Assembly: GCF_019703855.1 (NCBI RefSeq)
Contig: NZ_AP024086.1
Coordinates: 1,384,501 to 1,448,500, forward strand
Reading direction: 5' to 3'
Length of the DNA stretch: 64,000 bases
From: Desulfomarina profundi
Lineage (GTDB): Bacteria; Desulfobacterota; Desulfobulbia; Desulfobulbales; Desulfocapsaceae
Numbering within the stretch: the first letter of the stretch is position 1; each line of letters begins with the position of its first letter. Of this stretch, positions 1 through 64,000 are shown one piece after another. A program made the position numbers and the translations under genes. Under the pieces are notes generated by a model that ran no database searches, was not told where the DNA came from, and saw only the letters and a list, made by a program, of their open reading frames with translations.

Positions 1-14
1 AGCGATCTGATCAT
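1..14 (-). CDS. flgG: Flagellar distal rod protein FlgG, first codons only
   Basis: Reading the minus strand, an ATG at 14-12 begins Met-Ile-Arg-Ser and runs off the window. It lies 10 bases after the flgF stop and has an AGAGGA-like ribosome site ahead of it. Met-Ile-Arg-Ser-Leu is the usual start of FlgG, and flgG normally follows flgF. Only 14 bases are visible, so this is a call from context plus four codons. Confidence 0.55.
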
Positions 15-24
15 AATATTCCTC

Positions 25-774
25 TTATCCTACTGTTCCGAGCTCTTCGAGTTTTTCACCGATGGTGGAATAACTTTTCAATACTTTGTGATATGTTTCG
101 AAAGTTCTCTGATTATCTATGAGTTTTGCCATTTCTGTGGCCATATTGACATTGGAGAGTTCCAGTCTACCCTGGAGCACCCTGTAATTTTCGGCCGGAA
201 TTTCATTCCCTCCGTTTTGGAGAGAAAATGTAGTATCCGGTTCCCTTTTCAGTTTTGATGTATCGTCAACATCAACAATAGCCAGTTTTGCAACTTCGGC
301 TCTGCTGCCTCTGGGACCAAGGATGAAAATCGTACCACTGTTACCAACACCTATGCTGCTGGTGTCAGTATCGGGAATGGTTATTTCTGCCCCGGCTTCA
401 TCAAGAACCTTGAGACCGTTACTGGTGGTCAGCAATCCTTCTTCGTTTATCTGGAAGTCACCTCTTCTCGTATAGAGAATTCCATCTCTGCCCTGAACCT
501 TGAAAAAACCAGACCCGTTTATTGCAATGTCCAGTGGATTTTCCGTTGGTTTCATTGGGCCGGGAGTAAAGTCGATATAATTCTTTTTTATCCTGTCGTA
601 ATTGATTCCTTTTGCGCTATTGGCCTGCTGTTCACCCTTGAGTATGGCTTCAAAGCTGACGGTGGACTTTTTGAAGCCTGTTGTACTGATATTGGCCAGG
701 TTTGCGCTGATATTGGCAATAGACTGTTCTCTTGATATTGCACCGGCAAGTGCGGCATATTTTCCTGAGACCAT
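25..774 (-). CDS. flgF: Flagellar basal-body rod protein FlgF
   Basis: This 249-residue protein is a rod or hook-type axial protein of the flagellar basal body, exported by the flagellar type III system. The N-terminus carries the conserved axial-protein motif (SANLANISTTGFKK, about residues 23-36) and the C-terminus has the matching LSNVNMATEMAKLIDNQR helix. Length and position just ahead of flgG favour FlgF over FlgG. The rod domain and the short central domain are both intact. A sigma-28-type promoter lies about 45 bases upstream, so it is probably transcribed separately from fliA as well as by read-through. FlgF and FlgG are easily confused; the class is certain, the exact paralogue fairly so. 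Confidence 0.85.
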   Translation of the reverse strand: MVSGKYAALAGAISREQSIANISANLANISTTGFKKSTVSFEAILKGEQQANSAKGINYDRIKKNYIDFTPGPMKPTENPLDIAINGSGFFKVQGRDGILYTRRGDFQINEEGLLTTSNGLKVLDEAGAEITIPDTDTSSIGVGNSGTIFILGPRGSRAEVAKLAIVDVDDTSKLKREPDTTFSLQNGGNEIPAENYRVLQGRLELSNVNMATEMAKLIDNQRTFETYHKVLKSYSTIGEKLEELGTVG

Positions 775-818
775 TGAGTGAATTCCATGTTGAGATTGCT
801 TTTGATTGTTCTGTTATA

Positions 819-845
819 GTATCGGCAGCACAACTCTTTTTCTTA
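819..845 (-). promoter_or_regulatory. Sigma-28 (FliA) type promoter for flgF-flgG
   Basis: On the minus strand TAAG (845-842), a 15-base spacer and GCCGATAC (826-819) match the flagellar sigma-28 pattern TAAA-N15-GCCGATAA with one mismatch per box. The start site would be near 812, about 38 bases ahead of the flgF ATG. The fliA gene for this sigma factor lies 0.9 kb upstream. The -35 box directly abuts the end of the repeat element at 846. Confidence 0.6.
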
Positions 846-1095
846 AACCTAAATCCTGCACTTCAAGAAAAAAGAAAAAAATATTTTCACTGTAGAAACG
901 GATAATTATCATGTCACGGTACGGGCTGTACCATTCACTATCCGAGTGAGATCTTTTTTTCTTTATTCTTTTGCCCTGCGGGATTGGCAATTTCACCGAA
1001 TCTGCTTCGTTATCAACGGTTTGAAGTATGTTAATACGTCTGCGCCTTTGATACCTCACTTCTTCGATAAACTTGCCAATTGCAGGGTTTAGGTT
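846..1095. repeat. 250-bp dispersed element with 15-bp terminal inverted repeats
   Basis: The ends AACCTAAATCCTGCA (846-860) and TGCAGGGTTTAGGTT (1081-1095) are inverted repeats with one mismatch. The right end, read on the minus strand, continues into AATTGGCAAGTTTATCG, which recurs at 27917-27963 and, in part, at 43223-43246. It fills most of the 377-base gap between flgF and the DUF2802-like gene. No convincing gene is seen inside; short open frames there have no recognisable product. It looks like a small non-autonomous mobile or REP-like sequence, but no target duplication was identified. Confidence 0.6.
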
Positions 1096-1151
1096 AAATA
1101 GGAAATTCCGGCAATTTTGAACACCAAGGTGTTTGGCGGAACCAGTTTTTT

Positions 1152-1571
1152 TCAGGTTCCTGCAAGTTTGGCCAGGGCAACAAGCTGTTGTGCTTCATGG
1201 GTGGATACAGACAGGATTCCAGCGATTTCCTCAGTACTCATGCCCTGGCCGAGAAGAGAATGAACAAATCGATATCTTTCGGGTGTTGATCCCTTGGCTG
1301 GTGAAAGTTGTGATGTAAGTCTTGACTGCTGAAGCCTGGTTGTCAGTTCTGCCTCGCTCAAACTGTTTTGAAACCTGGCAATTCTGTCGTGCTGTTCCCG
1401 TATTTTTTCCAGTTCCCTTTTGACCTGTTCATAGCTGTTACTGGTTTGGGTAAGTTGTCGGAGGAGGAGTTCCTTCTCCTTTTTCAGAGAGAGGGCCTTC
1501 AAGAGAATACAGAATCCCAGCAGGATGAGTGAAATAATGAGAATATGGTGTGGTGAAATGAAGAAATCCAT
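1152..1571 (-). CDS. Membrane-anchored coiled-coil protein, DUF2802-like
   Basis: The 139-residue product has one N-terminal membrane segment (about residues 8-27), a charged coiled-coil stretch (about 28-85) and a C-terminal helical part (about 97-137) with the pattern of a small recognition helix: ERYRFVHSLLGQGMSTEEIA followed by an LSxxEAQQL-type motif. That C-terminus resembles DUF2802, a family commonly found between fliA and flgF in this group of bacteria; this is from memory of the family, not a search. The function is unknown. Its place after fliA suggests a role in flagellar assembly or its control. Confidence 0.6.
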   Translation of the reverse strand: MDFFISPHHILIISLILLGFCILLKALSLKKEKELLLRQLTQTSNSYEQVKRELEKIREQHDRIARFQNSLSEAELTTRLQQSRLTSQLSPAKGSTPERYRFVHSLLGQGMSTEEIAGILSVSTHEAQQLVALAKLAGT

Positions 1572-1695
1572 TTTGGTTTTTCCCCTGAATCAATAACGGG
1601 CGTATTTTTAAAAGTAGGTTGGAAATAAGGTTAACTCTCTGATTACCCATGAAATTCAACAAACCATGAGATGAAGTAATTGTACCAGGCGCGGG

Positions 1696-2427
1696 TCAGT
1701 GGAGTCTGGCTTCGACTTTGTTTCTGAGTTTTATCAGGGCCTGGCTGTGCAGCTGGGAGACCCGGCCCTCCGACAGCTCCAGGATTTCAGCTATCTCCTT
1801 CTGGGTCAGCTCTTCATAGTAGTACAGGGAGATGACCAGTTGTTCTTTTTTAGATAATTGTCCTATGATTTCCGCCAGCTTTTTCGTCAATTCCTGGTCT
1901 TCAATTCTTTTTCCGGGGAGAGCACTGGTTCGCTGGTCAACAAGTGTTTCAAGAAAGGATCTCCCTTCGACGGTATGATCGAGCGTTTCATTCAGGCTGA
2001 CGCAGCCCAGGTGGCTCACTTCCCCAAGCATTGACTGATACTCTTCCAGGGAAAGATTCATTGCCCTGGCAACTTCGTGGTCCTCCGGGTCTCTTCCCAG
2101 TTGCAGTTCGAGGTCAGCAATTGTTTTCCCGATTCTGTTCTGTTTGTCTCTCAGGGAGCGGGAAAACCAGTCAAGTTTTCTCATTTCATCAAGAATGGCA
2201 CCTCTGATTCTATACTCGGCAAAGGTTTTGAATAATATTTTTTTGCTTGGATCAAATTTATTTGAGGCGTCCAGCAGTCCAACCATGCCGGCACTTTTCA
2301 TGTCATCCCTGTTCATAAAGGAGGGCACCTGGGTGACCATTCTGCCGACAATAATGTCAACCAGGTAAAGGTTGTCCCGGATAAGGCGGGATCTGTCGTT
2401 ATTATGAGGATTTTGGTTATAGAGCAT
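1696..2427 (-). CDS. fliA: Flagellar sigma-28 factor FliA
   Basis: This 243-residue sigma-70-family factor directs RNA polymerase to late flagellar and chemotaxis promoters. Region 2 (about residues 15-85; NKFDPSKKILFKTFAEYRIRGAILDEMRKLDW spans the core-binding and -10 recognition part), region 3 and region 4 (about 185-240, with the helix-turn-helix LTQKEIAEILELSEGRVSQL) are all present and full length. It follows flhG by 2 bases, the usual flhF-flhG-fliA order. Its likely target in this window is the TAAG-N15-GCCGATAC site ahead of flgF. Confidence 0.95.
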   Translation of the reverse strand: MLYNQNPHNNDRSRLIRDNLYLVDIIVGRMVTQVPSFMNRDDMKSAGMVGLLDASNKFDPSKKILFKTFAEYRIRGAILDEMRKLDWFSRSLRDKQNRIGKTIADLELQLGRDPEDHEVARAMNLSLEEYQSMLGEVSHLGCVSLNETLDHTVEGRSFLETLVDQRTSALPGKRIEDQELTKKLAEIIGQLSKKEQLVISLYYYEELTQKEIAEILELSEGRVSQLHSQALIKLRNKVEARLH

Positions 2428-2429
2428 CC

Positions 2430-3338
2430 CTAAACTCTTCCTCCGATTTTAAGCAGTTTCTTCCAGAAAAACTGGATATTTCCCTTGGGATCAACCTGTG
2501 TTGGTTCAGAGCAGATACGGCTGGCAAGCTTGGAAAAAGCATTGCTAATTTTTGATCCCGGAGAGAGTTCACTGATGACTTTCTGCTTTCTTATGGACTC
2601 GATCATCTGACGATCCTCTGGGATAGACCCCAGATAATCTATGGAAATGTCAAGGTACCTGTTTGCAACCATGGTCAACTTTCGATAGACATCAAGGGCG
2701 TCATCTTCCGTGCGAATCTGGTTGACGAGAAGGTTGAATTTTTTTTCGTGATACTGGGTTGAGAGCAGTTTCATCAGAGCATATGCATCTGTAATGGCGG
2801 TGGGTTCTGGTGTGGTTACCACCAGAATTTCCTGGGCAGCTGTATTGAAATAGGTGACGTTTTCGGAAATACCTGCTTCAGTATCAATGAGGACATAGTC
2901 AAAATGATTATGCATGGAATCAAGTCCATCAAGAAGCCTCATTTTCTGATGGGTGTCAAGGCGGGTAAAATTCTGAATTCCTGATCCTGCCGGCAGGATT
3001 TTTATTCCCAGGGGACCATCTACAATTATTTTCTGTAACTCATGGTCGCCGGAGAAAAAATGATTGAGATTATATGTGGGTGTAAGACCGAAGACCACAT
3101 CGATATTGGCGAGTCCAAGATCCGCATCAAGTATAAGGACACGCTTACCCATTGTTGCAAGTGTGTAGGCAAGATTTGCTACAACCGCGGTTTTACCCAC
3201 GCCGCCTTTACCACTGGTGATGGAGTAGACACTGGTAACACTCTCGCTGTCATTTTGGAAGGCAGGGGTGTGGTGCTGGGAACTCAAATCTCTCAGTGTC
3301 TGTGCCTGATCGCCTGTATTGTGTGATGTATTAGTCAT
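2430..3338 (-). CDS. flhG: MinD-like ATPase FlhG (FleN, YlxH), flagellar number regulator
   Basis: A ParA/MinD-family ATPase that limits flagellar number and works with FlhF. The deviant Walker A KGGVGKT is near residue 44, followed by the switch regions LILDADLGLANIDVVFG and the VLIDTEAGIS motif. I chose the ATG at 3338 (302 residues) because AAGGA stands 7 bases before it; an in-frame ATG at 3353 would overlap flhF more. The gene overlaps the end of flhF by 8 bases and abuts fliA, implying translational coupling. In relatives, FlhG also restrains the sigma-54 activator of flagellar genes, which here could be the protein at 32449-33519. Confidence 0.93.
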   Translation of the reverse strand: MTNTSHNTGDQAQTLRDLSSQHHTPAFQNDSESVTSVYSITSGKGGVGKTAVVANLAYTLATMGKRVLILDADLGLANIDVVFGLTPTYNLNHFFSGDHELQKIIVDGPLGIKILPAGSGIQNFTRLDTHQKMRLLDGLDSMHNHFDYVLIDTEAGISENVTYFNTAAQEILVVTTPEPTAITDAYALMKLLSTQYHEKKFNLLVNQIRTEDDALDVYRKLTMVANRYLDISIDYLGSIPEDRQMIESIRKQKVISELSPGSKISNAFSKLASRICSEPTQVDPKGNIQFFWKKLLKIGGRV

Positions 3339-4662
3339 GCATTGGTCCTTCATGTTGGGACATGATGAGTTCCGCTACCTTTTTTTGCGAAATCTCCAGC
3401 AGGTCCTCCGGGACACGTTGCCCGTTTGTAACATAGGAGAGAGGGTTACTGTTTTGAATCTGTATGTTCAGCAGAATTCCAAGGTTAGTGCATTCATCAA
3501 TTTTGGTGAAGATCGTGTGGGAGATCCCAAGAGGTTCAAAGCGCCCGATTGTTTCGAGTAGTTCTTTTTCACGTGTAGTGGCGGAAAGAACCAGATGCTT
3601 TTCAATATTGAGTTCCGGATGAAGGAAGGTGGAGAGTTCTTCGATACAGAATTCATCCCTGGGACTTCGGCCTGCTGTATCTATAAGGATAAGCTCTTTA
3701 TCCCTGTGTTTTTCGATCGCCTGTACCAGCTGATCCGGAGTAATCACAACATCGACAGGAAGATGCATGATTTCACCGTAGACCTTGAGTTGTTCCACTG
3801 CGGCGATTCTGTATGTGTCAATGGTGATGAGGGCAATGGATCTGGAAAATCCCGCAAGATAGAAGGCCGCAATTTTGGCCAGTGTCGTTGTTTTTCCAAC
3901 ACCTGTAGGTCCGACAAATGCCATGATGTGCTGACCATCCAGGGTATTGAAATCAGGAGGGGATACTTCTATTAGATCCTGAATAGTTTCAACTATGGCA
4001 TCTCTGACCAGGTCTTCCATGCACAATTCCTGTTCAGTCAAGCTTTCCCTGAGAAATGAGGCAATGGTTCTTGAAGATTCAACATTAATGCCGCGATTGA
4101 TTAATAATGAAAGAATATGATCGCCCTGGATCTGCTGTCTCCTGTCATGGTGGAAATTTCCGGAAACCTGCAGACTCTGAGGATTGGTTGTTCCACTGTT
4201 TTTTTCAGAACTGCCAATCCTGGATATTTCCCTGGCCAGATCCCTGACCAGATCTTTTAATTCATTGACTTCGCTTCTTATGGAATCACCTGAAGGTTCA
4301 GCAGTGTTTGACTGGATGTTTTCCAAATTTTTATCAGCGGACAGGTCAGGATATTTTTGATTTTTTTCATTTTGCTGGGATGAATGTGTGGGAAAAGTGT
4401 CATCCACTACACAGTTGAACCCCGAAGCCCTCCTCTTTTTCATTGCAGGCTCCTTTACGGAAAAAGATTGAGTCTCTTCAGAAATGGCAGGCTGGACTGA
4501 ATCTATTGCAGCGGTAATTTCCAGCATGGGTTTCCCGAGTAGACCCATTTTCCCGTTTTTGATAGTCCTGGTGGAGAGGATAAGAGCATCTGGTCCAAGC
4601 TCCTTCTTGACCATCTTCAACCCAGATGCCATATCTTCTGATTCAAATACTTTAACTTGCAT
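3331..4662 (-). CDS. flhF: Flagellar SRP-family GTPase FlhF
   Basis: FlhF sets the site of polar flagella. The 443-residue protein has a basic N-terminal segment (MQVKVFESEDMASGLKMVKK), a poorly conserved polar linker (about residues 70-160) and the SRP54-type NG domain with the P-loop GPTGVGKTTT at 251-260, an LITIDTYRIAAVEQL motif, LILIDTAGRSPRD and the TKID guanine-specificity motif. It overlaps flhA by 11 bases and flhG by 8. The combination with flhG suggests controlled polar flagellation, as known in Vibrio and Pseudomonas; that is an inference for this organism. Confidence 0.95.
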   Translation of the reverse strand: MQVKVFESEDMASGLKMVKKELGPDALILSTRTIKNGKMGLLGKPMLEITAAIDSVQPAISEETQSFSVKEPAMKKRRASGFNCVVDDTFPTHSSQQNEKNQKYPDLSADKNLENIQSNTAEPSGDSIRSEVNELKDLVRDLAREISRIGSSEKNSGTTNPQSLQVSGNFHHDRRQQIQGDHILSLLINRGINVESSRTIASFLRESLTEQELCMEDLVRDAIVETIQDLIEVSPPDFNTLDGQHIMAFVGPTGVGKTTTLAKIAAFYLAGFSRSIALITIDTYRIAAVEQLKVYGEIMHLPVDVVITPDQLVQAIEKHRDKELILIDTAGRSPRDEFCIEELSTFLHPELNIEKHLVLSATTREKELLETIGRFEPLGISHTIFTKIDECTNLGILLNIQIQNSNPLSYVTNGQRVPEDLLEISQKKVAELIMSQHEGPMHD

Positions 4663-6748
4663 CCAGAGTCACCGTACCAAGAGATCTGACCTTCAGGCTG
4701 GGTATGATCTCGTTATGGGAAAGAACCGTGAGTGCTGGATAGTAGCGCTCGGTTAAACTGCGAACATGTGGCCTGATCTGAGGTGCTACCAGCAGGGTCG
4801 GCCGTGTTGAACCATCAAAAAGTGTGATGGCCTGCCCTATGGAATCGAGAATATTCTGGGCGATTGCCGGATCGATGGCAAGATAGCTACCGGTCTCATT
4901 GTGCTGAACCGCATTCTGAATTGCTTCCTCAACAGGTTTTGCCAGGGTTATAACAGGAATAACACCGTCCACTGCAAGTTCACTGCTGATTGTTCTGGCA
5001 AGGGCGTGTCTCACATATTCAGTGAGGACTTCCGGATTCTGGGTTACACCGCCCCAGTCTGCAAGGGTCTCGAGAATCGTTCGCAGATCACGGATGGATA
5101 CATTTTCCTTGAGCAGGTTCTGAAGAACGCGCATGATCGTGCCCAGTGAGACGATTGTCGGTACAAGCTCCTCAACCAGTTTCGGATAGGATTTAGCCAG
5201 GTTGTCGAGAAGGCCCTGTACCTCCTGCCTGCCGATAAGTTCATGGGCGTGCTGTTTTATAATCTCGCTGATATGGGTTGCCATTACGGTTGTACAGTCA
5301 ACAACGGTGTACCCCGCAATCTGAGCCCGGTCTTTTTTGTCTTCTGTAATCCAGATGGCAGGCAGCCCAAAGGCTGGTTCGGTTGTGGCGATGCCCTGGA
5401 TTTTTTCAGTTACCATTCCCGGGTCCATAGCCATATAATGTCCAGGAAGCATCTCGGCTTCAGCAATCTTGACACCCTTGAGGGAGAAAGTGTACTGGTT
5501 GGGTGAAAGCTGCAGGTTATCCTTGATATGAACCGGAGGAACAATAAAACCGATATTCATGGCAAACTGTTTGCGGATTGACTGAATTCTGTTGAGCAGT
5601 TCACCATCCTGGGCTGAATCGACAAATGGAATGAGTCCATAACCAACTTCAAGCTGCAGCAGGTCCACATTGAGCATCTCTTCGTAGTTCTCTTCCTGGG
5701 CTGCAACTGCTTCTTCAATCGGTTCTTCAACCTGCTCCTCTTCGGCAAGTTTCGCTTTGTCCACCTGGAAAGCGAGAGCAGCCATGGCCAGGGAAAGGAT
5801 GAGAAAAGGGAAAAAGGGCAGGCCGGGAATAAAAGCAAAAACGAGAAGGATTGCCGAGACAACCCACAAGGCAACCCCGTTTCTTGAGAACTGTTTCTTC
5901 AGATCACTGCCGAAGTCCTTTTCTCCGGTGGAACGGGTTACAAGGAGACCGGCGGCTGTTGAGATTATCAGGGCAGGAATCTGGCCGACAAGGCCGTCCC
6001 CGACAGTGAGAATAGTATAGTTCGCAGCAGCTTCAGCCATGGGCATACCTTTCTGCACAACACCAATAACAAAACCTGCACCGATATTAATGAGGGTGAT
6101 AATGATACCGGCAATGGCATCGCCCTTGACAAATTTTGAGGCACCATCCATGGCCCCATGAAAATTTGCTTCGTTGGAAATTTCCTCCCTTCGACTTCTG
6201 GCCTCGTCTTCGTTGATGAGGCCGGCATTCAGGTCAGCGTCGATGGCCATTTGTTTCCCCGGCATTGCATCCAGGGTAAAACGGGCGGCAACTTCAGCTA
6301 CCCGACCGGCACCTTTGGTGATGACCATGAAATTGATCAGGACAAGTATGGCAAAAATAACGATACCGACCACATAATTTCCCCCGACAACAAACTGGCC
6401 GAATGACTGTATGACAGAGCCGGCAGCTCCCGGTCCTTCATCACCATGCAGAAGTATCAGACGCGTGGAGGCAACGTTGAGCGCCAGACGAAAAAGAGTC
6501 GAAGTGAGAAGAATTGAGGGAAAAATAGAAAAATCAATAGCCTTGACAGTATAGAGGCTGATGATGAGGATCAGCAGGGCAATGGTAATGTTCATGGAAA
6601 GGAAAAGATCCAGCACTATGGATGGGAGAGGGATGATCATGATCATCAGAATGGAAACAAGGCCCAGGGAAGCAATAATATCACTTCTTCCAAGCAGCTG
6701 CCTGATAGGCAGGTTTGCCAGTCTGTTCTGTACCGTGGTCAGCTCCAT
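4652..6748 (-). CDS. flhA: Flagellar type III export gate protein FlhA
   Basis: FlhA is the large export-gate component that couples ion flow to secretion of rod, hook and filament proteins. The 698 residues comprise about eight N-terminal membrane helices (roughly residues 25-330), including the conserved cytoplasmic FHIPEP loop region (DAMPGKQMAIDADLNAGLI), and a large soluble C-terminal domain (about 360-698) that docks chaperone-substrate complexes. It is full length and intact. It shares one base with the flhB stop and overlaps flhF. Confidence 0.97.
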   Translation of the reverse strand: MELTTVQNRLANLPIRQLLGRSDIIASLGLVSILMIMIIPLPSIVLDLFLSMNITIALLILIISLYTVKAIDFSIFPSILLTSTLFRLALNVASTRLILLHGDEGPGAAGSVIQSFGQFVVGGNYVVGIVIFAILVLINFMVITKGAGRVAEVAARFTLDAMPGKQMAIDADLNAGLINEDEARSRREEISNEANFHGAMDGASKFVKGDAIAGIIITLINIGAGFVIGVVQKGMPMAEAAANYTILTVGDGLVGQIPALIISTAAGLLVTRSTGEKDFGSDLKKQFSRNGVALWVVSAILLVFAFIPGLPFFPFLILSLAMAALAFQVDKAKLAEEEQVEEPIEEAVAAQEENYEEMLNVDLLQLEVGYGLIPFVDSAQDGELLNRIQSIRKQFAMNIGFIVPPVHIKDNLQLSPNQYTFSLKGVKIAEAEMLPGHYMAMDPGMVTEKIQGIATTEPAFGLPAIWITEDKKDRAQIAGYTVVDCTTVMATHISEIIKQHAHELIGRQEVQGLLDNLAKSYPKLVEELVPTIVSLGTIMRVLQNLLKENVSIRDLRTILETLADWGGVTQNPEVLTEYVRHALARTISSELAVDGVIPVITLAKPVEEAIQNAVQHNETGSYLAIDPAIAQNILDSIGQAITLFDGSTRPTLLVAPQIRPHVRSLTERYYPALTVLSHNEIIPSLKVRSLGTVTLDAS

Positions 6749-7818
6749 TACACCGTTTTTCCTTTGAGTGAATAAACGTGGGCCAGTATTTCAGCCACTA
6801 CTTTAAATAAATCCTCAGGTATTGATTCACCTATATCCAGGTCATGCAATAATCGCGCCACTGGTGGGTTTTCAATGATGGGAATTTCATGCTCCCTGGC
6901 AATTTCCCGGATTTTCATGGCGATAAAATCAGCACCTTTAGCAATCACAACAGGAGCATCCATTTCCTTTGAGTCGTAGCGGACAGCTACGGAAAGATGG
7001 GTCGGATTAGTGACGATAACATCTGCATCAGGTACTTCGGCCATCATTCGTTTGCGTGCCATTTCCTGCTGGATAGCCCTGATCTGGGCCTTGATGTGAG
7101 GATCTCCTTCACTTTCCTTGAATTCTTCCTTTACTTCCTGTTTGGTCATTTTCATTTTTTCTTCCATTTCCCAGCGAACATAAAGAAAATCAAGAAATGC
7201 GATAAAAATGAGAATAGCACAGACTTTGGCGAGTATAAGAGCTGCAATCCTTGCCAGATAAAGAAGTGTTGCTCCGACAGAGGCATGGGTAAGTACCAGG
7301 GCCTGGTCAAAATTGGCGAGCACAGTGGAATAGGCAGCCCAGCCGACAAGAATGACTTTGGTTAAAGATTTAATCACTTCAACTAAAGATTTTTTTGAAA
7401 AAAATCGGCCAAAACCTGATATCGGATCAAGTTTGGAAAAATCGGGAACAAGAGGCTTGGCAGTGACAAGCCAGCCGATCTGAAAAAAACTGGAAAAAAA
7501 ACCAATTATCAGTACCAGCAGAAAGAGAGGGGCCAAAAGGAGTCCAGCTTTCTGGATAAGGAACAGGGCAAGGTTGTAAGCGGAAGTTGAAGTGAGAGTG
7601 TATTCACCTGAAATATTCCAGAGAGAGGTGAGAAAACGCACAAGCTCCTTCCAGAAAAGAGGCAGGTAGAAGAGCCAGAAAAGTAGCAGAATCGAAAACA
7701 GGGCAGCCGTCTGCACTTCTTTACTTTGCGCAACCTGTCCTTTTTTCCTGAAATCTTCCCGGCGTTTCGATGAAGGGGCTTCAGTCCTTTCGCCGCCGGT
7801 GGGACTCTCTTCTGCCAT
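6748..7818 (-). CDS. flhB: Flagellar export switch protein FlhB
   Basis: FlhB switches the export apparatus from rod/hook to filament substrates. The 356-residue protein has a basic N-terminus, four membrane segments (about residues 35-215) and a cytoplasmic domain with the self-cleaving motif NPTH at 271-274. The PPVARLL segment typical of the C-terminal domain is present. The stop shares one base with the flhA start. Upstream is a 262-base gap with a large inverted repeat that separates it from fliR. Confidence 0.96.
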   Translation of the reverse strand: MAEESPTGGERTEAPSSKRREDFRKKGQVAQSKEVQTAALFSILLLFWLFYLPLFWKELVRFLTSLWNISGEYTLTSTSAYNLALFLIQKAGLLLAPLFLLVLIIGFFSSFFQIGWLVTAKPLVPDFSKLDPISGFGRFFSKKSLVEVIKSLTKVILVGWAAYSTVLANFDQALVLTHASVGATLLYLARIAALILAKVCAILIFIAFLDFLYVRWEMEEKMKMTKQEVKEEFKESEGDPHIKAQIRAIQQEMARKRMMAEVPDADVIVTNPTHLSVAVRYDSKEMDAPVVIAKGADFIAMKIREIAREHEIPIIENPPVARLLHDLDIGESIPEDLFKVVAEILAHVYSLKGKTV

Positions 7819-7881
7819 ATTTATTCACCGTTAATCTGAAAATTTAAGTCTGGAAAGGTATTCAGCCGAAGACGAATTTTC

Positions 7882-7988
7882 GTAAGTGATCAGGGGCACC
7901 GCATATTCGCACGGTCGCGATAGCCCGCATAGTGGGCTATAGTGGCCAGTCACGCCTGTACGAATCTACGGCACCCCTGATCACTTAC
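7882..7988. repeat. 107-bp imperfect inverted repeat between flhB and fliR
   Basis: The 20-base arms GTAAGTGATCAGGGGCACCG (7882-7901) and CGGCACCCCTGATCACTTAC (7969-7988) pair with two mismatches. A second, inner stem ATAGCCC/GGGCTAT (7920-7926, 7934-7940) lies at the centre with a 7-base loop. No U-tract follows on either strand, so it is not a typical terminator. It may be a transcribed structural element, a REP-like or MITE-like insertion, or an mRNA processing site within the fliR-flhB segment. Confidence 0.7.
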
Positions 7989-7998
7989 AAGGTTAAGA

Positions 7999-8039
7999 TA
8001 GATGAAAACACAGAGTTACAAATCCTATGACCAGTTACG
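7999..8039 (+). repeat. Dispersed 41-bp repeat, copy A
   Basis: The 41 bases beginning TAGATGAAAACACAGAG recur at 27973-28013 with two mismatches and in the same orientation. Both copies lie beside GATCAGGGG or GCATCAGGGG-type sequence, so the shared unit may be part of a longer composite element. No coding potential was recognised. Confidence 0.7.
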
Positions 8040-8080
8040 AATTTTCAATTGCAAAAAATGAACCGAAACTGCAAAACAGT

Positions 8081-8863
8081 TTAAAAACGAAGGTAACTGA
8101 GAAGAGTGAGAAATTTTTCCGGCAAAGTGTCAAATTCTTGTCTTATTGTGACAGCGACGATGTTAAGTGTCAAAGCTATGACAACAAAAGCGGTGCCGAT
8201 GTTGATGGGAAATGAGAGCAGAAAGACATTCAATTGAGGAAAAACACGGGCGAGTACACCAAGAATAAGGCCGGAGAGAAGAAGTACGGCAAGTACCGGG
8301 GCGCTGAACTGCACCCCGAGGTAAAACATATGAGAACCCTGTTCCATGAGAAATGGTATGGCTTTTCCGGAAACATTGAATTGGCCAGGGGGCAGGAGTT
8401 CATAGGATTTAACTGCCAGTCTGAGAAAAAGGTGGTGTCCATTGATGGCAAGAAAAATAAGGATGGCAAACACATTCTGAAATTGGGAAATGAGCGCCAC
8501 CTGTTTTTTACTCTGTGGATCAAAGACATTGGCTGCTGCAAAACCCATCTGGTAACCAATGACTGTTGCGCCGAACTCCACTGCAGTGAAAATGAGCCTG
8601 GCTATCAATCCCAGAAGGATACCGAGGAGCAATTCTCCGATGACAAGGAGAAGAAAGGGCAGGGGAGAAAAGTTTACAACTTTTATGGCGCCGGACATCA
8701 AGGGAAAAAGTGTCAGGGAAATGGCAAAAATAAGTGCGGTTCTAATACGCATGGGAGTCTGGGCTGAAAAGAGTACCGGAATGGCACCAATAAACCCTGC
8801 AACTCTGGCCGTTACGATCAGAAAGACCTGAAACTGCTCTACCGGGATAAGCTGGATGTCCAT
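8081..8863 (-). CDS. fliR: Flagellar type III export protein FliR
   Basis: FliR is a core membrane subunit of the export gate with FliP and FliQ. The 260-residue protein has about six hydrophobic segments and the conserved VIGYQMGFAAANVFDP-type stretch in the middle (about residues 97-112). It is intact and of normal length. It follows fliQ after an AT-rich 111-base gap with no recognisable feature and is separated from flhB by the inverted repeat at 7882-7988. Confidence 0.95.
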   Translation of the reverse strand: MDIQLIPVEQFQVFLIVTARVAGFIGAIPVLFSAQTPMRIRTALIFAISLTLFPLMSGAIKVVNFSPLPFLLLVIGELLLGILLGLIARLIFTAVEFGATVIGYQMGFAAANVFDPQSKKQVALISQFQNVFAILIFLAINGHHLFLRLAVKSYELLPPGQFNVSGKAIPFLMEQGSHMFYLGVQFSAPVLAVLLLSGLILGVLARVFPQLNVFLLSFPINIGTAFVVIALTLNIVAVTIRQEFDTLPEKFLTLLSYLRF

Positions 8864-8974
8864 TTTTCTCGTCTGAAAATCTTGCTGTTGAAGGTCGATT
8901 TATCACCATCAGATTTTCATCATTTTTTTATTCAAAGGGTATTAACTTGGAGCATTTTGCTACGGTCGTGCGGC

Positions 8975-9238
8975 TTAAAGTGTGGTCATGATATCAAAAA
9001 GCCCCCTGGTGAAGAGCAGGAGCAGTTTTATCATCCAGGGTCCGAACAGGAGAAAGGTTACAAAAACGGCTACAATCTTGGGAACAAAGGTCAGAGTCTG
9101 TTCATTAATCTGGGTTGCGGCCTGGAAGATAGAGACAAGAAGGCCAATGACCATACCGACAATCAACATGGGTGCTGCTGCCATCAATATTGTCTGAACA
9201 GCCCTCCTTGCGATTTCAATGGCGAGTTCAGGGGTCAT
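8975..9238 (-). CDS. fliQ: Flagellar type III export protein FliQ
   Basis: An 87-residue protein with two membrane helices (about residues 15-40 and 53-75) and the family motif GLLVSIFQAATQINEQTLTF between them. It forms part of the FliPQR export pore. It sits 44 bases after fliP in the canonical fliO-fliP-fliQ-fliR order. Length and motif match the family closely. Confidence 0.95.
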   Translation of the reverse strand: MTPELAIEIARRAVQTILMAAAPMLIVGMVIGLLVSIFQAATQINEQTLTFVPKIVAVFVTFLLFGPWMIKLLLLFTRGLFDIMTTL

Positions 9239-9282
9239 TGTAATTTATTCCTTTTTATGAAGTGAAGACACCATTTCAGATA

Positions 9283-10056
9283 TCAGCCGAAACTTTTTAT
9301 CAGGGAGCCTACAATCAGGCTCCAGCCGTCCACCAGAACAAAGAGCAAGAGTTTAAAGGGCATGGAAATAATAACCGGAGGCAGCATCATCATACCCATT
9401 GACATCAGAATTGAAGCAACGATCATATCTATCACCAGAAAGGGAATGTAAATCATAAATCCCATCTGGAATGCTCTTTTCAGTTCAGAAAGCATGAATG
9501 CAGGCACCAGTGTCATGGTGGGAATGTCATCTTTACTGTAAGGTTCACTGTCCAGGGTTATATCGGTAAGCAGGGCAAGTTCGTCTTCCCGGACCTGACT
9601 GAACATAAAATCTCTCATTGGAGAAATGGCTTTTTCCAGAGCCTCAGTCTGGTTTATTTTTTCATTCATATAAGGTTGGAGTGCATTTTTATTTATTGCG
9701 TTCAGCGTGGGAGACATGATGAAAAAGGAAAGAAACAGAGAAAGCCCGAGAATTATCTGGGTAGGAGGCATGTTCTGTGTTCCCATGGCCTGTCTGACAA
9801 AACCGAGAACAATCACGATCCGCGTGAAACAGGTGGTCATCAGGAGAATGGCAGGGGCCACAGACAGAATGGTGAGGATAAAAAGAACCTGAAGCGCACT
9901 TGAAACCTGCTGTGGGGTTTGTGCCTCGGCAACACCGAATGTGATTGTTGGCAGAGAAATAGCCTGCGTGGTTGAGTGAATGAAAACACCCGATACAAGT
10001 ATAATAGCAGCCAGTGTTACAGGGCCGGTATGTATTTTCGGTAATTGATTCTTCAT
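9283..10056 (-). CDS. fliP: Flagellar type III export protein FliP
   Basis: FliP forms the export pore with FliQ and FliR. The 257-residue protein has an N-terminal signal-like segment (about residues 12-32), then the characteristic LTILSVAPAILLMTTCFTRI segment and the C-terminal helices including FLVIDMIVASILMSMGMMML. It overlaps fliO by 4 bases. All family landmarks are intact. Confidence 0.96.
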   Translation of the reverse strand: MKNQLPKIHTGPVTLAAIILVSGVFIHSTTQAISLPTITFGVAEAQTPQQVSSALQVLFILTILSVAPAILLMTTCFTRIVIVLGFVRQAMGTQNMPPTQIILGLSLFLSFFIMSPTLNAINKNALQPYMNEKINQTEALEKAISPMRDFMFSQVREDELALLTDITLDSEPYSKDDIPTMTLVPAFMLSELKRAFQMGFMIYIPFLVIDMIVASILMSMGMMMLPPVIISMPFKLLLFVLVDGWSLIVGSLIKSFG

Positions 10057-10460
10057 TGTTCCGCTGCCGTGTTTTGCAGGGTTTCCTGAAATGGAGTGCC
10101 CTTCTTTTCGGAAAGAGCAGCTAGATGGGTAATTTCGTTGGCACTGATTCCAAGGAGGTGCTCCTCTCCCCTGACTTCAACAAGACAAAGAGCTTTTTTG
10201 GCCATGAGTGGTTTAATTTCCAGGATCTTGATTGCTTTGGAAGAATTTTGCTGAAGCAGTGAAAAACGGCGTTTGAACAGGCCATATAGTATAAGGATGA
10301 GACCAAGGACCACCAGAAGACCCCATATCATCTGGAAATAACTGTTCAGGCTCCCGAGTTCCACAAGTTGCTCCGATGTTGCTGCATCTGCAGCAGTTGC
10401 AGGAAAAAGGATGAAAAGAATAAAGAACTGCTTTACGAAAAAATCGTTACGCACTTTCAT
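10053..10460 (-). CDS. fliO: Flagellar biosynthesis protein FliO
   Basis: FliO helps assemble the FliP ring. The 135-residue product has an N-terminal hydrophobic signal-like segment (about residues 9-26), a single membrane helix (about 42-62) and a small cytoplasmic domain containing PLMAKKALCLVEVRGEEHLLGIS, the most conserved part of this variable family. Its place between fliN and fliP (2-base gap and 4-base overlap) supports the name. Confidence 0.88.
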   Translation of the reverse strand: MKVRNDFFVKQFFILFILFPATAADAATSEQLVELGSLNSYFQMIWGLLVVLGLILILYGLFKRRFSLLQQNSSKAIKILEIKPLMAKKALCLVEVRGEEHLLGISANEITHLAALSEKKGTPFQETLQNTAAEQ

Positions 10461-10462
10461 CC

Positions 10463-10837
10463 TTATCCCAGGTTTTCTATTCTGTCTGCAGTGCTGACCA
10501 CGTCCGTCAGGCGAATCCCGAATTTTTCACCGACCATTACCGCCTCGCCCCTTGCTATAAGTTTCGAGTTGACATAAAGATCGAGAGGTTCCCCTGCAAG
10601 CTTGTCAAGTTCGATGACATAGCCTTCTCCCATTTTCAACAGATCTTTCAGAAGGATCTTTGATCTGCCCACTTCAACCGATACCTGGAGAGGAATATCG
10701 TAGAGGAAATCGAGTCCCCTGGCTCCATCCTCTGTATCTGAAGGATCTGCACTCGGATGGGGAATAGTGTTTTCCTGGAGAAGTTCTTTGATTTCTTCCG
10801 GGTCGGGCCGGCTGTTTTCCTGGTCTACTGTATCCAT
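10463..10837 (-). CDS. fliN: Flagellar motor switch protein FliN
   Basis: FliN builds the lower C-ring and takes part in switching and in docking the export ATPase. The 124-residue protein has an acidic variable N-terminus and a C-terminal SpoA domain (about residues 48-122) with the conserved PLQVSVEVGRSKILLKDLL and GEAVMVGEKFGIRLTDVV patterns. It follows fliM by 9 bases. Confidence 0.95.
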   Translation of the reverse strand: MDTVDQENSRPDPEEIKELLQENTIPHPSADPSDTEDGARGLDFLYDIPLQVSVEVGRSKILLKDLLKMGEGYVIELDKLAGEPLDLYVNSKLIARGEAVMVGEKFGIRLTDVVSTADRIENLG

Positions 10838-10846
10838 ACTATTTCC

Positions 10847-11830
10847 TTAATTATCTATACCACTGAGGCTGATGGCCTTGCGGCCATTATGGGTTCCCGG
10901 AATGGCTGTAAATTTTACCTGGTCTTCAACAAGAACTTTCAAAGGGCTGTTGGGATCATAGCTGAGCTCAAGGATATCGCCTTTTTTCAGCCCAAGTATC
11001 TGAGCTATGGTCAGGTCAAGAATACCGGATCTGGCAGTGACCACGGCTGGCAGTTCCATAATTTCGTCCTCAATGATGTCGGACCAGGTGCTTTTGGTAA
11101 CCGTGGTTATATTGAGCAGCTCCTTGAGCAGATCACGTAAAGGTTCCAGTGTGGCAAATGGAAAAACCAGTTGTATTTCTCCGGAAAGATCACCCATTTT
11201 CACAAGAAAGGTACCGACAATGACTTCGGCCTCTGGCTCAACAATGGAGACCAGTCGCGGATTGTTTTCAAGCTTAATCAGGGTTGAGTTGGTTTCCAGC
11301 AACTGTGCAAATGCCTTGTCCAGGTCTTTACAGGCATCAATGAAAAGAGTTCTGAGAACTGTCAGTTCAATTGTTGTGAGATTTCTGTCAAGATGAAGAG
11401 GATCCAGTTCGATTGATGCACCCAGCATGATTTCAATCAGTGAAAAAGAGAGTTTGGGATCAAGGATGACCAGAGCACCATATTTCAGTGGAGAGATTTC
11501 GATGATACCAATGGCTCCGAGGTTGTTATTGTCCATGAAATAATTCTGGAACTCTGTTGATTCAAGAGAAGTGCGCGTAATCGAGAAGGTACGTTGAAGG
11601 TTGTTGGTAAGCGAGGTGGAATAGGTTCGGCAGAACATATCAAGAATAATATCGAAATTGGGAATCCTGAACTGGTCCTTATCCGGATGGACAAGGTTGA
11701 AAAGATCAACAGGAGTGCACTCGAGATTTGGAGTCAGTTTGGCATCTTCCTCCAGATCAAGAGAAACCTTGCCCTCTCTGATAGCAGCGAGCAATCTGGC
11801 AATCTCTTCTTTATTCAGAATGGGTTCCAC
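10847..11830 (-). CDS. fliM: Flagellar motor switch protein FliM
   Basis: FliM receives phosphorylated CheY and links FliG to FliN in the C-ring. The 327-residue protein begins at GTG (11830) with a GAGGA ribosome site. The extreme N-terminus carries the CheY-binding peptide form LNKEEIARLL rather than the LSQDEIDALL of enterics. The middle domain holds the GGxG-equivalent region and the C-terminus a SpoA domain with GTHNGRKAISL. It sits between fliL and fliN. Confidence 0.95.
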   Translation of the reverse strand: MEPILNKEEIARLLAAIREGKVSLDLEEDAKLTPNLECTPVDLFNLVHPDKDQFRIPNFDIILDMFCRTYSTSLTNNLQRTFSITRTSLESTEFQNYFMDNNNLGAIGIIEISPLKYGALVILDPKLSFSLIEIMLGASIELDPLHLDRNLTTIELTVLRTLFIDACKDLDKAFAQLLETNSTLIKLENNPRLVSIVEPEAEVIVGTFLVKMGDLSGEIQLVFPFATLEPLRDLLKELLNITTVTKSTWSDIIEDEIMELPAVVTARSGILDLTIAQILGLKKGDILELSYDPNSPLKVLVEDQVKFTAIPGTHNGRKAISLSGIDN

Positions 11831-11847
11831 AGAATCATCCTCACATT

Positions 11848-12354
11848 TTACTGGACAACAAAATTGGTAAAATAAATTGATTTCACTTTTCCGGTCTGCA
11901 GAAAAGAGTTGAGTTTGCTCAGCAACTCGGCTTTAAGCTGCCTTTTTCCCTGGAGATCCTGGAGTTCTTCATATGTTTTATTTCCTAGCAGAAGAAGGAT
12001 TGCATCCCGTATCTGGGGCATTCTTTTGGTTACCTCTTCCTTGACCTCTTCATTTGTCAGTTCCACAGTCAAAGAGGCTTTAACATAGTGATTGGCATCT
12101 TCACTTATAATATTGACTATGAATTCCTCAATATCGACCATCGGTCCAATTTCCGCACTCTTGGTAAGCTCCGGGACGGGTACTTCAAGACCGGGATCTT
12201 TTGGTTCAACCTGGGGCTCCTTTTTCAACATAAAGTAAGCAGCAACTCCACCTCCGATAAGGAGTACAAGGACTACAGCACCGATAATTATAAAGAGTTT
12301 TTTCTTACCGCCACCTGCTCCTTCAGCTTTTTCTTCTTCTTTTTTTTCCGCCAT
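11848..12354 (-). CDS. fliL: Flagellar basal-body-associated protein FliL
   Basis: FliL encircles the stator units and stabilises them. The 168-residue protein has a lysine- and glutamate-rich N-terminus, one membrane helix (about residues 20-43) and a periplasmic domain with the conserved FIVNIISEDANHYVKASLTVEL strand pattern. It lies between motB and fliM, where it is found in many operons that pair stator and switch genes. Confidence 0.92.
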   Translation of the reverse strand: MAEKKEEEKAEGAGGGKKKLFIIIGAVVLVLLIGGGVAAYFMLKKEPQVEPKDPGLEVPVPELTKSAEIGPMVDIEEFIVNIISEDANHYVKASLTVELTNEEVKEEVTKRMPQIRDAILLLLGNKTYEELQDLQGKRQLKAELLSKLNSFLQTGKVKSIYFTNFVVQ

Positions 12355-12394
12355 GGTTATAATCCTTTAAGCACTTGGAATAATGGATGGGAAC

Positions 12395-13180
12395 TTATAA
12401 AGGCATACTCTTTTTCGTTGCTGAGGCAGCCTGCCTCGCTTCAGATGTATTGAGTCGCAGAACAAAATCGACTCTCCTGTTCAATGCCCTGGTGGCCTCA
12501 TCCCTGTTGGGGACGGCCGGACGACTTTTGCCATATCCTATTGCGGACATTCTATCGAGAGGGAGCAGGTCACCCCGGGTGAAAAATCGAAGCACTGAAA
12601 CGGCACGGTCCACGGAGAGTTCCCAGTTTCCAAAACTGCTTTTTGATACAGGTCTGTCATCGGTATGCCCTTCAATCCTCAGGTCCATTGGCAAGGGTCT
12701 GATAATTTCAGCGACTGTTCGAAGCGTTGGATAAGATTTCGGTGAAATAGTTGCCTGGCCAGGTTTGAAAAGAATTTTATCCTTGACCCTGAGGACAATG
12801 GAATTGTCATCTCTTCTCAGGACACCGATTTCATCGCTGAGACGGAGAGTATCGATCTGGGCCTTGATTTTTTCATACATCTCCTTTGATTTCTGCAGTT
12901 CGATGGGTGAAAATTGTGTGATGGGCGGAGATGGCAGTACCGGAATCGCATATTCTATATGTGAAGGGGCCGCATGAATCCCAAAGGCATCTTTTATGGA
13001 ACTTGATGCTTCTGTGAATTTCACCGGGTCCATACTCGCCATGGAGAGCAGAAGTACAAAAAATGTCAGGAGAAGTGTAACCAGATCTGAATAAGTGACC
13101 ATCCATGCTGGAGCACCGGCCGCGCATTCGCATTTGGTTTCCTTCTGCTCTTCCGGTTGCTGGGTCTGTTCTTCCGACAT
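12395..13180 (-). CDS. motB: Stator protein MotB/PomB
   Basis: This protein anchors the stator to peptidoglycan. The N-terminal helix has the essential ion-binding Asp in TYSDLVTLLLTFFVLLLS, followed by a linker and an OmpA-type peptidoglycan-binding domain (IEGHTDDRPV, then NWELSVDRAVSVLRFF). I take the ATG at 13180 (261 residues) since GAGGG stands 6 bases before it; an earlier ATG at 13213 would overlap motA by 23 bases. The helix reads more like the sodium-type PomB (DL..LL..FFVLLL) than the proton-type MotB of enterics. Ion preference is an inference. Confidence 0.93.
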   Translation of the reverse strand: MSEEQTQQPEEQKETKCECAAGAPAWMVTYSDLVTLLLTFFVLLLSMASMDPVKFTEASSSIKDAFGIHAAPSHIEYAIPVLPSPPITQFSPIELQKSKEMYEKIKAQIDTLRLSDEIGVLRRDDNSIVLRVKDKILFKPGQATISPKSYPTLRTVAEIIRPLPMDLRIEGHTDDRPVSKSSFGNWELSVDRAVSVLRFFTRGDLLPLDRMSAIGYGKSRPAVPNRDEATRALNRRVDFVLRLNTSEARQAASATKKSMPL

Positions 13181-13190
13181 GGGTTTCCCT

Positions 13191-13958
13191 CTATTTATTG
13201 AACGTTGACTCACGCAGTTTCGGGGCGATAAAAGCGTGGAGTTTCTGTTCCATTATACGGGGGTTCTCTCCGGAGAGAATTGACTGCATTCCTTCAATGA
13301 TAAGGGTTTTTGTCAAAACCTCCGATGCTGACCTGTTTTTCAGTTTTCCTGCCATTGGGGAGCAGAGGACATTGGCAATAACAGCACCATAGAATGTGGT
13401 AAGCAACGCAACGGCCATGGCCGGGCCGATTGCGGCGGGATCATCCATTGTCTGCAGCATCTGTACCAAGCCTATCAGGGTCCCAACCATTCCCATGGCA
13501 GGGGCATATGCGGCGATGGAAATGAATATGTCAGCTCCCTTGTCATGGCGTTGCTGGATATATTCAATTTCTGTATTGAGCATGGAACGAAGGGTTTCCG
13601 GTTCCTGACCGTCAACCGCCATCTGCATGGCTTTCTTGAGAAATTCGTCTTCAACATCTTCCATGGCTCCCTGCAGGGCAAGAATACCTTCCTTTCGAGC
13701 CTTGTTGGCAAATTCCATAAGCTGAATGATCAGATCATTTATGGATATTTCCTTATAAAGAACTGTCTTTTTTGCAACATTGATTGCATCAAAAACATCG
13801 CTAAAAGGATAGTGGACAAAGGTGTTGCCAAGGGTTCCTCCAAAAACAATGAGCATGGACGGTGTGTTGATAAAAATCGACAGCGGCCCACCCTGAAGAA
13901 TCGCCATCAACATCAGACCAAAAGCAGCACCGATTCCGATTATTGTAGAAAGATCCAA
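13191..13958 (-). CDS. motA: Stator protein MotA/PomA
   Basis: The 255-residue protein has four membrane segments (about residues 4-22, 30-48, 150-170, 180-205) and the cytoplasmic loop that meets FliG. The segment PAMGMVGTLIGLVQMLQTMDDPAAIGPAMAVALLTTFYGA is cut here to its landmarks: GMVGTLIGLVQML and the conserved prolines. The length is that of PomA (about 253) rather than enteric MotA (295). A sigma-54-type promoter lies about 100 bases upstream, suggesting it heads the motA-fliR transcription unit. Confidence 0.93.
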   Translation of the reverse strand: MDLSTIIGIGAAFGLMLMAILQGGPLSIFINTPSMLIVFGGTLGNTFVHYPFSDVFDAINVAKKTVLYKEISINDLIIQLMEFANKARKEGILALQGAMEDVEDEFLKKAMQMAVDGQEPETLRSMLNTEIEYIQQRHDKGADIFISIAAYAPAMGMVGTLIGLVQMLQTMDDPAAIGPAMAVALLTTFYGAVIANVLCSPMAGKLKNRSASEVLTKTLIIEGMQSILSGENPRIMEQKLHAFIAPKLRESTFNK

Positions 13959-14059
13959 AAAAACATCCTCCTGTTTAATTCATGCAGTAAAAAATTCTGA
14001 AAAGAGTGAGAAAAGTTCCTTTTCAGTATCATAGGCTTTCATTTCTCAAAACTCAAGAA

Positions 14060-14075
14060 TGCAAAAAATATTCCA
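14060..14075 (-). promoter_or_regulatory. Sigma-54 type promoter ahead of motA
   Basis: On the minus strand the sequence TGGAATATTTTTTGCA (14075-14060) has the invariant GG and GC exactly 10 bases apart, as in TGGCAC-N5-TTGCA. The start site would fall near 14048, about 90 bases ahead of the motA ATG at 13958. The very similar TGGAAT-N5-TTGCA precedes the first gene of the flagellar locus at 27752-27767. Confidence 0.55.
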
Positions 14076-14170
14076 GATTTTAATTGAAGTCGGGAGAATA
14101 AGCAGGAGGGAGGGCGCTGTGTTGAAGTTGAAGGCTACCCTGAAGAGCAAAGACTCTGTTTTGATAGGGT

Positions 14171-14207
14171 AAAAAAACAGGATGGAGTATAGTGTACCCC
14201 ATCCTGA
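14171..14207 (-). terminator. Rho-independent terminator after flgE
   Basis: On the minus strand a stem AGGATGG/CCATCCT (14205-14199 with 14185-14179) with a 13-base loop is followed by a run of seven T (14177-14171). It lies 25 bases past the flgE stop and ends the flgB-flgE transcription unit before the sigma-54 promoter of motA. Confidence 0.8.
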
Positions 14208-14231
14208 CCTGTAAATGTCAAAAAGTTGACT

Positions 14232-15518
14232 TTAACGTTTGAGGTTTATGAGTTCACCCAACAATTCATCAACTGTGGTGATGATTTTTGAGTTTGCCTG
14301 GAATCCTCTCTGAACAGTAATCATTTTTACAAATTCGGCCCCCATATCCACATTGGACTGTTCCAGGGAATTGGTAAACACCTTACCCAGTTCCGGGCCA
14401 GGAAGACCAGTGCGTGGGGGGCCGGACAGGCCTGTTTCCGTATAGAGATTACTTCCGGCCAGGGAAAGTCCGTTCGGGTTGATGAATTTTGCCAGGGAAA
14501 TCTGCGCGATCTTCGTCTGTTCACCATTTGAATACGATGCTACGACTACACCGTCCTGGTCGATTTCCACTCCGGAAAGGTTACCTGCTCCATATCCGTT
14601 TTGATCCTGTGAGATAACAACGGACCTGCTGTTGAACTGTGTGGTGTCGAAGGTTATGGTAATGGGGGTGACGGTTGTACCGTTGGCCCAGTCAAGGGCC
14701 GTTCCACCGACCGTATCGGTTGGAATGATTGCCGTTGTATCCTGAGGTGGATCAAGAGCCGCGTTAGTGAGGATACCGTCTGCTGTAAAAGTGAGCGGGT
14801 TTGTTCCCACATCCTGAATGACTGTGCCATTATCCTGCTTGGCACTCCAGGCCCAGTTCCAGGTATTGTCGGCCGTCTTAATGAAATACGTTGTAAGAAG
14901 ATGTGGATTGCCCAGGGTATCAAAGACTTGAACCGAAGAGGAATAATTGAAGGTATCCGCATCGGTAATATCAAATGCCGCCATTGCTTTTATAGGCTCG
15001 GTGGCGTCAAGATTGGTGTTCAGAGTGAGGGTGGTCGTAGCATTACCGGCAATCAGGCCGGTGCTTCTCACCTGGATGTCAGTTGCGTCTCCAGCCTTGA
15101 GTGTGCCGTCCGGGTTAAACTGTTTACCCTGCACTCTGTAACCCTCCGGGTTAGTCAGAAAACCATCTTCGTCAAACCTGAACGCCCCGGCCCTTGAGTA
15201 GAATTTTGTGTCATTGCCCTCTTCCTTGAGAACAAAGAACCCGTCCCCTTCGATGGCAACATCAAGGTTTGATTCTGTGGATTCAAAAGTCCCCTGGCTG
15301 AAAATATTATCAACCTTGGACATGCCGACGCCTCTACCAACCTGGGACAATCCGCCTGAACCGTTAATCTGTGAAGAAAGAAGATCGGAAAATACAGTTC
15401 TGGACGATTTAAAACCAAGGGTGTTTGTATTGGCAAGATTGTTGCCGATGACGCTCATTGCCTGTGAGTTTGTGTTGAGACCACTGACCCCACTGTACAG
15501 TGCACTAGAAATTCCCAT
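14232..15518 (-). CDS. flgE: Flagellar hook protein FlgE
   Basis: FlgE polymerises into the hook. The 428-residue protein has the N-terminal axial motif (IGNNLANTNTLGFKSS), the FlgE TATSGM-equivalent ALYSGVSGLN, the LDVAIEGDGFFVL motif, a large variable middle domain (about residues 140-330) and the C-terminal EQSNVDMGAEFVKMITVQRG helix. Length and the variable insert fit FlgE and not FlgF or FlgG. It follows flgD after 141 bases without recognised features. Confidence 0.95.
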   Translation of the reverse strand: MGISSALYSGVSGLNTNSQAMSVIGNNLANTNTLGFKSSRTVFSDLLSSQINGSGGLSQVGRGVGMSKVDNIFSQGTFESTESNLDVAIEGDGFFVLKEEGNDTKFYSRAGAFRFDEDGFLTNPEGYRVQGKQFNPDGTLKAGDATDIQVRSTGLIAGNATTTLTLNTNLDATEPIKAMAAFDITDADTFNYSSSVQVFDTLGNPHLLTTYFIKTADNTWNWAWSAKQDNGTVIQDVGTNPLTFTADGILTNAALDPPQDTTAIIPTDTVGGTALDWANGTTVTPITITFDTTQFNSRSVVISQDQNGYGAGNLSGVEIDQDGVVVASYSNGEQTKIAQISLAKFINPNGLSLAGSNLYTETGLSGPPRTGLPGPELGKVFTNSLEQSNVDMGAEFVKMITVQRGFQANSKIITTVDELLGELINLKR

Positions 15519-15659
15519 TATCCTCTCCTTTTCTCAAGAGTCAGTTTATTGTTTTTCTGCATGAAAGTTTTTTCATTTTTTGATTACCAGTAAAACTCAG
15601 TCAGATTAAAGATAGGCTTGCTTTGTCAGACTGAGTGTTGCAGGCAAACAGGTTTATTT

Positions 15660-16415
15660 TCAGTTTATGATATCGTTTACGTCTTGTGCTATGTCGGCAA
15701 CAGTATCAAGAGTGTTGTCATCCTCTTCCTGGGACTGCTGCTTTTCAGGCTCATAGACACCAAGAATGTTTTTATATAATATTTCACCCGTTTCGGTGAT
15801 CAGGGTACTGCCTGATTCGCCATCAAGATCAACACCTGTTACCTCAGATCTTACAAGCGGGAGAACACCGACATTTTTTCCTTCAGTTGCTTTGGCACTG
15901 ATCACTATTGAATACTCACCTGCAGGCGCTTTTTCCCCGTCAGCAGTCAACCCGTTCCAGGTAAGGTAATGATTCCCTTTTTCAAGGTCCTGCCCATTGA
16001 GTGTCGCAATTGTTGTACCGTTCAATTGAAGTGCAAGAGTGACCTCTGATGCATTGTCATCAATCTGGTACCCGACGGTTACAGGATCTCCTTTGAATGT
16101 GAAGGAGTTGGACTGGTAGGCGACTTCTTTGCCGATGGTATTCAGGGTTGTGAAACGGTCGGAATTTTCAGTTGACTTTACAAGAGATTCCATACCGGAA
16201 TTCAGGTTTTCAAGTTGTTCCAGGGAGCTGAACTGGGCCAGTTGAGATGTGAATTCAGTTGAATCCTCAGGGTTAAGGGGATCCTGGTTCTGCAGCTGGG
16301 CAACGAGGAGTTTCAGAAAATCCTCTTTACCCATACTGGCTTTTTCCTTGGTGTTAGTGTAGCTAGGGCCTGCCGTTGCAGTAGCCTGTCCTATTGATTC
16401 CAAAAAACTGCTCAT
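15660..16415 (-). CDS. flgD: Hook-capping protein FlgD
   Basis: FlgD caps the growing hook. The 251-residue protein has the conserved N-terminal motif LLVAQLQNQDPLNPEDSTEF and SQLAQFSSLEQL (about residues 35-68), then the Ig-like and tudor-like domains (about 90-205, FTFKGDPVTVGYQID and PAGEYSIVISA). The acidic C-terminal tail is longer than usual. It lies between fliK and flgE, as in many locus types. Confidence 0.94.
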   Translation of the reverse strand: MSSFLESIGQATATAGPSYTNTKEKASMGKEDFLKLLVAQLQNQDPLNPEDSTEFTSQLAQFSSLEQLENLNSGMESLVKSTENSDRFTTLNTIGKEVAYQSNSFTFKGDPVTVGYQIDDNASEVTLALQLNGTTIATLNGQDLEKGNHYLTWNGLTADGEKAPAGEYSIVISAKATEGKNVGVLPLVRSEVTGVDLDGESGSTLITETGEILYKNILGVYEPEKQQSQEEDDNTLDTVADIAQDVNDIIN

Positions 16416-16424
16416 TGATTTCTC

Positions 16425-17864
16425 CTAAGCCGTGATATTTACACCGGAACGATATTGACCTGTTCCGACTCCTACAACGGCATCTTCAAGTACCTGGGTG
16501 AAATTATCCTGTTGGCGTGTTGGAATTGTTTCCTGGGATTGATCATTCTGCTGAGAAAGATGTTGATCGAAAAAATTGAAATCAGCTACTGAATCGGAGT
16601 CTGTACTCACTGAAATGTCAGAAAGAGAAAAACCCTGTTCTTCAAGAACAGTGCGCAGTTTAACCATGTTTTTTTCCACAATGTCCTGGACATGTTGATT
16701 CTGGGCTAAAACATGGGCTTTGATATTTCCCTCTTTCATCGCAATGTCGATTTTCAATTCTCCCAATTCCGCAGGATGAAGCTTAATGGTAATTTTTGAA
16801 TCATGTACAGCTCTGTGCATGCGAAAATGGTCAACTACCTGATCCATGACTTTATTTTCATAAACGACTGTACCATTTTGGAGAGTAACCGGTCTGGCAA
16901 TTGCAGTGGTGTTTTCCGGGCGTACGGTTTGAAGAATCGAAGAAAAATTCTGTAATTCTCCCGGTTGATCAACAGGATTAAAGCTGTTTTCCGAACTGCC
17001 GCCTGAACCGGCTTGAAGTTGGTTTCGACTGCCGGTCAAGTCTTCCCTCTGTTCGCCAGGATCGTTGTTCTTATGATTGTTCAGGTTGAGTTTTGTTTCC
17101 AGAAATTGACCATGTATATCCTGTCTTAATTGAGGAGTTTTTACAGGAGATTCCTGTTGAGCAGTTTTTAAAGGTGCAGAAAGTTCTGTTTTCTGGAGAG
17201 AAATCCCGGTCACAGATCCCTGTATTGAGACAGTTCCCAGGTCATTCCCGGTGGCCACAACCTGCTGGAGTTGAATCATTCCCCTGTTTTCGACAGTATT
17301 CTGTTGTGGAACAGTTGCGGGAGTCTGGGGTTCTGAAAATACCTTGAGATCAATGGACAGCTTTTGTTCAGTAGAAATTGTCTGCTGTGGTTTTTGCGGC
17401 AATTCACTTTTGAAAGGAGTGTCTTCCTGTTCTTTGGGGAGTTTTATCGCCGCCTGTAAAAATAGATCATCGTTCTGGATAGAAATATTCTGTCTCTGTT
17501 CCGATTGTACAGATACTTTTACTGGATGACCGGGCAGGAGATCTTGCAGCTGTTCATCGGCAATTTTTTTACCATCAGTCAGGGGGAGGAACAAAACGAT
17601 GTTCTTTTCGTCTGTTGTTTCACCAGGTATATCCTGAACTGCAGGGTTGGGAGACTGTTGTACCTGCTGAACTGTTTCAGGGTTACTTTCGGGTTGTGCA
17701 GGTTTTTCCTGCCTGTCATCGGTATCTTTTTTATCTAGCCGGGAGACAGCTTTTTCAAGATGAGTGTTGAATTCGCCTTTTTCAGGAATTTCAGCCTGGG
17801 ACGATGGGGATTGAGCTGGTTGGGGCGTTGTGGGTATTGCCGGAATAAATGCTGTCTGGGTCAT
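16425..17864 (-). CDS. fliK: Flagellar hook-length control protein FliK
   Basis: FliK measures hook length and triggers the FlhB switch. The 479-residue protein has a long low-complexity, glutamine- and proline-rich N-terminal part (about residues 1-330) and a conserved C-terminal Flg_hook domain (about 350-430) with LHPAELGELKIDIAMKEGNI and a predicted helix. Low conservation of the N-terminal ruler part is normal. It is followed by flgD after 9 bases. Confidence 0.9.
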   Translation of the reverse strand: MTQTAFIPAIPTTPQPAQSPSSQAEIPEKGEFNTHLEKAVSRLDKKDTDDRQEKPAQPESNPETVQQVQQSPNPAVQDIPGETTDEKNIVLFLPLTDGKKIADEQLQDLLPGHPVKVSVQSEQRQNISIQNDDLFLQAAIKLPKEQEDTPFKSELPQKPQQTISTEQKLSIDLKVFSEPQTPATVPQQNTVENRGMIQLQQVVATGNDLGTVSIQGSVTGISLQKTELSAPLKTAQQESPVKTPQLRQDIHGQFLETKLNLNNHKNNDPGEQREDLTGSRNQLQAGSGGSSENSFNPVDQPGELQNFSSILQTVRPENTTAIARPVTLQNGTVVYENKVMDQVVDHFRMHRAVHDSKITIKLHPAELGELKIDIAMKEGNIKAHVLAQNQHVQDIVEKNMVKLRTVLEEQGFSLSDISVSTDSDSVADFNFFDQHLSQQNDQSQETIPTRQQDNFTQVLEDAVVGVGTGQYRSGVNITA

Positions 17865-17870
17865 AATTTT

Positions 17871-18404
17871 TCACTCAAGTTGCAATGTTGAAAACGCATT
17901 ACTCAGCTGGGTGGTCTTCTGTTTTGAAGTCTGGTCAAGTATTTTTGCTGCAGCTTTAATCTTCATATTGGCCAGAAGATCGGCTGCCAGTTTCTGGTCG
18001 AGTCCTGAAAGGGCAAGGGAGGCCTTGGCCGGATTCATCTTTTCATATATTTTGGCAAGATCCCTGATCCGTTTTTTCTCTTCTGCCGATTTTTCAGCGA
18101 GAAGAATTTTGATAGCATTTTGCAGTTTTTTCAGTTCTGCTATCTTGTTTTCTATTTCAGCTAACTTCTTATCGACACCCTCTTCCAGTGTCTTTAGTTC
18201 ATTTTTTCGCATGGCAATCCTGGCACGTTCTTTTTGCAGGTTGGCCTTCTCTTCAATTATTATCTGTTGCAGTCTCCGCTCCTCTACTGATGAGTATTGC
18301 TGTGGTTCCTGCGGTTTTTTATTTTCCGCCAGAGCAGAACTTGAATAGAGAAAAAAAAGACTCAGCGAAAATACCACCGTTGATTTTAAAAAATTTCTTT
18401 TCAT
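17871..18404 (-). CDS. MotE-like periplasmic or membrane-associated flagellar protein
   Basis: The 177-residue product has a signal-type N-terminal hydrophobic segment (about residues 7-26), a long charged coiled coil (about 42-112) and a C-terminal MgtE-N-like helical domain (KIYEKMNPAKASLALSGLDQ, then LLANMKIKAAAKIL). This architecture and its place between fliJ and fliK match the MotE family, which chaperones the stator or motor scaffold protein in epsilonproteobacteria. The exact role here is unproven. Confidence 0.75.
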   Translation of the reverse strand: MKRNFLKSTVVFSLSLFFLYSSSALAENKKPQEPQQYSSVEERRLQQIIIEEKANLQKERARIAMRKNELKTLEEGVDKKLAEIENKIAELKKLQNAIKILLAEKSAEEKKRIRDLAKIYEKMNPAKASLALSGLDQKLAADLLANMKIKAAAKILDQTSKQKTTQLSNAFSTLQLE

Positions 18405-18418
18405 GTGGGGTTGTCCAG

Positions 18419-18862
18419 TTAGATTTCGAAATCGTGACGAGTCACCGCAAGTTCATCCAGCATGGCTATTTCCTTTTTATTAAGATACTCTTGCCAGGCC
18501 TTGTTCTGGCGCTCTTTCAGACTTTCCATGATCTGTCTTTCCTGTGTTTTTCGGAGGAGGTTTTTCCGCTCAAGTTCAACAAGATCAGTTTTTTCCTTTA
18601 CTGTTTTTCTAATGGCGGAGATATTTTTTTTCATATAGGTAATTCTGTTTTCGTAATGGATCAGATCAAGAATTGATAGTGGTTCCTTCTGAAGAGCATC
18701 CAGATCGTCAATGAGTTGTGAGAGTTGTTTCTCCGCATTTTTCAGTTTCAGAAGAACAATCTGCTGTGCATTCCGTGCCTCTTTGAGCCTGGTTACAGCA
18801 AGGTCTTCCAACCGTTTTCTGTAATTGAGAATAGTGTTAAAACGAAATGGTTTCATCTCCAT
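18419..18862 (-). CDS. fliJ: Flagellar export chaperone FliJ
   Basis: FliJ is the coiled-coil stalk protein of the export ATPase complex. The protein is almost entirely charged helix, with FRFNTILNYRKRLEDLAVTR near the start, typical of the family. I choose the ATG at 18862 (147 residues) because AGGA stands 7 bases before it; an in-frame ATG at 18886 would add 8 residues without a ribosome site. It follows fliI by 49 bases. Confidence 0.87.
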   Translation of the reverse strand: MEMKPFRFNTILNYRKRLEDLAVTRLKEARNAQQIVLLKLKNAEKQLSQLIDDLDALQKEPLSILDLIHYENRITYMKKNISAIRKTVKEKTDLVELERKNLLRKTQERQIMESLKERQNKAWQEYLNKKEIAMLDELAVTRHDFEI

Positions 18863-18911
18863 AAACTGGTCCTGAAAAAGCCACAATCCTGCATTTCATG
18901 AGAAATGCTGA

Positions 18912-20265
18912 CTACTGTTGATCTGAAATACGTCTGTTTTTTCTTGGCGGCTCTTCATCTTTTCTGTCACTGAGTAGTCTTCCAAGTTGTTCAAGTGATT
19001 TCTGCAGCGTTGTCGTTTCATCAAAATTTTGTTTGAGAAAGTCATTCATGGCATCTATTTTACTGATGGCATAGTCGATTTTCGGGTTTGATCCTTTTGC
19101 ATAAGCTCCGATATTAATCAGGTCTTCCGCCTCAGCATAACTGGCCAGGACAGTCCGTGCCTTGCCGGCCAGTTCAAGATGACGTACAGAGATAATATCT
19201 CGCATGACCCTGCTTGCGGAATTGAGAACATCTATGGCGGGAAAGTGGTTTTTAGCGGCAAGACTCCTGGATAAAACGATATGGCCATCCAAAATCGAAC
19301 GAACGGAGTCCGCAACCGGTTCGGTCATATCGTCACCGTCCACCAGTACAGTATACAGACCAGTGATAGTACCTTTTTTTCTGAATCTCCCGGCACGCTC
19401 CAACAGCTTTGGGAGGGTTGCGAATACGGATGGTGTATATCCCTTTGTTGTGGGCGGTTCTCCAATTGCCAGGCCAATTTCCCTCATGGCCATGGCAAAA
19501 CGGGTGACGGAATCCATCATCAGCAGGACGTTTTTACCATTATTGCAGAAATATTCAGCAATGGCAGTTGCCACAAAAGCACCACGCATACGGAGAAGGG
19601 GAGATTGATCAGATGTGACAACAACAATGACCGACCTGGCAAGTCCGTCCTTTCCGAGATCTCTCTCGATGAATTCCCTTACTTCTCTACCGCGTTCGCC
19701 GATAAGGGCAATGACGTTAATATCTGCCTTGGCATATTTGGCCATCATACCGAGAAGTACGCTTTTTCCTATTCCGGAACCTGCCATTATCCCCATACGC
19801 TGACCCATGCCACAGGTTATCAGTCCATTGATTGCCCTGACTCCAAGATCAAGAGTTTCCGTTATATTCTGGCGTTCCATGGGCCCGGGGGGAGGGAATA
19901 GAGACTTTTTTCTTCGGTAAGGACCGGCGGAGGAAGATTGTCATGGGGATTTTCCATGGCATCGATGACCCTGCCGAGGAGATTACTGCCGACCTTGATG
20001 GTTGCACTGTTTCTGACTACCCTGATTAAACTGCCCGGGCCGAGTCCCCGCAAATCACCAAGGGCATAAGGAGTGCTTTGGAGTCCTTGAAACCGACGAT
20101 TTCTGCAAAAATATCTTCGCCGCCATCTATTGGGGTCAACCTGCAGAGGGAACCTATTGAAGCATGGGGACAGTGACCTTCAATGACCAGGCCGACAATG
20201 CGGGTTACTTTTCCCCACACCCTGATGAGATCAAGGTTTTGTATGTGTAATGTATTCAGTGGCAT
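18912..20265 (-). CDS. fliI: Flagellar export ATPase FliI, reading frame broken twice
   Basis: FliI is the F1-beta-like ATPase of flagellar export. Three consecutive frames are needed: 20265 to about 20059 (beta-barrel N-terminus), about 20059 to 19890 ([11 protein letters not shown]... LLGRVIDAM), and 19890 to 18912 (Walker [22 protein letters not shown], Walker [20 protein letters not shown]). Adding one C/G at 20058-20059 and one in the six-G run 19887-19892 restores a continuous frame of about 451 residues with the canonical [11 protein letters not shown] and [12 protein letters not shown] junctions. Both losses are in G/C runs. Sequencing error is more likely than true loss, because all partners of the complex are intact. 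Confidence 0.9.
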
Positions 20266-20346
20266 GGTTTATCAAGGTTGGGTCTTTCAGCCGGTAATTC
20301 CTGTCAATGTAAATGAAAATATCCTTCATGGAATGGGAAAACCTGG

Positions 20347-21156
20347 TTAGAGACGTTTTGCCATTTCTTCTCTTATCATGTCAAACTGGCTTGCCAGCGT
20401 GGCGTCAATCGTACAGTTTTCCGATTCGATTCTTGCCCCACCAACCTCAATTTCGGAATCTTTTTTAATGATTATCTTGCTGAGTCCACTGAGCCCCTCA
20501 ACCAGGTCTGCCGATTTTTCCATGACAATCTCATAATCATCCGGACTGACAAAAATCGTAAATTCATCCGATTTGATAGCCTGTCCCAGCGCTTCCTCCA
20601 GGGTTGCGATAATCGTTTCCCTGTTTTCAGTAAATGGTGAGCGGACAATCCTTTCTGCCAGGGCAATGGCAAATTCCTGGAGTTCTCTGCTGCTGTTGGC
20701 AATAATTGTTTCCCTGATGGAATCGAGTTGCTGGCAGATTGTGAAGAGTGAACGGGTAGCCGAGCCGTAATCCTCTTCAGCTTTTTCAAGGCCGTTGCGC
20801 GTACCGTCTTCAAAAGCCTTTTCCAGTAGTTTATCCATTTCAGTCCGCTCGATATAGTTATCGAGATTAATGGTCTCTTCAGTTTCAACACCGATTGTTT
20901 CTTCAGGATCTTCTATTTTTTCAGGAGTAATATCAGCATGATATTGCTCATCGTCTTTCGGAGTTGATCCCTTTTTGTCTGCAGGAATGGTTGAGTCGTT
21001 TGAATTCGAAATTGGAAGAGGATCTGTTATAAATTGGTTGTCTGCAGTTTCCACCCACCTGGAAGGAGGATTTTTGATTATTTTTTCTTTCGAAACAGGC
21101 ACCAGTTCTTCCGGTTTGAAGGAGTCTGTTTTTTTATAATATTTAGACAAGCTCAT
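20347..21156 (-). CDS. fliH: Flagellar assembly protein FliH
   Basis: FliH binds and regulates FliI. The start at 21156 is preceded by GGAGGTGG and gives 269 residues; an in-frame ATG at 21174 is less likely. The N-terminal half is acidic and variable; the C-terminal half (about residues 135-265) is the V-type ATPase E-subunit-like domain with ELQEFAIALAERIVRSPFTEN and the conserved GGARIESENCTIDATL. It overlaps fliG by 14 bases and precedes fliI after 81 bases. Confidence 0.9.
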   Translation of the reverse strand: MSLSKYYKKTDSFKPEELVPVSKEKIIKNPPSRWVETADNQFITDPLPISNSNDSTIPADKKGSTPKDDEQYHADITPEKIEDPEETIGVETEETINLDNYIERTEMDKLLEKAFEDGTRNGLEKAEEDYGSATRSLFTICQQLDSIRETIIANSSRELQEFAIALAERIVRSPFTENRETIIATLEEALGQAIKSDEFTIFVSPDDYEIVMEKSADLVEGLSGLSKIIIKKDSEIEVGGARIESENCTIDATLASQFDMIREEMAKRL

Positions 21157-22147
21157 CTCCACCTCCACTGCCAAGGACCAGCTTGCCTTCCTCTTCCAGC
21201 TTCATGGCTATTTTCACAATGGACTGCTGCATAAGTTCAACTTCCGAGAGCCTGACTGGACCCATGGCATCCAGGTCATCCCTGATCATATCGGCAGCGC
21301 GGGCGGACATATTGGCAAAGATTTTTTCCTTCATCTGTTCTGAGGCTGTTTTCAGGGCCATGGTGAGGGAATCATTATTGACCTCTCTCAGGATCATCTG
21401 CAGGGATCTGCCATCAAGTGCAACAAGATTTTCAAAAGTAAACATTTTCTTCCTGATTTCCTCAGCCATATCAGGATCAGTCTCTTCCATTTTTTCCAGA
21501 ATATCTGCATCCAGGTTGTTTTTCATATGGTTGAGAATACCGACTACCGCATCAATTCCTCCGACTTTTTTATGGGCTTTGCCGGAAACCAATCCGATTT
21601 CACGGTGCAGTGCATCTTCAATCCTGCTGATGACCTCGGGAGAGACTTTTTCAATTTTTGAAATCCTGTAGGTTACATCTGCCTGGACCTCTTCAGGAAG
21701 ATTTGCCAGAATTTCACTGGCATGTTCCACATGTTGGGTGGAGAGAACAAGGGCGACAGTCTGCGGATGTTCATGCTCCAGCAGACCTGCCACCATCCTT
21801 GGGGCCATCAGGGAGATAGTCTCCAGGGATTTGGATTCAGTTCCGGAGATAAACTGGTCCATCAAAAATTCGGAACGCTGATCACCGGGTGTTGCCGCGA
21901 TGGCACGTTTTGCAAATTCCTCTCCCTTGACAAAAAGACCGGCGAACTGGTTCTGAGCTTCATGGAATTGTGCAAAAACCTTTTCCTTGATATCCATGGG
22001 GATATGCTCAATGGAGGCCATGGCCCTGGTGACCTGACGCACTTCATCATCAGACAGCTCATCAAAGATTCTCGAAGTTGCCTCTTCACCAAGGCAGATT
22101 AATAATACCGCAACCTTATTCAGCCCGGTCAATGTTTCAATCGCCAT
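21143..22147 (-). CDS. fliG: Flagellar motor switch protein FliG
   Basis: FliG transmits torque from the stator to the rotor. The 334-residue protein has the three helical domains: N-terminal FliF-binding, the middle domain with EHPQTVALVLS, and the C-terminal ARM domain holding the charged helix (about residues 285-300; SARAADMIRDDLDAMGPVRL). The length is typical. It abuts fliF (4 bases between). Confidence 0.96.
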   Translation of the reverse strand: MAIETLTGLNKVAVLLICLGEEATSRIFDELSDDEVRQVTRAMASIEHIPMDIKEKVFAQFHEAQNQFAGLFVKGEEFAKRAIAATPGDQRSEFLMDQFISGTESKSLETISLMAPRMVAGLLEHEHPQTVALVLSTQHVEHASEILANLPEEVQADVTYRISKIEKVSPEVISRIEDALHREIGLVSGKAHKKVGGIDAVVGILNHMKNNLDADILEKMEETDPDMAEEIRKKMFTFENLVALDGRSLQMILREVNNDSLTMALKTASEQMKEKIFANMSARAADMIRDDLDAMGPVRLSEVELMQQSIVKIAMKLEEEGKLVLGSGGGDELV

Positions 22148-22150
22148 CAG

Positions 22151-23780
22151 TTATCCTTCCTGTATCCAGTTTTTTACAATAAAAGCGGTCGGAACATGAT
22201 TTTGAAGTACTTCTCTTCTCAGGGTGGTTATCGCATCATCAACAGGAGGAAGAATTATCTCTTCCTCCTCTTTGTTTTCAAGAGCTTGCCGTTGCTCCTG
22301 TTCCAGCTGTTCAACGGTTTTATAGTGCTCTTTGACCTCTCCTTTCATAGTTTTTATGACAGGCCTTATAAGCAGGAAGTAGAGGAACAGGATTCCAAGC
22401 GATACCAGTCCGTACTTAATAAAAGGGAGATATTCATAGAGTGGATGAGTTCCAAGAGCGTTCTCTTCAATAATCGCCTTGTCTGTTTCAACAAAGGGCA
22501 TGGAGAGAACATTAATCATGTCCCCCCTTTCAGGGGTAAGTCCTATTGCCCTGGCTATCATGTTTTCTATTGATTTTAACTCTTCTTCAGTGCGGGGAGT
22601 AGTTGATACTGGTTTGCCGTCCTTATCAACCTTGACACGATCTGCAACAAGAACAGAAACCGATAGTTTCGTTATTGTTCCCACAGGATTCACGGTTTTA
22701 CTGATTGTTTTACTGATTTCATAGTTGGTGATTCTGGAATTTTTGCTTGAAGTCGGCCCTGCCTGATCACCCCGAGAGTGCCCCCGTTAAGGTTTGACTG
22801 TACTCCGGGAATCCCCCCGCATTGACACTTCCACTGTTCTCCTGGTTTATCTGTTCACTGCGGATAACCGGGTCATCTGCGTCATACAATTCCTGCGTTT
22901 TTTCATTCTTGGAAAAATCAAGGGAGGCGGTAACCCTGACCATGGCATGGTCTTTTCCCATGGTTTTATCAAGCAGGTCCTGGGCCCTCATTTCAAGTCG
23001 ATGTTCAAGTTCCTGCTGATAAGTGAGCATGTCAACAGGGAGGAGGTTATCTCTGTCTTTTTCCTTCAGGCTTTCAAGAATAACCCCGTTTGAATCGATG
23101 ATATTGACATTATCAGGTTCAAGACCAGTGACTGAACCGGCAACGAGATGGATAATACCCTGGACCTGTTTTTCATCAAGTTTCCTGCCAGGAACCAGGG
23201 TGATGATGACGGATGCTGTGGCTTTTTTCTGCTGGCTCTTAAAAAGTCTTTTCTCAGGAAGAGCCAGGTGTACACGTGTTGATTCCACGGGACCGAGAGA
23301 CGTAATCGTTCGGGACAGTTCTCCCTGCAGAGCCCTGGTGTGATTCACCTTCTGAACGAAATCAGTTAAGGCAAAACTCTGTTTGTCAAATATTTCAAAA
23401 CCGACTCCTTCGCCACTGGGTAAACCGTTGGCGGCGAGATCAAGTCTGGTCTGATAAATCTGGTCTGCAGAAATCCAGATATCACGACCGCCATGTTTCA
23501 GTGAATAGGGGATTTTTCTGGCTTTGAGCCAGCTTGTGACCGACGAGGCATCACTGATGGAAAGATTAGCATAAAGAAGCTGTTGATCCGCCGTTCTTGC
23601 CTGAAAGATCAATACTCCAAACAGGGCGATGGATATGAGAATAATCGCTCCAGTGGCAATTTTTCGTGATAAAGGCCATTGTTGAATCAATTTGAAAATA
23701 TTTTTTGATTCAGCCGCTTCCTGTGGAAGGTTTTCGATCTGTTCTGAAGTTTCAGGAATTTTCTGTTCTTCTGCCGCCAT
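22151..23780 (-). CDS. fliF: Flagellar MS-ring protein FliF, reading frame broken twice
   Basis: FliF builds the MS ring. The N-terminal part 23780-22820 has the first membrane helix (about residues 38-62) and ring-building motifs. The C-terminal part, read from about 22770 to 22151, holds NYEISKTISKTVNPVGTI, the second membrane helix and the FliG-binding tail. The middle frame reads GGIPGVQSNLNGGTLG. Two extra G/C bases, one in the six-C run 22813-22818 and one in the four-C run 22770-22773, give one frame of about 543 residues, a normal length. As for fliI, sequencing loss is the likelier cause. Confidence 0.9.
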
Positions 23781-23943
23781 GACTGTTCCTTAGTTCCTGT
23801 TTAATGACCCATGAACCCCAGCTGGTTTTTAAAAGAGCCCTGTAAACCAGGCATATCTCAAGGTCTACTCTGTCAGTAATCAGGATACTGTAAATTCTTG
23901 AACCTGACCCTGCCTGAACTGATGAGAAATCCGGGTTGGTAGA

Positions 23944-24249
23944 TCAGAGCTGCATTCTCATTATTTCTTCATAAGCAGAGAGCGCCTTGTTTCGCATCTG
24001 CACAAGCATTCGAAGGGAAATATCCGCCTCTTCAACAGCAATCATCACATCGTGAAGATGACTGGCATCACCACTCTGCAACTGTTCCACTGCAATATCA
24101 CCAGCTTTCTGGGAATCATTGACGGAAGTCACAAGATTGGAGAGAATGTCACCAAAACTGCTTTTCGCCTGTTTAACACTGCTTCCGGGAGAGGAGGAAG
24201 CCCCCTCGGGAATTACTGGTGACAATAAAGAATTTTTTATTGTGTTCAT
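23944..24249 (-). CDS. fliE: Flagellar rod/MS-ring adaptor FliE
   Basis: FliE joins the MS ring to the rod. The 101-residue protein ends in the family signature VMIAVEEADISLRMLVQMRNK, followed by SAYEEIMRMQL. It lies between flgC and fliF in the classic flgB-flgC-fliE-fliF order, with the flgC stop only a few bases upstream of its ATG. The gap to fliF (163 bases) shows no clear feature. Confidence 0.94.
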   Translation of the reverse strand: MNTIKNSLLSPVIPEGASSSPGSSVKQAKSSFGDILSNLVTSVNDSQKAGDIAVEQLQSGDASHLHDVMIAVEEADISLRMLVQMRNKALSAYEEIMRMQL

Positions 24250-24253
24250 TGTG

Positions 24254-24684
24254 TTATCTTCCTATTTCAAGGGCCTTCATGGCCATTCTTTTCGCCGATT
24301 TTATGGTGGTTACATTGGCCTGGTATGCCTTTGTGGCCGACATCATGTCAACCATTTCCTCGAGAACGTTTACGTTCGGCATCTTCACATAACCCGCTTC
24401 ATCAGCATCAGGATGGTATGGATTGTATACTTTTTTGGGAGGAGACTTATCTTCGATTATTTTTGTTACTTCTACACCGCGGACGCTGTCTTTTCTATTG
24501 TTTTCCAGATGTTCCTTGAAAGTGAGGGGGTGCTTTCAAAGTAAACAGATTTTCGCTTATACGGTCCTCCCTCCGGGGTAGAAGTCGTTTCAACATTTGC
24601 AAGATTTGAACTGATAGTATTGAGACGAATCGTATTTGCCTTTAACGCAGAGCTGCTGATTTTAAATGTATTGAAGATATCCAT
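24254..24684 (-). CDS. flgC: Flagellar proximal rod protein FlgC, frameshifted
   Basis: FlgC is a proximal rod subunit. The first 50 or so residues (24684 to about 24530) carry the axial motif (NTISSNLANVETTSTPEGGPYKRK). The remainder reads in another frame to a stop at 24254, with KMPNVNVLEEMVDMMSATKAYQANVTTIKSAK as its landmark (given here only as NVNVLEEMVDMMSATKAYQ). One more G/C in the five-G run at 24526-24530 gives 143 residues, the usual length. It is one of eight such breaks in the window. Confidence 0.9.
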
Positions 24685-24827
24685 GGAATCTGATCCTTAT
24701 TTCTGTTTAGTGCCTAACTCCTGAACTTCTGTCATAAAAAACAAGAAGTCAGGAAAGGTGTTTTGAAATTAAATGATTAGGTTTATTTCCAAGGCACTTA
24801 TACCCCCTTGTGGGGTGTTATTTTGAC

Positions 24828-25244
24828 TTACTGTCCACCCGAAATCACATATTTGAGAAGATTGAGTTTTTTCTTTAAGAGCTGGGCGCTGGTTTCGTAC
24901 ATAATCTCATTTTCAGAGAGATCAATCATTTCCTGGGCTACGTTTACTCCGTTCCGGTCTCCTATTCCTGTCTTATCCTGAACATGGGTCACTTTTCCGA
25001 CAACTGATTCAAAATTGGCGGGAGCAAGAGTGATGTGTTTTTCGTTGGATTTGGCAAGATCAATGGTTTTTCCTCGATGGATAGCATTGTCCAACTCATC
25101 TTCAAAGTCAAAAACCGCCCTTGAATATCCGGGAGTTTCAGCATTGGCAATATTTGCTGAAATTATCTGGGATTTGTCTGCCCGTAGGTCCAGGACTTTT
25201 TTTAAAAGGGCCATCTGGGAATCAAAGGGTCTGATCGGGTCCAT
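24828..25244 (-). CDS. flgB: Flagellar proximal rod protein FlgB
   Basis: FlgB is the first proximal rod subunit. The 138-residue product has the N-terminal motif IISANIANAETPGYSR and the C-terminal VAQEMIDLSENEIMYETSAQ. I choose the ATG at 25244 because GGAGAG precedes it; the ATG at 25256 would place its own GGAG inside the gene. It follows the secreted TPR gene after about 50 bases. The 143-base gap to flgC contains a weak GC stem but no gene. Confidence 0.93.
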   Translation of the reverse strand: MDPIRPFDSQMALLKKVLDLRADKSQIISANIANAETPGYSRAVFDFEDELDNAIHRGKTIDLAKSNEKHITLAPANFESVVGKVTHVQDKTGIGDRNGVNVAQEMIDLSENEIMYETSAQLLKKKLNLLKYVISGGQ

Positions 25245-25295
25245 AATGCTCTCCATTACAAAAAAATAATACCATTATATTACAGCATGTTATGA

Positions 25296-27719
25296 TTATT
25301 GCAGGCCGACTTGCAGCCCTGATGCCGTCTTTTCAAATTCCAGGGCTTTTCGGGCAAAATCTCTCCATCTATTGTTAGTGCCTTTTTCGGCAATTTTTCT
25401 GAATAATCTTAGCGCTTTTTTTTCATTTCCCTTTCGTCTTTCCAATTCTGCCAGATGAAAAAGGCTTTGGTCATAGAATGGGTTTGTTGCTTTTATTTTA
25501 AGAAAAACAGATTCTGCCCTGTCATATTGTTCAGTTTTCATCAGACTTTCACCCAACATAACCAGTTCTTCCTGGCTGAGTTGGTAGTCTAACTTTTCCA
25601 GAGACTCGAAAACTTCTGCACATTTTTTAAAATCATCTGTTCTGTAATAAATGGTGGCCGCAAGCTTATAAAAATCCTTTTTTTTCGGAAGGGGACTCGG
25701 GAGGAGGCGTAGAGCTTCGGTAAACCGTTCCTGATTGATAAATGCCTTCAGGCGGAGCAGAAGAATGTCTTCCGTATATTTGCCGTGGGGATAATTGAAT
25801 GTGTATTGGGCAGCGAAATCCTCCACAAGAGTATAATTACCATGATTGAAAGAGGCCCTGACGAGAGGAAGAAAGAATTGCTCCCTTTGATCAACTTCTG
25901 AAATCTCAATGAGATACAGATAAAGCCTCTGGGCTTCCTCATAAACGCCGATTTCATCATAGGCCTTCGCAATATCCACGAGATACCTGCTGTCCAGCCA
26001 GTTTTTCCTGAAGAGTTCCTTGTTCTGTTTGGCAAGAACAAGTGCCTTTAAATATTGTTTTTTCTCCACAAGCCTTTTTATTTCACCCGGCAACAGGTCA
26101 ATGAGCAGTGCCTGGGCTGATGAAAGTACATGTCCGTATCTGAATTCCCTGGTAAGTTGTTGTAAAAGTGCTATTGATTCACCTTTTCTGTTTAAAAGAG
26201 ACAGAACCAGGGCTTGTTTAAAGAGGGCTTCTTCCTTCGGTTCTCTGGCAATAGCTTTTTCATAAATTGATGAATAACTTTTGAGAGCCCAGTCCAGGGC
26301 CGAACTTTTCTGAAGCAGCAGAAGGTCTGTTTTTTTTATTGCAGCCCTGTTACCGGCTTCTGTTCCGGGAAATGCATTTTCAATCTGGGTAAATCCGTCT
26401 ATCAGTTTTTCCCCCGGCATGAATTTAAGCCTGGACATGTCTGCACGGTAACGGATCATACCAAGGGAATTTTTATTGAGTACCAGTGTCGACAGTTGAT
26501 CGTAGCAACTGCTGCTTTTAATAAATTTCTTTTGACTGTACAGAGTTGCACAGTTGCCGTTCAGGGAATAGGGCTGCTTTACAAGATGTTCGGAATCTGC
26601 AACAAGTCGATATGCGGCATAAGCTTTTACAGGTTGATTAATTCCATACCAGTAATCTGCCTGCCGGATTTCCCTGACTTCTTCAATGGAAGGAGGAAAG
26701 GCAATATCATCTTGAAGAAGAAGGCTGTTCATTGCAGAAAATTTTGAAGATGCAAGTGAGGTTTCTATCCGTGAAAGATGAAGATAAGGTGCCAGCGGAT
26801 TGGATTGACTTATGTTTTCTGCAAGAGCAGTCATTTCAAATTCTGCTATATGTGGATCCTCATGGATTGCCCGCAGCAACAGGAGAACATATTTTGCAAA
26901 ACTACCAATAAGCTCATCCCTGTATTTTTCCTGGAGGAGGTAAAGTTGTTTATAGGCACCGACAAAATTATCAGCCCTGAAGAGGACCTCACCATAACAG
27001 AGGGCTAATTTTTTTTGTGTCTCAACATTTTTTTCTGACTTGAGTTGTTCAAGAATCCTGGTGGCAAGATGCTCCCACAACCCCTCATCGGCAAGTTTGA
27101 ACAGCTCCGGGGAAAGGAGTTGCAGGTTTTTTTCCTTATCGGGTGGCAGCATTCCGATGATCGGAAAAGGCGGGAGGGTGAAAGTTACAGGTATACTGAT
27201 TGACACTGGAGATTCATATCTGGCAAAAAACGTCATCCAGTTCTTGACATAAGGGGAAAATATATACGGATTTGTATAATCAACCCTGCTCCTGTCAATA
27301 ACAGTCAACCCTTCCAGTTTTTTTGCAAGATTTTGATAAGACTTTGAATATTTGTTTCCGGGGAGAATTTCAACAACGATCTTATCGTCGTCATTTCTGG
27401 ATACAGTGTAGTGCTGTGGGGTATATCGGAAAAAAAGAGAAAGTATAAAATTACCATTTTCCATCCGAGACAAAATTTTGACTATTTTGTCGTCTGGCTT
27501 GAAAAAAGTAATTTTTTTCTTAAGCTCTGTTTGGTTGAATATAAGATTCAGACGCCTCTCATTAATTGTTTTAGAAAATGTTGGGGCTTTATCAAAAAGA
27601 AAATAAAGCTGTATCATATCACCGGATTCCGCCCGGGAAACCCGAAGCAGCTCCGAAGCGGAAGCAGGTGTTCCGGCAATGAGAACAGCAAAAATGATAT
27701 ATGAAAATAATTTCTTCAT
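25296..27719 (-). CDS. Secreted TPR-repeat protein at the head of the flagellar locus
   Basis: The 807-residue product has a clear signal peptide (about residues 1-21, ending ASA-S), a beta-rich N-terminal part (about 22-130) that reads a little like an AMIN-type domain, and then many TPR-like helical repeats to the end (for example LGESLMKTEQYDRAESVFLK and LAELERRKGNEKKALRLFRK). I do not recognise a named family. It is transcribed with flgB and comes first after a sigma-54-type promoter, which suggests a periplasmic or outer-membrane role in assembling or anchoring the flagellum. No catalytic motif is visible. Confidence 0.8.
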   Translation of the reverse strand: MKKLFSYIIFAVLIAGTPASASELLRVSRAESGDMIQLYFLFDKAPTFSKTINERRLNLIFNQTELKKKITFFKPDDKIVKILSRMENGNFILSLFFRYTPQHYTVSRNDDDKIVVEILPGNKYSKSYQNLAKKLEGLTVIDRSRVDYTNPYIFSPYVKNWMTFFARYESPVSISIPVTFTLPPFPIIGMLPPDKEKNLQLLSPELFKLADEGLWEHLATRILEQLKSEKNVETQKKLALCYGEVLFRADNFVGAYKQLYLLQEKYRDELIGSFAKYVLLLLRAIHEDPHIAEFEMTALAENISQSNPLAPYLHLSRIETSLASSKFSAMNSLLLQDDIAFPPSIEEVREIRQADYWYGINQPVKAYAAYRLVADSEHLVKQPYSLNGNCATLYSQKKFIKSSSCYDQLSTLVLNKNSLGMIRYRADMSRLKFMPGEKLIDGFTQIENAFPGTEAGNRAAIKKTDLLLLQKSSALDWALKSYSSIYEKAIAREPKEEALFKQALVLSLLNRKGESIALLQQLTREFRYGHVLSSAQALLIDLLPGEIKRLVEKKQYLKALVLAKQNKELFRKNWLDSRYLVDIAKAYDEIGVYEEAQRLYLYLIEISEVDQREQFFLPLVRASFNHGNYTLVEDFAAQYTFNYPHGKYTEDILLLRLKAFINQERFTEALRLLPSPLPKKKDFYKLAATIYYRTDDFKKCAEVFESLEKLDYQLSQEELVMLGESLMKTEQYDRAESVFLKIKATNPFYDQSLFHLAELERRKGNEKKALRLFRKIAEKGTNNRWRDFARKALEFEKTASGLQVGLQ

Positions 27720-27751
27720 GACACTTTAAGTTTTAAGGTTTTCTTACACCT

Positions 27752-27767
27752 TGCAAACTTCATTCCA
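27752..27767 (-). promoter_or_regulatory. Sigma-54 type promoter for the flagellar locus
   Basis: On the minus strand TGGAATGAAGTTTGCA (27767-27752) has GG and GC 10 bases apart and agrees with TGGCAC-N5-TTGCA at the key positions. The start site would be near 27740, about 20 bases before the ATG of the TPR gene. It would drive the TPR-flgB-flgE unit, and the AAA+ activator encoded at 32449-33519 is the obvious candidate regulator. Confidence 0.55.
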
Positions 27768-27888
27768 GAGTTGTTGTTTGTTTGCACAGGTGGAATTATC
27801 GGGAAGAGGAGATGGTCAGTCTGGTAATGAGGAAGAAGGAGGTGTTTAAAAAAGATTAAGTCAGAAATTTGACATGAAAAAAAACTTC

Positions 27889-27963
27889 AACCTGAATCCT
27901 GCGTTCAGATACCTGGAACCTAAATCCTGCAATTGGCAAGTTTATCGGAGATACGAGGCATCA
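27889..27963 (+). repeat. Dispersed CCTAAATCCTGCA repeat, tandem half-copies
   Basis: Within the 469-base gap between the TPR gene and cheY, AACCTGAATCCTGCG (27889-27903) is followed by AACCTAAATCCTGCA (27917-27931) and then AATTGGCAAGTTTATCG plus a partly conserved GAG.ATACGAGGCATCA tail. The second copy matches the minus-strand end of the element at 846-1095 for about 45 bases. No inverted right end was seen here, so this is a partial copy. The rest of the gap holds the 41-bp repeat and no gene that I can support. Confidence 0.65.
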
Positions 27964-27972
27964 GGGGTAGGG

Positions 27973-28013
27973 TAGATGAAAATACAGAGTTACAAATCCT
28001 GTGACCAGTTACG
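27973..28013 (+). repeat. Dispersed 41-bp repeat, copy B
   Basis: Same 41-base sequence as 7999-8039 with two substitutions, in the same orientation. It lies 10 bases after the partial CCTAAATCCTGCA repeat and about 175 bases ahead of cheY. Confidence 0.7.
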
Positions 28014-28188
28014 GCTGGGTTTCGTACGGAATCAGTATTTTTTTTGTAATACTTGTTTGATTTTTTAACGCTTTTATTGATAGTATTCATGGTGAATACA
28101 TTATCTGCCTCGGGAGTCCGGGAGGGCTTTTGAGGGTGAAGTTTTTATTTGGTAAACATATTACTCTATTTAACAGGAGATATAAGGC

Positions 28189-28560
28189 ATGGGAAAGAAT
28201 GTACTGCTGGTTGATGATTCAAGTACAATGAGAAAAATTATCGGTCGGTCACTGCGACAGGCAGGGATTGAGTTTGACAATATATTTGAGGCCGCTGATG
28301 GGCTTGAGGCCCTGGAAGTATTGGAAAAAGAAAATGTTGATATTGTCCTCAGTGATATCAACATGCCCAATATGGATGGAATTTCCTTCCTGAGGGAGAA
28401 ATCCACGAGGGATGGCATCAAAGATATACCTGTTTTAATGATATCAACTGAAACAGGTGATGATATTATCGGAGAAGCCAAGTCTCTTGGTGCCGTCGGA
28501 GCTATAAAAAAGCCCTTCACACCTGACAAAGTAAACGAAGTTCTTGGTCCTTTACTTTAA
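28189..28560 (+). CDS. cheY: CheY-like single-domain response regulator
   Basis: This 123-residue receiver domain has the acidic pocket D9-D10, phospho-acceptor D56 in VLSDINMP, the S/T at 86-87 and the KP pair at 108-109, so it should be phosphorylated and able to bind the FliM switch. AGGAG precedes the ATG. It is the first gene of a plus-strand group with two CheX-like phosphatases, which would remove the phosphate. The histidine kinase is probably the CheA encoded at 39.2-42.2 kb. Confidence 0.92.
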   Translation: MGKNVLLVDDSSTMRKIIGRSLRQAGIEFDNIFEAADGLEALEVLEKENVDIVLSDINMPNMDGISFLREKSTRDGIKDIPVLMISTETGDDIIGEAKSLGAVGAIKKPFTPDKVNEVLGPLL

Positions 28561-28586
28561 TTTTATTGGTGCAAAAGGGGGTGGCA

Positions 28587-29042
28587 GTGGATATCAGTAA
28601 AAACATGATTGACTCGGCAAAAGAAATTTTTTCCACGATGGTCATGATGGAGATTGAAGTGGCTGGAGATCTGTTAAAAGAGACTGCCCCTCTCTCTGAT
28701 TCTATTTCGGGAGTTATTGGGCTGGTCGGAACCCACAAAGGTGTTCTGGCCATCCACTTGCCCCAGAATGTTGCAATGGCTGTTACTGGAAGCTTTCTTG
28801 GCATGGATGTTGAAGAAGTGAATGAAGACGTGGAAGACGCCGTTGGAGAACTTGCCAATATGCTAGCCGGAGACGTTAAAACAGCGCTCGCTGCAAACGG
28901 TAGAGATATTGATATTTCTCTGCCGACAATTATTGCAGGGCGTGAATATGATTTCCAGCCGACCGGAGAAACAGAAAGGATTATAATTCCTTTCGGCTGC
29001 AGTGCAGGCAATTTTTCCGTTGAACTGCAGTTGGAACGATAA
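28587..29042 (+). CDS. cheX: CheX-like CheY-P phosphatase, first copy
   Basis: A 151-residue CheX-type domain. The catalytic signature ExxN is present as GELANMLAG with E88 and N91, the pair that in CheX/CheC positions water on CheY-P. I choose the GTG at 28587, which follows a GGGGG stretch by 5 bases; a TTG at 28566 would add 7 residues. It follows cheY by 26 bases and is homologous to the next gene, so a tandem duplication is likely. Confidence 0.85.
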   Translation: MDISKNMIDSAKEIFSTMVMMEIEVAGDLLKETAPLSDSISGVIGLVGTHKGVLAIHLPQNVAMAVTGSFLGMDVEEVNEDVEDAVGELANMLAGDVKTALAANGRDIDISLPTIIAGREYDFQPTGETERIIIPFGCSAGNFSVELQLER

Positions 29043-29089
29043 TTGGTGTATAAACAGTATATTATTCCATTTTTCAGGGGAATCTTTAA

Positions 29090-29554
29090 ATGGCTGGCGA
29101 ATTCAATATTGGTGAAGAAATAATTGCCGGGATAAAAGAAGTATTTTCGACCATGCTCATGGTCGATCTGCAGGCTGAAGAGGTCATAGAAAATGGAGAA
29201 TGTGAAATCTCCTCTAATCTCACAAGCATGATAGGTCTTGGCGGAGGAATCCGGGGAATGCTGGCTATCCACTGTCCTGCTGATGTTGCTCGTGGAATTA
29301 CCAGTGGTTTGCTGGGAATGGAAATTCAAGAGCTTGACGAGGATGTAAAAGATGCTGTTGGTGAAGTCGCAAATATGGTTGCCGGTAATTTAAAGGTTTC
29401 TTATGCGAAAAATGGTATCGACATAGAGTTAGCTATTCCTACTTCCATTGTTGGTGATTCCTTTGCTGTGAGCGGTATGGCCGATGCTCATCGCGTCGTT
29501 GCTGTTATGAAAGCACCGGAAGGGCCCCTGTGGATTGAACTGCTGTTTATCTGA
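29090..29554 (+). CDS. CheX-like CheY-P phosphatase, second copy
   Basis: The 154-residue protein is a paralogue of the preceding gene: same length, same GExANMxAG signature (E92, N95), and a shared IKEVFSTMLMVDL start. It should be another CheX-type phosphatase or a binding-only version. The ATG at 29090 lies 47 bases after its neighbour. The differing surface sequences suggest the two copies may act on different partners. Confidence 0.83.
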   Translation: MAGEFNIGEEIIAGIKEVFSTMLMVDLQAEEVIENGECEISSNLTSMIGLGGGIRGMLAIHCPADVARGITSGLLGMEIQELDEDVKDAVGEVANMVAGNLKVSYAKNGIDIELAIPTSIVGDSFAVSGMADAHRVVAVMKAPEGPLWIELLFI

Positions 29555-29647
29555 AACTCCGTCTCGGAAGGTTGAACGCTGCAGTCTTATTGCACATAAA
29601 GAGCATAAAAGGCTGAGCAATTGGGGCAGCCCACGCCGGTTTATTTT

Positions 29648-29698
29648 AAAATCCCGCTGTGAACGATTTTTCCGCCACGGTCGGGATTTTTATTTTTT
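29648..29698 (+). terminator. Rho-independent terminator after the second cheX
   Basis: AAAATCCCG (29648-29656) pairs with CGGGATTTT (29682-29690), and a T-rich tract TATTTTTT follows. It lies about 95 bases past the stop at 29554 and ends the cheY-cheX-cheX unit before the 815-residue gene. The rest of the 381-base gap (29555-29935) shows no gene; no promoter for the next gene could be assigned. Confidence 0.65.
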
Positions 29699-29935
29699 CC
29701 TGAATCCTTGAGACTGCAGCGTCAGCAGCGTTCGCAAGTGAGGATTGCAGGCTAAATAATTTGCGCTGCCGTTCCGATAAGAAATAGAGATAAGCGGTAT
29801 GTTTGAATTTTCGATCAGGTTTTTTCCTTTTACCTGAAAATCCTCTACAGTTTTACAGGTTATTTTTAAGGCAATCTGAAATTAAATCCCGATTTTACCA
29901 GGTAACCCTGGATAATATTCTCCCACTTTTATTGC

Positions 29936-32383
29936 ATGGATCCCATAAAGCGAATTGATAAAATCCTTGAAGCCATTCAGATACGTGTACAGGATGAAGT
30001 TGCCTCTCTGCTTGGTGTTGATTTTCTCCTTGAAGATATTGAAAAGCAACCTGCGACCAAGGAGGAAGTTTTTGATTCCCTGGTTGGAAAACAGATCTGT
30101 GCAAAAATGGAACTGGTGGGTGAAGTGGAGGGGGATGGTGCCCTGCTCATGGGTATCAAAGATGCCATCAGGTTGGGGGGTACTCTTATCATGCTCCCCG
30201 CCTCCGAACTTGATGAGGTCATCAGTAGAGAGGAATACAGTGAGGAAATAGAAGATTCATACGGTGAAATAGCAAATATAATTGCCGGTTCATTCACAAA
30301 GGATTTTGAGGAAATGTACCCGAAATCCTTTCGTTTTGTGAGAAAAGAGCAGGAGAAACTCGTACCGGTGAAAGTGGATATCCAATCCGATGAACCTGTT
30401 AAAAATGAGATTTTTTACCAGGTCGCTTTTCCCATGATTCTTGACGGAACCCCGATGGGTAAGATGGTTATGCTCATGCCGGCCGCATCTTTCGGGTTGC
30501 ACTGGGAGGATAAGGAGGTTTCTGTAGTTGATACTGATCCTGTGGAGCAGAACAGTGCGGGGGAACAGAAAAATGACGAAGAAATTGAAACCGAAAGTGA
30601 GACCAAAGAATCAGCTGAGACCCTTAAACCGAATTTTAATGTAGAAAAGCATAAAAAAAGGATAGACAGGCTGCTTACGGTCTGCCAGGAAAAGATGTCA
30701 TCCGAGCTTGGTGCGCTGCTTGGTGTGGAAATCACTTTGTCGGATCTGGATAACAGCTTTGTCAGCAAGGAGGATTTCTTTTTCGATCATGCATCAGGAA
30801 AACAGGTTCTCGCAGATATGGATGTTGTTGGAGAACTGGAGGACAGAAGTTTTTTTTCAATCAGTCTCAAAGATGCGATATACCTCGGTGGACTCCTGAT
30901 TATGCTGCCACCTTCTGAACTGGAGAGTGTTGTAAGTGAGGAAGAATTTGGTGAGGAAGCACAGGACGCCTATGGGGAAGTCGCCAATATCGTGTCGGGA
31001 GTCTATACCTCAGTATTTGAGGAGCAGTACACAAAAAATCTCAGGTTTATCAGAAAGGGGCTTCAGCAGGTTGTGCCGATGAAGGTAGACCCGCAGTCGG
31101 ATGAGCCGGTACCTGATGTGCCATATTATCTGAGCTCAATGACCCTGAATATTGAAGGAAAAAGCTATGGAAAAGTTCATATGCTTTTTCCCGTAGATAT
31201 GTTGCAGTTGTCAACTTTTGGCCAGACGCAGGATCAGGTCGTTGAAGGAGTAAAACCGGAAATAACTCCGGAAAATGAGAACAGGGAAGCGTCACCGGCC
31301 CCCCAGGAAAAAAAAGCTGATTTCAATATTGAGAGGCACAGGAAAAGAGTAGACAAACTCCTTGGTCTCTGCCAGGAAAAAATGGCAGACGAAGTAGGGG
31401 CTCTTCTTGGTGTTGATGTTCAGTTGCTGGATCAGGAAAATAGAATTGTCAGCAAAGAAGATTTCTTTTTCGAGGAAGTTTCCGGAAAACAGGTTATTGC
31501 CGACATGGAAGTGGTGGGAGAGATAGAGGATAAATCCTATCTTGTTATTTCCCAGAAAGATGCGATTCGTATTGGCGGAACCCTTATTATGCTTCCTGAA
31601 AATGAACTTCAATCCAGTATTGAAGATGGCGATTTCAGTGAAGATATTGAGGATTCTTATGGCGAGATTGCCAATATCATTTCCGGAGTTTACACCGCAG
31701 TTTTTGAGGAGGGTTATACTCGACAGATACGATTCATTAAACAGGAACTCCGCCAGGTCCTTCCCATGAAAGTCGATCCTGAATCTGAAGAACCTTTTCC
31801 TGATCAGGAATACTATGTCAGCAGCATGAAACTTGTTCTCGCCGGGAACGAAGCTGGAAAAGTACATATGGTATTTCCATCAACAATGCTGCAGCTTGAT
31901 GGCCTTGGAGCAAAAGAGCAAGAAAAGGAAACTGGAACTGAACCCTCAGGACCTTCCGTTTCTCCAGGATCAGGTGGTAAAAACGGTAGAGTTGCAGTGG
32001 CGGCAGACGATGGAAGGAGGCCGGTTGATATTCTCCTCATAGGCGATGATATGGCAGAGATAGAGAAATTACAGAATGTTCTCAGCAAAAGAGGATTTGA
32101 AATCCGTATATTGTCTTTTAAGGACGAGGTACATAATTATATCCCCGGCGAATTGAAAGCGGTTTATCTTGTGATGCAGGAAATTAATGAGCAGGGGTTT
32201 GGTGTGGCAATAAAAGTAAGCAGTTCATGTTCCCTGCCACTGATCGCAGCAGCCCCCGGCTGGACAAAAACAAAGGTCATCAAGGCTGTAAAATATGGAA
32301 TACGGGATATTCTTCTTACCCCTGCCACTACAGAAGATATCGAGGAGAACATAAGCAACAACCTGCTGAAAATGGCAGCTTGA
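29936..32383 (+). CDS. Three tandem CheX-like domains fused to a degenerate receiver
   Basis: The 815-residue protein has three homologous units of about 195 residues (about 1-190, 233-430, 462-660), each with the CheC/CheX signature GE[IV]ANI: E111/N114, E348/N351 and E577/N580. Each unit begins with a KRIDK-LL helix and has a GKQ..A.M..VGE.E block and a LGG.LIMLP motif. Acidic linkers join them. The C-terminus (about 694-815) has the CheY fold pattern: an acid pair in ILLIGDD, but the phospho-acceptor position in YLVMQE has no Asp and the Lys is replaced (TPATTED). It is therefore a pseudo-receiver. Function is unknown; a multivalent phosphatase or CheY-P sink is an inference. Confidence 0.8.
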   Translation: MDPIKRIDKILEAIQIRVQDEVASLLGVDFLLEDIEKQPATKEEVFDSLVGKQICAKMELVGEVEGDGALLMGIKDAIRLGGTLIMLPASELDEVISREEYSEEIEDSYGEIANIIAGSFTKDFEEMYPKSFRFVRKEQEKLVPVKVDIQSDEPVKNEIFYQVAFPMILDGTPMGKMVMLMPAASFGLHWEDKEVSVVDTDPVEQNSAGEQKNDEEIETESETKESAETLKPNFNVEKHKKRIDRLLTVCQEKMSSELGALLGVEITLSDLDNSFVSKEDFFFDHASGKQVLADMDVVGELEDRSFFSISLKDAIYLGGLLIMLPPSELESVVSEEEFGEEAQDAYGEVANIVSGVYTSVFEEQYTKNLRFIRKGLQQVVPMKVDPQSDEPVPDVPYYLSSMTLNIEGKSYGKVHMLFPVDMLQLSTFGQTQDQVVEGVKPEITPENENREASPAPQEKKADFNIERHRKRVDKLLGLCQEKMADEVGALLGVDVQLLDQENRIVSKEDFFFEEVSGKQVIADMEVVGEIEDKSYLVISQKDAIRIGGTLIMLPENELQSSIEDGDFSEDIEDSYGEIANIISGVYTAVFEEGYTRQIRFIKQELRQVLPMKVDPESEEPFPDQEYYVSSMKLVLAGNEAGKVHMVFPSTMLQLDGLGAKEQEKETGTEPSGPSVSPGSGGKNGRVAVAADDGRRPVDILLIGDDMAEIEKLQNVLSKRGFEIRILSFKDEVHNYIPGELKAVYLVMQEINEQGFGVAIKVSSSCSLPLIAAAPGWTKTKVIKAVKYGIRDILLTPATTEDIEENISNNLLKMAA

Positions 32384-32448
32384 TCCGGGAACCTTTCCGA
32401 GAATACCTTTTCGCCCAAACTCTTCAGATTTTTCACTGGAAATGAGGA

Positions 32449-33519
32449 TCAGTTTTCTTCCCACAGCCCGTTGATTTTCTTTTTCTTGATTTTTTCCAGC
32501 AGAGTAGTTCGTTTCAGATTGAGCAGGCGGGCTGCTTCTTTTTTGTTTCCATCTGTTTTTTTCATGGCCTGCACAATAAGTTGAGTTTCAAAATCATTGA
32601 TCAATTCCTTGAAATTGACTTGACCTTCTTCCCAGTCCAGTTGCGTGAGGATCGTTTTTTCACTGTCCTGGTTTTCAGCTGCAGCTGAAGGAGCTGGAGA
32701 TTCGGATGTACATGCTTTTTGCTCAGGTATTTTGACTGAATGGAATTTTTCAGGAAGATCGGTAAGGTTGACTTCCTTCCCGCTGAAAAGAATACTCATA
32801 TGTTGGACAAGATTTTCCAGTTCCCGGACATTCCCCCTCCATTCATAATAAATGAGGGATTCAATTGCCTCCCTGGAAAAGGTGAATTTTTCTCTGCCAC
32901 GTTTGAGCGTATACGTTTCAATAAAGGAATTAACCAGTAGGGGAATATCTTCAGTTCTGTCCTTCAGTGAAGGAATATTGACTGGTATGACGCTGAGACG
33001 GTAATAGAGGTCTTCTCTGAATTTTCCTTCACTGACAAGTTGTTCGAGATCACAATGAGTGGCTGCAAGGATACGGGTATCGATGGGAATAGCCTTGAAG
33101 GCTCCGACAGGTTCGAATTCTTTTTCCTGCAGTACGCGTAACAGTTTTGCCTGCAGGGAAGCTTTCATGTCTCCAATTTCATCAAGAAAAAGAGTACCCT
33201 GGTCTGCGTATTGTATTCTTCCCGGTTTATTGGTGTTCGCCCCGGTGAAGGCACCTTTGGTGTACCCGAAAAGTTCACTTTCCAGGAGGTCATCTGGAAT
33301 AGCTGCACAGTTTACCGGAACAAAATTTCTGTCTTTTCTTTTCGACTGGGCATGAATTGCCTTGGCGACCATCTCTTTGCCGGTACCGGATTCGCCTCTG
33401 ATGAGAACGGTTGAGTAATCATCTTCAGCAATTTTTGTTATCAGCTCAAAGAGATTCCGCATGGGATCACTGGCTCCTATCATGCCGTGGAATGCGGATT
33501 TTGAAGATTCTTCTGTCAC
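32449..33519 (-). CDS. Sigma-54 dependent AAA+ activator, probably flagellar (FlrC/FleQ-like)
   Basis: The 356-residue protein has no receiver or sensor domain: the AAA+ module starts almost at once, with Walker A GESGTGKE at 42-49, the sigma-54 contact motif GAFTGA at 89-94, and a Walker [10 protein letters not shown]. The C-terminus is a Fis-type helix-turn-helix with [20 protein letters not shown]. It may be controlled by binding of FlhG or of an unlinked kinase. With the two sigma-54-type flagellar promoters in this window, it is the best candidate for the class-II activator. Confidence 0.82.
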
Positions 33520-33601
33520 TTTCTTAAAATATACCGTTTAACCCGAGTGCTTCAGCTTTTTTTCTGAAGTTCAGGATTGAGGTTAACAGGAAAATATCGT
33601 T

Positions 33602-34153
33602 TTAATGGGAAGACTGCATAAGATCAGCTAGTTTACTCGTTGTTCTTCTCATATTCAAGCTCAGTAAACGGGCAATTTTTTTTATTATCTTAATCCCCAG
33701 CGTCGGCATTTTTTCTGCAAGTAGATCAAACCCCTTATCTGTGAGGGTTACCATGGTTGTGGCCTGTTTTGCTATGACGGTGGCAGATCTTGGGGATTTG
33801 TCTATGAGTGCCATTTCGCCTATTGAGCTTCCCCGGGTAAGGCGTGCGAGGACTATATTTTCACCGAGATCACCTCTTTTCTGCACTTCCAGAACACCAT
33901 TGACAACAAAACCCATGAAAGTCCCTTGGTCTCCCTCAACAAAGAGGTGCTCTCCCCGTTGCAGGTGCACATAGCTCATGTGCTGAGCAAGGATAGAGAG
34001 CTCCGTCACATTGAAACTGTCAAAAATCGGTAAACTGATAAGAAAAGAACGGGTCTCTTCTTCTGATTCAGTGAGCGTTTCAGGAGTCATGAGAGAAATG
34101 CGGGACTGTTGTATTTTATGCTTGTGACTGCAAACTGTTTCAGGTAGAAGCAT
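33602..34153 (-). CDS. Cyclic nucleotide-binding (Crp-like) domain protein
   Basis: The 183-residue protein has one cNMP-binding domain (about residues 50-160) with the beta-barrel pattern GEHLFVEGDQGTFMGFVVNG and the phosphate-binding cassette-like GSSIGEMALIDKSPRSATVIA. There is no DNA-binding domain, so it is not a Crp-type regulator; it may be a regulatory subunit acting on a partner. The start is uncertain: an in-frame ATG at 34090 would shorten the N-terminus by 21 residues and neither has a clear ribosome site. Confidence 0.78.
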   Translation of the reverse strand: MLLPETVCSHKHKIQQSRISLMTPETLTESEEETRSFLISLPIFDSFNVTELSILAQHMSYVHLQRGEHLFVEGDQGTFMGFVVNGVLEVQKRGDLGENIVLARLTRGSSIGEMALIDKSPRSATVIAKQATTMVTLTDKGFDLLAEKMPTLGIKIIKKIARLLSLNMRRTTSKLADLMQSSH

Positions 34154-34261
34154 ATCATATCAAAAGAACAAAAAAAAGTGTGTTTTCACGATCTTTAAAC
34201 CGTATCACTTAAAACATAATCATAAAACTGTCCTGGATTTCTGGCAAACTAAAACCATTCA

Positions 34262-34792
34262 ATGAATCTTAAACTGCTATCGCACATTTTTACAGTTTTT
34301 CTTATTATCTGCGGTACGGATATATGTTTTGCATCACCTTTTATAGCGAAAGTGTCAAGGATAATTGACGGTGATTCAATTGTTGTTTTAAGAGATCAGG
34401 AAAAAATTGAAGTACGTTTGTATGGTATAGACTCCCCTGAGTGGAGGCAAACTTTTTCCAGAGAGGCACGTTCATGCCTCTTTCGGGCAGTTTATGAAAA
34501 GAACGTAATGGTTTTTCCTCAATATTATGATTCCTACGGGAGACTGGTTGCCCATATTGAGCGAGACGGGGAAAATATCAATGGTTATCTGGTTGAACAC
34601 GGATGTGCCTGGGTTTACCCCCATTTCTGCAGACAGAAAATATGCGATAGATGGTATAAAAAACAGAAAAAGGCAAAACAGGAACATGAGGGGTTGTGGC
34701 AGGAAGAAAAACCTGTTTCTCCCTGGATCTGGAAAAGGATGAAAAAAAAGAAAAACGGGACAGTTTTTTCTGGCTGGTTGAAAGGAAAATAA
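34262..34792 (+). CDS. Secreted staphylococcal-nuclease-like (SNase) protein
   Basis: The 176-residue product has a signal peptide (about residues 1-25) and an SNase domain. The catalytic-type residues are present: R and E in VRLYGIDSPEW and R in YGRLVAHIE. It should hydrolyse nucleic acids outside the cytoplasm or be a structural relative. It is upstream of the pentapeptide-repeat gene, but a link between the two is not evident. Confidence 0.85.
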   Translation: MNLKLLSHIFTVFLIICGTDICFASPFIAKVSRIIDGDSIVVLRDQEKIEVRLYGIDSPEWRQTFSREARSCLFRAVYEKNVMVFPQYYDSYGRLVAHIERDGENINGYLVEHGCAWVYPHFCRQKICDRWYKKQKKAKQEHEGLWQEEKPVSPWIWKRMKKKKNGTVFSGWLKGK

Positions 34793-34827
34793 TCACAGTA
34801 CCGTCACGGGTTAAGGGAGGTGTAAAA

Positions 34828-35880
34828 ATGAGGTTGGGACTTTGCGTGTTGTTGTCTGCAGTTATTTCCACAGTGGTTTTTTCAGGGAAAATATCGAGTG
34901 GAGCTGAAAGTGTAACTTCTCATGAGAATCTGCAAAAATTAATTAAAACCAATAGCTGCAAAGGCTGCGATCTTTCAGGGGTAAACCTCAACAGGATTGA
35001 TCTTTCCCATGCTGATCTTGAGGGAGCAAACCTTGAACAGGCCAAACTGTATCTGACTGATCTTTCTTCGGCCAATCTTCGTAATGCAAATCTAAAAGGA
35101 GTGGTTTTCGGTGGTACCGATCTGGGTGGTGCTGATCTGAGAGGTGCCGATTTAAGGGGAGCAGTTCTTGACGGCGCGTATCTTGGTGGTGCTTTTCTTG
35201 ATGGAATGATGGTCACCACTCAGTTGTCCGGGAATTCAGACCTTACCGGAATTGAGCAGGAAGTCTATATAGAAGATCCTGGAAAACCCAAAAAGAAACC
35301 TGTTAAAAATGAGGTGGTAGTGGGGAAGAGAAGAGTTTTTCGGGAACCTCCTCCAGTACTGAAAAAAACGGAGATTACAAAACTCGAGGAAACCTATCCA
35401 AAGCCACCGAAAATAAAAAAGGCTCACATGCCTGGGAAAATCAATCTTGGAATAAAGATTGAAAATACAGTGAGGGAAAACAACAATTCCCAAAACGAAG
35501 AATACCTTGGCCAAACAGGAGAAAAAAAGGAAAACATCATTTTAAGTAAAGAAAAAATGAAGGTACTGCAGAAATTTCTGGATACCGGCCGCTGCTACGG
35601 ATGCAATCTTTCCGGGATTGATTTTTCCGGGAAAGACCTGGAAGATTCGGATCTGGAAAAAGCAGATCTGACCGGGTGCAGTTTTGCAGGAGCGGATCTG
35701 GAAGGGGCAAATCTCAAAGGTGCAGTACTGATCCGTGCCAATCTGAGGAAAGCTGACTTAAGAGATGCTGATATGTACAAAGCGGATTTAACCGGAGCCA
35801 ATTTGACTGGTACCCGTATGGAAGGGGCACTTCTGGATGGTGCTGTCCTGCCGGATTCTATTGGAATCCTGAATCCGTGA
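34828..35880 (+). CDS. Periplasmic pentapeptide-repeat protein with two CxxC arrays
   Basis: I place the start at the ATG at 34828, which follows GGAGGTG; the open frame extends further upstream without a ribosome site. The 350 residues have a signal peptide, then two pentapeptide-repeat blocks (A[D/N]LXX units, about residues 45-120 and 250-345), each introduced by a cysteine pair: CKGCDLSGVNL and CYGCNLSGIDF. A lysine- and proline-rich linker (about 140-240) joins them. The two C-x-x-C motifs may be redox or metal sites; function is unknown. Confidence 0.85.
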   Translation: MRLGLCVLLSAVISTVVFSGKISSGAESVTSHENLQKLIKTNSCKGCDLSGVNLNRIDLSHADLEGANLEQAKLYLTDLSSANLRNANLKGVVFGGTDLGGADLRGADLRGAVLDGAYLGGAFLDGMMVTTQLSGNSDLTGIEQEVYIEDPGKPKKKPVKNEVVVGKRRVFREPPPVLKKTEITKLEETYPKPPKIKKAHMPGKINLGIKIENTVRENNNSQNEEYLGQTGEKKENIILSKEKMKVLQKFLDTGRCYGCNLSGIDFSGKDLEDSDLEKADLTGCSFAGADLEGANLKGAVLIRANLRKADLRDADMYKADLTGANLTGTRMEGALLDGAVLPDSIGILNP

Positions 35881-35922
35881 CGGTTTTGAGATTGTTAGGA
35901 GTAAGGCACTAATCAGAATTTC

Positions 35923-36495
35923 TCATTGAATTTCTGCCAGTGTATCAAGAGCTTTGACTATCCTGGTATCGTCAAGAAGACTTTCATCTCTCAGGATATT
36001 TTCTATAGTATCAAGTTGTTCCTGCAATGCGGCAACCTGAAGCTCGAGATTCTGAATTGTAACTGAGGCTTCTGTCTCCGTAGTATTCATCGCGTGTTCA
36101 AGATCCCTGGCACTTTCCAGGATGGACTGCAGGTTCGCGATTTTATTGAGTCGGAGAAAAAGCTCATCAAAATTGATCGGTTTTTCCAGATAATCTACGG
36201 CTCCTTTTTTCATTGCCTCAACTGCGGTATCCACAGATGAATGTGCCGTAATAAGCACTACTTCCGTTTTATTGCTTATTTCTTTTGCAATTTCGAGTAC
36301 CTCAATGCCTCCGATATCACCGGGCATCATCAGGTCGGTTAGAACGACATCAAAAAAACGGGTCCTCATGAATTTTTCTGCAACATAACCATCTTCTGCA
36401 ACAACTACTTCATGATTTTCCTTTGCCAACCGTTGCTCAAGAAGACGCCGTATAACAGGATCATCGTCAACGACAAGGATGGATAAGTTTTTCAT
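35923..36495 (-). CDS. Response regulator with coiled-coil C-terminus
   Basis: The 190-residue protein has an N-terminal receiver domain (about residues 1-120; acid residues D10-D12, phospho-acceptor D54 in VLTDLMMPG, K in LEKP) and a C-terminal coiled coil (about 125-185) with no DNA-binding or enzymatic motif. It is the last gene of the cheA-cheW-cheB-cheR unit, so CheA is its likely kinase. The output is unknown. Confidence 0.88.
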   Translation of the reverse strand: MKNLSILVVDDDPVIRRLLEQRLAKENHEVVVAEDGYVAEKFMRTRFFDVVLTDLMMPGDIGGIEVLEIAKEISNKTEVVLITAHSSVDTAVEAMKKGAVDYLEKPINFDELFLRLNKIANLQSILESARDLEHAMNTTETEASVTIQNLELQVAALQEQLDTIENILRDESLLDDTRIVKALDTLAEIQ

Positions 36496-36511
36496 AATAT
36501 GATCCCTCAGT

Positions 36512-37348
36512 TTATTTCTTTTGATAAAATATTGTTCTCAGGTGTCTTTTGGGGACAAAACGGGGGCAGACACCTGTAAGTGATTCTGTTGAACCTATAA
36601 TGAGGAATCCGTCATCTGCCAGGACATCAGCAATTTTGTTGAATAATTTTTTACGGTCCTCCAATGTGAAATAAATGGCAACATTTCGGCAGAAAATGAT
36701 ATCAAATTTTCCAAGCGCATTGAAAGGCAACATAAGGTTCAGTTTGCGGAAATTGACCATTGCCCGTATTTCATCTTTAATTTTCCAGGTATCCCCAAAG
36801 AGTGTAAAGTACTTTTGCAGAAATTTTCGATCCAGTCCTCTTTCAATTTCAAATTTATTGTATTTTCCAATGCTTGCCTGGGCAATAGCCGTATTGGAAA
36901 TATCAGTTCCCAGGAGTTTTACAGAATAATTGGGAGCATCGCCAATAAGTTCTTTGATGATGATGGCAATGGAATACAGTTCCTGGCCAGTGGAAGCGGC
37001 AGCACTCCAAATTTTTATGGGAATTCTGAGTCTGCCTGATTTTTCTGATCTGCGATCAATTATTTCGGGCAGCAGTTTGTGCTGGAGCAGGTCAAAAGGG
37101 CCTTTGTCCCGGAAGAACAGGGTTTCATTTGTCGATATGGCATCAATGATTTCCCGTTCGATTTTTTTGCCGGCATCGCGTTTGGCTTTCTGGTACAGTT
37201 CCTTGTAAGAGCTACATCCGTGAGCTTCAGCAATGGAACTCAATCGGGTTTCAAAAAGATATGATTTGCTCTTATCAAGATATATTCCTGAGATGTCATG
37301 GATATATTTTGATATAAGCTGCAGTTCTTCGGGGGTGATTTTAATCAT
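36512..37348 (-). CDS. cheR: Chemoreceptor methyltransferase CheR
   Basis: CheR methylates glutamates of chemoreceptors using SAM. The 278-residue protein has the N-terminal helical domain (about residues 1-70) and the Rossmann domain with IWSAAASTGQELYSIAI and the FDIIFCRNVAIYF motif. It follows cheB after about 100 bases. No receptor gene lies in the window. Confidence 0.93.
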   Translation of the reverse strand: MIKITPEELQLISKYIHDISGIYLDKSKSYLFETRLSSIAEAHGCSSYKELYQKAKRDAGKKIEREIIDAISTNETLFFRDKGPFDLLQHKLLPEIIDRRSEKSGRLRIPIKIWSAAASTGQELYSIAIIIKELIGDAPNYSVKLLGTDISNTAIAQASIGKYNKFEIERGLDRKFLQKYFTLFGDTWKIKDEIRAMVNFRKLNLMLPFNALGKFDIIFCRNVAIYFTLEDRKKLFNKIADVLADDGFLIIGSTESLTGVCPRFVPKRHLRTIFYQKK

Positions 37349-37447
37349 TTTATTTTGAAACCGATTTGTGGAACATTGTAAATCTTATTGGTTTTGTTGT
37401 CTGTCGTATTCCTGGACAAAGCAGGGAGAACCAGGTTCAAAGGGTAG

Positions 37448-38554
37448 CTATTTTTTTACACTTTTGACAATTTCCTCGGCAATCTTGTTCAGTGGAACAA
37501 CAGTGTCAATATATCCAAGTTCAGCAGGTGTCTTAGGCATTCCGTAAACAACACAACTGGCTTCATCCTGTCCTATGATATAAGCGGCTTTGTCTCTGAG
37601 GACAGCAAGTCCTTTAGTGCCATCAGAGCCCATGCCTGTCATTATTACCGCCGTTGTTCTTCCGACGTAATAGTCGCCGACGGAACGGAAGAGGTAGTCA
37701 ACAGAGGGTTTGCATGAGTTTTCCGGTGGGTCATTGGTGAGTTTTATTCTGCGGTTCTGCCCGTCAAGTCCCGCAACCAGTTTCATCTGTTTTCCACCGG
37801 GAGCTATATATACAACATTTGGGAGTATGTTTTCACCATCTTCTGCCTCTTTTACATGAAGAGCACATTTTTTATCAAGGCTGTTGGCAAGAGATTTTGT
37901 AAAAACCGGAGGCATATGCTGCACAATAAGAACGGGAACACCAAGGTCTCCAGGGAGTTGAGGCAGCATTTGGGAAAGGGCATTGGGTCCCCCGGTTGAA
38001 ATTCCGATAGTGACAATTTCCGATTTACTTTTCCCGGCAGTTTTTTTCCGGTTCAATGAAGTAAATTTTCTTGGAGGCACCTTGGTTACCGAAGGACGCG
38101 CTGTTCCTGTAGTTTTACCTCGTAATGCAGGTACTCCTCTGGACTGGGCAAAGGCCTTGAGCATGGGTTGAAGGAGTTGTTTTATCGCTTTTTTTCCTTC
38201 AGCCTGCCCTTTGGTCTGTGGTTTGAGAATAAAATCGAATGCTCCAAGTTCCAGCGCTTTCATGGTCATGTCACTGCCTTCAGCAGTGAGTGTAGAGAGC
38301 ATTATCGCCCCGATTTTCGGGTATTTTGCGCGTAGTTCCTGGAGAACTTCAAGTCCATTCATAACCGGCATTTCAATATCAAGGGTCAGGATATCCGGCT
38401 GAAGTGTTTTTATTTTGGCGAGCGCGATTTTTCCGTTATGCGCTACTCCAGCCAGTTCCACACCGGGAATTTCTTCAATGACATCAGATATTGCCTTACG
38501 GTAGACAATGGTATCATCCACCACAAGAACTGATAATTTCTTCATTCCTATCAT
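37448..38554 (-). CDS. cheB: Chemotaxis methylesterase CheB
   Basis: CheB removes receptor methyl groups and is activated by phosphorylation. The 368-residue protein has a receiver domain (about residues 5-130, phospho-acceptor in ILTLDIEMPVMNG), a linker and the methylesterase domain with Ser in GISTGGPNAL, His in VQHMPPVFT and Asp in MGSDGTKGL. It lies between cheW and cheR. Confidence 0.95.
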   Translation of the reverse strand: MIGMKKLSVLVVDDTIVYRKAISDVIEEIPGVELAGVAHNGKIALAKIKTLQPDILTLDIEMPVMNGLEVLQELRAKYPKIGAIMLSTLTAEGSDMTMKALELGAFDFILKPQTKGQAEGKKAIKQLLQPMLKAFAQSRGVPALRGKTTGTARPSVTKVPPRKFTSLNRKKTAGKSKSEIVTIGISTGGPNALSQMLPQLPGDLGVPVLIVQHMPPVFTKSLANSLDKKCALHVKEAEDGENILPNVVYIAPGGKQMKLVAGLDGQNRRIKLTNDPPENSCKPSVDYLFRSVGDYYVGRTTAVIMTGMGSDGTKGLAVLRDKAAYIIGQDEASCVVYGMPKTPAELGYIDTVVPLNKIAEEIVKSVKK

Positions 38555-38608
38555 AATTATTTATTCTTTATCTCTATTTCAGGGCTGGCCAGGTTTTGGT
38601 TCCAGGTG

Positions 38609-39064
38609 TTAATCATCAATACTCAAAACCTTGTCGACATTTAAAATACCAATAAGATTATTTTCGGTCTTGTAGACACCGGTAAAAAATTCTCCCTGGA
38701 TCCCACGCATATTTGCAGGAGCAGGCTCCCGGCGCTCCATATCAGCTTCAACGACATCGCTGATTTTTTTTACAAGCAGACCGACATGGCCACCGGAAGA
38801 ATTGACAATAATATTTCTCGGATCCTGGGTGATATCGGTTTCTCCAAGACCCAGCTTTTTCCCAAGGTCAATTATGGTTACAATCTGCCCGCGAAGATTC
38901 AGGATGCCGAGAACATATTCCGGAGCCTGGGGAACCTTTGTCATCTGCATGAGCTTGTTTATTTCCTGAACTTTCAGAATATCCATGCCACAAAGGGCAT
39001 CACCGACATAAAACGTCGCCAGTTCAACTATATTTTTACTGCTTGCCTGTTGCTGATCTGTCAT
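38609..39064 (-). CDS. cheW: Chemotaxis coupling protein CheW
   Basis: CheW couples CheA to receptors. The 151-residue single-domain protein has the conserved NLRGQIVTIIDLGKKLGL and GILNVDKVL motifs. It follows cheA after about 190 bases that contain a perfect 12-bp inverted repeat, and precedes cheB by 54 bases. Confidence 0.95.
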   Translation of the reverse strand: MTDQQQASSKNIVELATFYVGDALCGMDILKVQEINKLMQMTKVPQAPEYVLGILNLRGQIVTIIDLGKKLGLGETDITQDPRNIIVNSSGGHVGLLVKKISDVVEADMERREPAPANMRGIQGEFFTGVYKTENNLIGILNVDKVLSIDD

Positions 39065-39175
39065 AATTACACCATTGAGTTTTGCCAGTACCTATCCGAA
39101 AACTGCATTTTCAGACGGATACGTGTTAAGCTTTTGAATCAAGAATATGGTTTTATTCTTTTCCTGCATTTTTTA

Positions 39176-39203
39176 TCAGTTCAGGTGGCGTCACCTGAAC
39201 TGA
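39176..39203 (-). promoter_or_regulatory. Perfect 12-bp inverted repeat between cheA and cheW
   Basis: TCAGTTCAGGTG (39176-39187) and CACCTGAACTGA (39192-39203) pair perfectly around a four-base loop. On the minus strand it follows the cheA stop by about 50 bases, with only an A-rich stretch and no U-tract after it. It could be a weak terminator or an mRNA-stabilising hairpin that lowers cheW-cheB-cheR expression relative to cheA. Confidence 0.5.
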
Positions 39204-39252
39204 CCATGGGTGAACTTCTCAAAATTGATACAGTGTTCATGAGAAATGCGCG

Positions 39253-42170
39253 TTAGTGTATCTTCTTCATATAATCATGGACCGACACCATCAACCGTTC
39301 CTTGTCGAGTTTTATATGATATTCGTTTACACCTACTGATTTTCCCATTTCAATATCTTCTGCTGAGGCCAGGGTCGTCAGTGCGATTATGGGTAGATCC
39401 TTGAACTGTTCACTGGCCCTGATTCTCTGGGTGAGTTCAAAACCATTCATATTGGGCATTTCTATGTCGGTTACCAGCATCGAAATCTTGTCTCCATTTT
39501 CCTGGAGCAGGTTCCATGCTTCCATACCGTCCTCGCCTTCAATGACGTTGTAACCCACTTCGGTCATATACCCCTTAACCTGATTCCTGAAAAATTTTGA
39601 ATCTTCTGCAATCAGTATTGTTGGGGGTTCTCCCTCTTCAATCGCTTCAAAATCAAAAGTTTCCTGCTCTTCGAACCATTGAGGGAAGAGGGTCTGAACC
39701 ATTTCAAATACATTGACAAGCATTGTTGTCTGCTGGTCTATGATTGTTGACCCCATGATGCCCGTCTGGCTCAAGGTAGTGTCATCAATATCGGCTGCAA
39801 TTTCAAGGGCATCAATTGGGCCGATGGCAAGAAGACCAACGGCTCTCTTTGCGATATTGAAGACTATTACCAGCAGGTTTTCATGATCAGCGAGCGGCTG
39901 GACCATGGCAACATCGTCCACACAGATAAGACTGAGACTGCCTCCCCTGTATTTCATAACACGTTTGCCGCCCAGATCTTCAATGTCGGACCGTTTGATT
40001 TTTTCAATTCGCTCAACCTGGTTGAGAGGTACACCAAACTGTTCTTCCTCCGAACTCTTGAAAATAAGAAGAGACTGTTTATCTTTCTTCGCCTTTATGG
40101 CCTCCTCAGCAGCCTGGGCAACTTCAGCCGCCCTGTCTGAACCGTCAAGTGAGGTCAGATTTGCCATCCTTGCCAGGTTGCTCACATCAAGAATCAGAGC
40201 AATCCGCCCATCTCCCATAATGGTGGCTCCAGCATAGCCCTTGCATTGCTGCAGGTGTCTGCCAAGTGGTTTGATAACAATTTCCTCGGAATCCTGGAGC
40301 CGGTCCACAATGAGGCCATATTTCATGGCTCCGGTTGAAACTACAACGATATTCAGTGCGCTGGAAGCAGAGAACCTTCTGTCAAGGACTGATCGCACAG
40401 CAGAGCCGTCTTTCTGGGATTCTCTTTTTTGGACATCATTTTCAGTGTTGAACAGAGGAGAGTTCCTACCCCTTCTGTCACTGATCTGTTCCCGTCTGTC
40501 CGGTTTGGCTTCGTTGCTTTCCGGATCATAATAAGTACGTTGAATTCCAATGACATCTGCAAGCCGTATTAACGGGAGAAGGTTCCCACGTAATCTTACG
40601 ACTTCCGCGTCACCCACTCTTTCAACACGTTCTTTCACCTGGCCTGCCGGAATACGCAGCAATTCTTCCAGATTAACCTGGGGGATTGCATACCTCTCAC
40701 CTCCTGTTTCAATGATCTGGCAGGGGATAATGGCAAGAGTCAGTGGCAGTTTAATGGAAATGGTAGTTCCGACACCGATTTCAGAAATAATGTCAACGTG
40801 ACCACCCAATTGATCAAGATTGGTTTTGACCACGTCCATACCGACACCTCGGCCGGAGACATCTGTCACCTCTTTAGCTGTGGAAAAACCGGGAAGGAAA
40901 ATGAGATTGATCTTTTCCTTTTCGGACATGGCCTGAATCTGTTCTGCTGTGAGCAGGCCCTTGTTGACTGCACTGTTGGCCAGAGCATCACCATCCAGAC
41001 CTTTACCATCATCACTGATCTCTATTACGACCTGACCGGCTTCATGATAGGCTTTGAGAATAACCAGGCCTGTCTCGGATTTGCCACTTTTCTTCCTCTC
41101 GTCCGGCATTTCAATCCCATGGTCAACAGAGTTTCTGACGAGGTGGGTGAGAGGATCATTAATGGCCTCGATGATTGTTTTATCCAGCTCTACATCTTTA
41201 CCTACAATGGTAAGATCAATGGATTTACCAAGTTTTTTTGAAAGATCCCTGACGACCCTGGGAAATTTATTAAAGACATTACCAATCGGCTGCATCCTGG
41301 TCAGCATGATTGCTTCCTGCAGTTCAGACGTTATCAGGTCAATCCGTTGTCCGACGGTTTCAGCATTACGCAGATCATCTGAACCAATGGTTTGAAGGAG
41401 CTGGTTTCTACTGAGTACCAACTCTCCAGCCAGGTTCATGAGAGAATCAAGCAGACTGACATGAACCCTGAGAGATGTCTCAGCCTTGCTTGGTTTAGAG
41501 GATCCTCCCGTTGCAGGGGGGGAGTCTGTGGTTTCTGTGCCGGTTTGGGCTTTGGCTGTTGAACTGGAGGGGTCGGTTTTTCCTGAACCGGCTCTGGTAC
41601 TTCCTCGGGTTCTTCCTGTGTTTCTGCCTGTGCCACGGGTTCTTCGGAATCAGCATTATCCGGTGCTGCTTCCTTATCAATTTCCTCGGGTTCTTCCTTT
41701 GCTTGTTCCTGTGGCTCTTCCGAAACAGTATTTTCTGGTTCTTCTGTTTCTGCACTTTCTTCAGCCGTTGGTGGCTGAGAAAAAGATCCATCGGCAATGG
41801 CGTTCAATGGAGTAAGGTGTGAAGATATATCCACTTCGTTACTGTTATGAACGTCTTCGATCATACTTTGCAGTTGATCTGATGCAATGAGGAGGACATT
41901 AATTATTTCAGGAGTGGGTATCAGTTTTTTACTGCGTATCATACCCAGAACATTTTCTGTTGCATGGGACAACTCCTGGATTGTGGTGAGTCCCATGAAA
42001 CCGGCACCTCCCTTAATGGAGTGTGCTGCTCTGAAAACCTTGTTTACCAGATCCTCATCAATATTGGCTCCCGCTTCTTCAATGGCGAGAAGGTCATTTT
42101 CGATGTCTGCGAGATGCTCGAGTGATTCCTCAATAAATCCTTGCAATATTTCGTCGTCTTCAATTTCCAT
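39253..42170 (-). CDS. cheA: Chemotaxis kinase CheA with receiver domain, frameshifted
   Basis: CheA is the histidine kinase of chemotaxis. The first part (42170 to about 41520) has the HPt domain with the phospho-histidine in AAHSIKGGAGFMGL and a long acidic, proline-rich linker. The second part (41520 to 39253) has dimerisation, HATPase, two CheW-like domains and a C-terminal receiver with phospho-acceptor Asp in LVTDIEMPNMNG. The first CheW-like domain carries a charged insert of about 60 residues. One extra G/C in the seven-base run at 41516-41522 makes one frame of about 972 residues, with KPSKAETSLRVHVSLLDS at the junction. Start at 42170 is preferred because GGAG precedes it. Confidence 0.9.
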
Positions 42171-42185
42171 AGCCTGCTCCATGCA

Positions 42186-42221
42186 ATAAAGATAATGTTC
42201 AAAATATATTACTATCTTTAT
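42186..42221. promoter_or_regulatory. Dyad ATAAAGATA...TATCTTTAT ahead of cheA
   Basis: The nine-base arms at 42186-42194 and 42213-42221 are perfectly inverted, about 16 bases upstream of the cheA start. It could be an operator or a 5'-UTR structure. The AT-rich 335-base gap 42171-42505 otherwise holds the direct repeat at 42416 and no gene. Confidence 0.3.
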
Positions 42222-42415
42222 TTATGCATACAGGAATAATAATGTACAGGGTATGGATGAAAAAAATCATCTCAATTCCGTACTTCATAAAATGAAAAAG
42301 ATAATTTGTGTCTGTCCGGAAATGAGATTTTTTAATCGAGTTCAGGTAAGCGTAGACTCCGAGGAGCATAGAAAAAAACGCATAGTATATCAGGAATATG
42401 TTGATGTTTTTATTA

Positions 42416-42463
42416 TTCGTAGCGACGCAGAAATCGGGCAAAAAGGCCATTTTAGGCAGGCAC
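42416..42463 (+). repeat. Direct repeat flanking slyD-like gene, copy 1
   Basis: TTCGTAGCGACG.AGAAATCGGGCAAAAAGGCCATTT recurs at 43025-43073 in the same orientation. The match continues as GGC..GGCAC after a small gap. The preceding T-rich stretch is also alike. The two copies bracket the prolyl isomerase gene. Confidence 0.65.
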
Positions 42464-42505
42464 TGAAAAGACAAACCGTTAAAAACCCAAGCAGCCTGAG
42501 ATCAT

Positions 42506-42940
42506 TTACATTGAAACCAGTGTAACCTCATAGGTGAGATGATGCCCGGCAAGGGGATGATTGTAGTCAACGGTAAGACTGTTGCCGTCTCTTTCTACAA
42601 CTGTGGCTGGGATCTGCTGTTCAACGCCATCTTTTTCCACTTTCAGCGAAAGGATCATACCGGGTTTCGGGTTGAGTTTTTCTATTATTTCTGGATTTTC
42701 AATGGTTTGTAGCAGTTCTTTCTGTCTTATTCCAAAGCCTTCTTCCGGTGGTACTCTGACCATTCTTGTTTCTCCCGGATTCATCTCCCGGATGGCAAGT
42801 TCAAGTGTGGGGGGCATTTCACTGTTACCGATGGTGGCCTGTACCGGATTTTCAGGCGTTACCTCTTTGAAGATTTCTCCATTGTCAAGTTTACCCTTAT
42901 AAAAAATAGTTACTGTATCGCCTTGTTGAGGATTTGACAT
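42506..42940 (-). CDS. FKBP-type prolyl isomerase, SlyD-like
   Basis: A 144-residue FKBP domain protein (TVTIFYKGKLDNGEIF near the start, insert-in-flap region with the LNPKPGMIL segment, and the NHPLAGHHLTYEV motif near the end). This matches SlyD/SlpA-type isomerases that help fold proteins; the histidine-rich metal-binding tail of SlyD is absent. I choose the ATG at 42940, since GGAG precedes it; an ATG at 42952 would place that GGAG inside the gene. Its flanks hold two copies of the direct repeat. Confidence 0.9.
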   Translation of the reverse strand: MSNPQQGDTVTIFYKGKLDNGEIFKEVTPENPVQATIGNSEMPPTLELAIREMNPGETRMVRVPPEEGFGIRQKELLQTIENPEIIEKLNPKPGMILSLKVEKDGVEQQIPATVVERDGNSLTVDYNHPLAGHHLTYEVTLVSM

Positions 42941-43024
42941 AACTGACTCCATGTATTTATTATTTTCTGAATCTGTAATTATCGGGTGATTTTGTTTTTA
43001 AGCAGATATGAGCATTTTTTATTT

Positions 43025-43073
43025 TTCGTAGCGACGAAGAAATCGGGCAAAAAGGCCATTTATGGACTGGCAC
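43025..43073 (+). repeat. Direct repeat flanking slyD-like gene, copy 2
   Basis: Matches 42416-42463 over about 38 bases with one substitution and then more loosely. It lies 85 bases upstream of the prolyl isomerase start. Confidence 0.65.
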
Positions 43074-43222
43074 TTTCTAAGAAGTGAATACTATAGGATA
43101 ACAGTCGATTTTTGCAAGACAGTCGGAAGATAAAAATTCTCTGTGTCTTGACAAAATCAAGGACTACGTCTAATTTAACACTTTTTTGTTTTTTCTGTTT
43201 CTTGACCTCAAAAGAAAAATCC

Positions 43223-43285
43223 ACCTAAATCCTGCAATTGGCAAGTTCGGAGTCGTCACTACCTGCAGAAGTGCAGGATTTAGGT
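43223..43285 (+). repeat. 63-bp CCTAAATCCTGCA element, complete with inverted ends
   Basis: ACCTAAATCCTGCA (43223-43236) and TGCAGGATTTAGGT (43272-43285) form perfect terminal inverted repeats. The interior starts AATTGGCAAGTT, as in the copies at 27917 and (minus strand) 1095. It ends 47 bases before the hisI ATG, so it lies in or near the his promoter. The remainder of the 392-base gap 42941-43332 holds the direct repeat at 43025 and no gene. Confidence 0.6.
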
Positions 43286-43332
43286 TCCATTTTTTCAAGG
43301 CACCACTTATTCATATAAACAAAAAAGATACC

Positions 43333-43716
43333 ATGATATCACTGAATTTTGAAAAATCAGCAGATGGACTTCTCCCCGCCATTGTCCAGGATTACAGGAG
43401 TGGTGAGATATTGATGCTGGCCTATATTAACAGGCTGGCCTGGGAAAAAACCCTTGAAACCGGCAAGGCACACTTCTGGAGTCGTTCAAGAAGCAAGCTC
43501 TGGCTGAAAGGAGAATCGTCCGGGCATATTCAGATAATTCATGATATTCTGGTAGATTGTGATGAGGATACTGTTGTTTTTAAGGTTGAACAGCTGGGGA
43601 ACGCAGCCTGCCATACCGGGCACAGGTCATGTTTTTATCGTAAGGTTGAAAATGATAAATTTATTGTTCAGGGAGAAAAAGTTTTTGATCCCGAACAGGT
43701 TTATGGAAAGACATGA
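43333..43716 (+). CDS. hisI: Phosphoribosyl-AMP cyclohydrolase HisI
   Basis: HisI opens the purine ring of phosphoribosyl-AMP, the third step of histidine synthesis, in the cytoplasm. The 127-residue protein has the family motifs [40 protein letters not shown] and the metal-binding [11 protein letters not shown]. There is no fused HisE domain. The start at 43333 matches the usual HisI N-terminus; the open frame extends upstream without homology. hisG follows after 58 bases. Confidence 0.93.
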
Positions 43717-43774
43717 GCTGAAGTGCAGGATTAAATTAAAAAAGTATAATAAGAAGTAATGGAGTTGATATATT

Positions 43775-44647
43775 ATGACACAGTTGAAACTTGGTCTGCC
43801 GAAAGGAAGCCTGGAAAAGGCAACCATTGAACTTTTTGAAAAGGCTGGCTGGCTGATTAAACCGGCAGCCAGAAATTATTTTCCGGAAATAGATGACCCT
43901 GAACTGGATTGCTCTATCTGCAGGCCACAGGAGATGTCGCGTTATGTTGAGAGCGGTATGCTTGATGCGGGTATTACCGGAAAAGACTGGACGATGGAAA
44001 ATGAGTCGGATGCTGTCCTGGTATGTGATCTTGTATATTCCAAAGTGAGCAGGAGACCAACAAGGTGGATTATTGCCGTTGCCGGAGACTCTGAAATAAA
44101 GAGTATTGAAGATCTTGAGGGAAAAAAAATTGCCACTGAACTGGTGAACGTTACCCGTCGTTTTTTTGCAGAGAAAAAAATAAATGTGGACATTGAATTT
44201 TCCTGGGGAGCAACGGAAGCCAAGGTTGTTTCCGGGTTGGCTGATGCCATTGTTGAAGTGACGGAAACGGAATCTACCATTCGCGCACATGGTCTCAGAA
44301 TTATTTATGAACTGATGGAATCAAACACACAGTTTATTACCAATAAGGCAGCGTGGAATGATCCGTGGAAGCGTGAAAAGATTGAAAATATAGCAATGCT
44401 TCTCCAGGGAGCGTTACGTGCCGATCGAATGGTTGGATTGAAAATGAATGTACCCAGTGAAAAACTGGATGAGATTGTCAGCGTGATTCCCAGTATAAAC
44501 GCTCCGACAGTTGCAAATCTCTACAATCAGGACTGGTATTCGGTCGAAATAATGGTTTCTCAGGAAGTTGTACGCGATCTTATTCCACGGCTTAAAAAAT
44601 GCGGGGCGGAAGGAATTATTGAATATGCCCTTAATAAACTGATTTGA
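43775..44647 (+). CDS. hisG: ATP phosphoribosyltransferase HisG, long form
   Basis: HisG joins ATP and PRPP in the first step of histidine synthesis. The 290 residues include the catalytic domains ([20 protein letters not shown] at the start) and the C-terminal ACT-like allosteric domain, so it is the long form that does not need HisZ. The PRPP-binding motif reads [24 protein letters not shown] lies 10 bases before the ATG. Confidence 0.94.
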
Positions 44648-44681
44648 TCTTTCAGTAATTAAACCTGCATCAGTGACCTGG

Positions 44682-44700
44682 TCCCCCAGGAAAAGGGGGA
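44682..44700 (+). terminator. Possible weak terminator after hisG
   Basis: TCCCCC (44682-44687) can pair with GGGGGA (44695-44700) across a seven-base loop, 35 bases after the hisG stop. The following GGGTTT is a poor U-tract, so termination is probably partial and engB may be co-transcribed. Confidence 0.3.
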
Positions 44701-44764
44701 GGGTTTAAAGGCTGTCACAGGTGCAGGGAATAATAAACGGTATCATGCAGATCCGGGAGAGGTT

Positions 44765-45349
44765 ATGAATTTTTCATCGGTTGATTTTCTTTTAAGTGTT
44801 CACAGTCTGAAACAGCTGCCGATTCCAGATCTGCCTGAAGTTGCTTTTGCCGGCCGCTCCAATGTGGGGAAATCGAGCCTTATCAATAAACTGGTTGCCA
44901 GGAAAAACCTGGTCAAGGTCAGTGGTCGGCCGGGAAAAACACAGGGGTTGAATTTTTTCCAGGTGGCGGACGAATTTTACTTGGTGGACCTGCCAGGCTA
45001 TGGTTTTGCCAGGGTTTCAAAGTCTATGCAGAACAGCTGGCAGGACCTGATTTCCAGCTACCTTGAAACCAGGGAAACTCTGAAATGTGTTGTGGTCATA
45101 ATGGACATACGACATGAACCAAAAAAAATGGATGGACAACTCCTGCAATGGCTGCGTGAACAGTCCATCACAATTTTGCCGGTCTATACAAAAATAGATA
45201 AACTGTCCGGCAGTAAACGACAGAAAAACGCCTCTCTTCTTGATGCCGGCCATGGTATCAAATCATCAGAACGAGTCCTGTTTTCCGCAAAAACCGGGCA
45301 GGGCAGGGATGAACTTATCGTTAGATTGTCTGCTGTTCTCCAACCATAG
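44765..45349 (+). CDS. engB: Ribosome-assembly GTPase EngB (YsxC/YihA)
   Basis: EngB is a GTPase for large-subunit assembly. The 194 residues have the G1 motif GRSNVGKSSLI near residue 30, G3 DLPGYGFA, G4 TKIDKL and G5 FSAKTGQG. The ATG has GGAGAGG ahead of it. Length is usual. Confidence 0.94.
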   Translation: MNFSSVDFLLSVHSLKQLPIPDLPEVAFAGRSNVGKSSLINKLVARKNLVKVSGRPGKTQGLNFFQVADEFYLVDLPGYGFARVSKSMQNSWQDLISSYLETRETLKCVVVIMDIRHEPKKMDGQLLQWLREQSITILPVYTKIDKLSGSKRQKNASLLDAGHGIKSSERVLFSAKTGQGRDELIVRLSAVLQP

Positions 45350-45532
45350 GACTAACCTGAAAAAGTACTGTTTTCTTTAATTGCAGCACCTCTCCTGCAA
45401 ACAAAATAGTTCACTCTTCAAAAATAACTGCAAGTCTTTCCTGCTGATTTTCTTATTACATTGTTCAGAAAGATGTTAAAATGATTCAGGTTAAAAGAAA
45501 ATATCAGGTATCTGTCTTTTACAGGAGAAAAA

Positions 45533-47215
45533 ATGGAAGAGCTTTCCAAATCCCAGAAGGCCCGTATCGCTATACGTACTTTTAAAATTCATGCTGATTC
45601 TCTAACTCTCCAGGGATCTTATAAACCTTCCGGAAGGACAGGGGAAAAACTGGCGGAATCACTGAGACAGCTCAGTCCGGAAATATACGGTTCCATGACT
45701 GATTCGAGAATCGTCGAGTTGAAAGGATTGGAATATGTGATAGACAGGATGCCCTGCGGCATTGAGAACTGCACTCGGCTAATTCTTACCGCACAGGAGG
45801 ATTTTCATGAGACATCGTTCACTGAAATTCTTCCTTTGAAGCGAAGGCGGGTATCCTATGCTGTATCTCCACATGAAATGTGTTTTGTCATAACGCGTGG
45901 TAAAAGTGAGATTTACGATATTCTCACCCATATTACCTTTCTCAACAGTGAGGCCCAGAAAATTTACAGGCAGGCTTTTCATTCAATTGAAGGCATGAGT
46001 CCCGAATGGCGGGAATTTGAAAAGGTTGTGCTGGCTAAAAGGGAGCTTGTCGGTGGTGAACTGGATCAGGCTATCTGGAACCTGTCGATTATCCTGGGAC
46101 GTACATATAGAGAAACCAGGGATACATACGAATATTTTGAGAAAAACAGGAAAGAGCATAAATCTAATAATGGTCTGTTTGCCCTGATCTATCAGATCGG
46201 TATGCGGATTCGGGCCGAGCAGGAGAGCGGCCAGAATGAGTTGACCATTTATTTTACTCCTTCCTTACAGGAGATGATTGGACATCATAAATACGCGTCA
46301 CTCTGGGCAGATTCCCTCAAACGTACTCTCTATCAATCAGGCCTGCATGAGAGGCCTCTCCATGTCATCAGCGCTAATATGCATTCGGTGAGGAACCTTC
46401 TTTATGGTGCGGGAACGTTGGATGATGCAGGGGAAACTGTACCGGAAGATATATATGAAATGGTAAAAAATCTGAGGGACAGAGATGAGCAGGTGATGCG
46501 TTATGGGGGAAAGAATGGTTTTGTTTTTCTTCAGGACAACACTGGTTCAAATATTGATGTGAATATAATAGATTGCAGCCGGATAGTTCCTGAAAAGCTC
46601 CATCCATCTTTGAAAGACTGCCTTTCCAACTGCAGTGATGAGCCGGTGATAATCGTCATCGATTATGCTTTCGGCACTCAGGCATTTGATATCATGGATG
46701 AACTGCTCAGCCCCTTCACTCATAATGATAAGGAGATACAGTTTGATATTCAATCAATCTCCATCATGGGTAAAGCTGGAGTCCTGGCCGGTAAAAAAGG
46801 GGATATCATGCTGGCAAATGCCCATGTTATGGAAGGAACTCCCCATAATTACATGGTGAAAAATGATTTGACTCCGGAAGATTTTGATCAGGATGTTGCT
46901 GTATTTATTGGACCGATGGTGACGGTACTGGGCACGTCCCTTCAGAACAGGGATGTTCTTGAGCGGTTTCATTCATCAAGCTGGAAGGCGATTGGTCTCG
47001 AAATGGAAGGTGGTCATTACCAGCGTGCCATCAGCGGCGCCATTATCCAGGGTCATATCAGTAGTGATATGAAAATACGATACGCCTACTATGCTTCGGA
47101 TAATCCACTTGTCAGTGGTCAGACTCTGGCCTCCGGACCCATGGGCGAAGAAGGGATTGTTCCCACCTATATGATCTCAAAAATTATTCTGGAAAAAATC
47201 TTCAGCGCTTCCTGA
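45533..47215 (+). CDS. Large nucleoside-phosphorylase-like protein of unknown role
   Basis: The 560-residue protein begins with a KARIAIRTFKIHADSLTLQG motif and ends in a module resembling purine nucleoside phosphorylases or nucleosidases: a VLGTSLQNRDVLERF stretch and the ribose-binding-type GLEMEGGHYQRAI. It resembles a family I remember as DUF6909 in related bacteria; that needs confirmation. I do not see a full active site by eye. AGGAG precedes the ATG. The next gene (a histidine kinase) starts two bases after its stop, so the two are co-translated. Confidence 0.7.
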   Translation: MEELSKSQKARIAIRTFKIHADSLTLQGSYKPSGRTGEKLAESLRQLSPEIYGSMTDSRIVELKGLEYVIDRMPCGIENCTRLILTAQEDFHETSFTEILPLKRRRVSYAVSPHEMCFVITRGKSEIYDILTHITFLNSEAQKIYRQAFHSIEGMSPEWREFEKVVLAKRELVGGELDQAIWNLSIILGRTYRETRDTYEYFEKNRKEHKSNNGLFALIYQIGMRIRAEQESGQNELTIYFTPSLQEMIGHHKYASLWADSLKRTLYQSGLHERPLHVISANMHSVRNLLYGAGTLDDAGETVPEDIYEMVKNLRDRDEQVMRYGGKNGFVFLQDNTGSNIDVNIIDCSRIVPEKLHPSLKDCLSNCSDEPVIIVIDYAFGTQAFDIMDELLSPFTHNDKEIQFDIQSISIMGKAGVLAGKKGDIMLANAHVMEGTPHNYMVKNDLTPEDFDQDVAVFIGPMVTVLGTSLQNRDVLERFHSSSWKAIGLEMEGGHYQRAISGAIIQGHISSDMKIRYAYYASDNPLVSGQTLASGPMGEEGIVPTYMISKIILEKIFSAS

Positions 47216-47217
47216 AA

Positions 47218-48687
47218 ATGAAAAAAAAGGAAAAAAGAACAAAAGACGCGTTTAAAGATTTTTTATATGCGCTCTCCCCTTGGGTTCTCGGGGCTGCGTG
47301 TATTCTGCTCTTTTTTGTTCTCACTCTTTTTACTGTAAACAGTTACAGACGTGAAAAACAGCTTGTCCTGGAAGCTCTGACCCAGAGAGGTATAACCGTC
47401 ATGCGATTTATTGCCAGTTATGGCAGGGAACGCATGCGTGAAACGCTCCAGAAGGGCGCCAGCCCTGGAACATGGGAAGAATATGTTCAATCGGCCCTGC
47501 AGCAGGCTGTTGAACAGCCCGGCATTGACTGCGTAGTGTTGTTTGACGGGGATAATAAAATTATCGCTGCTGAAGGAGAGGAAAAATTTTTCCCCGGGGA
47601 GAAGGTTGATGTCGAAACCATTCGTTTTCTCGAGCAATTGAAAGAGGGTGATCGGACTCTTATCGTGTCTGAAAAACTTATAACGGCCAGGGATGGTGAA
47701 AAATATTTTCAGCTGGCCGCACGTTTCAAACCACTCGGTTTTGCAGGACGTTTCCGTCTTATGGGATTGATGGAAGATGGCAATAAAAGAATGATGGGTG
47801 GACATCACAGGCCATTTTCGAAGTTTAGAAGTGAAGTTGATCGTCTCTTTTCGATGAAACCTGTTCTTCTTGTTCGCCTGGAACCGAAGGAGTTCAGTAC
47901 TCCCCTCAGGAACCAGATCATCCAGATGTTGATACTTCTTGTAGTCTTTATTCTTGTGGCCGTCGGAGGGTTTTTATCGCTACTGACCTTGCGCGGCTTG
48001 AAGGATTCCCAGAAAGAGCTTCGCCGGAGTGAACGATTGGCTGCTCTTGGCAGAATGGCAGCGGGCGTGGCTCATGAATTGAGAAATCCACTCAGTTCAA
48101 TCAAAGGGCTCGCTATGCTGATGAAATCAGGTGAAAAAAAGGGGAGCGGGGCAATCGATGAAACCGCAGATCTGCTAGTCGGTGAAGTGGATCGTTTAAA
48201 TCGCGGTATTGAAGAGTTGCTCGACTATGCAAAACCGGACCGTTTGAGAATATCAAAGGCAAACATTAATGGTATCATCAGGAAAACAAGTTCTCTGCTT
48301 GCTGTTGATCTCGACAGTCAGAATATTCAGCTTGATCTGCAACTGGGTTCTGACATACCTGATATCTCTGCTGATGAAGATAAATTGAACAGGCTTCTGC
48401 TCAATCTTTCTCTGAATGCTGTTCAGGCCATGGAGATGGGCGGTACCCTGAAGATCAGTACACGAAGAGAAGGAAAAAATATCATTATTACCGTGGCTGA
48501 TAATGGTCCGGGGATTACCGAGGACCATATGAAAAAAGTATTTGACCCCTATTTCACCACGAAAAGTGCGGGAACAGGACTTGGGCTGGCCATGTGTTCA
48601 AAGATAGTGGAAGAGCATTGCGGAGAAATTTCAATATCCAGTACTGGCAATGAAGGGACAGTGGTGGTAGTGAAGCTCCCTGTTTAA
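47218..48687 (+). CDS. Membrane sensor histidine kinase
   Basis: The 489 residues have an N-terminal membrane helix (about residues 20-42), a periplasmic sensor region (about 43-235), a second helix (about 236-258), then HisKA with the phospho-histidine in AAGVAHELRNPLSSIKG and an HATPase domain with DNGPGI and GTGLGLAM motifs. It resembles ZraS/AtoS-type kinases. No cognate regulator is adjacent; the gene ends at a convergent msbA. Confidence 0.9.
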   Translation: MKKKEKRTKDAFKDFLYALSPWVLGAACILLFFVLTLFTVNSYRREKQLVLEALTQRGITVMRFIASYGRERMRETLQKGASPGTWEEYVQSALQQAVEQPGIDCVVLFDGDNKIIAAEGEEKFFPGEKVDVETIRFLEQLKEGDRTLIVSEKLITARDGEKYFQLAARFKPLGFAGRFRLMGLMEDGNKRMMGGHHRPFSKFRSEVDRLFSMKPVLLVRLEPKEFSTPLRNQIIQMLILLVVFILVAVGGFLSLLTLRGLKDSQKELRRSERLAALGRMAAGVAHELRNPLSSIKGLAMLMKSGEKKGSGAIDETADLLVGEVDRLNRGIEELLDYAKPDRLRISKANINGIIRKTSSLLAVDLDSQNIQLDLQLGSDIPDISADEDKLNRLLLNLSLNAVQAMEMGGTLKISTRREGKNIIITVADNGPGITEDHMKKVFDPYFTTKSAGTGLGLAMCSKIVEEHCGEISISSTGNEGTVVVVKLPV

Positions 48688-48706
48688 AATCAGAATTAAC
48701 CTACAG

Positions 48707-50433
48707 TTATTTGTACTGCATACTGTAGAGCAGCTCATATTCTCCACCTTGGGCGAGCAGGGTGTCATGGGTTCCCTCCTCAACAATTTCTCCATCCTTC
48801 ACCACAATAATTCTGTCAGCATTCTTGATGGTTGAGAGCCGGTGGGCAATGACAAAAGTTGTACGATCCTTCATCAGGTTTTCAAGGGCTTTTTGCACCT
48901 CGCGCTCCGATTCAGTATCCAGTGCGGAAGTTGCCTCATCGAGGATGAGAATAGGAGCATTTTTTAAAATAGCCCGTGCAATGGATATCCTCTGGCGTTC
49001 ACCACCGGACAGTCTGGCCCCATCTTCACCGATAATGGTTTCAAAACCTTTTGGAAGCTCTTCTATAAAACCAAGAGCATGAGCGGCATCAGCAGCTTTT
49101 CTTATATCCTGGTCACTCGCTTTCTGATCACCATAGGCGATATTGTTCCTGATAGTGTCATTAAAGAGAATAGTCTGCTGGGTGACCATGGCTACCTGCC
49201 CTCGCAGTGACTTCATGGTGACATCACGAATATCAGTACCGTCAATAAGAATCGCTCCTTCGTGGAGATCAAGAAAACGGGGGATCAGATTGGTCAGAGT
49301 CGTTTTTCCGCCGCCGCTGGGACCTACAATGGCCAGAGCCTCGCCAGTCGGTACGGTAAGGTTAATATTTGAAAGTGTCGAATTTTTGCCATCGTAACTA
49401 AAAGAAACGGAACGAAATTCAATAGTGGAGTTAAAGGGGAGAGTTCTTTTGCATCGGGTTTGTCCTGAATTTCCGGTTCCATATCAAGCAGATCAAAGAC
49501 CCGGGTGGCAGCGGCCAGTCCCTGCTGGATGGTAGAGTTGATACGGGTGACTCCTTTTACAGGTTCGTAAGCGGCTATCAGGGCAGTGAGAAAGGCAAAA
49601 AAAGTACCCGGAGTTGAATGACCGCTGATGACCTCATGGCCTCCAAACCAGATAATAAGAGCGATGGCAATACCGCCGATAAACTCCATAAGAGGATGTT
49701 GCATACAGCGGTATTTTGCATCTTTTATGGTTATGGAAAAAAGAGTTTCAACCTGATCCCAGAAACGTTTTCCTTCATATTGTTCCTTACAGAATGCTTT
49801 GACAATCCGGTTGCCGGTAATAGTTTCGTGCAGGATATTTGATACATTTGCAACTTCTTCCTGGGTCGAAGTGCTCAGTCGTCTGAAGATTCTGCCGAAT
49901 TTGACAATCGGGTAAGCAGCAACCGGCAAAACGATAAAAGAAAACATGGCGAGTTTCCAGTTCATGTAGAAAACAACACCAAGGAGAATGAGCACCTGGA
50001 AAAAATCCCTTACAACTCCGACCAGGGCATTGGACACGGCCTGCTGCATGAGGGTAACGTCGGAGATTATCCTGGACATGAGTGTGCCGGTGGGCATTGA
50101 ACTGAAGAAGGAGAGAGACTGTTTATGGATATGGTCAAAAATGTCCTGGCGAAAATCCCGGATGACGGACTGGCCGACCTGTTCCAGAAGAAAAGTATAA
50201 ATATAATATGTAACTCCCTTGAGGAAGAAGACGAGAATAACGATTATGGGGAGAAGTTTAAGGAAAAAAAGATTCTTTTCCATGAAGATCTTATCAAGCA
50301 GATCCTTAACCAGATAAGCCTGGGCGCCGGTGAATGCTGCTACGAAAATCATGGAGATCATAGCGATGATCAATTTAGTCTGGTAGGGCTTGATGGTACG
50401 GTAGAGACGGAAAATTATTTCTTTATTAGTCAT
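48707..50433 (-). CDS. msbA: Lipid A exporter MsbA-type ABC transporter, frameshifted
   Basis: MsbA flips lipid A-core across the inner membrane. The first part (50433 to about 49440) holds the six-helix membrane domain; the second (49440-48707) holds the ATPase domain with Walker A GPSGGGKTT, signature LSGGERQRISIARA and Walker B ILILDEATSALD. One additional G/C in the four-G run 49436-49439 yields one frame of 575 residues with the junction SPFNSTIEFRSVSFSYDG. The gene is downstream of a lipid A acyltransferase and of the expected length for MsbA. Confidence 0.9.
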
Positions 50434-50520
50434 GGGTTATAGTCTTTGAGATAATTTTTCAAGCCGATAAGGCAGGCGCAACTTCAGGATCACAGGTATC
50501 AGGCTGATTTTTGTGTATAT

Positions 50521-51450
50521 TCAGAAAAATATCTGTTTCAAGGTTCGTTTTACCGGGGGATAATCGTTTTTATCTTTGGACCAGAGACGATGGAACAGGC
50601 TGAACCACTGTTCCGGGTATTCCCTGATAAATGGTTCATAGAGCTTTATGGCCCGGCTGGAAATATCATTTATATTTTCTTCATTAATTTCATCATAGGC
50701 TGGAAGTTTCACTGTATCGAAATCTATATGCATTTTTCCATCTTTCATATAATATACACTGGTAAGTACAGGAGCACCCGTGCGGAGATGGAGCATGGCC
50801 GTTCCCTTTGCGCAAGCCAGGGGCCGGTTGAAGAAAAGTACCTTTGTACCCCTGCTTGCATAACTCTGATCAAGACTGACGATGAGAAGCCTGTTTCTGG
50901 CAAGTGCCTCTTCAAAAGCTTTCATGCCATCATAACTGCTGACATGTTCCAGGCTCGTTCCGTACCTGGACCGTTGTTTCACAAAATAGCGGTCCGAAAG
51001 GGGATTTGACTGTTTCTGGTAAATAAGGCTGGTGGGGAGTCCGGAAAGATTAAACCAGGCAAAGTAAGCTTCAAACCAGCTTGCGTGGATCGTGGTGAGA
51101 ATAACACCTTTTCCACGGGATAAGGCAGCTTCCAGTTTATCTCTGCCTGAAATTTCCGCATTTTCTATTAATCCTACCAGTTTTCTGCGGTGGAGGATAA
51201 AAACAAGACCGAAGCAACGGGTAAACTGCAAATAGACCCTTCTGAGCAGGCGAAGTTTTTCGCTGTGGTTCAGCTCGGGAAAGACCGTGGAAAGGTTTGC
51301 ATAGGCGACTTGCAGCCTGAAGGGGAAAATTATCCAGGCAATCAGACCGAGTGAGCTGCAGAGCCAGAGAATAACCGGGACAGGAAGCAGGTTGATGAAA
51401 AAAATGACGGATCTGAGGAGAAAATATTCCAGTTTATGTTTGAGTTTCAT
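50521..51450 (-). CDS. Lipid A acyltransferase (LpxL/LpxM, HtrB family)
   Basis: Members add a secondary acyl chain to Kdo2-lipid A. The 309-residue protein has one N-terminal membrane helix (about residues 13-33) and the LPLAT fold with HX4E in TIHASWFE, an SLDQSYASRG motif and the LRTGAPVLTSVYY segment. It lies directly upstream of msbA, a usual lipid A pairing. LpxL or LpxM class cannot be fixed by eye. Confidence 0.88.
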   Translation of the reverse strand: MKLKHKLEYFLLRSVIFFINLLPVPVILWLCSSLGLIAWIIFPFRLQVAYANLSTVFPELNHSEKLRLLRRVYLQFTRCFGLVFILHRRKLVGLIENAEISGRDKLEAALSRGKGVILTTIHASWFEAYFAWFNLSGLPTSLIYQKQSNPLSDRYFVKQRSRYGTSLEHVSSYDGMKAFEEALARNRLLIVSLDQSYASRGTKVLFFNRPLACAKGTAMLHLRTGAPVLTSVYYMKDGKMHIDFDTVKLPAYDEINEENINDISSRAIKLYEPFIREYPEQWFSLFHRLWSKDKNDYPPVKRTLKQIFF

Positions 51451-51692
51451 GTTCTGTTCTACAATTGATTCCGGAAATCCTTTGATTTCAGAAAAGAGTA
51501 TTTAAAAAACGAAATAGTACTACACTACTCTATCAGAGAAAAAAAGGTGTTTCTAGTTTGGATGAGTCATGAATTTTGTCTCATGGAGAAACTGACGGAT
51601 TGTTATTTATCTGTTTTTGTAATATAGACTGGAATTTTACCGGACGCAGGAAGATGTATTTCCATAATTTATTGTTTTCCTCATTCTATTGA

Positions 51693-53819
51693 ATGGGAAT
51701 TAAAGGAAATTTTTTGAATACCATGTTTACAGGTGTTGAGATTACAGAGAAAGTAAAAGAGAAGGTCAATTCGGGGAGTCTGCCCAGGATCGTCTGTTTT
51801 GATTATTTTGATACACTTGTAACAAGAAAAGTATATCCTGAGGCCACCAAAAAACTTGCAGCCCGAAATCTGGCTGTGATCTGTGGGGAGAGTTGCCGTT
51901 GGCAGACCCTGTATGAACTGCGAGCTGGAATAGAAAAGAAACTGTGTAAAGAGAGTGTTGCTGCAGGATTTGATGCGGAATTTACAATTAATGATTTGGG
52001 AGAAGAACTGTTTTCCATCCTGCAACATACCGGATGGCTTCCGGACTGGATGGATGAGAAAACATTTTTTACTTGTTTTATATCCACTGAAATTGCAGTT
52101 GAAAAAAATGTCCAGGAATCATGTTATGTTTTAACGGAATTGTTGAAATTTTTACATAAAAAACAATATGAAATATACATTGTTTCAGATTTTTACTTTT
52201 CCAGAGAACAGTTTCGGCTCCTGCTGGAATATCATGGTATCAGCAAGTGTATTCATGGGATTTTCACATCTGCAGATAACAGGTTAAGTAAAGGTGGAAC
52301 TGGACGACTTTATGAAGAAATTATTTCCAGATTGTCATGTAATGCCGAAGAAATACTTATGATCGGTGACAATCGGCGGGCCGACTATGATATGGCAGTC
52401 AACAGAGGTTTGCAGGCCATGCACCTGGACAGGGGTGAGCAGTATGAAAAATACAGCACACTTCAAATGAAAGAGACTGAAAGCAGTTTGGAGAATGATA
52501 CTCTATCCTCCGTATTCATGGAAATACTGGAAGAACAGGAGGTCAGCTGTTTTGGAGAGATGGGATTGACCCTCTGGTATTTTATCAGGCAGCTTTTTAT
52601 CAGGTTGAACAACGATTCCGTCCATGATGTTTTTTTCTGTTCCAAGGAAGGGGAGTTTTTAAGAAAACTCTTTATTCAATTTCAATTACTCTGTTTCGGG
52701 CGTGAGATTATTCGCAGTCATTATCTGCTGGTATCCAGGAAGGCAACGTTTATCTGTTCCCTTGATTCTCTTGAAAAGGAGGACTTTTCCAGGTTATTTG
52801 CCCACTACAGGGATATCTCCTTCAAAGAATTTTTATTGAGTCTTAATTTTTCCGTCAAAACCGCGAAGAAAATATGTGAACTGCTCGAGTTGCCGTATAA
52901 TACGAGAATTCAGGATCTGGAAAAATCTTTTGAGTTTCAATCCTTTGTCAGCTCAGATATTTTCCGGGATTTCTACGAGATTCATCGTGTAGAACAAAAG
53001 AAACATTTCCTGTCCTACCTTGAAAGTTTTGGAAAAGAAGCAATTTCCCCATCATTCACAATGGTGGATGTGGGGTGGAAGGGTTCAATTCAGAACAATA
53101 TCCGGCGCTGTCTGCCTGAAGACATTGTTGTCAATGGATATTATATCGGCCTGCTGTCCCCGACGGAGGTGACTGAAACTAACAGAAAACATGGTGTACT
53201 GTTCAGTGATGTTCCTGTTCACAGTCCGTTTATCCATGTGTTTAATAACAACCGGTCACTGTTTGAAATGCTGCTCGGGGCCACCCATGGCAGTGCAGAC
53301 GGCTATTTTGATGAAAAAGTCTTTGCAGACGAAAAAGATCATCGAAAAAGCCTGGCATTTTCCCACTCTGGCAAAAATGATCAAACTGTCGTTTCCGTTC
53401 TTGATCTCCCGGAGGAACGGAAACTTTTCAAAGAGAAAATTGAACCCCTGCAGGGAGCATATCTGCAGATGAACAGGGAATTGACAAAAGCTTTTTCTTT
53501 GAGTTTGAAGAATAGTCCGGATTTGCAATGGTTTGCTGAGCGCCATGCAAGGATGGTTTTTTTCCCGGAAAAAAGAGAAGTTATATTTTTTTCCATGCTT
53601 TACCACCTGGAAAATTTTGGTCTTTTTGAGTTTACTGATTTTCAGGTCACAGGAGACATTTCATTTTCCCGGAAGGTAAAAAATCTTCGACTGCTTTTAA
53701 AAGATCCGGCAATGGTTCTTGAGACCGGTGTCTGGCAGCCGGTAATTTTACGACGCCTGGGACTGGAGTTTCTCCAACCCCTGGACGGCAGGAAAAGGTT
53801 TAAACGAATTTTTTCATGA
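51693..53819 (+). CDS. HAD-domain protein in the surface polysaccharide cluster
   Basis: The 708-residue protein begins with a HAD-type hydrolase domain (about residues 25-240): motif I CFDYFDTLVTRK, motif III around SDFYFSREQ and motif IV MIGDNRRADYDMA. The C-terminal 450 residues have no motif I can name. The arrangement matches COG5610-like hydrolases seen in capsule or O-antigen loci. The start is uncertain: other in-frame starts lie to 51723. It precedes the Wzm gene by 154 bases with no clear feature. Confidence 0.75.
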   Translation: MGIKGNFLNTMFTGVEITEKVKEKVNSGSLPRIVCFDYFDTLVTRKVYPEATKKLAARNLAVICGESCRWQTLYELRAGIEKKLCKESVAAGFDAEFTINDLGEELFSILQHTGWLPDWMDEKTFFTCFISTEIAVEKNVQESCYVLTELLKFLHKKQYEIYIVSDFYFSREQFRLLLEYHGISKCIHGIFTSADNRLSKGGTGRLYEEIISRLSCNAEEILMIGDNRRADYDMAVNRGLQAMHLDRGEQYEKYSTLQMKETESSLENDTLSSVFMEILEEQEVSCFGEMGLTLWYFIRQLFIRLNNDSVHDVFFCSKEGEFLRKLFIQFQLLCFGREIIRSHYLLVSRKATFICSLDSLEKEDFSRLFAHYRDISFKEFLLSLNFSVKTAKKICELLELPYNTRIQDLEKSFEFQSFVSSDIFRDFYEIHRVEQKKHFLSYLESFGKEAISPSFTMVDVGWKGSIQNNIRRCLPEDIVVNGYYIGLLSPTEVTETNRKHGVLFSDVPVHSPFIHVFNNNRSLFEMLLGATHGSADGYFDEKVFADEKDHRKSLAFSHSGKNDQTVVSVLDLPEERKLFKEKIEPLQGAYLQMNRELTKAFSLSLKNSPDLQWFAERHARMVFFPEKREVIFFSMLYHLENFGLFEFTDFQVTGDISFSRKVKNLRLLLKDPAMVLETGVWQPVILRRLGLEFLQPLDGRKRFKRIFS

Positions 53820-53973
53820 CTGCGGAGAGGGCGGGGTGAGATCAGGCAACATTGAGATGTTGTTGCTTTTTGACCAAGATTCAGATAGACTGTCATATTT
53901 TTCTCCGGCCCGGACAGCAAAACCATGTTTGCAGAGTCATATAAAATTTCATGGGTAATTTTTTCCTTTCATA

Positions 53974-54774
53974 ATGTCACGATTTTTAAGATTTATTCAT
54001 CTCATTTTTACCCAGCGTCAATTGATTCTGGCACTCTCTAAAAGAGAGATCGCCAGTCAGTACATAGGTTCCATGCTGGGGATTGTCTGGACATTCATTC
54101 AGCCGGCGGTGATGATTTTTGTCTTCTGGTTTGTTTTCAGTGTCGGCTTCAAGACAAAACCGATGAATGATGTTCCTTTTGCTGTCTGGCTGACTGCTGG
54201 AATGGCCCCTTGGTTTGTTTTTTCAGAAATTGTAGTTAAATCAGCCGGCGCTATTGTTGGGTATGCGCATCTGATCAAAAAATCAGTTTTTCCTTCCCAG
54301 ATACTGCCGGTAGTAAAGCTTGTGTCGTCCATGTTCACCCATGCGGCCTTTATTCTGATATTGCTTATTCTCCTTGTATTTCAGAAGGTTTCCTTTGGTA
54401 TTTATGCCCTGCAGTTCTTTTATTATCTTTTCTGTCTTTCAGCTCTTGCTCTTGGGATCGGCTGGATTGTGGCGGCACTGAATGTCTTTATCCGTGATGT
54501 GGGGCAGATTGTGGCCGTAATCATGCAGGTTGGATTCTGGGCAACACCGATTTTCTGGGATATTAATATAATGTCCCCGAAAATACAGGCCTTTTTGAAA
54601 CTGAATCCGGTATTCTATATTATTCAGGGATACAGGGATTCCTTTATTTATGGAGTTCCGTTCTGGGAGCATCCCCGCTATACTCTTTATTTCTGGCTGG
54701 TAACAGTCTGCTGTTTTCTTGTCGGGGCAATGGTTTTCAGAAAGCTTAAAGGGCAGTTTGCGGATGTCCTTTAA
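53974..54774 (+). CDS. Polysaccharide ABC exporter permease Wzm
   Basis: The 266-residue protein has about six membrane helices and the RREIASQYIGSMLGIVWTFIQPA-like N-terminal part (here KREIASQYIGSMLGIVW) typical of ABC-2 permeases that export O-antigen or capsule polymers. Wzt follows after 12 bases. Names Wzm, KpsM and TagG cannot be separated without more context; the Wzt with a C-terminal domain favours Wzm. Confidence 0.88.
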   Translation: MSRFLRFIHLIFTQRQLILALSKREIASQYIGSMLGIVWTFIQPAVMIFVFWFVFSVGFKTKPMNDVPFAVWLTAGMAPWFVFSEIVVKSAGAIVGYAHLIKKSVFPSQILPVVKLVSSMFTHAAFILILLILLVFQKVSFGIYALQFFYYLFCLSALALGIGWIVAALNVFIRDVGQIVAVIMQVGFWATPIFWDINIMSPKIQAFLKLNPVFYIIQGYRDSFIYGVPFWEHPRYTLYFWLVTVCCFLVGAMVFRKLKGQFADVL

Positions 54775-54786
54775 AGGTATTGAGTA

Positions 54787-56079
54787 ATGAAAGAAACTGT
54801 AATTTCCATAGATAACCTGACTAAGACATATAATCTGTATGATTCCCACGCGGATCGGGTCAAGGAAGCTTTCCATCCATTCAGAAAGAAATTTCACCGG
54901 CCTTTTCACGCGTTGAGAGACGTATCTCTTGAGATATTCAAGAGAGAGTTCGTCGGTATTATCGGCAGAAACGGGAGCGGTAAATCAACTCTGCTTCAGT
55001 TGATAACCGGGATTCTCCAACCAACCAGCGGCTCTCTTTCAGTGAATGGTAAAATTTCAGCACTCCTTGAGTTGGGAGCAGGGTTTAATCCTGAATTTAC
55101 CGGGCGGGAAAATGTTTATCTTAATGGTTCTATTCTTGGAATCAGCAGGGCTGAGCTGGATCGCAATTTTGCAAAGATAGAGGCTTTCGCTGATATAGGA
55201 GATTTCATCGACCAGCCTGTAAAAATGTACTCCAGTGGCATGTTCGTCCGCCTGGCTTTTGCCATTGCCATCAATGTCCATCCGGAAATACTTATAGTTG
55301 ATGAGGCCCTGGCTGTGGGGGATATGTTTTTTCAACAGAAATGCATAGCCCACATGGAGAAAGAAATGAAGGCGTGTACCAAGGTTCTTGTGACCCATGA
55401 TATGCATGCTGTAACTAACCTCTGTGAGCGTGTTTTTGTTCTTGACCAGGGCAGACTGATCTTTACCGGGTCACCCCTTGAGGGTGTCGAATATTATACC
55501 AAGGCAATTCATAACGAACTCTACGGTAAAGAAGGTTCAAACCGTTCCGGAAGTGAGGAGGTCGCACAGGCAGTAATGATCCCCACGGAAGATGAAGCTT
55601 CCGGGTGGATTGATGTCCGCTCAGAATCTATTGCCGGGGCCAGTGATGTCATTATAAGAAAAGTCAATCTCAAATCGAAGAAAAGTGACATTGTTTCTTT
55701 CGTGAAGGCCGGTGATGATCTGTACATACGCATGATTATAGATTGTCGTGCAGACTTGGATAATGCCATTTTCGGATATATCATCAAGGATAGAATCGGC
55801 AACGGTATATCCGGTGATAATTCCCTGAGTCTGGCTTCGTCATCTTTCTGTCTGAATAAGGGGCTTCACCAGGTTTGCCTGAAAATACAATGGCCGGATA
55901 TAGCGCCGGATGAATACCTGATAACACTTGGTATCGGGCAGGGAGAACATCCCCTGAATCACGTGATCCAGTGCTGGGCACATAATGTTATTCTGGTAAA
56001 GGCATTGAGTACGGACAGGGTGGTTCATGGCATTTTCACAAATCCGATTCTGGAATGCGAGGTAAGAGCAATTGATTGA
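54787..56079 (+). CDS. Polysaccharide ABC exporter ATPase Wzt with C-terminal domain
   Basis: The 430-residue protein has the ATPase domain with Walker A GRNGSGKSTL near residue 60, signature YSSGMFVRLAFA and Walker B ILIVDEALAVGD. Residues of about 270-430 form a beta-sandwich-type extension like the O-antigen-binding domain of Wzt, which recognises the capped end of the polymer. It works with the Wzm upstream. Confidence 0.88.
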   Translation: MKETVISIDNLTKTYNLYDSHADRVKEAFHPFRKKFHRPFHALRDVSLEIFKREFVGIIGRNGSGKSTLLQLITGILQPTSGSLSVNGKISALLELGAGFNPEFTGRENVYLNGSILGISRAELDRNFAKIEAFADIGDFIDQPVKMYSSGMFVRLAFAIAINVHPEILIVDEALAVGDMFFQQKCIAHMEKEMKACTKVLVTHDMHAVTNLCERVFVLDQGRLIFTGSPLEGVEYYTKAIHNELYGKEGSNRSGSEEVAQAVMIPTEDEASGWIDVRSESIAGASDVIIRKVNLKSKKSDIVSFVKAGDDLYIRMIIDCRADLDNAIFGYIIKDRIGNGISGDNSLSLASSSFCLNKGLHQVCLKIQWPDIAPDEYLITLGIGQGEHPLNHVIQCWAHNVILVKALSTDRVVHGIFTNPILECEVRAID

Positions 56080-56938
56080 CAGAACATGGCATATTTCTGA
56101 TCCGATTTTTGAATCCGATAAGGTTTGTCCTGATTATCGAGTTTGGCCATGGAATGGTCACAGGCTTTTTGCATATGATTTGATGGCGTTTCTTCAGCCC
56201 CGACTGTTCGTTGAACTGGGAACGTACTGGGGTACTTCCTTTTATTCCTTCTGCCAGGCGGTAAAAGACAGGGAGTTGGCAACACGGTGTGTGGCCATCG
56301 ACACCTGGGAAGGTGACGATCATACGGGAAAATATGAAAACGTTGTATTTGAAACGGTTCAGTCCATTGCCAAAAAACTTTTTCCGACAACTGACATAAC
56401 ATTGCTCAGATCATATTTTGCAGATGCAGTAAATGATTTTGAGGATGAAAGTATTGATCTTCTTCATATTGATGGTTTTCATACGTATGAGGCAGTTAAA
56501 AATGATTTTACTCTCTGGTTTCCGAAACTGGCTGAGGATGGTGTTGTTCTTTTTCACGATATCGCAGATTCCTGTGATTATGGATCTGTAACCTACTGGA
56601 ATGAGCTGCTGGATAAATATCCGGGCTTTTCCTTTCAGCATTCATGGGGGCTTGGAGTGTTGTTCCCAAAGGGTTGCAAACACTTTGATATTATGAAAAA
56701 AAACAATATTTTCGATAAAATATGGATATATGAATATCTCTCAGAGCTCAGGCTTCTCAGGATACAGAAAGAGGCTGCTGACGAAAGGGGAGAAAAACAG
56801 CACGCACTGATAAACTACCAGGAAGATCAGATAGCTCTGTTAAAGGAACAGCTCGAGGCGACCAGGAGAGAAATTGAACTCTTGAATTCACTACTGCCCG
56901 TCAGGCTGATAAAAAAACTTGGATTTGTAAAACAATAA
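56072..56938 (+). CDS. SAM-dependent methyltransferase (family 24-like) with coiled-coil tail
   Basis: The 288 residues have FVELGTYWGTSFYSFCQAV as SAM-binding motif I and DLLHIDGFHTYEAVKNDF as the family-typical acidic motif, followed by a C-terminal coiled coil (about 225-275). It begins at TTG (56072) within the end of wzt, so translation is coupled. It may methylate a sugar of the exported polymer or its end cap; that is an inference from the neighbours. Confidence 0.8.
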   Translation: MIDRTWHISDPIFESDKVCPDYRVWPWNGHRLFAYDLMAFLQPRLFVELGTYWGTSFYSFCQAVKDRELATRCVAIDTWEGDDHTGKYENVVFETVQSIAKKLFPTTDITLLRSYFADAVNDFEDESIDLLHIDGFHTYEAVKNDFTLWFPKLAEDGVVLFHDIADSCDYGSVTYWNELLDKYPGFSFQHSWGLGVLFPKGCKHFDIMKKNNIFDKIWIYEYLSELRLLRIQKEAADERGEKQHALINYQEDQIALLKEQLEATRREIELLNSLLPVRLIKKLGFVKQ

Positions 56939-56948
56939 CTCTCCCGCC

Positions 56949-59621
56949 ATGACCCACACCCGGTCTCAGAAAAAATCGATGCGCGACATGTGGCTGCTCT
57001 CAGCCCTGTTTATTGCTCTGACAATGTATTTCACTGTCACATACGGATATTTCCCAGGGCTGAAGCTGTCGGTCAATGGACTGATTAATGGTCGAGTAGA
57101 CGGAAAAATTTACTGGGACTACGGCAATGGATTTAATGCATATGATTCTATTGATGTCAGGTTTTCTGCGGGTCAGCCAGTAAAAAATGGTGAGAAGCTT
57201 GGAGCAGTAACAGTTGAACCCATTGGTTTGAAAAATTTTCACTCCCATGGATATGGGGTGTGGCTGATTGTTGATAAGGAAGATATAGAGAAGAAGCATT
57301 TCATTATTGAAGGGGAACATAAGTGGGGACAATGGCAGAGATATAAGAAAAACCACACAGGCCGACAGCTGAAGTTGTATCCCGATGCTAAAATTGTGTT
57401 TTTCGACCAGGATCGTCTGTTTGCCTTTAATCTTTTCCACACTGTTTTTTCCGGTATAGCAAAAGTTTCATCAGAAAATGGCCGGGTTGCCTACTACGAC
57501 GGATATGGACAAAATCGGTATGATGAGACTGAAAGATACTATTTCGGTCAGAAAACGGAAGGCCAAATAACCTCTATTATTGACCGCTACCGTCTGAAAT
57601 TTGAAAAGTATCTGCCCCTGCCAAGACAGAAAATAAAAAGAATAAAAATTGTATTGGTTCCAGAGCGTTCCATCAGGGAAATAAAACCTGCGCAACTGTT
57701 GACTGTAAAAATTAAAAAGAACTTCATTGGAGACTCTGACCGCCCCGTTTTTATAAAACAGATTATTGTCAACGGCAGATATATTGACTGGAATGATGGC
57801 AGGTTGTCTGTTTCTTCGCCGGTCCAATCGGTTCAACCATTTACGCCTCGGTGGGTACAACAAAGTAATGAAAATCCGAATGCGGCAGAAATACCTACTG
57901 TGGTGAGACTTTCGGAAAAAAAGGGAAAACGTTTTTTAACCCCGAATGATGTCATAACGTTCAGGGACAGGATCTATTCTTTTGAAGTTGTTCTTGATGG
58001 TGGTGTTAAGCGAACTGATATCCTCGAGATCAGTCTTGATAATAAAAGGGTCGCTTTGTTCCGAAAAAATGATGCCCGAAAGAACGAAGTCGCTTACCTG
58101 GGAAAATCCGCTGTTCTTGCAAGTTCAATTGAGTTCAGAGAAATTCTTTTAAAAGATTCTGAGGGAAAAAAATATACTTATCCCGTTTCCAACGGAACAG
58201 CTGGTGATATCGTTCTGGATGCGAAAGATTTACGCCAGGTAAAACAAAAACGTTTTCATGGAGGATTACTGTTTGTACAGATACTGACAGCAGGGGTGAT
58301 AACACTTCTCCTGTACTGGGTCAGCCGTTTGGAGTTCTGGACCCAATCTACTCAAGGTAACTGGTTCACCAAACTGTTCGTAAGGGATAAACGCTGGTTT
58401 TTCTGGTTTGTTTTTCTCGCGGGACTGGGGATTAACCTGGCTTTTCTGGCGGCGGAATGGCCAGGGAGCATGACTCCTGATTCCTTATATATCAACAGGG
58501 AGGCAAAGTGGCTGCAGTTTACAAATCACCATCCCTACATCTATTCAGTTTTCGCATTGGGGTTGTATAATATTTTTGATGCACCCCTGATGGTCATTAT
58601 TGTACAGATGGTCAGCTTCCAACTGCTCTCCGGACTTTTCTTTTATACATTGTATTCAGAAGGGCTTTCATTGCTTATCCTGTTACCTGCCCTCGTGCTG
58701 CCCTTTTTCTCCCTGCCTGTCAACCTGTTCAATATAACATTCTGGAAGGATATTCCCTATTCCACCCTTGTTTTGTTCTGGGCATTTTTTCTCAGTTACC
58801 TGCTCTACAAAAAACTGTACTGCAGTGAACGTATTACCCTGAATACAAGGAATGCGGTTTTTCTGGCAGTACTGTTTTTCCTTTTGTGTTCTCTGAGATT
58901 CAATGGCATTGTTTATCTTCCTCTGATCCCATGTATTCTCTTTTATTTCTGCCACCACTGCAAAAAAGGTATTGTGACATTTGCAGTTGTTTCCACACTG
59001 CTTCTGGTAATCTATTACCTTGTTCTTCCCAATTTTGTGATTTACCATAAGCCTGCACAGAATAATTTTGCAAAGAACACACTTGAGAAAAAAACGAGTA
59101 AACTGAGTTCGATTCTCAAGAACAGCGGAAACTATTACATTGAAGATTACCTGGCCGAGAGAACGAGGGTTTTTACGGCATCCCTGGGAACTTCTCCGGT
59201 GGCTTCAACCTGGTACACTGATACGCATTTCCCACCCCAGGCCTGGCTCAGTGTTCGGGAAATGCGTAGCGATATGGTATATAACCCCCAAAGCGGTTAT
59301 CTTGCTGAGAACTTCAAAAAATTATTTCGAAAAACAGCACAGTACAGCGGTCTTTTTTCTGGAAGATTTCTTTTCTGGAACAGTTCTTTTGCGTTGGTCG
59401 GCCTCTGCCTTGTGTTTTTCCTGTACCGCTGGGTACCTGTCTCCGCATTTTATTCGGGATTTTTTCTGTATCAAGCGTTTTTTATGTTTTTTGTTGTCTG
59501 GCCAAGATGGAGATATCTTTACTTTATTTATCTCGGTGGTGTTTTTCTGTTGCCAATAGTCTTTTTTGAGATAAGTAAAATGAAGAAGCGAAAACAGACT
59601 GCCTGTGCTCGGGAGAAGTAG
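56949..59621 (+). CDS. Large multi-pass membrane protein, GT-C-like
   Basis: The 890-residue protein has one membrane helix near the N-terminus (about 14-34), a soluble region of about 380 residues and about ten membrane helices in the second half (from about 430). The segment after the first of these reads WPGSMTPDSLYINREA and then HHPYIYSVFALGLY, as in GT-C-type membrane glycosyltransferases (DUF6020-like, from memory). It probably moves a lipid-linked sugar across or at the outer face of the membrane. A truncated relative lies at 60687-60767. Confidence 0.72.
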   Translation: MTHTRSQKKSMRDMWLLSALFIALTMYFTVTYGYFPGLKLSVNGLINGRVDGKIYWDYGNGFNAYDSIDVRFSAGQPVKNGEKLGAVTVEPIGLKNFHSHGYGVWLIVDKEDIEKKHFIIEGEHKWGQWQRYKKNHTGRQLKLYPDAKIVFFDQDRLFAFNLFHTVFSGIAKVSSENGRVAYYDGYGQNRYDETERYYFGQKTEGQITSIIDRYRLKFEKYLPLPRQKIKRIKIVLVPERSIREIKPAQLLTVKIKKNFIGDSDRPVFIKQIIVNGRYIDWNDGRLSVSSPVQSVQPFTPRWVQQSNENPNAAEIPTVVRLSEKKGKRFLTPNDVITFRDRIYSFEVVLDGGVKRTDILEISLDNKRVALFRKNDARKNEVAYLGKSAVLASSIEFREILLKDSEGKKYTYPVSNGTAGDIVLDAKDLRQVKQKRFHGGLLFVQILTAGVITLLLYWVSRLEFWTQSTQGNWFTKLFVRDKRWFFWFVFLAGLGINLAFLAAEWPGSMTPDSLYINREAKWLQFTNHHPYIYSVFALGLYNIFDAPLMVIIVQMVSFQLLSGLFFYTLYSEGLSLLILLPALVLPFFSLPVNLFNITFWKDIPYSTLVLFWAFFLSYLLYKKLYCSERITLNTRNAVFLAVLFFLLCSLRFNGIVYLPLIPCILFYFCHHCKKGIVTFAVVSTLLLVIYYLVLPNFVIYHKPAQNNFAKNTLEKKTSKLSSILKNSGNYYIEDYLAERTRVFTASLGTSPVASTWYTDTHFPPQAWLSVREMRSDMVYNPQSGYLAENFKKLFRKTAQYSGLFSGRFLFWNSSFALVGLCLVFFLYRWVPVSAFYSGFFLYQAFFMFFVVWPRWRYLYFIYLGGVFLLPIVFFEISKMKKRKQTACAREK

Positions 59622-59660
59622 GTTCCTGCGGCCTGTGATAATCATTTTAATGGGAGAATT

Positions 59661-60614
59661 GTGAAACTTATAATTCAGATTCCATGTTTTAACGAAGAGA
59701 AAACGCTGCCAGTCTGCCTTGAAGCACTTCCCAGGGAAGTGGAAGGTTTTGATTCGGTGGAATGGCTGGTTATTGATGATGGCAGCAAAGACAATACTGT
59801 TCAGGTTGCGGAAAAGTATGGAGTTGACCATATCATTCGTTTTAAGAAAAACAAGGGCCTGGCCAAAGGGTTTATGGCAGGTATCAATGCTTCATTGCGT
59901 CTGGGTGCGGATGTAATTGTTAACACCGATGCTGACAATCAATATAATGCCGATGACATTCCTCTGATAACCGGTCCGATTTTGCGAGGGGAAGCGGATA
60001 TCGTTGTCGGCAGCAGGCCGATAGATGATATTGAGCATTTTTCTTCCATAAAAAAAATATTGCAGAAACTTGGCAGCAAGGTGGTTCGCAGCGCGAGTAA
60101 AACAAAAGTGGAAGATGTAACAAGCGGCTTCCGGGCAATCAGCCGTGACTTTGCCATGCAGCTGAATGTTTTTAACGAGTATACCTATACCCTTGAAACG
60201 ATAATTCAGGCCGGTCAGAAAAATATTGTCATTGTTTCGGTTCCAATCAGGACTAATCCTTTTCTGAGGCCATCAAGGCTGATGAGAAGTATTCCTTCCT
60301 ATATAAAAAAATCGATTGTTACCATTGTCCGTATTTTTGTAGTATACAAACCGTTTCGTTTTTTCCTTTCCATCGGTCTTATCTTTCTTTTATGCGGGAT
60401 ACTGACCGGGGGTCGTTTTCTTTATTTTTACTTAACAGGTGATGGAACAGGCCATATTCAGTCGTTAATTTTTGCTTCAATCATGATCGGAATAGGGTTT
60501 CAGATAGTGATGGTTGCCTTCCTCGCGGATCTCTTGTCTGTCAACCGGAGACTGCTTGAAGATATCCAATACAGGCTGAAAAAAAATGAGTTTAACAGGA
60601 ACAGAGAACAATAA
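59661..60614 (+). CDS. GT2 family glycosyltransferase (DPM1/polyprenyl-phosphate type)
   Basis: The 317 residues start at GTG (59661, GGGAG ahead) with IIQIPCFNEEKTLPVCLEAL, then DDGSKDNTV and NTDADNQYN, the nucleotide-sugar and metal-binding motifs. Two C-terminal membrane helices (about 235-255 and 265-290) follow. It resembles enzymes that load a sugar onto a polyprenyl phosphate, a plausible donor supply for the GT-C-like protein upstream. Confidence 0.87.
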   Translation: MKLIIQIPCFNEEKTLPVCLEALPREVEGFDSVEWLVIDDGSKDNTVQVAEKYGVDHIIRFKKNKGLAKGFMAGINASLRLGADVIVNTDADNQYNADDIPLITGPILRGEADIVVGSRPIDDIEHFSSIKKILQKLGSKVVRSASKTKVEDVTSGFRAISRDFAMQLNVFNEYTYTLETIIQAGQKNIVIVSVPIRTNPFLRPSRLMRSIPSYIKKSIVTIVRIFVVYKPFRFFLSIGLIFLLCGILTGGRFLYFYLTGDGTGHIQSLIFASIMIGIGFQIVMVAFLADLLSVNRRLLEDIQYRLKKNEFNRNREQ

Positions 60615-60686
60615 AGAGTTGCAGGTAAACCGGCATAGTCGTGCCTCAGGCTCGGTAATTTATGGCCTTTGGGTATTTATGCCCTT

Positions 60687-60767
60687 TGGGTGCAACAAAG
60701 TAATGGAAACCCGATTGCGGCAGAGCAATCTTTAGTCGCAGAATTTTCAGATAAATCAGGCAGGAAA
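60687..60767 (+). pseudogene. Remnant of a second GT-C-like gene
   Basis: Read from 60687, this non-coding stretch encodes WVQQSNGNPIAAEQSLVAEF, aligning with residues 302-321 of the 890-residue protein (WVQQSNENPNAAEIPTVVRL); DNA identity over the first 39 bases is about 34 matches. Its frame stops just after the start of the next gene. It fills about half of the 154-base gap before the methyltransferase. A duplicated copy of the large gene was probably here and was deleted. Confidence 0.6.
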
Positions 60768-60768
60768 A

Positions 60769-61521
60769 ATGGCAGATATAAAAACTGTTGAATCATTCTG
60801 GGCATCTCATGTAAATAACGAATATTATACCAACAAAGACCGTGGTTCAGCGGAATACTGGCGGGAAATTGAAGAAAAGCGGTACAGGCATCATTACCAC
60901 CTGACAGATCTTTTTCGACAATTCAGTAACAGTGAATTCAAGGATAAAAGGCTCCTGGAGATCGGTTGCGGTATCGGCATCGACTCTGTGCAACTGCATA
61001 AATGCGGGTTTAACCTGACCGCTGTGGATTTGACCCGGAACGCTATTGATATTGCCAGGGAGAGAGCTGAGCAGGAAGGTTACACAATCAGATATATGGT
61101 AGCGAATGCCGAGAAACTTCCTTTTGAAGATGAAGAAATGGATTTTGTTTATTCATTCGGGGTTCTGCACCACACACCTGATATCCAGAAATCTGTGGAT
61201 GAAGTCTACCGGGTGTTGAAGAAAGGGGGTAGGGCCTATATCATGCTGTATGCAACATATTCGCTCGTTAATCTGATTCACAGATTGTTCAATATTCCCT
61301 ATGAGTCTCCACAGAACATGAAGGATCACTGTCCTGTTGTGTACACATATGACAGAAAAGGCATCAATAAGTTGTTCAGTAATTTTTCCCAAATTACCGT
61401 AACCAAGGAATATCCTTTTACATATGGTTTCAGAAAGCTGACCGGATGGATGCCCCTCTTTATAAAGAGGCCCCTTGGGCATTTGTTTGGCTGGCATAAT
61501 ATGATAGTGGCGGAAAAATAA
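60769..61521 (+). CDS. Class I SAM-dependent methyltransferase
   Basis: The 250 residues have motif I LLEIGCGIGIDSVQLH, motif II at VDLTRNAI and the FGVLHHTPD post-I motif typical of ubiE/COQ-type small-molecule methyltransferases. It probably decorates a sugar or lipid carrier in this cluster. It is the last plus-strand gene; the next gene is convergent 22 bases away. Confidence 0.85.
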   Translation: MADIKTVESFWASHVNNEYYTNKDRGSAEYWREIEEKRYRHHYHLTDLFRQFSNSEFKDKRLLEIGCGIGIDSVQLHKCGFNLTAVDLTRNAIDIARERAEQEGYTIRYMVANAEKLPFEDEEMDFVYSFGVLHHTPDIQKSVDEVYRVLKKGGRAYIMLYATYSLVNLIHRLFNIPYESPQNMKDHCPVVYTYDRKGINKLFSNFSQITVTKEYPFTYGFRKLTGWMPLFIKRPLGHLFGWHNMIVAEK

Positions 61522-61543
61522 AACGTCAGCAGGGAAAGAAGAT

Positions 61544-62641
61544 TTATGGGAGGAGAAAATCAGTCCACTGCCGCATAATCTGCTCTCTGTTGAACAGAGA
61601 ACGAACCCTCTCCTTACCTTTTTCTGCCATCGTCAGACGTCTTTCTTTGTTCCGGAGAAGATCCAGACTCATGGCTGTTATCTGTTCCGGATTTCCGGGA
61701 GTTGCCAGTAAGCCATTGACTTCATGTTCTATGATCTCACCGGGACCAAATTCGCAATCAGTTGCTACAGCAGCAATACCCAGGCCCATGGCTTCCACCA
61801 GGGCGTTGGGCATACCTTCCCAGTCACTGGTCATAAGGAAAAGATCAGCCTGACGCATGAGAGAAAAGGGATTGGCCGCATATCCCAGCAGACGAACATC
61901 ATTTTTCAGACTATACCTGTTGATATCCCGCTCGATCTGTGGGCGGAGATACCCATCACCACATATCCATAATTCCACTTGCTGCTGTCGGCGGATTTCA
62001 GAAAATGCCCTGATCATCAGATCATACCGCTTTTGTCGATGAAAACGACCAACGGCAATAATGAGTTGTTTTTCCGGAGATCTCAGGCAGGATGGCGGCA
62101 AGTTGGATTCTTCTTCCAGGGTCTGGAAGTCAACCGGATTATAAATCACAGTTGTTTTTCCTTTTGACCCTGGGTGTACATCGGCAAGCCCCTGTAACAG
62201 GCCTTTGGAATTCACAAGAAACCTGTCCACTGATTGATATGCATACCTGTCCCAGTACATATTGACCCGGTTTCTCCACCAGCTTCTTCCGCCTTTGGCT
62301 GGATGATTGCCGATTCTCGCGATCCAGTATGGTGGTTGAACCATTTTTCTGAGTGCGGCTCCAGTCAGCCGATTCACCAGAGCAATATTGCTGATTATTA
62401 CATCGGGATTGTTCTGTTCTATAACCCTGTGCAGATAGCTTATTTTCTGGAGGTAATTTTTTTTCTTTCCGGCAGGTAATATTGATACGGGGATTTTTTC
62501 CGGTAACGGGTAGTCAATCCTGTTTTCAAGCAGGCAGAGGGAGGTATTTATTTTTGAATGATCTATAAAAGAAAGAAGGTTACTGACAAAACGTTCTGCA
62601 CCGCCTACCCCGAGTCTTCCACTGATGATTAACAGACGCAT
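61544..62641 (-). CDS. GT4 family glycosyltransferase
   Basis: The 365 residues have GT-B fold landmarks: N-terminal GRLGVGGAERFVSNLL and the C-terminal nucleotide-sugar-binding EX7E in SDWEGMPNALVEAMGLGI. It adds a sugar to the growing polysaccharide on the cytoplasmic face. It lies six bases after the previous minus-strand GT4 gene. Confidence 0.88.
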   Translation of the reverse strand: MRLLIISGRLGVGGAERFVSNLLSFIDHSKINTSLCLLENRIDYPLPEKIPVSILPAGKKKNYLQKISYLHRVIEQNNPDVIISNIALVNRLTGAALRKMVQPPYWIARIGNHPAKGGRSWWRNRVNMYWDRYAYQSVDRFLVNSKGLLQGLADVHPGSKGKTTVIYNPVDFQTLEEESNLPPSCLRSPEKQLIIAVGRFHRQKRYDLMIRAFSEIRRQQQVELWICGDGYLRPQIERDINRYSLKNDVRLLGYAANPFSLMRQADLFLMTSDWEGMPNALVEAMGLGIAAVATDCEFGPGEIIEHEVNGLLATPGNPEQITAMSLDLLRNKERRLTMAEKGKERVRSLFNREQIMRQWTDFLLP

Positions 62642-62647
62642 TGTCTC

Positions 62648-63816
62648 TCAGTCCTCCTGGAGCAATTGCCTGTAAAGCAGCACATATTCACTGGCTATCG
62701 TATTAAAATCATGGTTATTTATAATATATTGCCGCGCAGCTCCGGAAAGACGCTTCCTTAATTCTTCTGAACGTAATACGCGGTTGAGGGCCTTTGCGAA
62801 CGCCCTTTCAGTTTTTTCATTAACCAGCAACCCTGATGTCTCATCAACTATCAAGTCCCTGACACCATTTGTGTTAAAGGCAACCGGAGCCAGTTGAGCA
62901 GACATTGCTTCCAGCAGGGTATTCGGGCATCCTTCGCTGTCATCCTCCGCCGGGAAAGCACATATATCTGCAATTCCTGTAAACTGAGCTGTATCTGATG
63001 CTTCGCCGGCAAAAATTACCCTGGATAATTTCAGGGATTCTGCAACTGTCATGATTTCTCTGGTAGTACCGGGGAGCTGATAGTTGCCTCCACCTAGAAG
63101 AATTAGCCAGCTCTTCGGAAAATCTTTTTCAATAAAACTCCAGGCGTGGAGAAGAGTGACGTGTCCTTTTCCCGGTTTGAAAAGACTCGCATAAATAACA
63201 AGCAGCGCATTTTCGGGAAGATTATGCTTTTTTCTCCATTCACAGCGCTTTTCCTGAGAGTAGGGACGAAATCTTGAAGCATCAACCCCATTGGATATTC
63301 GGGCTGTTTTTTCAAGCGGGTATTGAATGCTGAAGAGCTCACTGTCTATTGCTTTGGATAGACTGATAATTACATCTGATTTACGCAAAAAATTCAGAGC
63401 GGGTGAGCCAAACAGTTTTTTCTTTAATTCAGGAATACGGCCAGCACTGCTTATTCTCGCCACATTCTTTTTTCGCAGAAGTCGTGCAAATATCGAGCCA
63501 AGTGTACCAAGGGCAGCCGCACCGTTGGTATGGATAATGTCATATTCACGCCTTTTTTGAAATAATACCACGAAAAGCTGGGTAATATAGGAGATTGTGG
63601 ACAGTAAAGATCTGCCTGGTAAACCAACTCTCTTGACCGGGATGCCGTCAACTCTGTTTTCACGGGGGAGTTCTTTTTTCCACCTTCTTGTGAGAATAAA
63701 AATCTGACAATGTTGAAGTGTCAGGTGCTGAACCATCTGTCGCAACTGATTCTCCGTTCCTCCCAGAGAGGGGCATAACGATCAATGATCATGACTATCC
63801 GAGGATTTTCAGCCAT
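62648..63816 (-). CDS. GT4 family glycosyltransferase, frameshifted near the start
   Basis: Most of the gene (63745-62648, 365 residues) reads in one frame with the C-terminal EX7E in EDDSEGCPNTLLEAMSAQL. The first 20 residues, starting at ATG 63816, read in another frame (MAENPRIVMIIDRYAPLW). One more G/C in the three-C run 63762-63764 joins them as YAPLWGGTENQLRQMVQHL, the usual GGxE motif of GT4 enzymes, giving 389 residues. It overlaps the gene upstream by 8 bases. Confidence 0.85.
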
Positions 63817-64000
63817 TGTCTGTTTTTCCTGTGGTTGCAAGGAATTCGGAGATTGCACGAGCCATCCACGCGTTACACCATCGCAGTAGAGTGAATTTTT
63901 TTGTATAGATTTTATTCTTCTGATACCAGAAGTTCCCGGTTTTGTGATTGTACAGATTTTTCAGGGTCCAGGTCAATATCTGTTCTGCTTTTTTCAAAGA
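63809..64000 (-). CDS. C-terminus of a gene extending beyond the window
   Basis: Only about 63 residues are visible. They are rich in aromatic residues: NFWYQKNKIYTKKFTLLRWC and then NAWMARAISEFLA before the stop at 63809. This resembles the last helices of an alpha/alpha toroid enzyme found in polysaccharide clusters, but that is only a suggestion from pattern. The true start lies past the right edge. Confidence 0.5.
   Translation of the reverse strand, partial: SLKKAEQILTWTLKNLYNHKTGNFWYQKNKIYTKKFTLLRWCNAWMARAISEFLATTGKTDNG

Follow-up and report, generated by a model that had tools for sequence, protein, structure and literature searches.

The locus and its neighbours

The window, a stretch of 64,000 nucleotides from Desulfomarina profundi, contains an open reading frame for a protein of 815 residues that lies among motor and chemotaxis genes. 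The features of the locus are listed below.

10463 to 11830, reverse strand: FliN (FliMN_C domain only) and FliM
25296 to 27719, reverse strand: TPR protein, on the opposite side of the locus
28189 to 28560, forward strand: CheY (Response_reg, E 6.4e-26), the presumed substrate
28566 to 29042, forward strand: free CheX 1, ExxN within GELANMLAG (Pfam CheX, 85.5 bits)
29090 to 29554, forward strand: free CheX 2, ExxN within GEVANMVAG (Pfam CheX, 80.1 bits)
29936 to 32383, forward strand: single ORF of 815 residues, three predicted CheC/FliY-fold domains and a C-terminal pseudo-receiver
32449 to 33519, reverse strand: sigma-54 activator, convergent; its close relatives carry an N-terminal receiver-like region that is missing here
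35923 to 42182, reverse strand: response regulator, CheR, CheB, CheW, CheA (39253 to 41439) and Hpt (41436 to 42182)

A sequence-only reading had placed the long frame directly after a cheY-cheX-cheX cassette. The gene order was borne out; the spacing is looser than that wording implied, with 381 bases between 29554 and 29936 and no ORF of at least 80 residues wholly inside them. The motor of the window has a FliN that by Pfam consists of FliMN_C alone, without a CheC domain, and no CheZ was found in the window's genome at E ≤ 0.01. The FliM N-terminus in this genome reads EEIARLL, which resembles the EIDALL motif. A pentapeptide-repeat protein (34696 to 35880, E 5.8e-48) adjoins the locus, and several relatives show matches to it at the corresponding position. 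The frames of fliI (18912 to 20179), fliF (22151 to 23780) and cheA (39253 to 42182) are shorter or split when compared with relatives, which suggests indel errors in the one-contig assembly, or decay. Unlike these, the 815-residue ORF is intact.

The locus table covers 120 genomes, of which 107 belong to the order and 13 do not; ten order genomes (G067, G088, G091, G095, G098, G106, G133, G172, G178 and G180) were left out of it. Compared gene by gene, the gene lay mostly between a sigma-54 activator and a TPR protein, among the matches listed. A neighbouring CheY was found at 60 loci (median identity 89%, after removal of hits below 60%). The sigma-54 activator was convergent at 102 of the 120 loci; the 18 without a sigma-54 neighbour may comprise contig ends as well as true absences, and include all six one-domain loci of families f39 and f115.

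This convergence, together with the receiver-like N-terminal region present in relatives of the window's activator, could indicate that the protein dephosphorylates the sigma-54 flagellar activator and thereby controls flagellar gene expression. Such neighbour regulation is very improbable: the region in question is missing in the window, the activators of family f12 are mostly short (356 to 401 residues, stop to stop) beside proteins that keep ExxN, and convergent genes are not necessarily partners. Just 82 bases separate the window's activator (32449 to 33519) from the next gene.

The repeats are predicted to adopt a CheC/FliY/FliM-middle fold

Structure prediction divided the protein into the following parts, all on the forward strand.

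29942 to 30493: CheC/FliY-fold domain 1 (residues 3 to 186), predicted; pLDDT block means 82 to 95
30266 to 30277: ExxN of domain 1 (E111, N114)
30641 to 31192: CheC/FliY-fold domain 2 (residues 236 to 419), predicted; 59% identity with domain 3
30977 to 30988: ExxN of domain 2 (E348, N351)
31328 to 31879: CheC/FliY-fold domain 3 (residues 465 to 648), predicted; pLDDT block means 95 to 98 in the second model
31664 to 31675: ExxN of domain 3 (E577, N580)
32024 to 32380: pseudo-receiver (residues 697 to 815), from predicted fold and alignment
32180 to 32182: codon of Glu749, at the phospho-acceptor position of the pseudo-receiver

The boundaries that had been proposed from sequence (residues 1 to 190, 233 to 430, 462 to 660 and 694 to 815) match these domains closely. 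Confidence in the first model was high for the repeats (block means mostly 80 to 95) and lower for the tail (42 to 80), and low-confidence linkers separated the domains at residues 192 to 233, 427 to 462 and 659 to 694. A second model, of repeat 3 and the tail, was predicted from 117 alignment rows and reached a mean pLDDT of 91 (repeat 95 to 98; tail mostly 95 to 98, falling to 85 and 57 at its end). No fixed docking of the pseudo-receiver on the repeat was predicted in this second model (linker pLDDT below 50, pTM 0.62).

Three tandem copies of a CheC/CheX-type domain, each with its ExxN pair, had been described by the sequence-only reading, and this description stands: the repeats share 45 to 59% identity by BLASTP within a set of 7 sequences (E 4.6e-49 for repeats 1 and 2, 3.1e-54 for 1 and 3, 2.5e-93 for 2 and 3), ExxN is present in all three, and the predicted folds place the repeats inside the CheC/CheX/FliY family and the tail among receivers. 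The narrower label, CheX-like, holds in part. Pfam CheX (PF13690) matched the full 815 residues at 52.1 bits (cut-off 27, E 6.9e-14), while the single repeats scored 24.7, 19.1 and 18.5 bits; since each alone falls under the cut-off, we regard them as divergent members. They showed short stretches of weak similarity to the free CheX proteins of the cassette (E 8e-5 to 1e-2 in the set of 7). A profile search of the PDB gave CheC as the best solved-structure match, weakly (E 0.13). The top Foldseek match of both models was Thermotoga maritima FliY (4hyn_A, E 7.4e-9 and 1.4e-12), with the FliM middle domain and CheC ranking next and CheX lower (1squ_B, E 3.6e-7). CheX was not among the best 50 VIA-align rows of either model, a list filled by receivers and uninformative by itself. 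A plain CheX triplication was considered and set aside as too narrow, the repeats of about 190 residues being better fitted by FliY, FliM-middle and CheC. As modelled, the repeats are CheC/FliY/FliM-middle-fold domains that retain the phosphatase motif. CheC, CheX and FliY hydrolyse CheY-P through this ExxN pair.

The fold comparison also raises the possibility of a structural accessory of the C-ring, in which the domains resembling FliM-middle would serve to brace the rotor or make it wider, with phosphatase activity playing a small part. The FliM middle domain was the top VIA-align match, at Z 21.2 and 20.7 in models 1 and 2 (for 4gc8_B in the first model, rmsd 2.2 over 166 aligned residues); FliY scored 18.7 and 19.8 and CheC 17.2 and 17.1. 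With rows within 1 Z unit treated as tied, FliY lies 2.5 lower in model 1 and is level in model 2. We nevertheless consider a C-ring part fairly unlikely. ExxN, which FliM lacks, was intact in 230 of 241 family domains from 118 genomes (one of the 241 was unreadable), and its loss accompanies loss of the cassette, as described below. The Glu did not vary across the 117 rows of the alignment A4, nor did the Glu or the Asn across the 54 rows of A3. Pfam found no FliMN_C (SPOA) domain in the 815-residue protein at E ≤ 1, and for want of SPOA the repeats are not FliY either. Long disordered linkers and a domain number that varies from one to three among complete ORFs likewise sit poorly with a structural ring component.

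The tail is a predicted pseudo-receiver with a conserved alpha4-beta5 region

The tail had been read as a CheY-like domain that has lost its phospho-acceptor Asp and its Lys. A receiver fold was indeed predicted, with Glu749 and Thr795 at those positions. The predicted models of the tail aligned with the listed receivers at Z 14.5 to 16.9 and rmsd 2.1 to 3.3 Å, among them the CpaE-type receiver 4dn6_B (Z 16.0). Pfam Response_reg did not match the tail at E ≤ 1, and matches to NCBIfam response-regulator profiles were weak (E 0.005). A Pfam ENCP4 match to residues 707 to 757 (16.3 bits against a cut-off of 31.4) and a Foldseek match to succinyl-CoA synthetase (ranks 49 and 50, TM 0.11 by query) were taken as chance.

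Residues were counted in A4, which takes in those 117 genomes of the table, the window's own among them, whose last domain is complete (a different set from the 117 family-positive genomes of the order given below). The phospho-acceptor position held E in 60 rows, D in 27, N in 9, S in 6, Q in 5, R in 4, T in 4, A in 1 and V in 1. The conserved receiver Lys was present in 6 of the 117 rows, and the strand-4 Thr/Ser position was G in 94, A in 20 and S in 3. Judged from these residues, the pseudo-receiver presumably cannot undergo ordinary phosphorylation. Invariant positions were I297, P306, W314, T315, A322, G326, I330 and P334 (A4 numbering; add 462 for the protein). Conservation was highest in the beta4-alpha4 loop, alpha4 and beta5 (mean entropy 0.7 to 1.2 bits), followed by beta4 and alpha3 (1.2 to 1.3 bits); alpha1 (2.8 bits) and alpha5 (2.3 bits) were variable. 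Receivers often bind partners by their alpha4-beta5-alpha5 side; in the tail, alpha5 lies outside the conserved alpha4-beta5 region.

A prevalence of Glu, then Asp, at the phospho-acceptor position would suit a multivalent phosphatase, or a sink for CheY-P, that is free in the cytoplasm and not bound to the motor, its pseudo-receiver serving for dimerisation or cis-regulation, for example with Glu749 as a phospho-mimic in the ExxN site; free CheX is itself cytoplasmic. We judge this explanation unlikely. A conserved mimic should not vary through nine residue types, cis-autoinhibition by the pseudo-receiver was unsupported by the second model, in which no cis docking appears, and the pseudo-receiver survives at two loci (L055 and L056) in which no CheX domain is recognised.

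Distribution of the family

By profile search, 117 of the 257 genomes in the order carry the family, in most cases at a single flagellar locus; it was present in 31 of 58 relatives, the window's genome included. Its carriers are sulfate reducers from among the relatives of Desulfopila. A phylum sample of 395 genomes, drawn evenly, yielded 23 positives, 16 of them outside the order. Both the CheX-type part and the tail were found in 13 of these 16; G282, G452 and G570 (family f41) matched weakly and in the CheX part only (E 7e-17 to 7e-13). Searching genome contigs returned four loci, from a MAG labelled Desulfopila aestuarii, Desulforhopalus sp. IMCC35007, a Desulforhopalus MAG and a Desulfocapsaceae MAG. 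A viral origin was unsupported, a scan of viral contigs having found no relative. Within the window's family, 66 of the 68 genomes that matched FlhA at E ≤ 1e-20 encode the protein, as do 9 of the 25 that did not; the two FlhA genomes that lack it are 63% and 70% complete.

Among 110 complete ORFs, the number of CheX-type domains was none in 2, one in 13, two in 76 and three in 19 (in one three-domain ORF, L115 of G151, the first domain is merely a fragment). The earlier impression that this arrangement is unlike standard chemotaxis proteins agrees with the finding of no described ortholog among the open-access matches listed; what appeared singular in the window is, however, a regular family form with one to three domains.

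ExxN loss accompanies loss of the cheY-cheX cassette

The cassette was scored as present where a cheY hit of at least 60% identity or a cheX BLAST match at E ≤ 1e-8 lay in the 2.5 kb upstream in the same orientation, and as absent only where 2.5 kb of DNA was readable. Its state could be called at 100 of the 120 loci, being present at 88 and absent at 12. Loss of ExxN from at least one domain, or of the whole domain, was seen at 8 of the 12 loci without the cassette and at 1 of the 88 with it (Fisher 2.3e-8, kinship ignored). A broader reduced class (at most one domain, or ExxN lost) comprised 11 of the 12 and 8 of the 88, respectively (Fisher 5.9e-9, kinship ignored). Kinship among the loci inflates both values. 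On a tree of 102 sigma-54 neighbours, 83 of them with both traits, built by a quick method, the cassette changes at least 6 times. A kinship-aware test on five independent supported pairs was not significant (median p 0.125 for both reduced and lost); on average 4.5 pairs (reduced) and 3.5 pairs (lost) went the expected way and none the opposite way.

Seven of the 8 reduced loci with a cassette encode one-domain proteins with ExxN intact, and six of those seven come from two families outside the order. Since these six one-domain relatives have both the cassette and an intact ExxN, domain number does not simply follow chemotaxis. At L045, L046, L051, L053 and L058 the protein is retained on contiguous DNA without cassette or che operon, which excludes assembly gaps at these five loci. 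The five belong to several lineages that have kept flagellar genes while the che operon and cheY-cheX-cheX are gone.

The CheA dimerisation domain was not found in 11 of the 12 cassette-free genomes, and G030 gave one partial hit (E 1.6e-6). Persistence of the protein where CheA was not detected is a point in favour of the C-ring accessory. Four genomes (G003, G005, G006 and G008) have no cassette and no CheA found, yet carry ExxN in every domain, which speaks against the phosphatase reading proposed below; there the motif may serve something else, or the loss of the cassette may be recent. Conversely, G078, G115 and G148, which are 68 to 85% complete, have the cassette and full ExxN with no CheA hit. 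In the locus table, the label CheA- covers unsearched genomes at G451, G493, G551 and G622, and the label CheA+ of G030 reflects its partial hit; the statistics used the cassette.

The tail persists beside rotor genes

FlhA and FliP gave no match in seven family-positive genomes of two genera (g10 and g12). The tail could be read in five of the seven, at L051, L052, L055, L056 and L162 (G178 and G180 were left out). By Pfam, L051 has FliF, FliG, MotA, MotB, FliL, FliM and FliN, and L055 has FliF, FliG, FliM and FliN; at L056, FliM and FliN were found by Pfam and FliG by BLAST, and the gene content of L052 was judged by BLAST alone. ExxN has decayed in L051, L052 and one domain of L162, and the pseudo-receiver is still present in L055 and L056, in which no CheX domain was recognised. 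The last two loci would fit the C-ring accessory as well. With rotor genes beside it in genomes where FlhA and FliP gave no match, and with ExxN decayed or no CheX domain recognised, the tail appears linked to the rotor more closely than to the export apparatus, the filament or chemotaxis.

In the genomes concerned (G017, G031, G015 and G030 for L051, L052, L055 and L056), FliG and FliM, and in part FliF, FliN, MotA, MotB and FliL, form contiguous clusters in which the export apparatus was not found (L051, 13175 to 19900; L052, 2 to 6261; L055, 10706 to 14994; L056, 6462 to 8582). FlhA and FliP were likewise not found in G178 to G180, which belong to the same genera.

A proposed phosphatase array at the motor

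From the directly established anatomy, predicted folds, ExxN conservation, locus and cheY-cheX association, we infer catalysis, CheY as its substrate, docking at the motor and a division of labour with free CheX. We propose that the protein is a flexible CheY-P phosphatase array, held at the rotor by its pseudo-receiver and doing the job of FliY in a FliN-type, CheZ-free motor, and put the probability of this reading at about 0.45, a little short of even. Two or three CheC/FliY-fold domains (one in some lineages) on disordered linkers would hydrolyse CheY-P at their ExxN sites, and the pseudo-receiver would act as the docking module through its conserved alpha4-beta5 region. CheY-P reaching FliM would meet several catalytic sites on flexible arms, so that the motor itself would be the place where the signal is quenched; the pair of free CheX proteins would work in the cytoplasm. 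The array would thereby fill the place of FliY where FliN has no CheC domain and the genome no detectable CheZ.

The phosphatase part of this proposal is well supported by inference; tethering to the motor is hypothesised from gene location and co-retention. Of the two roles suggested by the sequence-only reading, the multivalent phosphatase gains indirect support because ExxN is conserved and decays where the cheY-cheX genes are lost, and the motor scaffold gains it for the pseudo-receiver only.

It is also possible, though on balance doubtful, that the pseudo-receiver is an unrecognised rotor accessory subunit of the Desulfobacterota to which phosphatase domains have been added, or from which they have been removed, as chemotaxis was elaborated or lost. 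If this were true, evolution could turn the valency of CheY-P quenching on the motor side up or down like a dial, and the subunit would survive the loss of chemotaxis and of the flagellar export apparatus alike. Motor-side removal of CheY-P is known for bacteria with CheZ and for those with FliY. The family may supply the motor-side phosphatase that is otherwise missing from the window's genome, and forms a natural series of 0, 1, 2 and 3 domains. It may also mark an unknown rotor component, given its continued presence next to rotor genes in genomes where no export genes were found.

Comparison with known systems

Among the matches listed from the open-access literature, no description of tandem CheX or CheC domains joined to a receiver was found; subscription works, such as a review of CheC-type phosphatases, lie outside that scope. 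The tail has its fold in common with the CpaE-type receiver 4dn6 (CpaE lacks a phospho-acceptor) and with other receivers, which accompany other partner domains; peculiar to the tail are the invariant W-T pair and the conservation of alpha4-beta5. The FliM middle domain is the closest match of the repeats by VIA-align; FliM, whose N-terminus binds CheY, differs in having a FliMN_C domain. CheX (of T. maritima, of Borrelia burgdorferi and of the cassette itself) resembles the array in the Pfam match of the whole protein and in one ExxN per domain, but is a free protein of about 150 residues, whereas the repeats are fused and of about 190. T. maritima CheC shares the fold and an ExxN in a long helix; it has two active half-sites, where each repeat has one ExxN.

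Part of an account of Desulfocapsa sulfexigens names two CheC proteins (03066 and 03067) and two response regulators (03064 and 03068) and leaves 03065 unnamed (PMC3739170); by tag order, 03065 could be a candidate array protein. The closest fold by Foldseek is that of FliY, the motor-located CheY-P phosphatase of T. maritima and Bacillus subtilis, described in part of one account as a phosphatase domain of the CheC-type family joined to a SPOA domain (PMC6946799). The array differs from FliY in having three tandem domains and, in place of SPOA (FliMN_C), a pseudo-receiver.
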